From positions 1 to 36,899 of the forward strand of contig JAIRPD010000072.1 of NCBI GenBank assembly GCA_031257195.1: a stretch of 36,899 bases of DNA. The letters are read 5' to 3'. Within the stretch, counting starts at the first letter, position 1, and every line of letters begins with the position of its first letter. Both the position numbers and the translations under genes were made by a program. Shown here piece by piece: positions 1 to 36,899 of this stretch. The notes under the pieces were generated by a model that worked only from the letters and a program-made list of their open reading frames with translations, did not search any database and was not told the origin of the DNA. Source of the DNA: Treponema sp. GTDB taxonomy: Bacteria; Spirochaetota; Spirochaetia; Treponematales; Breznakiellaceae.

Positions 1-113
1 CCGGCCCCGCCGCGACGACTATCACGCCGCCGCTCTCTCTCCAATACGCTCGCTTCTTCCCCTTCCCTAATCGGCCCCCGCCCTTCGACGAGAACGCGTT
101 TCCAAAGATCCAT
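1..113 (-). CDS. Unrecognised partial ORF running off the left edge
   Basis: An open minus-strand frame begins with ATG at 113 and runs to the window edge, giving 37 residues that start MDLWKRVLVEGRGPIREGEE and continue Arg/Glu-rich. A run of five G lies just before the ATG and could act as a weak ribosome binding site. Two promoter-like sequences (253-281 and 142-171) point into it, which is the main reason to consider it real. I do not recognise the family from so short a piece. It would be transcribed divergently from the beta-galactosidase operon, so a regulator or another sugar gene would be natural, but that is only inference. Confidence 0.35.
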   Translation of the reverse strand, partial: MDLWKRVLVEGRGPIREGEEASVLERERRRDSRRGGA

Positions 114-141
114 GCCCCCGTATAACAAGGGCTGATTTTAG

Positions 142-171
142 ACACTACCACATCTTAACCTGTTTTGTCAA
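142..171 (-). promoter_or_regulatory. Possible promoter for the left-edge gene
   Basis: On the minus strand a perfect TTGACA (166-171) is followed, after 18 bases, by TAGTGT (142-147), a weak match to TATAAT. The -35 lies in the same AACCYCTTGACA context as the stronger promoter at 253-281, so the two may be copies of one control element. A transcript would start near 135, about 20 bases before the ATG at 113. Confidence 0.35.
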
Positions 172-252
172 GAGGTTCTAGTTCAATCCTGAAAAAATAA
201 TCAACCGCCGGCAACCCAGCCGTGGCGTGTCAAACCCCTGAGGGTAATATTT

Positions 253-281
253 AATATACCGGTATCCTGCGAAAATGTCAA
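253..281 (-). promoter_or_regulatory. Strong sigma-70-type promoter, leftward
   Basis: Reading leftward, TTGACA (276-281) and TATATT (253-258) are separated by 17 bases, close to the bacterial consensus. A perfect 10-base palindrome, ATACCGGTAT (256-265), overlaps the -10 hexamer and is a candidate repressor site. Transcription would start near 246 and run toward the partial gene at 113, leaving a leader of about 130 bases. Confidence 0.6.
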
Positions 282-349
282 GGGGTTTTAAAAAAAATCG
301 ATATTATTTGGCATTATTCGGCAATTCGGCCAGCCGCCGGAAAAATTCA

Positions 350-610
350 TTATATTTTTACCCTTATTTCCGGTTCCCGCCTCTCCGCGGTCTCTTTAGT
401 CTGGGTTATCCGGCCTAAAAAAAGGGCAAATTCATTGAAACCCAGGTCCAGGGGGATTCCTTCCTTAAAAAGGCCCCGGACCCTTACCCCCAGACCGGCC
501 GCTAATTTTTTCAAGAGAGTTGAACCTGACATGACAAACCGGCGCCCGGAACCGGAAAATTTCGTATCAGGGCTGCCCGGAAACCGAATTTCCAGCCGGA
601 GCCCCCGGCG
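350..610 (-). pseudogene. Remnant of an XRE/Cro-type DNA-binding regulator
   Basis: The minus-strand frame ending at 350 contains a stretch resembling the second half of an XRE helix-turn-helix. It has a GSPDT-F-GSGRRF segment, then STLLKKLAAGLGV and LF-KEG, matching the family pattern in which an E-x-G-R-R turn precedes L-x-x-LA-x-x-LGV. The expected N-terminal recognition helices are not recognisable and there is no convincing start codon or ribosome binding site. About 30 residues without recognised similarity follow the motif. It lies just upstream of the beta-galactosidase promoter, where a local repressor would be expected. I read it as a decayed regulator. A chance resemblance in non-coding DNA is the alternative. 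Confidence 0.35.
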
Positions 611-625
611 GAAGAGAAAAAATGC

Positions 626-655
626 TTGACAACTCCAGCGGCGGGCCGTAATAAT
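626..655 (+). promoter_or_regulatory. Promoter of the beta-galactosidase/ABC operon
   Basis: A perfect TTGACA (626-631) and AATAAT (650-655, five of six matches to TATAAT) are separated by 18 bases. The predicted transcription start (about 662) is only a few bases before the ATG at 666, so the mRNA would be nearly leaderless. This also argues against the in-frame GTG at 657, which would lie outside the transcript. Confidence 0.65.
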
Positions 656-665
656 TGTGTTATCT

Positions 666-3647
666 ATGAGGTTTAGCTGGGATAACCCAAAGCCTGATTG
701 GTGCAACCTGGAGCTGCTTGAAAGGGATCGGGCGAAGCCCAGAAGCCTTGTTCTTGCCTGCCCCGACGCCGACGCGGCCAGGGCGGGAAATCCCGGTGGC
801 AGGTGTATTTCCTTAAACGGCCTCTGGCGTTTTGCTTTTTACGATTCCCCGGTGGAAAGCGGCGATGCTTTCATGCGGGAAGATTTTGATGACCGCCATT
901 GGGACCAAATAGCCGTTCCCTCTGAATGGGAGTTTTCCGGTTATGGCCGGCCCCATTACACAGATGTCCTTGCGGTATTCCCCGCGTCGGAAACGCCCTT
1001 TCCGCCCGAATATAACCCCACAGGATGTTACCGCCGCGCCTTTGATCTTCCCGAAGACGAACTGTTGACCATTATCCGCTTTGAAGGAGTGGAGAGCGCT
1101 TTTCATCTCTGGGTGAACGGCGTTCCGGCGGGCTACAGCCAGGGCAGCCGCCTGGTCAGCGAATTCGACATTAGTTCTTTGGTCAGGCCGGGAAAAAACG
1201 TCCTGGCGGTGCGGGTCTATAAGTTCAGCGACGGCTGTTATCTGGAAAATCAGGACATGTGGTATCTGGCGGGTATCTTTAGAGATGTCAGCCTTATCCG
1301 AAGGCCGGTTTCGCATATCGCTGATATACGGATCAAGGCGGCGTTTCTTCCAGACGGCGCGGGGCGGCTGGACATCGTAGTAGACTGCGCCGGGCCGGTG
1401 AAAGGTCTCGGTCTTGTCCTGGAACTGGAACGGGAAGGCCGCGTCCTCTGGCAGGCCGAAACCGCCGCTATGGAAAGTTGCTCTCTAACAACGGAGCTTG
1501 CCGGGGTAGCGCCCTGGAGCGCGGAAAGTCCTGCCCTGTATAACCTTACCGTGAGCCTTCGCTTTTCCGGTGGATGTCTGGAAGCGGCAGCTTTACGAAC
1601 CGGATTCCGTACTATCGAAATTTCAGACGGTCTTTTGCGTATTAACGGCGCGGCTCTGAAATTCCGGGGGGTGAATTACCACCTCTGGCTGGATACTCAG
1701 GGGCGCAAATCTGACGCCGGCCTTATCCGGCGTGATCTGGAGACTTTGAAAACTCACAACGTAAACGCTATTCGTACTTCCCACTATCCCCAGCCTTCGG
1801 TTTTTTACGATATGTGCGATGAGATGGGTTTTTATGTGATCGGCGAGACGGATCTGGAATGTTGTATGTGCCAGCTTTTTGACGAGCCTAACCTTTACGC
1901 CTCATCTCCCCGCTGGGAAGCGGCGTTTCTGGATCGCGTCCGCCGCGCGGTTATCCAGGAGTATAACCATCCCTCGGTAGTGATCTGGTCTTTGGGTAAC
2001 GAAAGCGGCTATGGTCCCAACTTCGCCGCCGCGGCCGCCCTGGCCCGCGAGCTGGACGACAGCCGCCCGGTACACTACGAGGAAGACCGCCACGCCGAAT
2101 CCGCCGATGTGTTCAGCACCATGTATACCCACCATGACAAACTGAAAGAACTGGGGGAGCAATGTCTTCCCAAGCCTCACATTGTCTGTGAGTACGGACA
2201 CTCCATGGGTAACGGCCCCGGAGGTCTTGAAGAATATTGGGATATATTTTGGGCTTTTCCACGGCTGCAGGGCGGTTTTCTCTGGGAATGGCGGGATCAC
2301 AGCATCCGCATGAAAGGCAGCGGACAGGTTTGTTATGGCGGAGATTTCGGCGACATGCCCAACAACGGGGATTTCTGCGCCGACGGCCTCACTTTAGGGG
2401 ACGGAACTCTTTCGCCGGCCATGGCAGAGGTAAAGCATGTTCTTTCCCCCATCCGCGCCGTGGAATTGGACAAGACGGCGTCCCGTGTTTGTGTCTGGAA
2501 CAGGAACGATTTTTCCGCCGCAGACATATACGTCATGGTTTGGGAATACGCGGCGGCCGGCAAGATTCTCAAAAGCGGACGGATAATTCTACCCGACATA
2601 AAGCCCGGCGAAAAGGGATGGGTGGCACTACATAGTCCACTGGAAACCAGCAAGCCGGACACGGTTACCCTGAGGTTTTTCCGCCGGAACGAAACCCCGG
2701 AACTAGAAATTGACGCTTGTCAGTTTTTCCTTCCAGAAAACGAAGAACGGCGTTTTTCCGCGTCCCGCCTGCCCTTAGGCGAAACAATAATTGAAGAAAA
2801 AGAAAATCGCGTGTTACTCAAATGCGGGGAAAGCCTGCTTGAGTTTTCTAAGGTATACGGCAGACCGGAACTATACAGTGTAAACGGTACGGCGCTGCTT
2901 AACGGCCCTATGGAAATGTGTTTTTACCGCGCTCCTTTGCAAAACGACATCAAGCAGTCGCCGGTATGGGAAAAATTCATGGTTCCCTATATCCAGCCTT
3001 GCCTTTTGGAAATGGAAACGAAAAGTACGAAAGACGCGGTGGAGATTAGGATACAAAAACGCTACGCTCCTTACACCATGAACTGGTTCATAGACGCGGA
3101 ATTGATCTACCGTATGCTTAGGGACGGAAGCTTCATACTTACGGTGAAGGGCGAATGTTCCGGCAGACTGCCGCCAACTATTCCCAGGATAGGTCTCTAC
3201 GGCTCTATGCCGGGAAGCATGGACTATGTCCGCTGGTACGGGCGGGGTCCCGGCGAGTGTTACCGCGATTCAAAAACCGGAAGTCTTCTGGGCGTTTACG
3301 AAAGTACCGTGGAAGCCCTGCATTTTCCCTACGCCGTTCCCCAGGAAAACGGCAACCGCACGGATGCGCGGTATGTTTCATTTTACTCCGCCGGTGGAAT
3401 GGGCCTGCTGGTAGAGGCAGCGGAAACGTTGAACTTTACCGCTCATCATTACACCCTGGAGGACTGTATAAAAGCGAAACACGAGACGGAACTCAAGCGC
3501 CGGGAGGACATCTGGTTTCACCTGGATCAGGCCCACCATGGGCTGGGTTCCGCAAGCTGCGGCCCCGACGCGCTGCCCCGGCACAGCCTTACGCCTGGGC
3601 CTTTCGCGTGGGAGTGGCATTTTGTTCCCCTTGTTCCCGCGTCATAA
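666..3647 (+). CDS. lacZ: Beta-galactosidase, GH2 (LacZ type)
   Basis: It hydrolyses terminal beta-galactosides, probably in the cytoplasm since no signal peptide is seen. The 993 residues fit the usual LacZ length of about 1000. The order is the jelly-roll sugar-binding domain, Ig-like domain, TIM barrel, second Ig-like domain and the C-terminal beta-galactosidase small-chain domain (WYGRGPGE region). The acid/base glutamate lies in WSLGNESG (about residue 446) and the nucleophile in CEYGHSMGN (about residue 509). ATG 666 is preferred because the promoter at 626-655 would start the RNA at about 662. GTG 657 is the alternative. It heads an operon with a sugar ABC importer and a second glycosidase, so its substrate is likely an imported beta-galactoside-containing oligosaccharide. 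A related GH2 specificity such as beta-glucuronide is less likely given the LacZ-type small domain. Confidence 0.93.
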   Translation: MRFSWDNPKPDWCNLELLERDRAKPRSLVLACPDADAARAGNPGGRCISLNGLWRFAFYDSPVESGDAFMREDFDDRHWDQIAVPSEWEFSGYGRPHYTDVLAVFPASETPFPPEYNPTGCYRRAFDLPEDELLTIIRFEGVESAFHLWVNGVPAGYSQGSRLVSEFDISSLVRPGKNVLAVRVYKFSDGCYLENQDMWYLAGIFRDVSLIRRPVSHIADIRIKAAFLPDGAGRLDIVVDCAGPVKGLGLVLELEREGRVLWQAETAAMESCSLTTELAGVAPWSAESPALYNLTVSLRFSGGCLEAAALRTGFRTIEISDGLLRINGAALKFRGVNYHLWLDTQGRKSDAGLIRRDLETLKTHNVNAIRTSHYPQPSVFYDMCDEMGFYVIGETDLECCMCQLFDEPNLYASSPRWEAAFLDRVRRAVIQEYNHPSVVIWSLGNESGYGPNFAAAAALARELDDSRPVHYEEDRHAESADVFSTMYTHHDKLKELGEQCLPKPHIVCEYGHSMGNGPGGLEEYWDIFWAFPRLQGGFLWEWRDHSIRMKGSGQVCYGGDFGDMPNNGDFCADGLTLGDGTLSPAMAEVKHVLSPIRAVELDKTASRVCVWNRNDFSAADIYVMVWEYAAAGKILKSGRIILPDIKPGEKGWVALHSPLETSKPDTVTLRFFRRNETPELEIDACQFFLPENEERRFSASRLPLGETIIEEKENRVLLKCGESLLEFSKVYGRPELYSVNGTALLNGPMEMCFYRAPLQNDIKQSPVWEKFMVPYIQPCLLEMETKSTKDAVEIRIQKRYAPYTMNWFIDAELIYRMLRDGSFILTVKGECSGRLPPTIPRIGLYGSMPGSMDYVRWYGRGPGECYRDSKTGSLLGVYESTVEALHFPYAVPQENGNRTDARYVSFYSAGGMGLLVEAAETLNFTAHHYTLEDCIKAKHETELKRREDIWFHLDQAHHGLGSASCGPDALPRHSLTPGPFAWEWHFVPLVPAS

Positions 3648-3673
3648 ATGGCGCGTTTTGCTATACACTGGAC

Positions 3674-3701
3674 TTGTTCTGAAACTAAAGTTTCAGAACA
3701 A
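3674..3701 (+). promoter_or_regulatory. 12-bp perfect hairpin before the solute-binding protein gene
   Basis: The arms 3674-3685 and 3690-3701 are perfectly complementary with a 4-base loop, TAAA. No T-run follows, so it is not a classical terminator. It sits between the stop of the beta-galactosidase gene and the ribosome binding site of the binding-protein gene. It could be a processing or stability element that raises expression of the binding protein. As double-stranded DNA it is also a 28-base dyad that could be an operator. Confidence 0.6.
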
Positions 3702-3727
3702 CCCTACTACACTTTTGGAGGAAAGAA

Positions 3728-4948
3728 ATGAAAAAGATTTTAACTGTCCCGCTCTTCGTTATCTTTGCGGGACTTCTCCTCGCCGCCTGCGGGGGCGGGC
3801 GGCAAAAAAACCAGGTCCGTTTCGCCACCTGGGACAACGCGGAAGATCTGGACGATCAACAAGCTCTGGTTGACCGCTTCAACAAAAGCCATCCGGATAT
3901 TCAGGTGATCCTTGAAGCCTACGGCGATGATTTCGATACCAAAATCGCCGCCAGCATGGGCGGCAATGACGCGCCCGATGTAATGTACATGTGGAACTAT
4001 CCGGTATACTATGGGGGGCTTGAAAACCTGGAACCCTACATAGCCAAAGAAGGCGCTTCCTTCAAGGACAATTACTACGAGGCCCTGTGGCCCTATAATT
4101 CCATGAACGGCGTCGTCTACGGAATACCCGTGGGCTACACCACCCACGCGCTCTTCTATAACAAAGACATGTTCGACAAGGCGGGCCTAAGTTATCCCAC
4201 TGAGAACTGGACTTATGATGATGTATACGCCGCGGCCAAAGCTATCACCGAACATTACCGGGACGGCATCACCAAGGGCTATGTGTATCCCATAGGCTAC
4301 GATCCTTACGATTTTGAGATGTACCTCTGGAGCGCCGGTACCGCCTTCGCGGGCCCAGATGGTTCCACCAGGGGTTATCTTGACTCCCCGGAATCCATAA
4401 GGGTTTTTTCCGCCTTCCAGAAAATAGCCGCCGACGGTTACGCCATTCCCGCCGAGAACTACGGCAACCCCGCCATGACCAGCCAGAATGCGGCCATGTA
4501 TGTCAACGGAAGCTGGCCTATCGCAAGGCTCACCGAGGCGGGTATCAACTTCGGCGTGGCGCCAATCCCCCGCTGGGGTTCAAAGCCTTCGGTGAGCATC
4601 CTCAGCTCCTCGGGACTCGCCATGAGCAAAGCCTCAAAAAACAAAGACGCCGCCTGGGAGTTCATCAAATTCTGGACCGGCGAAGAGGCGAACCTGTACC
4701 GTATCGAATACGAGCTGCCGGTACTCAAGAGCGTGGCGGCCAGCCGGAACCTTGAGACCGATCCGGTAAAGGGCGTATTCTACGATATGTTGAAACAGAG
4801 CCAGGGTTATACCCCCGCCTCTTTTATCGTAAAAAACTGGAGCCAGTTGAGTTCCGACCTGGAACTTGCCTTTGAGCGTATGTTTAACCCCACCGCCAGG
4901 GAAGCCCCCGCCGCGGTGTTGAGCGAAGTTGTCAACAAACGTAACTAA
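3728..4948 (+). CDS. Sugar ABC transporter substrate-binding lipoprotein
   Basis: A 406-residue extracytoplasmic solute-binding protein of family 1 (MalE-like). The N-terminus is a lipoprotein signal with lipobox LLAAC and acylated Cys at residue 21, followed by a Gly-rich linker. Family features include the opening ATWDN...DLDDQQALVDRFNKSHPDI, the VMYMWNYP segment and a C-terminal DAAWEFIKFWTG. GGAGG lies a few bases before the ATG. Two permease genes follow, but no ATPase gene is in the cluster, so a shared MsmK/UgpC-type ATPase encoded elsewhere is likely. The ligand is probably an oligosaccharide cleaved by the flanking glycosidases; its identity cannot be read from sequence. Confidence 0.92.
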   Translation: MKKILTVPLFVIFAGLLLAACGGGRQKNQVRFATWDNAEDLDDQQALVDRFNKSHPDIQVILEAYGDDFDTKIAASMGGNDAPDVMYMWNYPVYYGGLENLEPYIAKEGASFKDNYYEALWPYNSMNGVVYGIPVGYTTHALFYNKDMFDKAGLSYPTENWTYDDVYAAAKAITEHYRDGITKGYVYPIGYDPYDFEMYLWSAGTAFAGPDGSTRGYLDSPESIRVFSAFQKIAADGYAIPAENYGNPAMTSQNAAMYVNGSWPIARLTEAGINFGVAPIPRWGSKPSVSILSSSGLAMSKASKNKDAAWEFIKFWTGEEANLYRIEYELPVLKSVAASRNLETDPVKGVFYDMLKQSQGYTPASFIVKNWSQLSSDLELAFERMFNPTAREAPAAVLSEVVNKRN

Positions 4949-4955
4949 CAATGGG

Positions 4956-4996
4956 GCTTGCCGGAAATAACGGAGAACGCGCCGCTTCCGGCAGGC
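4956..4996 (+). promoter_or_regulatory. Inverted repeat between binding-protein and permease genes
   Basis: Arms 4956-4966 and 4986-4996 pair over 11 bases (one G-T) around a 19-base loop. It lies immediately after the binding-protein stop codon and before the permease ribosome binding site. Similar intercistronic hairpins in sugar ABC operons protect the upstream binding-protein mRNA and lower expression of the permease; that role is inferred here. Confidence 0.5.
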
Positions 4997-5019
4997 CGCT
5001 TTTCATAAGGAGGGCTTTT

Positions 5020-5964
5020 ATGGAAAAAACTTTAACTCTAAAACGAAGAAAATGGATTGAAACCATAACCCCCTACATATTCCTTTCGCCCTGGCTTTTG
5101 GGGTTTGCCATTCTTACCATGGTACCGCTGATCTTCTCTCTGGTTATGAGTTTTTTCGACTGGTCGATCACCGGCGTTCCCAAGTTTATCGGCCTGGGGA
5201 ATTTTCTGGAACTCTTTACCAGAGATGAACAATTCTATAAATCTTTGGGGATAACCTTTAAATTCGCCGGTATTTTTGTGCCGCTTAACCTAGCGGTAGC
5301 GCTTTTTCTGGCCATGCTTATCGCCCAGCCCGTGCCTGGGGTAAAGATTTTCCGCGCCATTTTCTATCTGCCCGCGGTTGTCTCCAGCGTCGCGGTGGCT
5401 ATCATCTGGGGCTGGATTCTGAACGGGCAGTACGGCATTTTGAATTATCTGCTCTCACTGGCGGGCATCAAGGGCCCCCTCTGGCTTCTGGATCAGCGCT
5501 GGGCCTTCGCGGCCGTTATCTTTGCCAGCGCCTGGGGCGTGGGTACCATGATGCTGATTTTCTACACGGATATAAAAACCATCCCCGGCGATATTTACGA
5601 AGCCGCGGAGATTGACGGCATTCCGCGGCTGACTCAGTTTCTGCGGATCACTGTCCCTATCATCACGCCGTCCATCCTGTTCAACCTGATCACTTCGATT
5701 ATCTCATCATTGCAGCAGCTTGCCCTGGTTCTGCTGCTCACCAACGGCGGGCCCCTGCGCTCAACGTATTTTTACGGCCTCTTTGTGTACAACAACGCGT
5801 TCCGCCACCACCGGCTGGGATACGCCGCCGCGGCTTCCTGGTTTATGTTTATCATCATACTGATACTGACCATGACGGTGTTCCGCTCGTCGTCGGCGTG
5901 GGTTTATTATGAATCGGAAGTGCGGGTGAAAAAACCGAAAGCCGCAAAGGGAGGAAAAAAATGA
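5020..5964 (+). CDS. Sugar ABC transporter permease (MalF/UgpA type)
   Basis: A 314-residue inner-membrane permease with about six hydrophobic segments. The first is YIFLSPWLLGFAILTMVPLI and the last lies near FMFIIILILTM. The cytoplasmic EAA loop reads EAAEIDGIPRLTQFLRITVP and contacts the transport ATPase. ATG 5020 is chosen over the in-frame ATG 4951 because AAGGAGG (5007-5013) stands six bases upstream. The upstream start would also translate through an intercistronic hairpin. It overlaps the next permease gene by four bases (ATGA), indicating coupled translation. Confidence 0.92.
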   Translation: MEKTLTLKRRKWIETITPYIFLSPWLLGFAILTMVPLIFSLVMSFFDWSITGVPKFIGLGNFLELFTRDEQFYKSLGITFKFAGIFVPLNLAVALFLAMLIAQPVPGVKIFRAIFYLPAVVSSVAVAIIWGWILNGQYGILNYLLSLAGIKGPLWLLDQRWAFAAVIFASAWGVGTMMLIFYTDIKTIPGDIYEAAEIDGIPRLTQFLRITVPIITPSILFNLITSIISSLQQLALVLLLTNGGPLRSTYFYGLFVYNNAFRHHRLGYAAAASWFMFIIILILTMTVFRSSSAWVYYESEVRVKKPKAAKGGKK

Positions 5965-6782
5965 AGATGCGTAAAAGCAATTATGTGGTTATCTACGCGA
6001 TGCTTGCCGTTATGGCGCTCTATTTTCTCATGCCCTTTGTGTGGATGATCATCACGGCCTTCAAAACCGAAGCGGAGGCCAACAGGTATCCGCCTGTGCT
6101 GTTCCCCAAGCAATGGCTCTTTTCCAACTTTATAGATAGCTGGCAGTCCCAAAATTTTAATGTCTACCTGTACAATTCCCTGACGGTTACCATTCTGCAT
6201 ACCCTGGGAATTCTCATCTCCTGTTCAATGGTAGCCTACGGTTTTGCCCGCTTTTCATTTAAGGGAAAAAACGTCCTCTTCGTGTTCATGCTGGCCACCA
6301 TGATGATCCCCTGGGACGTTACCATGATTCCGCAATACATGGAATTCAAGTTGTTTGGCTGGATTAACAGTTTGAAGGCCCTGATCATCCCCGGCTTTAT
6401 GGGTTCGGCCTATTATATTTTTCTCCTGCGCCAGTTTATGATGAATATTCCAAAAGATTTTGACGACGCCGCCCGTATTGACGGCGCGAACCAGTTCATC
6501 ATCTACTCCCGGATTTTTGTTCCCATCATGAAGCCCGCGCTGATCCTGGTAGGAATACTCAACTTCATCATGGTGTGGAATGACTACCTGGGCCCGCTGA
6601 TCTTCCTCCAGAGCCGCGGCAAGTATACCCTGGCCCTGGGACTCGCGGCCTTCAAGGGCGTACACGAGACCCGTACCATACCGCTCATGTGCATCACCCT
6701 TTTGATGATCATTCCGCCCCTGGTTCTGTTTATCGCCACCCAGAAGTACGTGGTAGAACAGACCAGTGGAGCCATCAAGTAG
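5961..6782 (+). CDS. Sugar ABC transporter permease (MalG/UgpE type)
   Basis: A 273-residue second permease subunit with six predicted transmembrane segments. It opens with YVVIYAMLAVMALYFLMPFV and has a periplasmic loop of the kind TEAEANRYPPVLFP typical of MalG-like proteins. The EAA loop is DAARIDGANQFIIYSRIFVP. GGAGG lies upstream of ATG 5961, and a second ATG at 5967 is possible. It pairs with the preceding permease to form the membrane channel of the importer. The stop is three bases before the start of the next gene, so all five genes from 666 to 8467 probably form one transcript. Confidence 0.92.
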   Translation: MKMRKSNYVVIYAMLAVMALYFLMPFVWMIITAFKTEAEANRYPPVLFPKQWLFSNFIDSWQSQNFNVYLYNSLTVTILHTLGILISCSMVAYGFARFSFKGKNVLFVFMLATMMIPWDVTMIPQYMEFKLFGWINSLKALIIPGFMGSAYYIFLLRQFMMNIPKDFDDAARIDGANQFIIYSRIFVPIMKPALILVGILNFIMVWNDYLGPLIFLQSRGKYTLALGLAAFKGVHETRTIPLMCITLLMIIPPLVLFIATQKYVVEQTSGAIK

Positions 6783-6784
6783 AA

Positions 6785-8467
6785 ATGGCGGCTTTGCCCT
6801 TTGACCGGCTGCCCTTGAGCCGTTACGGCAGTTGGCTCGCGGTTTCCCTGGGAGAGGACGGCCTTCCCCTCATCCGGGACATCCACGGCGGCGACTACGG
6901 CGCCCCCTGGATCTTCCGTATCCGTTTCGCGGATCACGATCCTTTAGATCTGCGCTGCGGCCTGCGTCCCGCCGCCCTGGAAGCTGTTTCCCGCAAAGAC
7001 GGGAGCCGGCTGGGAATCGTATGCGGCGGCCATGACGATCTCTACCTCCGCGCCGAGGGTTTGAGCGTTATCCTTGAAACCAGGCAGGAACGCTACAATA
7101 GCCTGATACCCCTGGACGGCGGTGAATACGAATACCAATTATACGCTATCAACCGAAAGATACGCCTCCGGGGCAGCGCTTCAGGCGGCGGCATCGTGGA
7201 ATTCCATTCCCAATGGAAGATTTCAGAAAGCGCCGGCGTCTTTATCACGCTGGACGGAAGGAAGGGCCGCGCCGGACTCGACCTGCAAAGTTACGCGGTA
7301 ACGCCGGAATTCCCTTTTTCTGATTATGACCATGAAAAGGAAGCGGGGGCAAATCACTTTGCCGGCTGGACAGCTCCCCTCCCCGCCGGGGGCGAATACG
7401 CGGAGGCGGCGAAATACACGCTTTGGGGCAATTTTGTCCATGCCGAAGGAGCCTTGGGTTACGACGCACTTTATATGAACAAACTGTCCATGACCAATAT
7501 CTGGAGCTGGGACAACTGCTTTTCCGCCATAGCTCTGGCAAAGGCCCACCCTCAACGCGCCCTGGAACAGCTCCTCGTGATTTTGGATCATCAACATTCC
7601 TCAGGGGCGCTGCCTGATTATGTAAACGATCTCTTCGCTTCATATAGCTGCGTAAAGCCCCCGGTTTACGGCTGGACAGTCCAAAAACTGCGGGAACAGA
7701 ACGATTTTTTTTACGGCAAAGAGGTAAGCGCCTTGCTGTATGATAAAATCTCGAAGCTTACCGCTTTCTGGCTGGAGCGGCGCATGCGCCGTGAGTGGGG
7801 GCTTTGCTATTATCTACACGGCAATGATTCCGGCTGGGACAATGCGTCTGTTTTCCACCGGAGCCCGCCCCTTTGCGGAGCGGATCTGGCGGCCTATCTG
7901 ACGCGCCAGATGGACGCGCTTTCGGAAATGGCCGCCGGTCTTGAAAAGCCCGCCGAGGCCGCGCTCTGGAAAGAACGCGCGGAGGCAATGTTCAACGCCA
8001 TGATAGAACGCCTCCACACTCCGGACGGTTTTGTTTCCCGCGGCCTCAACTCAGGCGAGGCCGACGGCGAGGCAAAGAGCCTCATCAACCTACTGCCCTT
8101 GCTGGTACACTACCGCATGGAGGCTTCCATGAAGGAATCCCTGGTACGGCGGCTTGAGGAATTCGAGGGGGAGCACGGGCTTGCCACCGAGCGGCTGGAC
8201 AGCCGTTACTACCGGAAAGGTGGATACTGGCTGGGCCCAATCTGGGCGCCGGTGAGCCTTCTCTTTATCGACAGCCTCTATTCGGCGGGCTATGGCGGCA
8301 TGGCGGCGCGTCTTGCGGAAAAGTTCCGCCGCCTGCCCTCCACCGGCCTTATGGCGGAAAACTTTGATCCCCAAACCGGCCAGGGCTATGACGGCAACGC
8401 CTTCGCGTGGACCGCCGCGGTCTATCTCTTTCTGGAAAAGTACGGAGGCGGCCCCAAGGACGCATAG
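6785..8467 (+). CDS. GH63/GH37-type alpha-glycosidase, (alpha/alpha)6 barrel
   Basis: A 560-residue predicted cytoplasmic glycosidase. The N-terminal third is a beta-rich domain. The rest resembles the trehalase/glucosidase/mannosylglycerate-hydrolase superfamily: NIWSWDNCFSAIAL, HGNDSGWDNAS (about residues 345-355, with the likely catalytic Asp), GGYWLGPIWAP and AENFDPQTGQGY (likely catalytic base Glu). ATG 6785 lies three bases after the permease stop and has only a weak ribosome binding site, so translation probably depends on coupling. An in-frame start about 96 bases upstream would overlap the permease and is less likely. The substrate may be an alpha-glucoside, a mannosylglycerate-like solute or part of the imported oligosaccharide; sequence alone does not decide. 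Confidence 0.78.
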   Translation: MAALPFDRLPLSRYGSWLAVSLGEDGLPLIRDIHGGDYGAPWIFRIRFADHDPLDLRCGLRPAALEAVSRKDGSRLGIVCGGHDDLYLRAEGLSVILETRQERYNSLIPLDGGEYEYQLYAINRKIRLRGSASGGGIVEFHSQWKISESAGVFITLDGRKGRAGLDLQSYAVTPEFPFSDYDHEKEAGANHFAGWTAPLPAGGEYAEAAKYTLWGNFVHAEGALGYDALYMNKLSMTNIWSWDNCFSAIALAKAHPQRALEQLLVILDHQHSSGALPDYVNDLFASYSCVKPPVYGWTVQKLREQNDFFYGKEVSALLYDKISKLTAFWLERRMRREWGLCYYLHGNDSGWDNASVFHRSPPLCGADLAAYLTRQMDALSEMAAGLEKPAEAALWKERAEAMFNAMIERLHTPDGFVSRGLNSGEADGEAKSLINLLPLLVHYRMEASMKESLVRRLEEFEGEHGLATERLDSRYYRKGGYWLGPIWAPVSLLFIDSLYSAGYGGMAARLAEKFRRLPSTGLMAENFDPQTGQGYDGNAFAWTAAVYLFLEKYGGGPKDA

Positions 8468-8468
8468 C

Positions 8469-8498
8469 GGCCGGGAAAGGTCCCGGGAATATCCGGCC
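8469..8498 (+). terminator. Weak hairpin after the sugar operon
   Basis: GGCCGG (8469-8474) and CCGGCC (8493-8498) enclose a second small stem (GGGA/TCCC). It starts two bases after the glycosidase stop codon. There is no T-run, so any termination would be weak or factor-dependent. Confidence 0.3.
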
Positions 8499-8591
8499 AT
8501 GGCCGCGCCGCTCCTGGCTACGGCGGTATGGGGCTGGGGCTTTGTCTTTGCCACCATGGGCCTTAAAGCGGGTCCCCCGGCTCACTATTTT
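8499..8591 (+). pseudogene. 5' stub of an EamA/DMT-family transporter
   Basis: From ATG 8499 the frame begins MAAPLLATAVWGWGFVFATM, followed by GLKAGPPAHYFLL. This is a good match to the first transmembrane segment of EamA drug/metabolite transporters (pattern LLATxxWGxxFVxxKxGLxxGPP). After about 31 residues similarity stops abruptly, just where the convergent phosphatase gene ends (stop at 8585-8587). The remaining roughly 260 residues are absent. It starts at the end of the sugar operon hairpin, so it may once have been the next gene in that operon. I read it as a truncation left by a rearrangement. Confidence 0.55.
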
Positions 8592-11500
8592 CTATTGACC
8601 CCCAGGATCGTCAGATCATCGTACTGCTCATCCTCGTTTACATGGATATAGTACATATACGCCTCATTTCCAGGACTTTCCTGGGTATCATAACAATAAT
8701 CCCGGTACTGGAGGAAGTGGTTCCGTAAAAACTCGTCAACCTTTTTATCCACCAGTACCCGGGAATCTTCCCCAGCCCTGGGGTTTTTGTAGAGGCGGAA
8801 CATCTTTTCCACAGAAACCAGGGCCATGATTGCCTCTTCCACCGTTCCCCGGCAGCGGGTAAAGTCAAAAGACAAATCCCGGTTTTCCCCTTCGGGGTTA
8901 TGGTACTTGTGGAGGGTGTAAGCCCGCCGGTTCATCACGGCGTTAATGATCCCCTCCACCCGGTCAGGACCCATTTCCTCATCTCCCTGGCCCACGGTAT
9001 GGGTGGCGTGGGAAGTGTCCCGTTCCCCCTCCTCGCAGAGAACCTCGTTAAACCCGCCGTCCCGGAATTTACGCTTCGCCTCCTCGATACCATCCGTATA
9101 GAGGAAAAGGATGTCCCCGTGGTCTATGGTCAGGGTCTGGACCGTGTAGCCCCCCTTGGATTCAACCAGAAAGTTGGGCAGCACTCCCGTGGCGGGACTT
9201 TCCCGGAGGGTAACGGTTTTGATCCGCCCCTCGGAGGCGTCGTACCAGTGGACGATATTGTCCCCGGCGTTACAGAACCGGGCGATCCCCGTCTGGGAGT
9301 CAAAAAGGCAAAGGGTAAAGGCGGCGAACCGGCCCTTAAAAGCCAGGGTTTCGATAAAGTCATTGATCTGGTACACCACCTCCTCTATACGCATCCCCTT
9401 TTCCGTAGGTTTCCACTGTTTAAAGTAATTGAGGAACATGGTAGCCACCTGGATCATGATCAAGGCCGCGGGGATTCCCTTGCCTGCCACGTCGCATTTG
9501 ATAATCGCGAAGTAACGGCCATCCAGGTCCTGGTAGTCGAAATAGTCCCCCGACACCCCCTTGGCCCCCTCGTAGTAGCCGAAGAACTGGACATTCTTTG
9601 TGTCCTTGAACCCGCTGGTAAGCTTGTCCCCCGCCCGGCTTACGTCCAGGGGGATGAACTTTTTCTGGATCTCCTTGCCTATGGAAAGATCCGAGGCGGC
9701 CAGGGCGGCTTTAACCAGGCCGTGGGTCATGTCATTGATCGTACTCCCCAAAACAGCGATTTCGTCCTTACTCTTGATCGCTATATCCACCCCCGCCAAC
9801 TGGGTTTTGTCTTCCGTGTCCCGGATTCGTTCCACATGACTTACCAGGACGGTGATAGGCCGGATGATCAGTCCCGACAAGGCCAGGGCGCCCAGGGCGC
9901 CTATGGCTATAGCCGCCAGGGCAATGATAAGGATTATCCTGAGGATACTCCACTGTCCTTCCCTGATCTGTTCCACGATGGCGTTAATATCGACTTCCAG
10001 GCGGACAAGCCCCCGAAAATAGGAGTCGTCGTTGCTTTGGCGGTAAAGGATGGGTTTAAAGAAAATGTAGGTATCCCCCTTGTTTTCCCGCAAGGCGGTG
10101 GTGGAAAAGGCCGGCTCAGAACCAATTTCCCGGCTTATTTCCGCCAGGGCTTCGTTGGCCCGGTTTTGCAGGGACTGGGTGGTAACGGAAATATCGTTAA
10201 GCCGCCGGGTATTTTCCGGGCCGGGGTTTTCCATTAATTCCAGGCCTTCCCTGGTCAGGGCGGTGATACTGGCGTCCAGTTCGCCCACCGCCGCCTGGGC
10301 CCTCTCGTTCAGTTCCCGGCTTATTTCCTCCAGCCGGGGGGAAAGGGGATCGGTCAGCCGGGAAACCCCAATGTTCAGTTCCGGGGTATCGATCTTCGAG
10401 GCGATGTCCTGGTCGTTGGTGGCCAGTACGTGGTCGGCAAAGATGGTGTCCGCGGAACCGTAGCCGGTGATCGTCACATACCGGGCCTCGGGGATGACCG
10501 CGGACTGGGAAGGCAGGTAACCCAGTTCCAGGTAATTGTTGCTGGGCATATAGGGCCGGGCGCCGGTGGCGATTCCCTCAAGGAGTACCGCCGAACGGTC
10601 CCAAAGGCCCCGGAGCAGGGTCGCTTCCTGGGTTCGGCCCATCATCACGTAAAGGGGGGAAGAGATCATCCCCACCACCAGGATCACAAGGCCGATGGTA
10701 AACGAGGCCATCTTAAGGCGCAGCCCCGCTCCCTTCCGTTTTATCCGGAACAATCGTCTTTTCTTTTCCGAAGGCATACTATCTCCTGTGATAAGGGCTA
10801 TGGTTTCCATCCGAATCGCCGCGCTTTCCGCGGCCGCGCCGCTCAAGCCCCGGATCGAGGCGAAGATTCCCAAAAGGCAAAAAATCACGATCGCCGCCAG
10901 AATGAGGAGGGCGGGATCCACCAGTACCCTTCCTTCCCGGCGAAGGATCCAGGAAGGCCGCCAGTTCTGGGTATAGTCCCCGAATTTAACCGTTCCGGTC
11001 TTGTCCACCGTGATAAGCGGCGGGGAGTAATACAACCCCCGGCTTGGATGCTCCAAAAGGATCCGGTACAACCCCGGGGGAATATCATCGGCCTGGAGGG
11101 AATCAATTTCCCGGTCCGAAAGGATCCGGTACTCCTCCCGGTCCAGGCGGAATTCCTTATCGTAAGGTTCCTGGCCGTCCCGGTCAAGGATCACCCGGCT
11201 AAGAGCCCCGCCCTCGGCAAAGCCCCGGCCTATGATCCGCAGAAAAAGCCCCCCCCGCTCGTCCCGCCGGGCGTCGACGTAGGTGATAAAGGTCCGGGGA
11301 AGGTACTTGTTGGTCTTAAAAAAATACCTCGCGGGATTCCCCATGTTACCCGCCACATCCACCGCGGAAACACTAAAGGCCCAGAGACCGTTTTCCTGGT
11401 TGACGTAGGAGGCGGTATTTCCCGGCCCCAAAATGGTCCTTGGAGGCGGGGCGGCGGCGGGGAAGCGCTCCAGGGCCGCCCAGTTAAGTTCATCCCCGGT

Positions 11501-13144
11501 CCCTTCCAGGATCGAGACGGGACCCAGGTATTCCAAGTTCCAGGAGTAACCGGCAATATCCGAGGCGGGGGGGATATTCCAGCGCAGGGAAAAGGTGTTG
11601 GAAACCAGAAAGCCCTCGTCATCGGTTTCGGGAACGATTATTTGGGCCACCGGGGGGGCGGTGGTATCCCGAATAAAGGAAAGCTGAACCGGCTCGGACC
11701 AGTGCCCCCCCAAATCCCGGGCGGCAAGGGTAAAGTACCAGGTTCCATCCTCGCCGGCGGTACATTCCAGGGTCTGTTGAGCCAGGGGACTCATAATTTC
11801 CCGGGGAGGCCGGAGGGCGGGATCCCTGCTCCAGACCCAGGCGTAGCCTTCCACATTCAAGGCCGCCCGGGGGGGGTTCCAGCCGATCACGGCCAGGCTG
11901 TTCCTGGTTCTCCCGCCGGGGGTAAAATTCCTCGCGATAAGCTGGGGCTGGAGCGCGGTAACGTCGGTGGCCGCGGAATAGATGCGGTTCTGCCCTTGCC
12001 AGAAAACGGTCAGGCTGTCCCCCGCGGCCAGAGGACGGGCAAAGGACGCGTCCCCCCCTATGCCCCGGGAAATGTCCGTCCCCCTGGTCCAGCCCACAGC
12101 GTTCCGGGAAGCCATCATAACCCGGTTCGCCCCCAGGCTGTTATCGAACCAAACCACCACGGTGGTTCCCCTAAGCTCAAAAGCCTGGGGATTATTACAG
12201 TAAGCGTCGGCGGCGTTAACCCTGCCGGGAGGACCGTAAAGCGATCCGTCGTTGTTCAAAGCCGCGCCGTAAATTTGGGGGGGGCGGTTGTTATGGCGGC
12301 GTTCCCAGACCACGAAGAGCCTGTTCTGCTGTACCGAAAGATGGGCCCGCTGGTTGTCAAACTGATCCGGCTGGGAATCCTGGATAACCGGATCCCGGAA
12401 ACCGGTTATCCGGGCGGAGGAAGACCAGTTCCTGCCGTTATCCCCGGAGGATTTGAGGAAAAGCTGAAACGCGGGGCCGGTTTCCGCCGCGCCGGGAACC
12501 TGGGACTGGTAAACCACATAGTCCCTGCCGTTTAAGGCGGCGTGGGAGGGGAGAAAATTAAAATTCCTGTTCTGCTCAGTAACAAAGAGCTGAAAGGCCG
12601 TCCAGGAAACTCCATCATCAGACCGGGAATAGTACAGGGTAAGGTCCTGATCCCTTCCCCGGCTTACAAAGAGAAGATAACCGCCGTCTGAGCGGGTAAA
12701 TATCCGGGGGGCCACGGAACTTCCCGAACCCGCCGGGATCTGACGCCGCTCAAAAGTCCGGCCCAAATCGCTGGAGATGAGGATGTCCACCTCCGAAGCC
12801 GACGCCGCGGCGGCGATGAGGACCCTATCCTGGTGATCCACCGTAAGGCTGAGGATTGACGGCTCGGCGCCGGAATAGGTATAGCTGGCTATCCCGCTCC
12901 GGGTACGCCAGGGGGCCGTTCCCTGTTTAAGGGCCAGGCTTACGCTGATGGTCCCCCCGGAGGCGGAAGGAACCGTTTCCTGCCAGGCTATAACGGAAAG
13001 ATCTCCCCGGGAGGTGGAGACGGGAAAGGTCCCCCCCCGGGAAGAAAAGACCCGGGGGCTTTCCCAGTACAATTCCTGGGCGCCGGAAAAAAGCCCCCCC
13101 CAAAACAGGAGGGGAAGGACAAGACAGGCATAGCGAAATTTCAT
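8585..13144 (-). CDS. Membrane sensor with BNR-like ectodomain, HAMP and SpoIIE phosphatase
   Basis: A 1519-residue protein. A signal peptide (1-22) leads into a long extracytoplasmic region with sialidase/BNR-like repeats (about 30-440; SSDLGRTF, SSGDNGRNW, SDDGVSWTAF) and Ig/Fn3-like segments (about 440-640). Transmembrane segments lie near 744-765, 812-836 and 1068-1095. The region between the last two is a helical sensor domain. A HAMP domain (about 1095-1150) precedes a PP2C-type SpoIIE phosphatase (1180-1519) with metal-binding Asp in GVSGDYFDY (D1200), CDVAGKG (D1218), LYTDGIEEA (D1351) and YDDLTILG. It should turn an outside signal into dephosphorylation of a Ser/Thr target such as an anti-sigma-factor antagonist, though no such gene lies here. 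The start overlaps the TPR gene stop by ATGA. A G8 run lies in the signal-peptide codons. Confidence 0.87.
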   Translation of the reverse strand: MKFRYACLVLPLLFWGGLFSGAQELYWESPRVFSSRGGTFPVSTSRGDLSVIAWQETVPSASGGTISVSLALKQGTAPWRTRSGIASYTYSGAEPSILSLTVDHQDRVLIAAAASASEVDILISSDLGRTFERRQIPAGSGSSVAPRIFTRSDGGYLLFVSRGRDQDLTLYYSRSDDGVSWTAFQLFVTEQNRNFNFLPSHAALNGRDYVVYQSQVPGAAETGPAFQLFLKSSGDNGRNWSSSARITGFRDPVIQDSQPDQFDNQRAHLSVQQNRLFVVWERRHNNRPPQIYGAALNNDGSLYGPPGRVNAADAYCNNPQAFELRGTTVVVWFDNSLGANRVMMASRNAVGWTRGTDISRGIGGDASFARPLAAGDSLTVFWQGQNRIYSAATDVTALQPQLIARNFTPGGRTRNSLAVIGWNPPRAALNVEGYAWVWSRDPALRPPREIMSPLAQQTLECTAGEDGTWYFTLAARDLGGHWSEPVQLSFIRDTTAPPVAQIIVPETDDEGFLVSNTFSLRWNIPPASDIAGYSWNLEYLGPVSILEGTGDELNWAALERFPAAAPPPRTILGPGNTASYVNQENGLWAFSVSAVDVAGNMGNPARYFFKTNKYLPRTFITYVDARRDERGGLFLRIIGRGFAEGGALSRVILDRDGQEPYDKEFRLDREEYRILSDREIDSLQADDIPPGLYRILLEHPSRGLYYSPPLITVDKTGTVKFGDYTQNWRPSWILRREGRVLVDPALLILAAIVIFCLLGIFASIRGLSGAAAESAAIRMETIALITGDSMPSEKKRRLFRIKRKGAGLRLKMASFTIGLVILVVGMISSPLYVMMGRTQEATLLRGLWDRSAVLLEGIATGARPYMPSNNYLELGYLPSQSAVIPEARYVTITGYGSADTIFADHVLATNDQDIASKIDTPELNIGVSRLTDPLSPRLEEISRELNERAQAAVGELDASITALTREGLELMENPGPENTRRLNDISVTTQSLQNRANEALAEISREIGSEPAFSTTALRENKGDTYIFFKPILYRQSNDDSYFRGLVRLEVDINAIVEQIREGQWSILRIILIIALAAIAIGALGALALSGLIIRPITVLVSHVERIRDTEDKTQLAGVDIAIKSKDEIAVLGSTINDMTHGLVKAALAASDLSIGKEIQKKFIPLDVSRAGDKLTSGFKDTKNVQFFGYYEGAKGVSGDYFDYQDLDGRYFAIIKCDVAGKGIPAALIMIQVATMFLNYFKQWKPTEKGMRIEEVVYQINDFIETLAFKGRFAAFTLCLFDSQTGIARFCNAGDNIVHWYDASEGRIKTVTLRESPATGVLPNFLVESKGGYTVQTLTIDHGDILFLYTDGIEEAKRKFRDGGFNEVLCEEGERDTSHATHTVGQGDEEMGPDRVEGIINAVMNRRAYTLHKYHNPEGENRDLSFDFTRCRGTVEEAIMALVSVEKMFRLYKNPRAGEDSRVLVDKKVDEFLRNHFLQYRDYCYDTQESPGNEAYMYYIHVNEDEQYDDLTILGVNRK

Positions 13145-16100
13145 AAACTGGCCCGGGCCCGCTGCTCAAGGGTATTCACCCGGCTATTGTAACGGTACTG
13201 GGGATTCCGGGCGTAGATCTCCTGAACCAGGCTCAGCGCCCCCAGGGCGTTGTTTTGGCTCAGGGCGGCGATGGCCTGCTGGTATTTTCGTTCCGCCTCG
13301 GAGTCCAGGACCACGGTTCCCCCTATGATAAGCTGGGACGCCAGGTTAAAGAGGCCGATCGCTTCCTGGTTGCCGGGGTTCAGGCTGATCGCCTCCGCCA
13401 GGGCTGTCCGGGCCTCTTCCATTCTGGCGCCGTTCCGGGAGGTAACAATGGACCGGACCCCGGCGGTCAACTCCCCCGACCGGGCCAGGGCGGCGGGAGA
13501 CGGCGGGGGGGGGCGTAAACCTACATCGATTTCCGCCTGGGCCACAATGGAAGACCAGTTTGGGTACCGGGGGTTGATGGTCCGCAGGTTTAAAAGGTCG
13601 TTGTAGGCCCGCATTTCCCGGCGGCGGCACCCGGCGATGGCCCGGTTTACCCTTTCCTGAAAGGTGGCGGCAAAATTGGGATCCACCAGTTGATCGATCT
13701 GGAGGTCCAAAAGGCCCGCTTTTTCATTCATGGGATAGACCAGTTTAACCTTCTGGACATTCTCCCTGGCCAGGCTTAAACGGCGGATACCCTCGTCCCG
13801 GGAAGAGGAAATAAGGGCGTTTCCCGCCTCGTAATGTTTCTGGGCCTCGCTTAAAAACTGGCTCATCTCCGCGTAAAGGGGGGCGGTTACCGGTATGGTC
13901 CTCCCCGCCCGGAGGCCGCTGCGGACCAGCCCCAGCCAATAGACTATTTCGGGGTTATCCTCCAACTGGGTTCTCTTCCAGGTATTCTGGGCCCGGGTAA
14001 GGAGATTTTCCGCCCCCTCAAAATCCCCGTTGAAGTAGGAAGCGGTTACCTGAGCCATCAGACCCCGCACATCCCGCAGTACCGCCTCGTTTTCCAGCTT
14101 GGCGATTTCCCCGTCCAGGGCCGGCACCACATCGTTCCGCTGGTTTCGGACCGCCTCGTTGTCCTCTATCCCCAGGGACTGATCGTAGGCGTTTCCCGCC
14201 CGCAGCAGCCTGTCCCGGGCGGCGTCAAAATTCCCTTGGTCCAGGGCGGTCCGGGTTTCGGCGAGAAACTGATCCCCGTTCCGCCGGAGAGCGGCCGCCT
14301 GGGAAGATTGAGTCCGGGCGGTCTGGGCCAGGGAGCGGCCCTGGGAACGGACCGTTTCCAGCCGCTCCCGCAGGGCCAGAGCCTGATCCCGCAGGGACCT
14401 GACCGGCTCGGTGGAAACTATACCGGCGGGCTCGGCGGCGTACTGGTCCAGCAGGACCCGCAGCGTCTGGGCGTCAGCCTCAAGGGCGGCGTCCATACGG
14501 CTCAAGACTTCCGCCGCCTGGGTGGGATAGCGGGAAACATGATCGTCCTGTCCCCGGGTCCCCTGGAACAGGGTAGAACCTTCCTGGAATTCCGCTTCCC
14601 GCTGTACAAGGCGGCCCTCCAGCATGCCGTTGGCGATGGTAAAGCGCCGGCCCGAGGAAAGGTTTTCCCGGGAAGAGACGGCGTTCACCAGGCTGGAGAT
14701 AAGAGCCCCGGTTTGATCGATGTAGGCCAAAGCCCCTGAACCGGGATACCGGGTTTCCAGGTTACGGTATCCGGCGGCGTCCTCCCCCAGGGCGGCGGCA
14801 AGGCCCTGGGCCTCGATCCGGATTTGCCGGAGGGCGTTCACGGAGGACTGTTCCAGCCGGAGCAGGTCTTCCCCGTTTCCCCCGTTCCGCCAGGCCGCCG
14901 CGGTATCCTGGTCCTCCAGGGCGTTTAGGCGGAGGCCCAAGGCGCCCAGGGTTCCCAAATACGGAGGCATCTCCGAAAGGGCCCGGAATTTCAAATAATT
15001 CCCCGCCTCGGCGCTGAGGACCGGCTGGTTAAAAAAGCTTACCCCCTGGGCCGAGGGATCATACCGGTTCCAGCGGATCTCCAGATCCACCGGAAGGGCG
15101 GCATAGCCGGTGAGGATCTCCGCGCGGCTTCCGGTTCTCCGGTAATCCCCCGCGGCGGCCTCATTACGCGCCGCGGCGTACGCCAGCTGGGATTTGGCGT
15201 CCAGAAGGTCCCTGGTCCGGGAGGCCGCCTGGTTCCAGAGCGTATCCAGAACCCCCAGCATGCCATCCCCGGAATCATCGGGGTAGCCCTCCATAAGCCG
15301 CAGGGCAAAGGCCAGAAAATTTCTGTCCCCCGTGCGGGGGTTGGAACGTTGGATCCGGGAAAGATCCTCCTGAAACGCCGTTTCCGTTCCGGCATAGGCG
15401 CTCCGCAGGGCGCTCAGCCGGTCCAGTTCCGCCCCCACCCTTTGGTAGGCGTTCCGGTACACCGTCAAATTCGCGGCCTCCACGGGCTGGCCGGCCAGGT
15501 TTTCCAAACCGTTAACCGCCCCCCAAAGGGAAGCCAGGAGGGAGTAAAACAGGGCGGCATTGGCGTTAAGGCCGCCAATCCCCTGCCGGACCCTGGCCTC
15601 CATGGCCCCGTCGTAACCGGCGCGGAAAAATTCAGTCTGGTATATATCCAGTCCCCCGGTGTAGGTCCGCAGGGCCTCGGTGTAATTCCCCTGGGCTATA
15701 AGATTCTTTCCCCGAAGGAGGATCTCCTCCAGGCGCCGGCGGTTGGTGGTAAACAGGGCCAGGTCCCTGGTGCGGCTGATAAAATCCTCAGTTTCGGTGA
15801 TCCGCGAGGGATCCAGCTCAAAGAGAAGGTTGGTCAGATGAAGGATCCGGTCGGTGTTCCAGGGGTCGTTCCCCAGGGTATCCAACAGTTCCTGGGCGGT
15901 GGAGTTATACTCATCCCGGGCGGTTACTATCTTCCTGATCCGGGACTGGGCCCGGTCAAAGTCCTGGGGACTTCGCTGGGCATAGGCGCTGAGGATGGTC
16001 AGGGCTTCGGCATACCGCTTTTCCGCGATAAGCGCGTCCGCCCTGGACAGGGAATCGTCCTGCTGTCCCCGGGCGTGGAGAAGGGGCAAAGCGGCAAGGA

Positions 16101-16224
16101 GGATCAGGACAAAAGCGGCCCCGAGGAAAGAGCGCCCCGGCCCCGCTTTTTTTCCCCAAAGGCGCGCTTTCTTTTTAAGAAGGTGAAGCTTCTTTTCTAG
16201 CGTCAATCGATATACCTGCCACAC
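13141..16224 (-). CDS. Large TPR/coiled-coil envelope protein
   Basis: A 1027-residue protein with a basic N-terminus, one hydrophobic segment (about residues 33-50, signal anchor or signal peptide) and then an almost entirely helical Ala/Arg/Glu-rich body. TPR-like units are clear at both ends: ADALIAEKRYAEALTILSAY near residue 60 and the pair around AEAISLNPGNQEAIGLF and QNNALGALSLVQEIYARNPQ near the C-terminus. The middle is coiled-coil-like. No catalytic motif is seen. GTG 16224 is assumed; TTG 16206 is an alternative. Translation is coupled to the SpoIIE sensor gene, so it probably acts with it, perhaps as a periplasmic scaffold. A G9 run (13505-13513) encodes part of a proline stretch. 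The exact family is not recognised. Confidence 0.8.
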   Translation of the reverse strand: MWQVYRLTLEKKLHLLKKKARLWGKKAGPGRSFLGAAFVLILLAALPLLHARGQQDDSLSRADALIAEKRYAEALTILSAYAQRSPQDFDRAQSRIRKIVTARDEYNSTAQELLDTLGNDPWNTDRILHLTNLLFELDPSRITETEDFISRTRDLALFTTNRRRLEEILLRGKNLIAQGNYTEALRTYTGGLDIYQTEFFRAGYDGAMEARVRQGIGGLNANAALFYSLLASLWGAVNGLENLAGQPVEAANLTVYRNAYQRVGAELDRLSALRSAYAGTETAFQEDLSRIQRSNPRTGDRNFLAFALRLMEGYPDDSGDGMLGVLDTLWNQAASRTRDLLDAKSQLAYAAARNEAAAGDYRRTGSRAEILTGYAALPVDLEIRWNRYDPSAQGVSFFNQPVLSAEAGNYLKFRALSEMPPYLGTLGALGLRLNALEDQDTAAAWRNGGNGEDLLRLEQSSVNALRQIRIEAQGLAAALGEDAAGYRNLETRYPGSGALAYIDQTGALISSLVNAVSSRENLSSGRRFTIANGMLEGRLVQREAEFQEGSTLFQGTRGQDDHVSRYPTQAAEVLSRMDAALEADAQTLRVLLDQYAAEPAGIVSTEPVRSLRDQALALRERLETVRSQGRSLAQTARTQSSQAAALRRNGDQFLAETRTALDQGNFDAARDRLLRAGNAYDQSLGIEDNEAVRNQRNDVVPALDGEIAKLENEAVLRDVRGLMAQVTASYFNGDFEGAENLLTRAQNTWKRTQLEDNPEIVYWLGLVRSGLRAGRTIPVTAPLYAEMSQFLSEAQKHYEAGNALISSSRDEGIRRLSLARENVQKVKLVYPMNEKAGLLDLQIDQLVDPNFAATFQERVNRAIAGCRRREMRAYNDLLNLRTINPRYPNWSSIVAQAEIDVGLRPPPPSPAALARSGELTAGVRSIVTSRNGARMEEARTALAEAISLNPGNQEAIGLFNLASQLIIGGTVVLDSEAERKYQQAIAALSQNNALGALSLVQEIYARNPQYRYNSRVNTLEQRARASL

Positions 16225-16256
16225 CCTATTCTAACCCGTTGGCTGACCTTTATAAC

Positions 16257-16285
16257 ACTATAATGGATAATACGATAGAAAACAA
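16257..16285 (-). promoter_or_regulatory. Promoter for the TPR/SpoIIE operon
   Basis: Leftward TTGTTT (16280-16285) and TATAGT (16257-16262, five of six matches) are 17 bases apart. The expected start near 16250 leaves a leader of about 25 bases before GTG 16224. On the opposite strand, TATACT about nine bases before ATG 16315 may serve the outer-membrane protein gene but has no good -35. Confidence 0.45.
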
Positions 16286-16314
16286 AGAGGTTTCTGATAT
16301 ATACTGTTAATGGT

Positions 16315-17589
16315 ATGCGTGTATTCCCGCCGCTGCTTTACCTTATATTCCTGGGCGTTTTTTCCCTGTCCGCCTGGGATTTTGACTCCGGCGCTTATGG
16401 ATCTGTCGCGGATCTTTACCAGGCGGAAGACAACGCGGGGCTTACCGCTTTTCCGGTCCTCCTGGTTCCCATGGGGGGCCGGGCGGAAGGGATGGGTACG
16501 GCCTTTGCCGCCATAGCGGATGATCTTTCATTTATCGAGTGGAATCCCGCGGGTTCCTCCCGGCTCGCTTTTACCGAACTGGGGTTTTTTCATAACAACT
16601 GGATCGCCGATACCAAAGTGGAAGGGATCGTCTTTGCCTCCCGCTGGGGGGATCTGGGCTACGGGGCGGGGATCAAATGGCTGTACACCCCTTTTTCGGA
16701 ATACAACATGTACGGGGAAAGGGTTTCCAAGGGCTACTATTCCGAGGGGGTGGCTACCCTCAATATTTCCTACAACTTTTTGGCGGGGTATTACTTTTCC
16801 GGTATCGCCCTGGGGATCAATCTTAAGGGGGCCTTCCGCTTTGTGCCGGATTATTCCGACGCCGACGACCAGGGCCGGGATGGGGCGAATATCTTTTCCG
16901 GCCTGTCCCAGTCGGCGCTGATGGGCATGGCGGACATAGGGGTGTTGACCCGCTTCAACTTCCTTAAATTCTACCGGAGCAGAGAAAACAACACCTCCCT
17001 GGCTCTGACGCTCCGCAACCTGGGCCCCCCCGCTTTAGGGGAAAGCCTGCCCAGTTCGATCACCGCCGGCCTGGCCTACAAGCCATTCAGACCCCTGACC
17101 CTGGCTTTTGATTTTACCCTGCCCGTTAATTTTCAGGACCTTTCCCTGTCGGAAAAACCCTACTGGGCGGCGGGAACCAATATCGCCCTCACCAGCTTTC
17201 TCTCCATGCGGGCGGGCCTTTTGGGCAGATCCGGGGGTTACCGGATTACCATGGGAAGCGCCTTAAACCTGGAAAAGATAGCCCTGGATATGAACTATTC
17301 CCTGGACCTCCTTACCCAGGTAACCCCCCTGAACAGGATCAGCCTGGGAGTCCGGTTCAATTTTGGGGACCAGGGCCGGCGGGAAAAGGCCGCCCGGGTA
17401 GACTCCCTTTACCTTTCCGGGCTGGACGCCTACGCCGGGGGGGATGTGGAAAAAGCCAGGACCTGCTGGGAAGAGGCCCTGGCCCTAAACCCGAGGTTCG
17501 ATCCCGCCAAGGAGGGGATTGCCCTAATCAACCATACCCAGGCCCTGAATACCCGGATTATGAACATGCAAAGCCTGAATCCCGAATGA
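16315..17589 (+). CDS. UPF0164-family FadL-like outer-membrane protein
   Basis: A 424-residue protein with a signal peptide ending near SLSA (residue 19). A beta-barrel pattern follows, with alternating aromatic strands, the motif AGMGTAFAAIADDLSFIEWNPAG-like near residues 55-80 (here with GRAEGMGTAF) and a strand-rich body. This opening, with asparagine-proline-alanine-glycine, is shared with FadL/TodX-type long-chain fatty-acid channels and the treponemal UPF0164 paralogues. The last 60 residues carry a TPR-like helix pair (SGLDAYAGGDVEKARTCWEE), an addition to the barrel. No Shine-Dalgarno is visible before the ATG. It is divergent from the TPR/SpoIIE operon. The likely role is uptake of hydrophobic nutrients across the outer membrane, inferred from the family. 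Confidence 0.85.
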   Translation: MRVFPPLLYLIFLGVFSLSAWDFDSGAYGSVADLYQAEDNAGLTAFPVLLVPMGGRAEGMGTAFAAIADDLSFIEWNPAGSSRLAFTELGFFHNNWIADTKVEGIVFASRWGDLGYGAGIKWLYTPFSEYNMYGERVSKGYYSEGVATLNISYNFLAGYYFSGIALGINLKGAFRFVPDYSDADDQGRDGANIFSGLSQSALMGMADIGVLTRFNFLKFYRSRENNTSLALTLRNLGPPALGESLPSSITAGLAYKPFRPLTLAFDFTLPVNFQDLSLSEKPYWAAGTNIALTSFLSMRAGLLGRSGGYRITMGSALNLEKIALDMNYSLDLLTQVTPLNRISLGVRFNFGDQGRREKAARVDSLYLSGLDAYAGGDVEKARTCWEEALALNPRFDPAKEGIALINHTQALNTRIMNMQSLNPE

Positions 17590-17613
17590 GCCTTTCGCGT
17601 CACCGCGGGGGGG

Positions 17614-19203
17614 CTACTTTTTTTTCTCGAATACCCGGTAATTTATGTGGGGCAGGAAGGAGTGCTTCCTTTCCAGGGCGGTGAGCCATTCGGTACTGAT
17701 ATGGTTGCTCCCCAGGGCCTCGTAAAGGGTGGTAAAATTCAGCAGGGCGTCTTCCAGTTCCTTTTTGGCGTACTCTCCGCCAAGGGGCCCTCCCTTCCAC
17801 TGGGGGTTCAGGGGTTTGGCCAAATCCGCGCTTTGGGCCAGGAGTATTTCCCGGGCCGCCTGATTCAGCGCCCGCTCCTTAAGTCCCGTACTGCCGGGAA
17901 AACGGCCGGCCATTTCGATCATCCGCTGGATCGAGCGGAAAATGTGGCGGTACATCCAGTCATTGGAGGCGTCCAGCAGCAATCCCCCATACCCTCCCTC
18001 CAGGGCGGAGGAAAATTCCGGCTCCACCACCTGAAAAGAGGAATCCCCGGTTTCCTCAAGATAATCCAGAGGGGTTTTAAGGGAAAGGGCGCCCTTAAGG
18101 GCGATTTCCGTAACCAGGGTTTCCAAAAAAGTCATACCCTCGCTCCAGGAATAGCCCAAAGCGGCGGCGTCAAAGGCCCAGAGACTTATCGCCTCCCCCT
18201 CAAGGCGCCGCTGGGCCGCCTCAAGACGGGCAACCCTCCGGTCAAGGAAACGCCGGGCCGCCTCCGCCGCCGCTTCCCGGGCTTTTTGGGGGTCGTAGAG
18301 CCGGCGGTCCTTTTCCCCCGCCCAGTACCGGTAACCGGTGGGACAGCGGCCCCCCTCGGCGTCCAGCAGGGGCTTTAAGGCCTCCACCGGCAACTCATAG
18401 CCCGCGTCGGCGAAGGAACCCTGATAAAACCCGGACCAGGAAGCCTTGAGTTCCTCCAAATCCTTCTGGGCGGTTATGTCCCGGGCAAAGATCACAAGAC
18501 CCGATTTTGTCTTTACCGGGCGGAAGGAGCCCCCCAGGGCGGGAGGGTTCCCCAATATCAGGGCGTGAGGCTCAACGATGGTATAGGTAAAATGGTATTG
18601 CCGCAGAAAAGAACCCAGTTCCGACGTCCAGCCCAGTTCGGGCAGCCAAAAGCCCCGGGGAATCTTTCCCAGGTAGCGGCGATGGTGGATCACCGCGGTT
18701 TCTATCTGGGCGTGGATCGCCTCGTCTATGGAGGCGTAAAAGGGAAGGAAAGCGCCGGTGGCGGCGCTGATCAACAATTCCAGACAGCCCCTCTTTTGGA
18801 ACCCCTCAAAGGCGGAAAGGAGATCCAGGCCGTACCGTTCCACGAGGGACACGCGCCGTTCCAAATCCCGGTCAAAGTAGTACCTTGCCAGGATGGAAAG
18901 GGCCTGATTCCCGGCGCAGCGTTCCAGCTCCTTTCCACCAAAATCCACCCGCCGGTCAAGCCAGGCCAGGTATCGTTTCAGAAGTGTTTCATCCTCCAGC
19001 ATGGCGCAAAGGGAGGGGGAAAGGACCAGCCCCAGCCGGAAGGGGACGCGGCTGTTTTCCAGCCGGCCCAGGGTTTCCAGAAGGGGAAGGTAGGTTTCCG
19101 AAAGGGCCTCAAAAAAACCCTGCTCTTCCGGGTCCTGTTCCCCCCCGGGGGAAATAAAAGGATAATGGCCGTTAATAATGATGGACAGGCGGGGTTTATT
19201 CAT
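17614..19203 (-). CDS. GH57 glycosidase, 1,4-alpha-glucan branching enzyme type
   Basis: A 529-residue GH57 protein, matching the size of the branching-enzyme/DUF1957 branch. The N-terminal strand has NGHYPFISPGG. The catalytic nucleophile is Glu189 in GFWLPELGW, and the acid/base is Asp345 in WAFDAAALGYSWSEG. In known branching enzymes that second motif reads FDTELFGHWWFEG, so the Asp is kept but the neighbouring residues are altered. A C-terminal helical domain (about 400-529) is also typical. It probably makes alpha-1,6 branches in glycogen or acts on a related glucan. The start overlaps the DUF4912 stop (ATGA), a pairing that suggests a working partnership. No signal peptide is seen. The changed acid/base loop leaves room for another glucan specificity. 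Confidence 0.85.
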   Translation of the reverse strand: MNKPRLSIIINGHYPFISPGGEQDPEEQGFFEALSETYLPLLETLGRLENSRVPFRLGLVLSPSLCAMLEDETLLKRYLAWLDRRVDFGGKELERCAGNQALSILARYYFDRDLERRVSLVERYGLDLLSAFEGFQKRGCLELLISAATGAFLPFYASIDEAIHAQIETAVIHHRRYLGKIPRGFWLPELGWTSELGSFLRQYHFTYTIVEPHALILGNPPALGGSFRPVKTKSGLVIFARDITAQKDLEELKASWSGFYQGSFADAGYELPVEALKPLLDAEGGRCPTGYRYWAGEKDRRLYDPQKAREAAAEAARRFLDRRVARLEAAQRRLEGEAISLWAFDAAALGYSWSEGMTFLETLVTEIALKGALSLKTPLDYLEETGDSSFQVVEPEFSSALEGGYGGLLLDASNDWMYRHIFRSIQRMIEMAGRFPGSTGLKERALNQAAREILLAQSADLAKPLNPQWKGGPLGGEYAKKELEDALLNFTTLYEALGSNHISTEWLTALERKHSFLPHINYRVFEKKK

Positions 19204-19931
19204 AGTCGGCGGCGCAAAACCCGGTCCGGCGCGTGAAGAACGGCAAAATCCGCCGCCCCGGAAAGCTCTATGAGGGGCTGGAACCTTTCCCCGCCGCCGG
19301 GGGTGTTTAAAAACCGGGGAAGGGCAAAGGGCCGGGAAAGAACCAAAGAACGCTCAAGCCCCCGGGCCCACAATTCCATCTGGAAGGTCCCCCCGGAAGG
19401 AAAACTCACATACCAGGAACTGTCTTGAATTCCCACGGGAATAGTGAAAGACTCGATCTGTTTGGTGGAGCCCTTGGTTGTTTCCCGCAATTCCAGGCTT
19501 TTTAAAACATACCCCTCAAACCGGGGGGAATTCTCGATCCGCTCCCGGTCCTGGGTCCCAATCTCCCAAAACACATACACCCACTGGGGGTCCCGGGGAA
19601 GGACCTCCAGGAAGGCCGCCTGATACCGGTGGGAAAGGAGGGTCAAGTCCTGGAACCCCGCGAGACCCCGTTTGCCGGAACACCGCTTACCCCGCCGGCG
19701 GACCGGTTCTTCGCTTTCCGTCATGTCCAGTTCTTCCAGCGGCGGCTCGGGGGAGGAAGCCTCCTCGTACTCATTGTCCAGCAATTCCCGGATAATGAAG
19801 GGCCGGTCAAGGTCTGGGGGTATGTCTATACCTGACTGATCGGCCAGTGCTAAAAGCTCCCCGGTGGTTAAAGTTTCCAGGCGCGCCTTAAAATCCGCTA
19901 TCGTTTGACCAGCATACACCGGATTGATCAT
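19200..19931 (-). CDS. DUF4912 domain protein
   Basis: A 243-residue cytoplasmic protein. The N-terminal part has a short helical Rho-N/SAP-like segment (LTTGELLALADQSGIDIP), then an acidic and basic linker. The DUF4912 core (about residues 90-210) includes QWVYVFWEIG, SWYVSFPSGGTFQMELW and a strand-rich Ig-like pattern. The molecular function of this domain is not established. The gene overlaps the GH57 gene by four bases, so the two proteins are made together, consistent with a carbohydrate-binding or regulatory partner. ATG 19931 is chosen. A TTG at 19955 that overlaps the preceding stop codon is possible and would add eight residues. Confidence 0.82.
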   Translation of the reverse strand: MINPVYAGQTIADFKARLETLTTGELLALADQSGIDIPPDLDRPFIIRELLDNEYEEASSPEPPLEELDMTESEEPVRRRGKRCSGKRGLAGFQDLTLLSHRYQAAFLEVLPRDPQWVYVFWEIGTQDRERIENSPRFEGYVLKSLELRETTKGSTKQIESFTIPVGIQDSSWYVSFPSGGTFQMELWARGLERSLVLSRPFALPRFLNTPGGGERFQPLIELSGAADFAVLHAPDRVLRRRL

Positions 19932-19951
19932 GGAAAAAACCCGGCCCCCTG

Positions 19952-20647
19952 TCAAGGGACCGCGCCAAGACCCGTCCTTTCCAGAAATTCCCTAAAGTAG
20001 TCCGGCAGAGGGGCGCGGATCTCCACCCCCCCCTCAACCAGGGACGGGGGCAGATACAAAGAAACAGCGTGAAGGAGGAGCCGCTTGAGGCCCATGGTTT
20101 TCCGCAGAACCCTGTTCAGGGCAAAATCCCCGTATTTATCGTCCCCCAGGACAGGATGGCCCAGGCGGGCCAGGTGGCGGCGAATCTGGTGGGTCCGGCC
20201 CGTGGCGGGTTCCAGTTCCAGGAGAGAACAAGGGCCGATCCCGCCGCCCTCCCCGCCGGCCGCCGGTTCCCCGGCAAAGGCCCGCCGGGTATAGCGGGTC
20301 CTGGCTTCCCGCTCCCGGCCCTTAACCAGAAGCGTCTCGTCAATGGTCCCCCTTTCCCCCGTCAGACCGGCGCAGGCCGCCAGGTAGCGCTTTTTAAGGC
20401 CCTCGTCCCGGGCGGCGAAAAGGGCGGCGCAGGCGGCGGCGGCTTCCCTGGTTTTGGCGGTTACCAGCACCCCGGAAGTATCCCGGTCAAGCCGGTGAAC
20501 CAGTCGGGGCGCCTCCCCGGAACGCCGGGCCAGGATGGCGTCCAGGGAAAGGCCCGCCCCCGTCCCGCCCTGGACGGAAAGTCCCGCGGGCTTATTCAGC
20601 GCCAGCAGGGCATGATCCTCAAATAAAACCTCAATATGAAACTTCAA
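19952..20647 (-). CDS. RluA-family pseudouridine synthase
   Basis: A 231-residue RNA pseudouridine synthase of the RluA/RluC family. It isomerises selected uridines in rRNA or tRNA. The catalytic Asp is in VHRLDRDTSG, preceded by LLALNKPAGLSVQGG and followed by the GRTHQIRRHLARLGHPVLGD motif. It lacks an N-terminal S4 domain, as some single-domain members do. TTG 20647 is chosen because GAGG (20653-20656) stands five bases upstream. GTG 20704 would add 19 residues encoding a repeated IEVL segment. The gene begins the three-gene operon with DUF4912 and GH57, an unusual association for an RNA-modifying enzyme. The RNA target cannot be told from sequence. Confidence 0.87.
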   Translation of the reverse strand: MKFHIEVLFEDHALLALNKPAGLSVQGGTGAGLSLDAILARRSGEAPRLVHRLDRDTSGVLVTAKTREAAAACAALFAARDEGLKKRYLAACAGLTGERGTIDETLLVKGREREARTRYTRRAFAGEPAAGGEGGGIGPCSLLELEPATGRTHQIRRHLARLGHPVLGDDKYGDFALNRVLRKTMGLKRLLLHAVSLYLPPSLVEGGVEIRAPLPDYFREFLERTGLGAVP

Positions 20648-20659
20648 TAAAACCTCAAT
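20622..20659. repeat. 24-bp-spaced direct repeat at the RluA start
   Basis: AATAAAACCTCAAT occurs at 20622-20635 and again at 20646-20659. The offset of 24 bases is exactly eight codons of the pseudouridine synthase frame, giving a repeated IEVL. It looks like a small tandem duplication; the outer copy supplies the ribosome binding site used for the TTG start. Confidence 0.6.
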
Positions 20660-20778
20660 GGCCTTTTCCGGCCTTTCTTTCGCGCCCGGTTCAGGCGGGA
20701 ACACCCGTTACGTCAATCCATGGGACCGCCGGGAAGCCAAGGTTCCCGGACAACTCCATTATATAGTATGCTGGAACT

Positions 20779-22035
20779 ATGAAAAACCGCCCCTTCCTGT
20801 TTTGGCCGCTGCCGGTTTTGCTATTCCTCACCGCGTTCCCCCTGGGGGCGGAGCCGATCCGCTCCCCCGCCTGGGGGTTCCGGCTGGACCTCCCCGAGGG
20901 GTACGAGTTTTCCGGGGGAGACGGGAGGGATCAGTTCTCCTTTCGTTCTTCCTTTGGAAGCATCCTGGACCTGACGGTCAAGCGTGCGTCTTCGCCAAAT
21001 CCCCAGGGCGGGATCAAAACCATGGCGGAGGAGTTGGGCAAAAACCTTTCCAGCCGGGGGGAAACGCGTTTTTTTAGCTACCATGGCAGGGCGGCGGCGC
21101 TGATGGAACTCCGCTTTTCCGGCCCGCGGCCGCGAGCCGGCGGAAATCCCCCGGAATACACCGGCCACGCCCTCCTCATGGAACTGGAAATGGAATCAAG
21201 GCCCATCCTCGTCGCCCTGGCCTATGGGCCGGATCGGGAAGAACTCAGGGGCCTCCATCTTTCGGCGCTGGATTCCCTGGAGGGAGGAGAGGGGGATCAC
21301 CGCCTTCCCGGCCCGGTAACGGAATGTCTTTACCCCCCGGGGGCCTGGGAAAAGCGGCGGCTGGCGGGCCAGGGCGGGGAAGCCTTTTTCCGGAAAAACG
21401 ACGAGTCCGCCGCCCAGGCCCTGGTGGACCGGGAATTCGCCGTTTTAAGGCTGTACCGTTCCTCTCCCCTATGGCGGGAGGCATGGAAACGCTTTTACCG
21501 GGCGATCTTTAAAGATTCCTACGACCGCCTTAAGGACGCCGCCTTTATCCTGGAACGGGGCTGGAACGGCGGGGTGGAAAACCAAAACACCCCAGGAACC
21601 GGTGGCCAGGCGGCGCCGGAAGCTTCCGGCGGAACGGCCCTCCCCCCCCGGAACACCGAGGCCCGGTTAATCGCCGCCAAGGCCCTGGAATGGGTTCAGG
21701 GTTTTCGCTACGAAAGGGACCTTTTGGGAAGCGATTTTGTCAACCTGATTACCGCCGTCCGGGAAGGCCGGGGGGACTGCGACAGCAGGGCCCTGCTCTG
21801 GGCGATCATCCTGGAACAGGCCAACATACCGGCGGGTATCATGGTTTCCCGGGAATACAGTCACGCCATGGGCATGGCGGACCTGGAAGGACCGGGCGCC
21901 CGGTTTCCCATGAAGGACGAGGCCGGCGCGGATATCCGCTGGATCGTGGCGGAAACCGCCGCCCAGGTTAACCTGGGCCTCATCGAGCAGGGGGTGAGCG
22001 ATCCCGCCCACTGGCTGGGAATCCTCTTTTACTAA
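20779..22035 (+). CDS. Secreted transglutaminase-like protein
   Basis: A 418-residue protein with a signal peptide (cleavage probably after PLGA, residue 24). The N-terminal two thirds are strand-rich and not recognised. The C-terminal part carries a transglutaminase-like triad: Cys334 in GRGDCDSRA, His362 in REYSHAMG and an acidic third residue, Glu392 in WIVAET. Such domains act as proteases, amidases or crosslinkers. The substrate is unknown. A low-complexity linker rich in Gly and Pro (about residues 270-295) separates the two parts and contains a C8 homopolymer (21642-21649). The gene is divergent from the pseudouridine synthase operon. TATAGT lies 11 bases before the ATG and no ribosome binding site is visible. 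Confidence 0.75.
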   Translation: MKNRPFLFWPLPVLLFLTAFPLGAEPIRSPAWGFRLDLPEGYEFSGGDGRDQFSFRSSFGSILDLTVKRASSPNPQGGIKTMAEELGKNLSSRGETRFFSYHGRAAALMELRFSGPRPRAGGNPPEYTGHALLMELEMESRPILVALAYGPDREELRGLHLSALDSLEGGEGDHRLPGPVTECLYPPGAWEKRRLAGQGGEAFFRKNDESAAQALVDREFAVLRLYRSSPLWREAWKRFYRAIFKDSYDRLKDAAFILERGWNGGVENQNTPGTGGQAAPEASGGTALPPRNTEARLIAAKALEWVQGFRYERDLLGSDFVNLITAVREGRGDCDSRALLWAIILEQANIPAGIMVSREYSHAMGMADLEGPGARFPMKDEAGADIRWIVAETAAQVNLGLIEQGVSDPAHWLGILFY

Positions 22036-22044
22036 AATCCGGCG

Positions 22045-22209
22045 GTGATCCGCAAAGTACGATGGAGATCCAGGGAAGCCATAATTGAGGCAGCGAAAGG
22101 CCATAGCGAAACCCTTCCCATGACCGCGGAGCTTTTTGAAAAAGCGGCGCGTCCGTCTGTTCCGCCGCCGGAACCGGCGATTATTCCCCGCTATCCCCAA
22201 TTTTTATGA
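22045..22209 (+). CDS. Possible small ORF of unknown function
   Basis: A 54-codon frame from GTG 22045 to TGA 22209 lies just downstream of the transglutaminase-like gene. It reads like plausible coding sequence (EAAKGHSETLPMTAELFEKA, then a Pro-rich tail), but there is no ribosome binding site and no recognised family. It could equally be intergenic DNA. Confidence 0.2.
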   Translation: MIRKVRWRSREAIIEAAKGHSETLPMTAELFEKAARPSVPPPEPAIIPRYPQFL

Positions 22210-22250
22210 AACGCCGTTTCTTAATTCCTTACCGTACAAGGAGTTACGAT

Positions 22251-22324
22251 TGAGGCTGACACGATTCGAACGTGCGACCTTCAGATCCGCAATCTGATGC
22301 TCTATCCATCTGAGCTACAACCTC
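22251..22324 (-). tRNA. tRNA-Arg (anticodon GCG)
   Basis: A 74-base cloverleaf folds fully on the minus strand. The acceptor stem is GAGGTTG/CAGCCTC with one G-U. The D arm is GCTC/GAGC, the anticodon arm TCAGA/TCTGA with loop TTGCGGA, and the T arm has loop TTCGAAT. The anticodon GCG is at 22288-22290, with U33 and a purine at 37. The discriminator is A, and CCA is not encoded. It would read CGC and CGU arginine codons. Most bacteria use ACG (edited to ICG) for this box, so GCG is noteworthy. A strong promoter lies immediately upstream. Confidence 0.95.
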
Positions 22325-22363
22325 GTTATCCGCGGGAACAGCGCCGCTCAAGGCATGGGTAGT

Positions 22364-22391
22364 ATTATAGAAGATCGGCCTAAAAAGTCAA
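22364..22391 (-). promoter_or_regulatory. tRNA-Arg promoter
   Basis: TTGACT (22386-22391) and a perfect TATAAT (22364-22369) are separated by 16 bases on the minus strand. The start would be near 22357, about 33 bases before the mature tRNA end. This is among the best promoter matches in the window, as expected for a stable RNA gene. Confidence 0.75.
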
Positions 22392-22422
22392 GCCCGCGCC
22401 CCGCCGGAGACGGCGCGGTTCC

Positions 22423-23103
22423 CTAGTCCCGCCGCCTGGCAATCAGGAGCAGCCGGACAAGACTCATCAGGGCGGTAAGGGCGCTGGCCACATAGGTCAT
22501 GGCCGCGGCGGAAAGCACCTTCCGCGCCCCCCGTAGTTCCTCGTCACTAAGAACCCCATTTTCCGTCAGGATCGCCATGGCCCTGGAGGAGGCGTTAAAT
22601 TCCACCGGCAGGGTAACAAGATAAAAGGCCACCGCGACGGCAAAAAGGCCAATCCCCAGGTTAAGGACGGGCTTAAGAGACATGCCCAGTCCGATTATGG
22701 CAAGCCAGGGGCCTATGGAAGAGCCGATGTTCGCCACCGGCACAAGGGTGCTTCGCAGGGCCAGGGGGCCGTAACCCCGGGCGTGCTGAATGGCGTGGCC
22801 CGTTTCGTGGGCGGCGACCCCCACCGCGGCGATAGAAGAGGACCCGTACACGGGTTGAGACAAACGCAGTACATGATGCCCCGGATCGTAGTGATCCGTC
22901 AGGGAACCACCCACCGGCTCAATGGAAACGCCGGTAATATTGTTCATATCCATCAGGAGCTTGGCCGTCCCGGCGCCGGTGATCCCCCGGCCGCACCGTA
23001 TCTGAGAATAGTGGGCAAAGGTGGACTTAACCTTAAACTGCGCCCACAGGGAAAGCAAAAGAGCGGGCGCCACCAGAACCAGGTAATAACTATCAATAAA
23101 CAT
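22423..23103 (-). CDS. YugP-type zinc membrane metallopeptidase
   Basis: A 226-residue integral membrane protein of the neutral zinc metallopeptidase family typified by YugP. The zinc motif HETGH lies at residues 99-103 (AAHETGHAIQHARG). Hydrophobic segments lie at about 7-22, 120-150 and 195-215. The block GTAKLLMDMNNITGVSIEPV and the LPVEFNASSRAM segment are also family-typical. ATG 23103 gives the usual family length of about 225. An upstream extension in the same frame would add 69 Arg/Pro-rich residues and run into the promoter, so it is rejected. A TATAGT box ends only six bases before the ATG, implying a leaderless message. The physiological substrate of the family is unclear. Confidence 0.88.
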   Translation of the reverse strand: MFIDSYYLVLVAPALLLSLWAQFKVKSTFAHYSQIRCGRGITGAGTAKLLMDMNNITGVSIEPVGGSLTDHYDPGHHVLRLSQPVYGSSSIAAVGVAAHETGHAIQHARGYGPLALRSTLVPVANIGSSIGPWLAIIGLGMSLKPVLNLGIGLFAVAVAFYLVTLPVEFNASSRAMAILTENGVLSDEELRGARKVLSAAAMTYVASALTALMSLVRLLLIARRRD

Positions 23104-23109
23104 ACTGCT

Positions 23110-23138
23110 ACTATAGCGAAATCCGTAAAAAGGGTAAA
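23110..23138 (-). promoter_or_regulatory. Candidate leaderless promoter of the metallopeptidase gene
   Basis: Leftward TTTACC (23133-23138, four of six) and TATAGT (23110-23115, five of six) are 17 bases apart. The predicted start falls at or next to the ATG at 23103, and no Shine-Dalgarno sequence is present. Confidence 0.45.
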
Positions 23139-23294
23139 GACGGCAAGCCCTGGGCGCTTGTCGCGGGATTTCGCGCCGCGAACCCCCATGCCGGCCCGCG
23201 GTTCTCCGGTTCTGGGACCCGGTATCTGGACGCTCCCCCTCTTTCCGGGTATCCTTTAAGACAATCCCCGTGAGGGAACATCCAAGGAGCGGCC

Positions 23295-24617
23295 ATGTCC
23301 GAAGAATCAATCCGAACTAATCACACCGCCTACAATATGCAGTCCTGGTCCAGGCAAAAGGGACTGAACCCGCTGGTGATTGAAAAAGCGGAAGGAATAT
23401 ACCTGTGGGATTCCTCCGGCAGGCGCTACACCGATATGTCCAGCCAACTCGTCAACATGAACCTGGGTCACGGGAACAAGGCCATTATCGAGGCTGTCAA
23501 AACCCAGGCGGACCGGTACTGCTATGTTTCCCCCTCCTACGCCAGCGGCCCCCGGGGGGAACTGGCCAAACTGCTGATAAGCCTTTTGCCGGATAACTTT
23601 GGCAAAATCTTCTTTACCAACGCCGGGGCGGACGCCAACGAAAACGCCGTCAAAATCGCCCGGATGTACACAGGCCGGAATAAGGTCCTTTCCCGTTACC
23701 GCAGCTATCACGGTTCCAGCTTTGGCGCGGGAAACCTCACCGGCGAGGTCCGGCGCTACGCCCTGGAACCGGGAATTCCCGGCTTTATCCACTTCTTCGC
23801 CCCCTACGTTTACCGGGAGCCGGTGAACTTTCCCTCCGAACGGGAGGCGGCGGACTACTACCTCCACAAGCTTCGGGAACAGGTACTCTACGAGAACCCT
23901 CCCACCATCGCCGCCATCGTAATCGAGACCATCTCCGGGTCCAACGGCGTGGTGATTCCCCCGGAAGGCTATATCCAGGGGATCCGGAAGATCTGTGATG
24001 AATTCGGAATCATGATGATCTGCGACGAGGTGATGATGGGCTTTGGCCGGACGGGGAAGCTCTTTGCCTTTGAGCATTGGGGGGTCAAGCCGGACCTGGT
24101 TACCTTCGCCAAGGGCGTTACCTGCGGCTATGTTCCCCTGGGCGGCGTAGCGGTCTCCTCCAAGATCGCCGAATACTTTGACGACCACCTCCTGTCCTGC
24201 GGCCTTACCTATTCGGGGCATCCCCTGGCCTGCGCCGCCGGGATCGCCTCGGTCAACTACCTTATCGAGACCAGGACCCTGGACAACGTGAACGCCCGGG
24301 GCGCGGAACTGGCGGCGGCCCTGACGGCGCTCAAGGCAAAACACAGAACCGTGGGAGATGTCCGAAGCAAGGGCTTGATGAGCGCCATAGAGCTGGTCAA
24401 GGACAAGAAAACCCGGGAACCCCTGGTTCCCTACGGCCAGGACCCGGAGGGGATCATGAAAAAGGTCAACGGCGAACTGGCAAAACGGGGCTTTATGACC
24501 TTTACCCACGAAAACATGATCATCGCGGCCCCGCCCCTGATCATCACCGGGGAGCAGCTGGCGGAAGAACTGGCCAAACTGGACGAGGTTCTGACCGTGG
24601 TGGACGGGTGGTCCTAG
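23295..24617 (+). CDS. Class III PLP-dependent aminotransferase
   Basis: A 440-residue omega-aminotransferase-type enzyme. The PLP lysine is Lys273 in VTFAKGVTCGYVPLGG, preceded by Asp244 in MMICDEVMMGFGRTG, which contacts the cofactor ring nitrogen. The FTNAGADANENAVK and YHGSSFGAGNLTG blocks are family-typical. AAGGAG (23284-23289) lies five bases before the ATG. It is probably cytoplasmic. The subgroup resembles taurine- or beta-alanine-pyruvate aminotransferases. The convergent neighbour is a phosphonopyruvate decarboxylase, so an aminoethylphosphonate-forming or -degrading role is possible. Some PLP lyases acting on aminoethylphosphonate derivatives also have this fold, so transamination is likely but not proved. 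Confidence 0.85.
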   Translation: MSEESIRTNHTAYNMQSWSRQKGLNPLVIEKAEGIYLWDSSGRRYTDMSSQLVNMNLGHGNKAIIEAVKTQADRYCYVSPSYASGPRGELAKLLISLLPDNFGKIFFTNAGADANENAVKIARMYTGRNKVLSRYRSYHGSSFGAGNLTGEVRRYALEPGIPGFIHFFAPYVYREPVNFPSEREAADYYLHKLREQVLYENPPTIAAIVIETISGSNGVVIPPEGYIQGIRKICDEFGIMMICDEVMMGFGRTGKLFAFEHWGVKPDLVTFAKGVTCGYVPLGGVAVSSKIAEYFDDHLLSCGLTYSGHPLACAAGIASVNYLIETRTLDNVNARGAELAAALTALKAKHRTVGDVRSKGLMSAIELVKDKKTREPLVPYGQDPEGIMKKVNGELAKRGFMTFTHENMIIAAPPLIITGEQLAEELAKLDEVLTVVDGWS

Positions 24618-24640
24618 CCCCGGAACCGCCGCCCCTCCCC

Positions 24641-25780
24641 TTACACCCCCAGGTGCTTTCTAAACCGGGCTGTTATTTCCCCGGGCCGTACCTTGGGCCG
24701 CCCCAGGTTTTCCGGCGCCCCCATGGCGATGGGGACATGAACAAACCGCGGCCCGCCGCTTTGGTCCCAGGCCTGCGCCTCCTCCGCCAGGGCGCCGGGG
24801 GTTTCCGCCCGGACCGCCAGGGAATACCCCAGGGCCCGGGCGGCGCCGGGCCAGTCCACCCCGGAAGAAACGGTAAACTGCCCGCCGGTGGATTCATGGG
24901 CCCGGTTATCAAAGAGGATGTGGAGCATGTCCGCCCCGTACCAGGCGTTTACCGCCAGGGAACCCGTCCGCATCAGGAGGGAGCCGTCCCCATCCAGCGC
25001 GATAATCCGCCAGCGGGGCCGGGCCGCGGAAGCCGCCGGGTCCAGCGCCATGGACAGTCCCAGCCCCAGGGAGGACACACAGCCCAGGGAACCAACCATG
25101 TAGAAGTTCTCCGGCCCGTCCCCCAGTTCGTAGAGTTCCCGGCCCGTAAACCCCGTGGTGGCCAGGAACACCGAATCCACTGGGGCGGCGGCCTTAAGGG
25201 CCCGCAGCATGTCCCCCCGGGAAAAGAGCCGGTCCGGTTCGGGGGAGCCGTTCCGCCGGTCCGGGAGGGACTGTTCCCTCAGGGCCGCCGGGGAAAAAGT
25301 CCCCCGGCGGACGATAAAGAAAAAGCACCGCCCCCGGGCAAAAACCTCCTCCGCCCGGTCAAGCTGGGCCTCCGCCTCCTCGTCGTTGTCCGCCAGGGTC
25401 TCGTGGGCAATCTCCATCGTTTCCAGCAGGGGGGCGGTGATACGGCCCATCAGCTCGTGCTGGGGCTCGTCCGCCAACCCGGGCGCCCCCCGGAGGGAGA
25501 CAAAGCCCAGCAGGGGAATGTGGAAGATCGCCTGGAGGGAGGTGAGGGGAGACGCGGCGTTAACCAGCCCGGAGTTCTGGGTTAAGAGGACGGGCCGGCG
25601 GCCCCCCAGGTACGCCCCCGCGCAGACAGCCGCGGCGTCCCCCTCGTTGGCGGCCATCACAAACCGGCGCTCGTTAATCGCGTAGTTGATGAGGTCCCGC
25701 AAAAACGAGCAGGGAACCCCGCTGTAAAAATCAAAGCCCCGCCGTTTAAGGGCCTCGCCAAACCGTTCCGTCGTAACCAT
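24641..25780 (-). CDS. ppd: Phosphonopyruvate decarboxylase
   Basis: A 379-residue thiamine-diphosphate enzyme that would convert phosphonopyruvate to phosphonoacetaldehyde, the step that makes phosphonate biosynthesis irreversible. Family blocks are GVPCSFLRDLINYAI, ANEGDAAAVCAGAYLGG, TQNSGLVNAASPLTSL, DEPQHELMGRIT, ATTGFTGRELYE and the cofactor/Mg motif DGDGSLLMRTGS, then DNRAHESTGGQFT. The length matches Ppd (about 370-400). GAGG lies seven bases before the ATG. The gene is tail-to-tail with the class III aminotransferase, with only 23 bases between stops. No PEP mutase gene is in the window, which leaves sulfopyruvate decarboxylase as an alternative, though that enzyme is often split into two chains. 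Confidence 0.87.
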   Translation of the reverse strand: MVTTERFGEALKRRGFDFYSGVPCSFLRDLINYAINERRFVMAANEGDAAAVCAGAYLGGRRPVLLTQNSGLVNAASPLTSLQAIFHIPLLGFVSLRGAPGLADEPQHELMGRITAPLLETMEIAHETLADNDEEAEAQLDRAEEVFARGRCFFFIVRRGTFSPAALREQSLPDRRNGSPEPDRLFSRGDMLRALKAAAPVDSVFLATTGFTGRELYELGDGPENFYMVGSLGCVSSLGLGLSMALDPAASAARPRWRIIALDGDGSLLMRTGSLAVNAWYGADMLHILFDNRAHESTGGQFTVSSGVDWPGAARALGYSLAVRAETPGALAEEAQAWDQSGGPRFVHVPIAMGAPENLGRPKVRPGEITARFRKHLGV

Positions 25781-25879
25781 TGTCTTACCTCAGATACGCG
25801 GTCCCGCCGGACGGCGTTTGACGGCCCCCTTTCCACAAAAGCCCGCGCGCCTCCATGATAACACCTTCCGGGCGTTACG

Positions 25880-25908
25880 AAAAGCGCCCGCGATCGGCGG
25901 GCGCTTTT
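25880..25908 (-). terminator. Strong bidirectional hairpin terminator
   Basis: The arms 25880-25891 and 25897-25908 form a perfect 12-bp stem (AAAAGCGCCCGC) with a 5-base loop, and each arm starts or ends in four A/T. It therefore has a short U-run in either direction. It lies about 100 bases before the decarboxylase start and 175 bases after the BOF gene stop, so it most likely ends the BOF transcript. The rest of the 25781-26083 gap holds a GCCGGCG/CGCCGGC inverted repeat near 25989-26030 and no convincing gene. Confidence 0.75.
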
Positions 25909-26083
25909 ACCGGCAATCCAATATTCGCGATGGCCGTCCCTATTCCGGCGGCCAGCGTATAACTTCCTTAAATCCTCCCTTAAAAAGCCGGCGAGGTCCG
26001 GGAATTCCCCGTAACCGCCCCGCCGGCCTCCGTCTTTGTCCGCCCGCCGGTTCAGGCGGGGCGTCCGCGTTATTTCCCAGGGC

Positions 26084-26608
26084 TTAGTTTCCCCCCGCCG
26101 CGGGGAGCGTTCCCGCCGTGGGAAGGGCGGGCTGGATCTTTTGTATGGACCGCGCCTTCACCACACGCCGGGAAAAAGATTTTTCCACCGCCCCGGTGAT
26201 CTCCACCATCTCCCGGTTATCCACCAAAACGCCGTTCCATGCCCGCCGGCCAATCTTAACCGTAATCGTTCCGGCCCCATCCCGGAACTCGTAGCGCTCA
26301 TCCCCCAAAGCCTGGACGATGGTTCCCCGTAACCGTACCGGCCTTTTGTCGGCAAAGGCCAGCGCCTCGCCGGTAGTAACCAGGGGGCCGATAAATCCCC
26401 CCGCCGCCATGGGAACAGCGCCCCGGGCCGGCCCGGTTTCCCCGGGAGATAAAGCCGCGGCATCCCACCGCCGCCGCTTGTCGAACCGCTCCCGTTCCTG
26501 TTCCCCGTGGGCGTATACCATTCCCGCGGCCACCCAGAGAAGAACCGCCCCGGCCAAAACCCAGCGCCCCCCGCGGGACTTAACAAATTGAACCACCTTC
26601 ATCCACAT
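26084..26608 (-). CDS. BOF-domain (YgiW/YdeI-type) secreted protein
   Basis: A 174-residue exported protein. After a short basic start and hydrophobic signal segment (about residues 16-34, ending AHG) comes a charged linker, then a bacterial OB-fold (BOF) domain. Family blocks are GGFIGPLVTTGEALAFADKR, VRLRGTIVQALGDERYEFRD, GTITVKIG and VEITGAVEK. Characterised relatives are periplasmic stress proteins, some encoded next to the QseBC two-component system. ATG 26608 is chosen because GGAGG (26614-26618) lies five bases upstream. It is divergent from a histidine kinase gene, with a shared repeat-box region between them, so control by that system is likely. Ligand unknown. Confidence 0.83.
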   Translation of the reverse strand: MWMKVVQFVKSRGGRWVLAGAVLLWVAAGMVYAHGEQERERFDKRRRWDAAALSPGETGPARGAVPMAAGGFIGPLVTTGEALAFADKRPVRLRGTIVQALGDERYEFRDGAGTITVKIGRRAWNGVLVDNREMVEITGAVEKSFSRRVVKARSIQKIQPALPTAGTLPAAGGN

Positions 26609-26678
26609 ATCAACCTCCAAAAAAGATATTCCGGCGGATTTCCTCCGCCCCTTACAGGCTTTTATCCTAGCGGATGGC

Positions 26679-26719
26679 GGTAAACCGCGAATAAACCGGC
26701 GGTAAATTCTTTATAAACC
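26679..26719. promoter_or_regulatory. Four TAAAC boxes at 11-bp spacing (OmpR-class operator)
   Basis: TAAA begins at 26681, 26692, 26703 and 26714, an exact 11-base period. The units are GGTAAACC, AATAAACC, GGTAAATT and TATAAACC. Direct repeats of 11 bp are the usual binding pattern of PhoB/OmpR-family regulators. The array lies between the divergent BOF and kinase genes: just upstream of a TATACT (26756-26761) for the kinase that lacks a good -35, and beside a TAGGAT box for the BOF gene. It probably binds the response regulator encoded at 28892. Confidence 0.65.
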
Positions 26720-26768
26720 CCGCGGCGGCACCCTTCCGGCGGGCAAAATCCAGGATATACTCAAGGAT

Positions 26769-28223
26769 ATGACCATCAAACGCCGTCTGCTGTTCGCCAG
26801 TTTCTCTCTGCTCATAGCTTTCCTGGGGATGGGCGCCGCGGCCGCCCATATCGGCTGGGAATTGTTTGACATCCAGGAAGAATCCGGCCCGGATCCGTTT
26901 ATTTTCTACCGGGCCTTTGACAAAATAGAGGACCTGGCGGAGGAAATCCGGGAAAAGGGCGGCGAAAAACACCTGGAAGACGCCGTCCGCCGGTTTAACC
27001 GGAAACGCTCGTCCGGGGGAATCGCCCTTTCGGTGTTCAAAGGAACCGTCCCCCTGGTGGAATCTCCCCTGCCGCCGCCGCCGGAAATCCTGGACCTGGC
27101 CTTCGCCGCGGAAAACGGCGGTCTGGTTTCCACCGGCAAAAGCGCCGCGTATGTCCAAAAAGCCGGTCCCTACACCCTAGCGCTCTACAATCCCGCCTTT
27201 AACGTACAGCGGCCCGAGTACGATACAAGGCCGGAACTTATGTTTACCCTGCTGTTACTCACCATCGCCGTAATAATCCTTACGGTGGTCCTATATAACA
27301 TCGTCCTTTCCTGGTTTGTTCTCCGTCCCATCGCGGGAACCCTCGAAACCCTGCGGTCTGGAGCCAGCCGGATACGGGATGGCGATCTGGAACACCGGAT
27401 TCCTCACACAACCAAGGATGAATTTCTTCCACTGTGCCAGGCGTTCAACGAAATGGCCGGACGCCTCCTGGAGTCTGTCCGGTCAAAACAAAAGGACGAG
27501 GAGAGCCGCCGGGAACTTATCGCCGGGATTTCCCATGATCTACGCACCCCCTTAACCTCAATTAAGGCCTACGCCGAAAGTCTGGCGGCCAACGTGGCGG
27601 ACACCGGGGAAAAACGGGCCGCGTATCTGGAGATTATACAAATGAAGGCGGATGATATGGAGAAGATCATCCGGCAGCTTTTTCTTTTCTCCAAGCTTGA
27701 TCTGGCGGAGTTCCCGCTTAACCGGGAAATCACCGGAATTAACGGGGAGCTGGCGCTGATTATCGGGGCGATCCGGGAGGAGTTTGAGAAAACCGGGCTT
27801 GATATATACCTGGAAACCGAAGAAACGGAAACCTTTGTCCTCCTGGACGCCGCCCAGTTCCGCAATGTTCTATATAATATCCTGGACAATAGCCGAAAAT
27901 ATAGGACCGCCGAACGGGGAAAGGCGCTTATTTCCAGCCGGGCGGACTGGGATTGGGTATTTGTTACGATTTCGGATAATGGGCCGGGGGTTCCTTCCGG
28001 GACGCTGGAACGGATATTTGAGGTTTTTTACCGGGTCGATTCGTCCCGGAGCGCCGGGCGGGGAAGCGGCCTCGGCCTGGCGATTACCGCCCGGATAATG
28101 AAACATCTGGGAGGAAACGTCCGGGCGGAAAACAGACCGGACGGGGGGCTTTCGATCATCCTTTCCCTACCCAGGATGAAGGGGGAATTCCCCGCCGCCC
28201 CGGTTCCGGCCGCCCTGATTTAA
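26769..28223 (+). CDS. Sensor histidine kinase
   Basis: A 484-residue membrane kinase. TM1 is at about 7-27 and a periplasmic sensor of about 130 residues follows (no known domain recognised). TM2 (about 158-180) is followed by HAMP (about 180-235). The dimerisation domain has the phosphorylated His256 in GISHDLRTPL. The HATPase domain has the N box LYNILDNSRKY, the G1 box ISDNGPGVP and the G2 box GRGSGLGLAI. The organisation matches kinases paired with OmpR-type regulators. The likely partner is at 28892-29581 on the same strand, separated by a convergent HU gene. TATACT ends seven bases before the ATG, so the mRNA may be leaderless. The divergent BOF gene recalls the ygiW-qseBC arrangement. 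Confidence 0.92.
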   Translation: MTIKRRLLFASFSLLIAFLGMGAAAAHIGWELFDIQEESGPDPFIFYRAFDKIEDLAEEIREKGGEKHLEDAVRRFNRKRSSGGIALSVFKGTVPLVESPLPPPPEILDLAFAAENGGLVSTGKSAAYVQKAGPYTLALYNPAFNVQRPEYDTRPELMFTLLLLTIAVIILTVVLYNIVLSWFVLRPIAGTLETLRSGASRIRDGDLEHRIPHTTKDEFLPLCQAFNEMAGRLLESVRSKQKDEESRRELIAGISHDLRTPLTSIKAYAESLAANVADTGEKRAAYLEIIQMKADDMEKIIRQLFLFSKLDLAEFPLNREITGINGELALIIGAIREEFEKTGLDIYLETEETETFVLLDAAQFRNVLYNILDNSRKYRTAERGKALISSRADWDWVFVTISDNGPGVPSGTLERIFEVFYRVDSSRSAGRGSGLGLAITARIMKHLGGNVRAENRPDGGLSIILSLPRMKGEFPAAPVPAALI

Positions 28224-28232
28224 CGGGAACGG

Positions 28233-28613
28233 TTACTGCGTAATCTCGAAAGAAATGTCATCCAGACTTCGTTTTAGATCAACGCTGGGCAGAAAAACCA
28301 GCTTTACCCCCTTAATGTGGTGGGCGTTCAACTCATCCGGCGTTGTGGTACCGTCGCTGGTAACCGAAACCCGGAAGGTTCCAAAACCTTCCAGTTTAAT
28401 GCTCTGTCCCAGCTTAAGGAAAATGGGCATCACGTCCATGAGATTACTCAGGACGCTCTGCACATCGCCCAGGGAAAGCGCCGATCTTCCCTCGATTTCC
28501 CGGGCTATTTCCTGGAGACCCACGTTCCCCGCCGATTCCTGGGTTAAGTACCACTTGGTTAAAGCCGCGTTCAGGGGGTTCTTCCGCTGAATTTTCTTTA
28601 ATTTTACCGCCAT
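28233..28613 (-). CDS. HU-family DNA-binding protein (HU-HIG type)
   Basis: A 126-residue small nucleoid-type protein. The sequence MAVKLKKIQRKNPLNAA, then the helix LQEIAREIEGRSALSLGDVQSVLSNL and KLEGFGTFRVSV, matches the HU-HIG branch, which is longer than canonical HU (about 90 residues). The C-terminal extension (about residues 95-126) contains VKLVFLPSVDLKRSLDD. It should bind and bend DNA. AAGGAG lies five bases before the ATG, and a near-perfect promoter stands upstream. The gene is convergent with the histidine kinase, with only nine bases between stops, and lies between kinase and regulator genes. A run of CCGG-centred repeats sits just upstream of its promoter. Confidence 0.9.
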   Translation of the reverse strand: MAVKLKKIQRKNPLNAALTKWYLTQESAGNVGLQEIAREIEGRSALSLGDVQSVLSNLMDVMPIFLKLGQSIKLEGFGTFRVSVTSDGTTTPDELNAHHIKGVKLVFLPSVDLKRSLDDISFEITQ

Positions 28614-28642
28614 AGATACTCCTTGTAAGGTAAGATAGTTTT

Positions 28643-28671
28643 ATTATACTAAAGAAAGGTATTTTAGTCAA
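28643..28671 (-). promoter_or_regulatory. HU gene promoter
   Basis: TTGACT (28666-28671) and a perfect TATAAT (28643-28648) are exactly 17 bases apart, the best -35/-10 spacing in the window. Transcription should begin near 28636, about 23 bases before the start codon. The AT-rich repeat array just upstream could act as an UP element or a regulator-binding region. Confidence 0.8.
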
Positions 28672-28681
28672 CTATATATAT

Positions 28682-28765
28682 AAAAATTCCGGGATATTTT
28701 TTTAAAATCATCCGGGAATTTTCAAAAATCGTCCGGTGATTTTTTCAATTCGCCGGGGAATTTTA
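28682..28765. repeat. Tandem array of four CCGG-centred near-palindromes
   Basis: CCGG cores start at 28689, 28712, 28733 and 28753 (spacing 23, 21 and 20 bases). Each is flanked by A-rich sequence on the left and T-rich on the right, as in AAAATCATCCGGGAATTTT. The spacing of about two helical turns would put the sites on one face of the DNA. The array lies between the HU promoter and the response regulator gene. It may bind a regulator or HU itself, or bend the DNA. Confidence 0.6.
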
Positions 28766-28891
28766 TGATAATCGTCATGGTATTTTGGGCGTTTAAGCCG
28801 TTTCCGCTCGGCTTCTTCCCGCCGATCTTGTCCAAAAAACGGGGATATGCCAGGATGGTCAAGGGATTCAGAGGGATTGGCGTTTTAGAAC

Positions 28892-29581
28892 ATGAAAAAG
28901 AGGGTTTTGATTATCGAGGACGACGCCGCCATCGCCGGGATTGAGCGTGATAATCTTGAGGTGAACGGCTTTGACGCGGAGATCGCCTGGAATGGAAACG
29001 ACGGACTGCGGATGGCCTTGACCGGAGCCTACGATCTTTTGCTGGTAGACTTGATGCTTCCGGGAATAAACGGCTTTGATTTATGCGCGAAGCTGAGAAG
29101 CCAACTGGATGTGCCGCTGATTATGGTAACGGCCAGGGGCGAGGATATTGACAAAATCCGGGGGCTGGGACTGGGGGCCGACGATTATGTTACCAAGCCT
29201 TTTTCGCCCGCCGAGCTGGTGGCCCGGGTACGGGCGCATATCGCCCAGTATGAGCGGCTGACCGGGGAAAAGGGTAAAACCCGGGAACTGGTTTTTGGCC
29301 GCCTTCGGGTGAATCCGGCGGCGCGCCGGGTTTTTGTGGACGAAAAGGAAGTTATCCTTGCCCAAAAGGAGTACGAACTGCTGCTCTTCCTGGTTCAGCG
29401 TCCCCATACAGTGTTTGACAAGGAGGCGTTGTACGGTCATATTTGGGGCGAGGACCGGTATGGTGATCTGAAGACCGTGGCTGTTCACATCCAGCGGCTT
29501 CGGGAAAAGATCGAGGCCGACCCTTCTTCTCCCCGGTACGTTCAAACAGTGTGGGGGGCGGGCTACCGGTTTACGCCCTAG
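28892..29581 (+). CDS. OmpR-family response regulator
   Basis: A 229-residue two-domain regulator. The receiver domain (1-120) has acidic residues at 10-11, phosphoacceptor Asp53 in LLLVDLMLPG, Thr/Ala in VTARG and Lys102 in YVTKPFSP. The C-terminal winged-helix domain (about 130-229) has the family pattern LTxxEYELL (here LAQKEYELLLFL) and RLREKIEADPSSPRYVQTVWGAGYRF. It binds DNA as a dimer at direct repeats, such as the 11-bp boxes at 26679-26719. The likely partner kinase is at 26769. No clear Shine-Dalgarno is near the ATG. The distance from the kinase gene and the intervening HU gene imply that it has its own promoter. Confidence 0.93.
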   Translation: MKKRVLIIEDDAAIAGIERDNLEVNGFDAEIAWNGNDGLRMALTGAYDLLLVDLMLPGINGFDLCAKLRSQLDVPLIMVTARGEDIDKIRGLGLGADDYVTKPFSPAELVARVRAHIAQYERLTGEKGKTRELVFGRLRVNPAARRVFVDEKEVILAQKEYELLLFLVQRPHTVFDKEALYGHIWGEDRYGDLKTVAVHIQRLREKIEADPSSPRYVQTVWGAGYRFTP

Positions 29582-29624
29582 GGGTCTGGCGCCGTTTTGG
29601 CGGGTCGGCAAAGGAAAATTCCCG

Positions 29625-29660
29625 GCGCCCCGCCGGAGCCGGTAAGCCCCGGCGGGGCGC
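29625..29660 (+). terminator. Terminator-like hairpin after the response regulator
   Basis: A perfect 12-bp GC stem (29625-29636 with 29649-29660) encloses a 12-base loop. It begins 44 bases after the stop codon. The following bases are TTCCGGTTTCC, only partly T-rich, so termination is likely but not certain. Confidence 0.5.
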
Positions 29661-29693
29661 TTCCGGTTTCCGGCGGGTAGTTATTAAAGAGAA

Positions 29694-29722
29694 TTGACTG
29701 ATTATCAAGGCGGAAGTATATT
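29694..29722 (+). promoter_or_regulatory. Strong promoter with no nearby start codon
   Basis: TTGACT (29694-29699) and TATATT (29717-29722) are 17 bases apart. The next gene start is at 30018, leaving a leader of about 290 bases. Within it are a 12-base palindrome CGGATATATCCG (29821-29832) and a GC hairpin near 29934-29950 (GGCCCCC/GGGGGCC). It may drive the flavoprotein operon with a long leader, or a separate small RNA. No coding frame in 29582-30017 is convincing. Confidence 0.5.
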
Positions 29723-29950
29723 CGCGTCTAACGAAATTGATACGGGGCGGGGTATTTAAGGAAGAATAGTTCGCCCGCCGCTTGTTATCGCGGGGACGCG
29801 CGGCTTGCCCGCCCGGGAACCGGATATATCCGCCGGGCCGGAGTTTGGGGCTGGGGCGTTCACAATAGATAACGCCGCGGGGTTTAGCCATGGGGGTCGT
29901 GTCATCCTCCGGGGAAAACCGCAAATCCGGCGGCCCCCGGCGGGGGCCCG

Positions 29951-29979
29951 TTTACCTCTTCCCGGAAACATGGTACGAT
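29951..29979 (+). promoter_or_regulatory. Possible proximal promoter for the flavoprotein/AcnX operon
   Basis: TTTACC (29951-29956) and TACGAT (29974-29979) are 17 bases apart, each matching four of six consensus bases. The start would be near 29986, about 30 bases before GTG 30018. Confidence 0.35.
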
Positions 29980-30017
29980 GAACCGCTCTACATTATTTTT
30001 ACCAAGGAAGGCGCCGC

Positions 30018-32282
30018 GTGAAAATTGATGCACAAGTCCAAAAATGGGTGGACAGTTACGGGGACTGGTTTTTGAAAGAGGGGGCGCTGGACGGCGCGGC
30101 CATGACCACAGACCTCTACCCCTACGACGCCATGTTTTCTTCTATAAAGATAAACCGGCTGACGTTAAAGAACCGGCTGGTGATGGCGCCGATGGGGAAC
30201 ATCTGTATGTGCGACGAGACCGGGCGGCCCAACGAAAAGATGCTGCAATACTTTTATGAGCGGGCAAAGGGCGGCGTGGGACTCATCACCACGGGGCTGG
30301 TGCCGGTGAGCCATGGGCTGGACAATTCCATCACCGAGTTGGGGGAGCTTTCCTACTTTCCCCGGATAGACCGGTCGCGCTCGGTGTTCGCGGGCTGGCG
30401 GGATTTGGCGCAGGGCGTTCACGCCTTCGGGTCGCGGATCTTCATCCAGGTGACGCCGGGCCTGGGCCGCGTGGGGAACCCCCAATGTCTGCTTACCATG
30501 TGGAAGCTCCCCAATTCCGCGTCCTGGAACCCCAGCTTTTACATTCCGGCGATTCCCTGCGCCCCCTTGAGCGGCGGCAGGCTCAAGAAGATCATCAAAA
30601 ATATGGGGCAGGCGTCGGCGGACGCGAAGACCGCGGGCCTTGACGGAACCTACCTGCACGGGCATGAGGGCTACCTCCTGGAGCAGATGACTAACCCCGC
30701 CTTTAACCGCCGCGTCCTGGGGCGCTACGCCGACTGGCAGGCTTTCGGCCTTGACTGTGTGCGGGAAATCCGCGAGCGATGCGGAGCGCATTTCCCCATC
30801 ATGTACCGCATCGATCTGTCGCTGGCGCTGAACGAAACCTACGGAGAGGCCATGCTGGCTACCTCGTCGCTCAAGAAATTCACCAAAGGCAGGACTATCG
30901 CCGATACGCTCGACTACATGAAGAACCTCGTTGCCGCCGGGGTCGATATATTTGACGTTGACCTGGGCTGCTACGACAACTGGTGGCTTCCCCACCCGCC
31001 TTCTTCCATGCCGCCCGGCTGTTTCCTCGACGTAAGCCGCGTGGTGAAAAATTATTTTGCGGCGAACAACATCACCTCCAACGCGGGGCTTCCGGTTCCC
31101 GTCGTCGGCGTGGGCAAGCTCGGCTACCCAGACCTGGCGGAGAAGGCCCTGCGGGACGGAAAATGCGACATGGTGATGCTGGGCCGCCCCCTGCTCGCCG
31201 ACCCGCACTGGCCCAACAAAGCCTACGCGGGCCGCGCCGCCGAAATCACCCCCTGCATCGGCGGTCAGGAAGGGTGTATCAACGAGTTTGTCGAGGGCGG
31301 CCACCCCCAATGCGCGGTGAACCCCCGCGCGGGGTTTGAGCACGTGTTTCCCGCGGACCTTGCGCCGGCGGAAAAGCCGCTGAAAATCGCCGTGGTGGGC
31401 GCGGGCCCCGCAGGGGTAATGACCGCCGTAACCGCCGCGAAACGCGGGCACAAGGTGGAACTGCTGGACAAGGCGGCAAAAGCCGGCGGCAGGCTCCTGG
31501 CGGGAGGCGTGGCAAAAATCAAATACGAAGCCGCCAATTACCAAAAATACCTGGAGGGCCTCCTTGCGCGCGCGGCGGACGAGGGCAACTTGACCTTCAA
31601 GCGCGGAACCGCCGTCGATGTGGCGTTCCTCAAGGCAGGCGGCTTTGACAAGATCGTGTTCGCCGCGGGAACGAAGGACGCGGTTCTCCCCCTGCCCGGC
31701 ATTGAAGAAGTGAAAACCGCGCAGGCGGCGGAATTGTTCCTCAAGCCGGAGCTGCTTGCGGGGGCAAAAAAAATCGTCGTGGTAGGCGGCGGCGTGGTGG
31801 GCTGCGAGGCGGCGTACTGGCTGCGCTTTGAAAAGGCTTGCGAGGTGACGGTGGTGGAGATGGACAAGTACATCATGAACCACACCTGCACGGCCAACCG
31901 GGGACATCTGATTCACTATCTGCTCAAGGCGGGGGTGAAGCTCCTCAACTGTACCAGGGTGACGGGGTTCGGCAAAGACGGGGTGCATATCGCCCGCAAC
32001 GTTTCCAAGACCGTGCCCGACCCGTCCGTCACCTGGCATCCGATTCTGCCTGAAAATGTGGTGAACCCGCTGGAACCTAAACTCAAGGTGAATGAACGCG
32101 CCGAAACCCTGCCCGCCGACCTGGTGGTGCTGGCCGCCGGCGGCGTTCCCGATGACGCGCTGTACTTTGAAGCCCGGCGCGAACGGGCAGCGCCGGAACT
32201 GCACAACATCGGCGACAGTTTTTCCGGCGGCAAAGTGCTGGAAGCAACCCGCGCCGCGTACCGGCTGGGAATCAGTTTATAG
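30018..32282 (+). CDS. FadH/old-yellow-enzyme family flavoprotein reductase with a missing Fe-S cysteine
   Basis: A 754-residue two-part enzyme. The N-terminal FMN TIM barrel (about 35-400) has LKNRLVMAPMGN, GHEGYLLEQMTNP and VMLGRPLLADP. The C-terminal FAD/NAD(P)H part (about 455-754) has VVGAGPAGVMTA and VVVGGGVVGCEAA dinucleotide motifs. The family normally binds a 4Fe-4S cluster with C-x2-C-x3-C-x11-C. Here it is Cys413, Gly416, Cys420 and Cys432, so the second ligand is lost (GGT at 31263-31265). GTG 30018 has AAGGAAGG six bases upstream. Relatives reduce C=C bonds of enoyl-CoA, enoates or bile-acid intermediates. It lies nine bases before aconitase-X genes, suggesting it reduces the unsaturated product of that dehydratase, or acts before it. 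Substrate unknown. Confidence 0.88.
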   Translation: MKIDAQVQKWVDSYGDWFLKEGALDGAAMTTDLYPYDAMFSSIKINRLTLKNRLVMAPMGNICMCDETGRPNEKMLQYFYERAKGGVGLITTGLVPVSHGLDNSITELGELSYFPRIDRSRSVFAGWRDLAQGVHAFGSRIFIQVTPGLGRVGNPQCLLTMWKLPNSASWNPSFYIPAIPCAPLSGGRLKKIIKNMGQASADAKTAGLDGTYLHGHEGYLLEQMTNPAFNRRVLGRYADWQAFGLDCVREIRERCGAHFPIMYRIDLSLALNETYGEAMLATSSLKKFTKGRTIADTLDYMKNLVAAGVDIFDVDLGCYDNWWLPHPPSSMPPGCFLDVSRVVKNYFAANNITSNAGLPVPVVGVGKLGYPDLAEKALRDGKCDMVMLGRPLLADPHWPNKAYAGRAAEITPCIGGQEGCINEFVEGGHPQCAVNPRAGFEHVFPADLAPAEKPLKIAVVGAGPAGVMTAVTAAKRGHKVELLDKAAKAGGRLLAGGVAKIKYEAANYQKYLEGLLARAADEGNLTFKRGTAVDVAFLKAGGFDKIVFAAGTKDAVLPLPGIEEVKTAQAAELFLKPELLAGAKKIVVVGGGVVGCEAAYWLRFEKACEVTVVEMDKYIMNHTCTANRGHLIHYLLKAGVKLLNCTRVTGFGKDGVHIARNVSKTVPDPSVTWHPILPENVVNPLEPKLKVNERAETLPADLVVLAAGGVPDDALYFEARRERAAPELHNIGDSFSGGKVLEATRAAYRLGISL

Positions 32283-32291
32283 GAGGATGAA

Positions 32292-33569
32292 ATGCCAATG
32301 CGGTTGACCGCCGAAGAGCGGGACATTTTGGACGGAAAAAAGGGCGCTTCTCTTGCCAAGGTGATGAAGACCCTGGTGATGTACGGCGAGGCTTTCGACG
32401 CGGAAAAGATGACGCCGATTACCGGAGCGCACGGGCATCTGGTGACCAGCGTCGGCCTGGGGGTAATGAAGCCCGTGTTCGCCCTGCTGGATTCGCTGAT
32501 TGCCGAAGGCGTGGTGTCGGGACAGAAGTTCACCGTAGACCCCCGCCCTCTGGACGGCAAGGTGCCGGCGGGATTTTTGCAAAAATTCTTCTTCAAGATC
32601 ATGTACTCCAAGCAGGCGGACTACGAGGCGCAGCTTCGCAAACTGGGACTGATACGCGACGACGGCTTTACCTGCACCTGTTACATGAACGAGGTGGGCA
32701 ACGCGCCGAAACACGGCGACATTCTCTCATGGGCGGAAAGCAGCGCCGTGGTCTACGCCAACAGCGTGCTGGGGGCGCGGTGCAACCGCAATTCGGGCAT
32801 CATCGAACTGTTCGGCAGCATCGCGGGCTGTGTGCCGCGCTTCGGGCTGCTCACCGATGAGGGGCGCAAAGCCGCGTGGATAGTCGAGGTGAAAACCACG
32901 AAGAAGCCCGAAGCCCAGCTTCTGGGCAGCGCCATAGGCATGAAGGTGATGGACGCCGTGCCGTTTATCCGGGGGCTGAACGACTGGATTGGCCGGGAAC
33001 TCACCCAGGAGGCGAAGGATTACCTGAAAGACATGGGCGCGGCAGCCGCCAGCAACGGCGCGGTGGGACTCTACCATGTTGAGAACATGACCCCCGACGC
33101 GACGGAGCGGGGACTGTCGCTGATCCTCCCCGGCGCGCAAACCTACGTCATCGACGACGCGGAGCTTGCGCGGGTGGAGCGGGAGTATCCGGTTATCTGG
33201 AAAGACAAGGCGGCGGCGCCGAAACTCTGCTTTGTCGGCTGCCCGCATCTGTCACAGGCGCAGCTTGCCGCCTGGACGGACAACGTTTGCGCCGCTTTGG
33301 AAAAAAACGGCAAAGAAAAGGTGAGCGTCCCCACGGTGTTCACCGCGGCGCCTGCGGTGCTTGAGGCGTTCAACAAAACCGGGGCGGCGGCGCGGCTGGC
33401 GAAAACCGGCGTCATCACCAGCGGCATCTGCCCGCTGATGTACATGAACAACCCGTTATGCGGCAAGATGCCGGTGATCACCAACTCCAACAAACTGCGG
33501 ACATACACCACCGCCCGCTATTACCGGGACGAGGAAATCGTGGAAAAGATTACCGGAGGATCAAAATGA
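32292..33569 (+). CDS. Aconitase X large (catalytic) subunit
   Basis: A 425-residue protein of the AcnX catalytic family (formerly DUF521), a dehydratase related to aconitase. Conserved blocks are PITGAHGHLVT near the start, CTCYMNEVGNAPKHGD, WAESSAVVYANSVLGARCNRNSG and SGICPLMY...VITNSNKLRTYT, which hold the presumed cluster-binding cysteines. Known members dehydrate cis-3-hydroxy-L-proline or mevalonate 5-phosphate. The latter is tied to an archaeal pathway and is unlikely here. AGGAGG overlaps the stop of the flavoprotein gene, and ATG 32292 or 32298 could start. It overlaps the small-subunit gene by four bases. Neighbours typical of hydroxyproline catabolism (proline racemase-like, pyrroline-2-carboxylate reductase) are absent, so the substrate is open. 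Confidence 0.88.
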   Translation: MPMRLTAEERDILDGKKGASLAKVMKTLVMYGEAFDAEKMTPITGAHGHLVTSVGLGVMKPVFALLDSLIAEGVVSGQKFTVDPRPLDGKVPAGFLQKFFFKIMYSKQADYEAQLRKLGLIRDDGFTCTCYMNEVGNAPKHGDILSWAESSAVVYANSVLGARCNRNSGIIELFGSIAGCVPRFGLLTDEGRKAAWIVEVKTTKKPEAQLLGSAIGMKVMDAVPFIRGLNDWIGRELTQEAKDYLKDMGAAAASNGAVGLYHVENMTPDATERGLSLILPGAQTYVIDDAELARVEREYPVIWKDKAAAPKLCFVGCPHLSQAQLAAWTDNVCAALEKNGKEKVSVPTVFTAAPAVLEAFNKTGAAARLAKTGVITSGICPLMYMNNPLCGKMPVITNSNKLRTYTTARYYRDEEIVEKITGGSK

Positions 33570-34018
33570 AGGAATTTAAAGGACGGGTGATAGTGCCCAT
33601 ACACGGCGCGGACTCGCTGGAGGCCGAGGCGCTGGTGTCGCGGAACGGATTCAACACGCTGGCGAGTTTCCAGAAAGCACTGATGTTCGGGGACAAAACC
33701 GCCGCGTGTTCAGACCAGAACAACCCGGATATTTACGGCAAGCCCATGGCGGGAAAGGCGCTGTGCCTGCCCGCGACTATCGGCTCCACCACCGGCGGCA
33801 TGGTGCTGTTCTGCGCGGCGGCCATAAAGCGCCAGCCCGCGTGCCTGTTATTCTCCAGACCGATAGATTCCCTTGCCGCCGCGGGGGCGATTCTCGCCGG
33901 GGTCTGGACGGAAAACCCCATGCCCGCCATTGACAGCCTGGGGGACGACTTCCTTGCGGCGGTACAATCCGGCGCGAAAGTGAAAGTCTCCGGCAACGGA
34001 ACCGTGACGGTAGAGTAG
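33566..34018 (+). CDS. Aconitase X small (swivel) subunit
   Basis: A 150-residue protein of the AcnX swivel-domain family (formerly DUF126). The typical block MAGKALCLPATIGSTTGGMVLFCAA carries the substrate-binding Ser/Thr-Gly segment, followed by LLFSRPIDSLAAAGAILAGVW. It pairs with the large subunit to complete the active site. ATG 33566 overlaps the large-subunit stop (ATGA) and has GGAGGA five bases upstream. It is the last gene of the three-gene cassette. A strong hairpin (34054-34086) follows 35 bases after the stop but lacks a T-run. Confidence 0.88.
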   Translation: MKEFKGRVIVPIHGADSLEAEALVSRNGFNTLASFQKALMFGDKTAACSDQNNPDIYGKPMAGKALCLPATIGSTTGGMVLFCAAAIKRQPACLLFSRPIDSLAAAGAILAGVWTENPMPAIDSLGDDFLAAVQSGAKVKVSGNGTVTVE

Positions 34019-34053
34019 CCAGCGCCACACTTCGCGTTGATCAAAATAGCGCC

Positions 34054-34086
34054 GTTCGATACCAGTATGGCGGCTGGTTATCGAAC
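34054..34086. repeat. 12-bp hairpin/inverted repeat at the end of the AcnX operon
   Basis: The arms 34054-34065 (GTTCGATACCAG) and 34074-34086 pair fully apart from one bulged T, around an 8-base loop. No T-run follows. It could end the AcnX transcript, be an operator, or be the end of a lost mobile element, since the base composition changes beyond it. The rest of 34019-34241 shows no recognised gene. Confidence 0.5.
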
Positions 34087-34185
34087 TCATGGTCATCTCC
34101 ATGCAATTCTCCCCTATTTGTCTCGCGGTGTAGTAATATGACGAGATCATCATAAGGCAGCCCTGGAGTATGGGATTTTATTATT

Positions 34186-34215
34186 GAAGAAAAACCGGCG
34201 GGAACAAACGACCGG
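34186..34215 (-). terminator. Weak terminator of the AAA+ gene
   Basis: Reading leftward, CCGGT (ending at 34211-34215) and its partner CCGG (34195-34198) enclose a 12-base loop and are followed by TTTTTC. The stem is short, so confidence is low. It lies about 30 bases after the AAA+ stop codon. Confidence 0.3.
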
Positions 34216-34241
34216 CAGGCGGCGAATAATGTCCAGCCGCG

Positions 34242-36488
34242 TTACTTTTGGTTTGCCGCCGCGAATATGTCTTCCGGCAGTATTTCCAGCAGTTCCTCGT
34301 CTGTTATGTCGTTGTCAAGGGCCAGCCTGTTCGCCTGCTTTTTCAACGTTGTCTCAAACAGGTTCCGCGCCTCGCGGGCATTCGCAAAACGCTCTTTTTT
34401 ATTTGTCAGCATTTTGTCAAAATACTCACGCAGCGCCTTGTCCGCTTCGGCCGTCGTTGAGTAATTGTATTTCCCGCACAGGCTGGTAAAAATATCAAAC
34501 ATTTCTTTCGCGTCATAATCGTCAAAATGAATAAACGTGTTAAAGCGCGATTCCAGACCCGGATTGGATTTGACAAATTTTTCCATTAACTCCGGGTAAC
34601 CCGCCGCGATTACGATAAAATCATCGCGGTGGTCTTCCATTGCCTTTAACAACGTATCAACGGCTTCCTGTCCAAAATCGTTGCCGGCGTTATCGGGGGT
34701 AAGCGAATACGCCTCGTCAATAAAAAGAATACCGCCCAGGGCTTTGTTGATTACTTCGGTAGTTTTAACGGCGGTATGGCCGATATACTCCCCCACAAGA
34801 CCCGCGCGGTCCACTTCCACAAAATGGCCTTTTGACAAGACGCCCAAAGCGCGGTAAATTTTCGCCAGAATACGGGCCACCGTTGTTTTGCCCGTTCCCG
34901 GATTACCCGAAAAAACCATGTGCAGCGACAGGGGCGATTGCTTAAGCCCTTTTTTCCCGCGCTTTTTGTTGATTTTAACGGTATTTATAAGCATCGTTAC
35001 TTCATTTTTTACCCGCCGCAGGCCGGTAAGGGCGTTTAGTTCTTTTAAGAGCTTGTCTTCGTCTACAGGTTTTTCCTTGAATTGCCAGCCGGGTGCTTTA
35101 TCGTTCTTTAGTTCTTTAATCAGCGTCTCCAGCGCCTCGACAGGCGCGTCTCTGTCCGCGCCCGCGCCCAGCTCGTCAAGGAGTTCATCCGCCAGTTTTT
35201 TGGATTCCTGATCAAGAAGCTTTTCCCCTTTTACTTCTTCAAGGCGTTCATGGAGCAGCGCGATAACTTCATCCGCGTCCAGTTCTTCCAAAAGTTTATC
35301 CGCCGCCGCTTTAAGGCGTACATATACCGTTTCTTTAATTCCCTGAAAGTCCTCCTCCGTCAATGTTTTTAAATCGCTGCCGGTACGCTCGGTTTTTTTC
35401 GCAAGCCTGCCTGCCTGCCGCTTGATGGCTTTTTCAAAGAAATTCCGCACCGTCCGCGCGTTGGCGTAAGAGTCGTCTTTATGGGCGTATATCGTCTCAA
35501 AGATTTTTTCCGCCGTATCGACCGCCGCGGGCTCCAGGGTATAGTTATTCTTTTTACAGAGCGACAAAAATATTTTCAGCAGCTCGCCGGGTTTATAATC
35601 ATCAAAGTTGATAAACGTGTTAAACCGTGACCGCAGGCCGGGGTTTGATTTCAGAAATTTTTTCATTAAATCCGGGTAACCCGCCGCGATTACGATAAGA
35701 TCATCGCGGTGGTCTTCCATCGCCTTTAACAGCGTTTCCACCGCTTCACGCCCAAAATCCATGCCGGCTTCCTCCGGGGTAAGCGAATACGCCTCGTCAA
35801 TAAACAGCACGCCGCCCAGGGCTTTTTGAATAACGGCGGAAGTTTTAAGGGCCGTTTCCCCGATATACTGCCCCACCAGCCCCGCCCTGTCCGTTTCGAT
35901 TACATGGCCTTTTGACACGACGCCAAGCCCCCGGTAAATTTTGCCAAGTATCCGCGCCACCGTTGTTTTACCCGTTCCCGGATTGCCGGAAAAAACCAGA
36001 TGCAGCGATACGGGCGGCTGTTTAAGCCCTTTTTCCGCGCGTTCTTTATTGATGGTAACGGTGTTGATGAGCGCGGTTACTTCGTCCTTTACCCGCCGCA
36101 GGCCGGTTAAGCCATTTAGTTCTTTTAAGAGTTTTTCCATGTCTATTGGTCTCCTTTTTGGTTCCTGGTTTGCCGGTTTCGGGTCGGGAGTTTCGCGGTG
36201 TGTCTTGTAAACGATTGTGGGTGTGCCGTTGTATGGGGTAATCGTTGGAGCTTCAATGGATACATCAGATTTTGCGTTCTCGACTAACCCACTAATTATA
36301 AAAATCACGCCAATTACAATAAAAAAAATACCAAATAAGATAACGAACGCGCTCCACACAGGAAGAAAAAACAGCCATCCCAACAAACTGTTATCGCTTA
36401 TCAACCACCCCAACACCACACAAGCGATGCCAGCTAAAAGGCATAGGATACCGTGTACTATAAAAGAATTGTCATTATCTTTTGACAC
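34242..36488 (-). CDS. Membrane-anchored tandem CbbX/SpoVK-type AAA+ ATPase
   Basis: A 748-residue protein. Two or three hydrophobic segments (about residues 9-32 and 34-68) anchor it, followed by a linker. Two AAA+ modules of the CbxX/CfxQ (SpoVK/EccA) type come next. Module 1 has Walker A GNPGTGKT (168-175), Walker B LFIDEA (228-233) and arginine finger near LRSRF (285-289). Module 2 has Walker A at 528-535, the same Walker B and LESRF. The modules are a tandem duplication with an exact period of 360 residues, separated by a helical, acidic linker. Both look active. Relatives remodel protein complexes, for example in rubisco activation or type VII secretion, but neither partner system is seen here. 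GTG 36488 is assumed; the upstream ribosome binding site is weak. Codon usage is more AT-rich than in the rest of the window. Confidence 0.85.
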   Translation of the reverse strand: MSKDNDNSFIVHGILCLLAGIACVVLGWLISDNSLLGWLFFLPVWSAFVILFGIFFIVIGVIFIISGLVENAKSDVSIEAPTITPYNGTPTIVYKTHRETPDPKPANQEPKRRPIDMEKLLKELNGLTGLRRVKDEVTALINTVTINKERAEKGLKQPPVSLHLVFSGNPGTGKTTVARILGKIYRGLGVVSKGHVIETDRAGLVGQYIGETALKTSAVIQKALGGVLFIDEAYSLTPEEAGMDFGREAVETLLKAMEDHRDDLIVIAAGYPDLMKKFLKSNPGLRSRFNTFINFDDYKPGELLKIFLSLCKKNNYTLEPAAVDTAEKIFETIYAHKDDSYANARTVRNFFEKAIKRQAGRLAKKTERTGSDLKTLTEEDFQGIKETVYVRLKAAADKLLEELDADEVIALLHERLEEVKGEKLLDQESKKLADELLDELGAGADRDAPVEALETLIKELKNDKAPGWQFKEKPVDEDKLLKELNALTGLRRVKNEVTMLINTVKINKKRGKKGLKQSPLSLHMVFSGNPGTGKTTVARILAKIYRALGVLSKGHFVEVDRAGLVGEYIGHTAVKTTEVINKALGGILFIDEAYSLTPDNAGNDFGQEAVDTLLKAMEDHRDDFIVIAAGYPELMEKFVKSNPGLESRFNTFIHFDDYDAKEMFDIFTSLCGKYNYSTTAEADKALREYFDKMLTNKKERFANAREARNLFETTLKKQANRLALDNDITDEELLEILPEDIFAAANQK

Positions 36489-36541
36489 TTTCCGCGTTCT
36501 CCCGCAACGGCTTATGGAACTTTACTTTTGCCTTTGGCGGC

Positions 36542-36560
36542 TTCCGGCATAAAGCCGGAA
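36542..36560. repeat. Short hairpin between DUF1643 and AAA+ genes
   Basis: TTCCGGC (36542-36548) and GCCGGAA (36554-36560) form a 7-bp stem with a 5-base loop. It lies 30 bases downstream of the DUF1643 stop on the minus strand. No T-run follows, so it may be a regulatory hairpin rather than a terminator. Confidence 0.4.
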
Positions 36561-36589
36561 TCCGGTATAGCGCCGGTTTTCATACAACA

Positions 36590-36899
36590 TCACCTCAACA
36601 TGTTTTTTGTTTCATACATATCGTCCCAGCCGCGGGAAAAGCGCGTATGTTTCCCCGTATATTTGAGCGAAGGTTCCTCGCCCCAATGCCCCGGAAAACT
36701 GGCATACGCGGGCATTTTTGGTGTGCCGTCTTTATTGATACCCCAGCAGTACAGTTTGTCTTTTGGCAGGTAACGCATTACCCTGTCATGCCGTCCCCCA
36801 AGAAGCCCGTCACCGCCCCACGCGAGGACAACTTTTTTCGCCTGTCCCGCGCACGCCAGTATGTAAGCGTCGTTTTCCGCGCCCACCAGGTCTCCCCCC
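36590..36899 (-). CDS. DUF1643 family protein (C-terminal part, runs off the right edge)
   Basis: An open minus-strand frame of at least 102 residues enters from the right edge and stops at 36590. It has GDLVGAENDAYI, VVLAWGGDG, LYCWGINKDGTPKMPAY, which match the end of DUF1643 proteins (pattern VxLAWG...LYCLGxxxDGxPxHPLY). The usual His-Pro-Leu-Tyr is changed to Met-Pro-Ala-Tyr. About 35 further residues follow the family core. The function of the family is not established. The start lies outside the window. The AAA+ gene begins about 100 bases downstream on the same strand, so they could be cotranscribed. Confidence 0.75.
   Translation of the reverse strand, partial: GGDLVGAENDAYILACAGQAKKVVLAWGGDGLLGGRHDRVMRYLPKDKLYCWGINKDGTPKMPAYASFPGHWGEEPSLKYTGKHTRFSRGWDDMYETKNMLR

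Follow-up and report, generated by a model that had tools for sequence, protein, structure and literature searches.

A UPF0164 barrel, an exported TPR-type protein and a propeller-bearing SpoIIE phosphatase as a possible transenvelope sensor of treponemes

In TonB-dependent cell-surface signalling (FecA-FecR), an outer-membrane barrel signals through the periplasm to an inner-membrane regulator, and the hybrid two-component sensor BT4663 has two propellers. In the sections of the T. pallidum papers available to us, TPANIC_0854 carries the name SpoIIE family protein phosphatase and has been modelled on sialidases (PMC10600179), and TP0855 appears as a hypothetical protein, abundant and putatively in the outer membrane (PMC5015957, PMC11668736). 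Each protein is treated on its own there: TP0854 is considered as a potential sialidase in virulence, and TP0855 as a potential protein of the outer membrane. No description of the three-part unit considered below was found in the open-licence PMC literature searched.

The window, by which we mean the whole analysed stretch of 36,899 nucleotides from a Treponema sp., carries on its (-) strand a gene for an exported, all-α TPR-type protein (13141–16224; ORF of 1027 amino acids, GTG start) and, as second gene of the pair, one for a transmembrane SpoIIE-family phosphatase (8585–13144; 1519 amino acids, ATG start). The two share an ATGA stop/start overlap of 4 bp (13141–13144, (-) strand). A preliminary description had read 8585–16224 as a two-gene envelope sensor, and the pair stands, with both reading frames in place and the parts supported by AlphaFold models. 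The phosphatase, evidently a homologue of T. pallidum TP0854, starts with a signal peptide recognised from sequence and alignment (residues 1–22; 13079–13144; this and all following phosphatase coordinates on the (-) strand). A β-propeller with Asp-box/BNR repeats follows (residues ~39–404, model 17–382; 11933–13030), assigned from AlphaFold, VIA-align and BNR_2 matches in relatives, then two Ig/Fn3-like domains (residues ~417–627; 11264–11896) that rest on the model and on Big_13 and Y_Y_Y in relatives. The third fold, an IPT-like β-domain (residues ~633–713; 11006–11248), is predicted from model strands, and its label is a reading of sequence and strand pattern, made without a database match. 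The AlphaFold model of this ectodomain, with its propeller, Ig-like and IPT-like domains, has a mean pLDDT of 84.0.

Hydropathy places three transmembrane helices after the ectodomain: TM1 (residues 746–764; 10853–10909), TM2 (817–835; 10640–10696) and TM3 (1070–1088; 9881–9937). Model and hydropathy indicate a second periplasmic sensor region of α/β type between TM2 and TM3 (residues ~863–1052; 9989–10558), which is kept, mostly whole, in ectodomain-less homologues. This region is absent from the preliminary description. TM3 leads into a HAMP domain (residues 1089–1143; 9716–9880; Pfam 4.1e-06) and a SpoIIE/PP2C phosphatase domain (residues 1150–1519; 8588–9697) defined by Pfam (PF07228, 5.9e-26, residues 1209–1365) and conserved Asp residues. 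By alignment, the latter contains a family-specific insert of ~138 residues (~1366–1503; 8636–9049) between the TDG motif (1350–1352) and the closing DDLT motif; the insert is missing in relatives from other families of the phylum. Among 13 relatives, Pfam returned SpoIIE and HAMP in all 13, BNR_2 and Big_13 in 10 each and Y_Y_Y in three, while the BNR_2 match in the window protein itself (3.6e-4) lies under the curated cut-off. A sequence search against solved structures gave no match for the phosphatase or the TPR protein.

The preliminary description had assigned a phosphatase, and the conserved Asp residues are all present in the alignment: D1200, D1218 and D1351 are invariant in 126 of 126 rows, and D1509/D1510 are conserved in all 124 rows that reach them. 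The metal-binding set (D, D, TDG, DD) is intact in the ectodomain-less phosphatases too. Judged by its sequence, the SpoIIE phosphatase of the window is apparently active. No HisKA was found in the protein, whose output is HAMP plus SpoIIE and not the histidine kinase and response regulator of an HTCS. A partner-switching cascade had also been proposed. Since the genome elsewhere encodes one STAS protein and one CBS-HATPase protein, such a cascade is possible, but it is unlinked to the pair, no STAS or anti-sigma gene having been found among the scanned ORFs of the window. The only STAS protein found in the genome has 183 amino acids, contains the motif SSTGIG and ends in a Cys4 tail resembling a zinc ribbon; a STAS protein of similar size is also present in genome G086, which has no such phosphatase. 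A STAS protein phosphorylated on serine is the probable substrate of the phosphatase.

The upstream protein is the homologue of T. pallidum TP0855. Its annotated GTG start is doubtful because relatives mostly align only from about residue 37 onward, and the true start probably lies further in. The best TPR match is TPR_19, at 24.9 bits against a Pfam cut-off of 25, or 26.0 without the leader, and various TPR models each match at most 13 of 40 relatives. The AlphaFold model is all-α (mean pLDDT 88.7). No structural match over its whole length was found, and the best, with a Z of 11.4, falls under the tool's meaningful level for helical proteins. The 'TPR scaffold' of the preliminary description came without a location; this is supplied by the signal sequence, which places the protein in the periplasm or anchored facing it. 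Modelled as all-helical and exported, it would not be a barrel, in contrast to the tentative placing of TP0855 in the outer membrane.

The ectodomain had been called sialidase-like. GH33 sialidases are six-bladed propellers with an Arg triad, a Tyr/Glu nucleophile pair and an Asp acid/base. The window propeller has a strand pattern of ~7 × 4 in the model, and the families of its best VIA-align matches are seven-bladed. These matches are CylK and the PLL lectins (Z ~30) and, at 27–28, GH145-type enzymes; lectins, CylK, lyases and GH145-type enzymes make up the best structural matches, and the top of the VIA list contains no sialidase, an absence that excludes nothing. As judged from conservation only, without superposition, the GH33 catalytic residues were not recovered: the window protein has Thr at the position of the FRIP-like Arg, a position that varies in relatives, and no catalytic Tyr is conserved near the propeller end, only Y26 and Y90 reaching 80% of 13 diverse rows. 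The label is not supported as given. That an active sialidase or other glycosidase is fused to the phosphatase as a virulence factor, as proposed for TP0854, would agree with the appearance of sialidases among the Foldseek matches (2ber, 2.6e-11) and with a Phyre2 model of TPANIC_0854 on sialidases, which in the part of the source available covers 17–26% of the protein (PMC5956850). Against these stand the residue pattern, the ranking of the structural matches and a topology that makes the propeller periplasmic, and we regard such an enzyme as very improbable.

Glycan sensing by the ectodomain is only an option. The propeller could bind carbohydrate as in the Bacteroides hybrid two-component sensors, with the TPR protein as an accessory scaffold and SpoIIE output replacing the histidine kinase. 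The fold is nearest to fucose/rhamnose-binding PLL lectins and GH145/PL25-type enzymes, the BT4663 ectodomain is among the Foldseek matches, Y_Y_Y occurs in relatives, and sugar-use genes lie on one side of the pair in the window. However, this sugar neighbourhood is not conserved with the pair (the adjoining ABC permease genes reappear in 1–2 of 80 loci), a common propeller fold proves no ligand, and the unit persists in a T. pallidum-like genome of only 1.14 Mb. That a barrel of the outer membrane is lost along with the rest, as set out below, is left unexplained unless the barrel imports the ligand. We consider a periplasmic glycan sensor doubtful. For the host or plant glycans named in the preliminary description there is no supporting sign, the unit occurring in gut-type and pathogen-type treponemes alike.

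The TPR protein was found in 54 of 296 Spirochaetota genomes, its gene nearly always adjoining the phosphatase gene, and the two-gene architecture is therefore not a chance reading. Conservation of the two genes together is seen both across Spirochaetota (n = 296) and in an order sample (n = 156); neither of the refuting conditions named in the preliminary description, a pair not jointly conserved and a phosphatase without its metal-binding residues, is borne out. In the order sample, the TPR gene is present in 94 of the 95 genomes whose phosphatase has an intact ectodomain, that is, those uncut by a contig end, and in none of the 12 with an ectodomain-less phosphatase (Fisher p 5e-15, a value that ignores phylogeny). 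On a tree of 126 phosphatase cores the ectodomain state changes at least 10 times, and the TPR gene follows it in 9–10 of 10 independent pairs (sign test p 0.002–0.004); two rows without a scored TPR or ectodomain state (L076, L134) were excluded. TPR protein and ectodomain are thus very probably coupled in function.

A third gene, divergent from the pair, encodes a UPF0164 protein (16315–17589, (+) strand; PF03687 1.4e-52, 179 bits against a cut-off of 21.4), a FadL/PorV-like barrel of the outer membrane that carries a TPR motif at its C terminus (TPR_2, residues 364–394); its PorV_fam match (2.8e-17) is under the cut-off. In the part of the source seen, the C-terminal TPR helices of UPF0164 are assigned to the periplasm (PMC8407342). 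At E <= 1e-50, UPF0164 occurs in 51 genomes of the window's class within the 296-genome sample, all of which have the TPR gene, and a genome-wide search in that sample, which covered six of the 12 ectodomain-less genomes, found it in none of the six. Its loss matches in four of four independent pairs (p 0.125). In five genomes (G212, G276, G206, G366, G388) the GH57/DUF4912 neighbours are retained and only ectodomain, TPR gene and UPF0164 are missing; the phosphatase of G388 is a damaged short copy. In the T. pallidum-like genome (G056), evidently T. pallidum itself, the phosphatase is complete in its parts, the TPR gene lies upstream of it, and three UPF0164 genes are divergent from that gene. 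It is likely that the UPF0164 gene, missed by the preliminary description, belongs to the same unit as the pair. Barrel, TPR protein and propeller phosphatase tend to be kept or lost together in treponemes, T. pallidum apparently included, and this fits any common function, not signalling alone.

Exceptions occur. A full-ectodomain phosphatase is accompanied in G400 by remnants of the TPR gene (in frame, 134 aa) and of UPF0164, lacks a TPR gene in G298, G303 and G311 (MAGs of unstated completeness), and has none within 2.6 kb upstream in L076. The TPR protein was found without detectable UPF0164 in G218, G236 and G290, and in G001 and G067 of another family; G015 has phosphatase and UPF0164 with no TPR match. 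In favour of a shared role, one clade with the two genes unlinked has for the most part kept the TPR gene at another place in the genome. The search with the whole phosphatase reached 250 of 296 genomes, mostly through other SpoIIE proteins, and only rows with ectodomain coverage were used. Several absences of the TPR gene inferred from single contigs were false: the short ORFs of seven genomes (G329, G341, G344, G365, G327, G368, G353) run into contig ends, these genomes were left out of the count, and the TPR gene is present in five of them. It is also present in G384 and G389, where a contig end cuts off the phosphatase. A match in G288 (7.4e-4) and the remnants in G385 (71 aa) and G400 were scored as TPR-absent, and G379 was scored as ectodomain-less, though only 77 bases separate the start of its ORF from the end of a contig.

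Across 38 loci, TPR distances follow the propeller rather than the phosphatase core: with two neighbour genes and the core of that protein controlled for, the partial r with the propeller is 0.52 (p 0.001), whereas controlling for those neighbours, the propeller and Ig leaves 0.13 with the core (p 0.07). UPF0164 distances correlate alike with core (0.49) and propeller (0.51), and so do not locate its contact. An envelope-stress or spacing monitor, in which barrel, TPR protein and ectodomain bridge the membranes and lost tension or barrel assembly alters phosphatase activity, would account for the joint loss of three envelope-spanning proteins, the very long all-α TPR protein and the periplasmic C-terminal TPR on the barrel. 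By sequence it is hard to separate from a signalling line, but there is no sign of force or assembly sensing, and the rapid divergence of the TPR protein (mean distance 1.23 vs 0.46 for the phosphatase core) is unlike a bare structural tether. We find it unlikely.

Our main reading, to which we give a probability of roughly 0.45, is that a single transenvelope sensor is built from UPF0164, the TPR protein and the SpoIIE phosphatase with its BNR propeller. Since ectodomain and TPR gene, and the barrel in the genomes searched for it, are repeatedly lost jointly and the membrane-sensor/HAMP/SpoIIE core is kept, the three can be seen as an input module that detaches from a conserved core for output. 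The barrel would span the outer membrane, its C-terminal TPR helices reaching into the periplasm, and would report its occupancy or conformation to the large TPR protein there, which may dock on the phosphatase in the inner membrane through the latter's propeller and Ig/IPT ectodomain. This signal and that of the second periplasmic sensor would be conveyed to HAMP and set SpoIIE activity. That the signal runs from outer to inner membrane has just short of an even chance; more tentative is the proposal that a FadL/PorV-like barrel signals via a dedicated giant periplasmic TPR protein to the propeller of an inner-membrane SpoIIE phosphatase, giving treponemes a phosphoserine switch that is operated from the outer membrane.

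If true, the FadL-like vaccine candidates of T. pallidum would be at least partly receptors and not transporters only, and spirochaetes would have a route for sensing the outside from a protein-poor outer membrane. The reading offers a testable function for TP0854, TP0855 and the FadL-like group, which have none, and corrects that of TP0854 as a possible sialidase virulence factor. That the phosphatase core has repeatedly outlasted the natural loss of one and the same set of inputs is an unusually clean hint to parts that work together.

With partner-switching phosphatases of the RsbU/SpoIIE type the window protein shares a membrane sensor, HAMP and SpoIIE with intact metal-binding Asp; it differs in its propeller/Ig/IPT ectodomain, the exported TPR partner gene, the SpoIIE insert and the lack of a linked STAS or anti-sigma gene. 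In BT4663, as in the window, a periplasmic propeller is followed by Ig/Y_Y_Y-like domains before a TM helix, whereas the window has one propeller, SpoIIE in place of a histidine kinase, and companion genes lost with the ectodomain. FecA-FecR follows the same barrel-to-inner-membrane logic, with no homologous part as far as seen, the window having a FadL/PorV-like barrel, TPR protein and phosphatase. T. pallidum TP0854 and TP0855, together with the FadL-like TP0856, TP0858 and TP0859, comprise the same set of phosphatase, TPR protein and divergent UPF0164, as represented by the T. pallidum-like genome.

The preliminary description had proposed a gene pair, and both open reading frames were found as described, that of the phosphatase (8585-13144, minus strand; 1519 aa) and that of the upstream protein (13141-16224, minus strand; 1027 aa), joined by an ATGA overlap. 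The assignment of the former as a SpoIIE phosphatase also holds, with Pfam matches to SpoIIE (5.9e-26) and HAMP (4.1e-06). The ectodomain and the upstream protein returned only sub-threshold matches, to BNR and TPR, respectively. The weak domains gain credibility from relatives: among 13 of these, BNR_2 and Big_13 were each found in 10, and SpoIIE and HAMP in all.

Hydropathy analysis places transmembrane helices of the phosphatase at residues 746-764, 817-835 and 1070-1088. Together with the signal peptide, these indicate that residues 23-745 and about 836-1069 lie outside the inner membrane, with residues 765-816, HAMP and SpoIIE inside. In the AlphaFold model (62 sequences, mean pLDDT 84.0), a propeller at about residues 39-404 is accompanied by two Ig-like domains, an IPT-like domain and a separate α/β sensor, the relative placement of which is not to be trusted in view of a pTM of 0.47. 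Comparison of the propeller using VIA-align gave Z-scores of about 30 for CylK and PLL lectins, and of 27-28 for GH145-type enzymes. The metal-binding residues are present: Asp1200, Asp1218 and Asp1351 are invariant in 126 of 126 aligned rows, and Asp1509/Asp1510 are kept in all 124 rows reaching that far, ectodomain-less rows included in both cases. The TDG and DDLT motifs of SpoIIE are separated by an insert of about 138 residues (8636-9049, minus strand); it is family-wide, with or without the ectodomain, and absent from relatives in other families. Glu1446 and Arg1450 are near-invariant within the insert, which is perhaps a substrate or regulator site. In one relative (G374:C15) the phosphatase core lies inside a 2521-aa open frame, a possible fusion.

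The upstream protein is predicted to be all-helical (AlphaFold, pLDDT 88.7), with one hydrophobic leader at residues 33-51; a second, weaker hydrophobic stretch (955-973) falls within the helical repeat region. No lipobox cysteine was seen among the sequences inspected. The true start codon probably lies further in than the GTG, since most relatives have their first residue near position 37. The counterpart at locus L260 (genome G377) is a 1232-aa TPR protein with two matches to part of the profile.

A single-sequence search detected the upstream protein in 54 of 296 Spirochaetota genomes. We also compared 80 loci from named genomes, mostly treponeme MAGs, which we take to be of termite-gut origin. 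The two genes are indeed conserved together, as 62 of the 80 loci have an upstream TPR match, and 48 carry beyond it a divergent UPF0164 gene. Sixteen of the 18 loci lacking the match belong to genomes that could be searched whole; the TPR gene lies elsewhere or across a contig break in 12, and was not found by whole-genome search for four (G298, G303, G310, G311). The two genes are unlinked in one clade, where the TPR gene is mostly retained, with none in the 4-10 kb upstream of the phosphatase in G301, G305 and G306. A TPR-type gene also immediately precedes the more distant homologues from other families of the phylum (G027, G053, G001, G067).

Some treponemes encode a short phosphatase that begins near the first transmembrane helix. 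In an order-level sample of 156 genomes, from which seven ORFs cut by contig ends were removed before counting, the TPR gene occurs in 94 of 95 genomes with the ectodomain and in none of 12 without it. The sole exception, G400, retains an intact full-length phosphatase beside remnants (L248, 7426-8014) of its two companions, with 51 aa of UPF0164 and, after an in-frame deletion, 134 aa of the TPR gene still there; this reflects ongoing decay or an assembly fault. A quickly built tree of 126 cores requires at least 10 changes of ectodomain state, even if poorly supported branches are disregarded, although long branches among the short copies leave the exact number unsure; of 10 independent pairs, 9-10 show the TPR gene following this state (p = 0.002-0.004). 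An earlier 42-row tree required four changes, and a single clade was rejected on it (p-AU = 2.6e-05). Across 38 loci, the evolutionary distances of the TPR protein track those of the propeller when the phosphatase core and two neighbour genes are removed (partial r = 0.52, p = 0.001) but hardly those of the core when propeller and Ig are removed (0.13, p = 0.07), a pattern that favours the ectodomain as its partner.

The UPF0164 gene (16315-17589, plus strand) shows no such preference of propeller over core at these loci. Matches at E ≤ 1e-50 were obtained in 55 genomes, 54 of which have a TPR match (one weak); five genomes in the 296-genome sample have the TPR gene without UPF0164. Genome-wide searches found no UPF0164 in the six ectodomain-less genomes of that sample, nor in nine order-level genomes that have no phosphatase of this kind, with or without ectodomain (G138, G295, G086, G153, G157, G221, G231, G268, G269). 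GH57 and DUF4912 neighbours still flank the short phosphatase in G212, G276, G206, G366 and G388, which indicates that ectodomain, TPR gene and UPF0164 were lost from the same spot. The GH57, DUF4912 and pseudouridine synthase genes (17614-20704, minus strand) keep their position in many relatives, some of them unit-less. Two further ORFs of about 400 aa each (20779-22035, plus strand, conserved in 23 of the 80 loci; 23307-24509, minus strand) have no Pfam match, and the large and small (swivel) parts of aconitase X (32292-34018, plus strand) adjoin an FMN/FAD oxidoreductase gene.

The suggested control of a partner-switching cascade found no support among the window ORFs scanned, which include no STAS or anti-sigma gene, but candidate components exist elsewhere. 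The genome (91% complete) encodes two SpoIIE proteins, one STAS match (L238:4830-5381, plus strand; 183 aa, SSTGIG motif, C-terminal zinc-ribbon-like Cys4 tail) and a protein with two CBS domains fused to HATPase_c_2 (L239:632-1597, minus strand), with ORFs of similar size in several treponemes. The latter is a candidate anti-sigma-type kinase under nucleotide control. The two could make a partner switch with either SpoIIE phosphatase, so far unlinked; related genomes carry a separate SpoIIE/STAS/HATPase cluster.

From its UPF0164 genes and gene order, among other features, we infer that genome G056 is T. pallidum. In proteome papers on that species, the phosphatase homologue is named a SpoIIE phosphatase and modelled on sialidases (PMC10600179, PMC5956850), and the TPR homologue is listed as a hypothetical protein, abundant and putatively of the outer membrane (PMC11668736, PMC5015957). 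The UPF0164 proteins of T. pallidum are described as modelled FadL-like barrels; in three of the five, the C-terminus is helical, lies in the periplasm and carries a TPR motif (PMC8407342). The window UPF0164 protein has a C-terminal TPR motif too. The literature searched, as far as its text was available, yielded no paper handling these genes as a single unit. We regard the unit as a new variety of membrane phosphatase sensor, probably three-part and envelope-spanning.

Follow-up and report, generated by a model that had tools for sequence, protein, structure and literature searches.

The 36,899-nt stretch of Treponema sp. DNA analysed here (the window) carries an array of four short boxes between a BOF-family gene and a divergent sensor histidine kinase gene. 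Judged from its sequence, this array very probably serves as operator for an OmpR/PhoB-family response regulator whose gene lies at 28892; the regulator would be under the control of the kinase at 26769 and would activate the BOF gene. A preliminary description of this DNA had reported an exact TAAAC array with an 11-bp period between these two genes. The location is confirmed by domain matches (Table 1), and the period is indeed exactly 11 bp over four boxes, but only the boxes at 26681, 26692 and 26714 are TAAAC, whereas the third box at 26703 is TAAAT.

Table 1. Features around the array in the window.
Feature	Position	Strand	Basis
BOF gene (YgiW/YdeI/VisP-type periplasmic OB-fold), predicted main target	26084..26608	-	ATG at 26608 behind GGAGG; Pfam BOF PF04076, E=1e-20
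-10-like TAGGAT, 10 bp past the last box on the BOF side	26664..26669	-	Equal gap at C49 and in relatives
Operator (predicted), four GTTTAY half-sites with 11-bp period	26680..26718	-	GTTTAT 26713-26718, ATTTAC 26702-26707, GTTTAT 26691-26696, GTTTAC 26680-26685; model R1 E=1.3e-8
Possible kinase -10 TATACT, lacking conserved spacing to the array	26756..26761	+	Weak, inferred
Sensor histidine kinase (HAMP-HisKA-HATPase), presumed regulator partner, divergent from BOF	26769..28223	+	Domain matches
OmpR/PhoB-family response regulator, recognition helix GDLKTVAVHIQRLREK, predicted array binder	28892..29581	+	Response_reg and Trans_reg_C domains

Geometry and direction of the array

Between 26600 and 26780 the word TAAA occurs four times, each time as a box of the array. 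No three-box match was found in 300 Markov-2 windows, and shuffling the intergenic sequence 200,000 times never produced a four-box match. The half-sites follow each other head to tail at a spacing of 11 bp, and OmpR/PhoB-family operators have at least two such half-sites at 10-11 bp. The array also lies at the -35 position at a fixed distance from a -10-like element, another feature of these operators. The assignment to OmpR/PhoB-class direct repeats thus stands, with four half-sites corresponding to two tandem dimers.

As far as its sequence tells, the array is a directional operator pointing to BOF, because of the box order on the minus strand and the gap of exactly 10 bp to TAGGAT. This layout is shared by a second array on contig C49 of the same genome (2.54 Mb, 135 contigs), and TTTAY-N6-TTTAY-N10-TAnnnT occurs in this genome exactly twice, at these two sites (reversed control 0). 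The BOF transcript would start at about 26657, which leaves a leader of about 50 nt before the BOF gene. A search for a sigma-70 promoter in front of BOF found none.

Two further observations concern the neighbourhood. An HU-like gene (HU-HIG, PF18291) at 28233-28613 on the minus strand, opposite to kinase and regulator, separates the two; in relatives they are adjacent or overlap. Farther away, an aminotransferase-like gene lies beside a gene for a TPP enzyme resembling phosphonopyruvate decarboxylase (23295-25780), a possible phosphonate-related pair.

The pattern TAAAY-N6-TAAAY-N6-TAAAY was likewise found only in the window and at C49:3006-3043 (reversed-pattern control 0), in agreement with the small regulon that had been predicted. 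The C49 array also consists of four boxes and ends in ATTTAC-N10-TATGCT. R1, a sequence-only model derived from 18 sites, scored C49 with E=4e-11 and the window with E=1.3e-8, both belonging to its training set, while the next best match in the genome had E=0.24. The regulon motif given previously, NNTAAACCNNN, is better written as GTTTAY every 11 bp, followed by N10 and TAnnnT. On contig C38 (L006 1501-1560), a beta-barrel-like ORF is preceded by three TTTA boxes at the 11-bp period; this repeat was set aside, since it lacks the -10 spacing.

The C49 site adjoins a TAXI-TRAP transporter operon but faces in the opposite direction, and the side to which it points has no convincing gene and a flat codon-position GC. 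A link between the C49 array and the operon is therefore uncertain. This layout at C49 argues to some extent against the preferred reading, activation of BOF by the regulator at 28892. Possibly a target gene has been lost there. The 360-bp stretch into which the C49 array points (own genome L005 2622-3190) contains a small ORF only and has a non-coding-looking composition.

Sites in related genomes

As the genus is represented by a single genome, the comparison covered 200 genomes of the same family. Searching these blindly for arrays of three TAAAY boxes yielded AT-rich noise and, in addition, sites in G025 and G141 that share contigs with kinase orthologues, which had been located independently of the box search. 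A position-weighted scan of 37 loci gave 27 sites with at least 20 points versus 0.0 in Markov-1 shuffles and 0 in reversed sequence, the sites and the scoring rule having been chosen partly after examples had been seen. The aligned sites of the relatives have the boxes, the 11-bp period and the 10-bp gap in common. Absence of the period in relatives had been named beforehand as a refuting result; the period is conserved. When the gap was scanned without the 10-bp rule, the main peak was found at 10 (ten matches) and a second one at 8 (eight matches), the latter mostly arising where a further box of the array was taken for the -10.

The next gene in reading direction mostly begins between a few and about 90-100 nt downstream of the site. 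Predicted targets in the relatives are MFP-RND-TolC pumps, ABC exporters, outer-membrane proteins and, often, the kinase-regulator operon itself, which the array either heads or adjoins. The array is found with TolC-kinase-regulator in G152, with ABC exporter-kinase-regulator in G075, with MFP-RND-TolC-kinase-regulator in G074 and G059, and with an operon of a 131-aa protein, DUF4405, kinase and regulator in G141. Of two sites in G025, the first is divergent from the kinase, matching the window, and the second precedes an ABC operon. In G002 (contig C46, L281 3009-5733) a BOF gene, whose product is 41% identical to that of the window, is again divergent from a kinase-regulator pair. There, however, the site has two boxes and faces the kinase, and a separate promoter, TTGACA-N17-TATAGT, serves BOF; this speaks against the preferred reading. 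Footprinting of the upstream regions of the 30 top BOF-family matches revealed no array, so the array goes with the regulator rather than with BOF. As a separate observation, two arrays of three GTTTAT boxes lie in a TolC/RND cluster of G178 (contig C206, L100 6073-7586) without a -10 at 10-bp spacing, beside a different kinase-regulator pair whose regulator has 38% identity and a nearly identical helix, TVAVHIQRLRKK.

These layouts bear on the question whether the array serves both divergent promoters, activating BOF in one direction and the kinase, by autoregulation, in reverse orientation. The preliminary description had placed the array upstream of two activated promoters. In this form the statement is not supported: the boxes are directional, the conserved 10-bp gap is present on the BOF side only, and the kinase -10 candidate has no such gap. 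Moreover, in the same divergent layout of G025 the kinase has its own TATAAT. On the other hand, the distance from the array to the start of the kinase gene downstream is about 50-90 bp, relatives have the same operator before the kinase-regulator operon, the TRAP operon as the sole clear gene at C49 is on the reverse side, and PhoP boxes in reverse orientation are known from Salmonella promoters (PMC3335776). Service of both promoters is thus conceivable, if somewhat doubtful, and control of the kinase from the window array is unproven.

Association with the regulator and its recognition helix

R1 matches were obtained in 45 of the 200 family genomes, representing 24 genera. Apart from AT-rich words being common, nothing suggests a chance or compositional repeat without function; with this observed conservation and no matches in shuffles and reversed controls, such an explanation is practically negligible.

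Orthologues of the regulator have 51-63% identity and stand well apart from the group that follows, which has about 42%. They are present in about 39 genomes, including three known only from fetched loci. An R1 match (E<1e-5) was found in 25 of 39 genomes with an orthologue versus 8 of 161 without (p=2e-15), and with the training genomes left out in 10 of 24 versus 8 of 161 (p=5e-6); both p-values are optimistic, as the genomes are related. Not every genome conforms to the preferred assignment of the array to the regulator at 28892: 14 of the 39 genomes with an orthologue had no match at the threshold, perhaps because assemblies are fragmented, filters were strict or sites have diverged, and in eight matched genomes no orthologue was detected.

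Variation within the recognition helix provides a second line of evidence. The helix of the orthologues follows, with few exceptions, the pattern GD-x-x-T[VI]-x-x-HI-x-R[LI]R-x-K. A change from TVAVHI to TV[RK]EHI is accompanied by a change of the boxes from GTTTA to GTTGA. Regulators with TV[RK]EHI have GTTGA boxes at 7 of 7 loci, while at 8 of 9 loci other helices occur exclusively with GTTTA boxes (p=0.0014 for the association); the exception is contig C126 of G144, and a TVREHI regulator is encoded in that genome too. This covariation is what direct reading of the boxes by a 28892-type regulator predicts. The TV[RK]EHI proteins may form one clade, so it may represent one evolutionary event.

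The earlier proposal of the protein at 28892 as the array's regulator gains from both lines of evidence, and the array is predicted to be its binding site. Members of the OmpR/PhoB class typically bind 10-11-bp direct repeats, so another regulator of the same genome might be considered. Including 28892, however, the genome encodes three Trans_reg_C regulators. Of the other two, one is PhoB-like and follows a PstB-like gene, and the second differs in its helix; neither contains TVAVHI. Together with the orthologue co-occurrence and the helix-box covariation, both of which favour the neighbour, this makes binding by another regulator highly improbable.

Comparison with known systems and proposed mechanism

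In PhoB promoters, direct repeats of 11 bp substitute for the -35 and lie a short distance upstream of the -10. The window array resembles this pho box arrangement and the DNA-binding domains are similar, but the box letters differ and the genome has the separate PhoB-like regulator. Among solved structures, the nearest DNA-binding domain is that of SaeR (E=3e-17), slightly ahead of PhoB. SaeR of the SaeRS system of Staphylococcus aureus binds GTTAA-N6-GTTAA, and several promoters under its control contain three or more half-sites (PMC5083920). The 11-bp head-to-tail repeat is shared and the recognition helix is similar (TVNVHIHRIREK versus TVAVHIQRLREK), whereas the core in the window and in relatives is GTTTA rather than GTTAA, and targets, phylum and sensor are different.

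In its letters the array nearly coincides with the enteric PhoP box, (T/G)GTTTA-N5-(T/G)GTTTA, with which it shares the 11-bp period and the direct orientation of GTTTA facing the -10. GGTTTA is present at three of the four window boxes; the PhoP box, in contrast, has only two. Membership in enteric PhoP, raised by these letters, is unsupported by profile matches: the best NCBIfam matches of the window regulator are YycF, MtrA and PhoB, all below their cut-offs, and no PhoPQ PhoP model is among the best 25. Similarly, the window and G002 contig C46 have a BOF gene beside a kinase-regulator pair as in QseBC/YgiW-type loci, but profile matches lend QseB membership no support, no QseB/QseC model being among the best NCBIfam matches. 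BOF proteins (YgiW/VisP/YdeI) are established targets of two-component systems. In Vibrio cholerae, VC1638/VC1639 activates the BOF protein VCA0732 on polymyxin B (PMC5636140). The likeness of the window to this system and to the ygiW-qseBC loci is one of gene content, a kinase-regulator pair with a periplasmic BOF (YgiW/VisP) protein, and the Vibrio target is, unlike BOF in the window, unlinked to the pair.

Beyond the spirochaetes, the named proteins most similar to the regulator come from the Bacillota species Paenibacillus oryzae and Clostridium zeae (63%). R1 found weaker sites near some of the Bacillota relatives, including a Bacillus and a Paenibacillus locus. On the Clostridia contig L208, GTTTAT, CTTTAT, TTTTAT, GTTTAT, N10 and TACAAT directly precede an MFP-RND-type efflux operon (E=2e-5). 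We therefore consider, tentatively and at slightly less than even confidence, that the regulator represents an uncharacterised subfamily of Treponema-group spirochaetes and Bacillota (at most 63% identity). It would have one operator grammar (GTTTAY repeats, N10, -10), efflux and envelope targets shared in two phyla, and a specificity code apparent from natural helix switches, in which GTTTA becomes GTTGA as AVHI gives way to [RK]EHI.

From the observed sites and their geometry we infer the following course of binding and activation. The kinase at 26769 would control the regulator at 28892. The phosphorylated regulator would bind head to tail as two tandem dimers to the four GTTTAY half-sites on one face of the DNA. 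Its promoter-proximal dimer would take the place of the missing -35, 10 bp upstream of TAGGAT, and the bound regulator would recruit RNA polymerase for transcription of the BOF envelope gene. Orientation and position alone do not give the sign of control, and the operator might repress BOF instead. However, PhoB and PhoP promoters classically have their activator boxes where the -35 would be, and with no -35 element present repression appears improbable. For the activation of BOF that we favour, the signal is probably envelope or toxic-compound stress, because the sites of the relatives precede mainly efflux and envelope genes.

The kind of operator is well known, but the window instance, the regulon and the helix-box pairing seem to be undescribed; no described OmpR-family operator or regulon of Treponema was found in the open-access literature searched. 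An operator that can be read directly from the DNA leads to a testable regulon of efflux pumps, exporters and envelope proteins without genetics, and the paired change of helix and box would make the protein-DNA specificity of OmpR/PhoB regulators testable by simple residue swaps.
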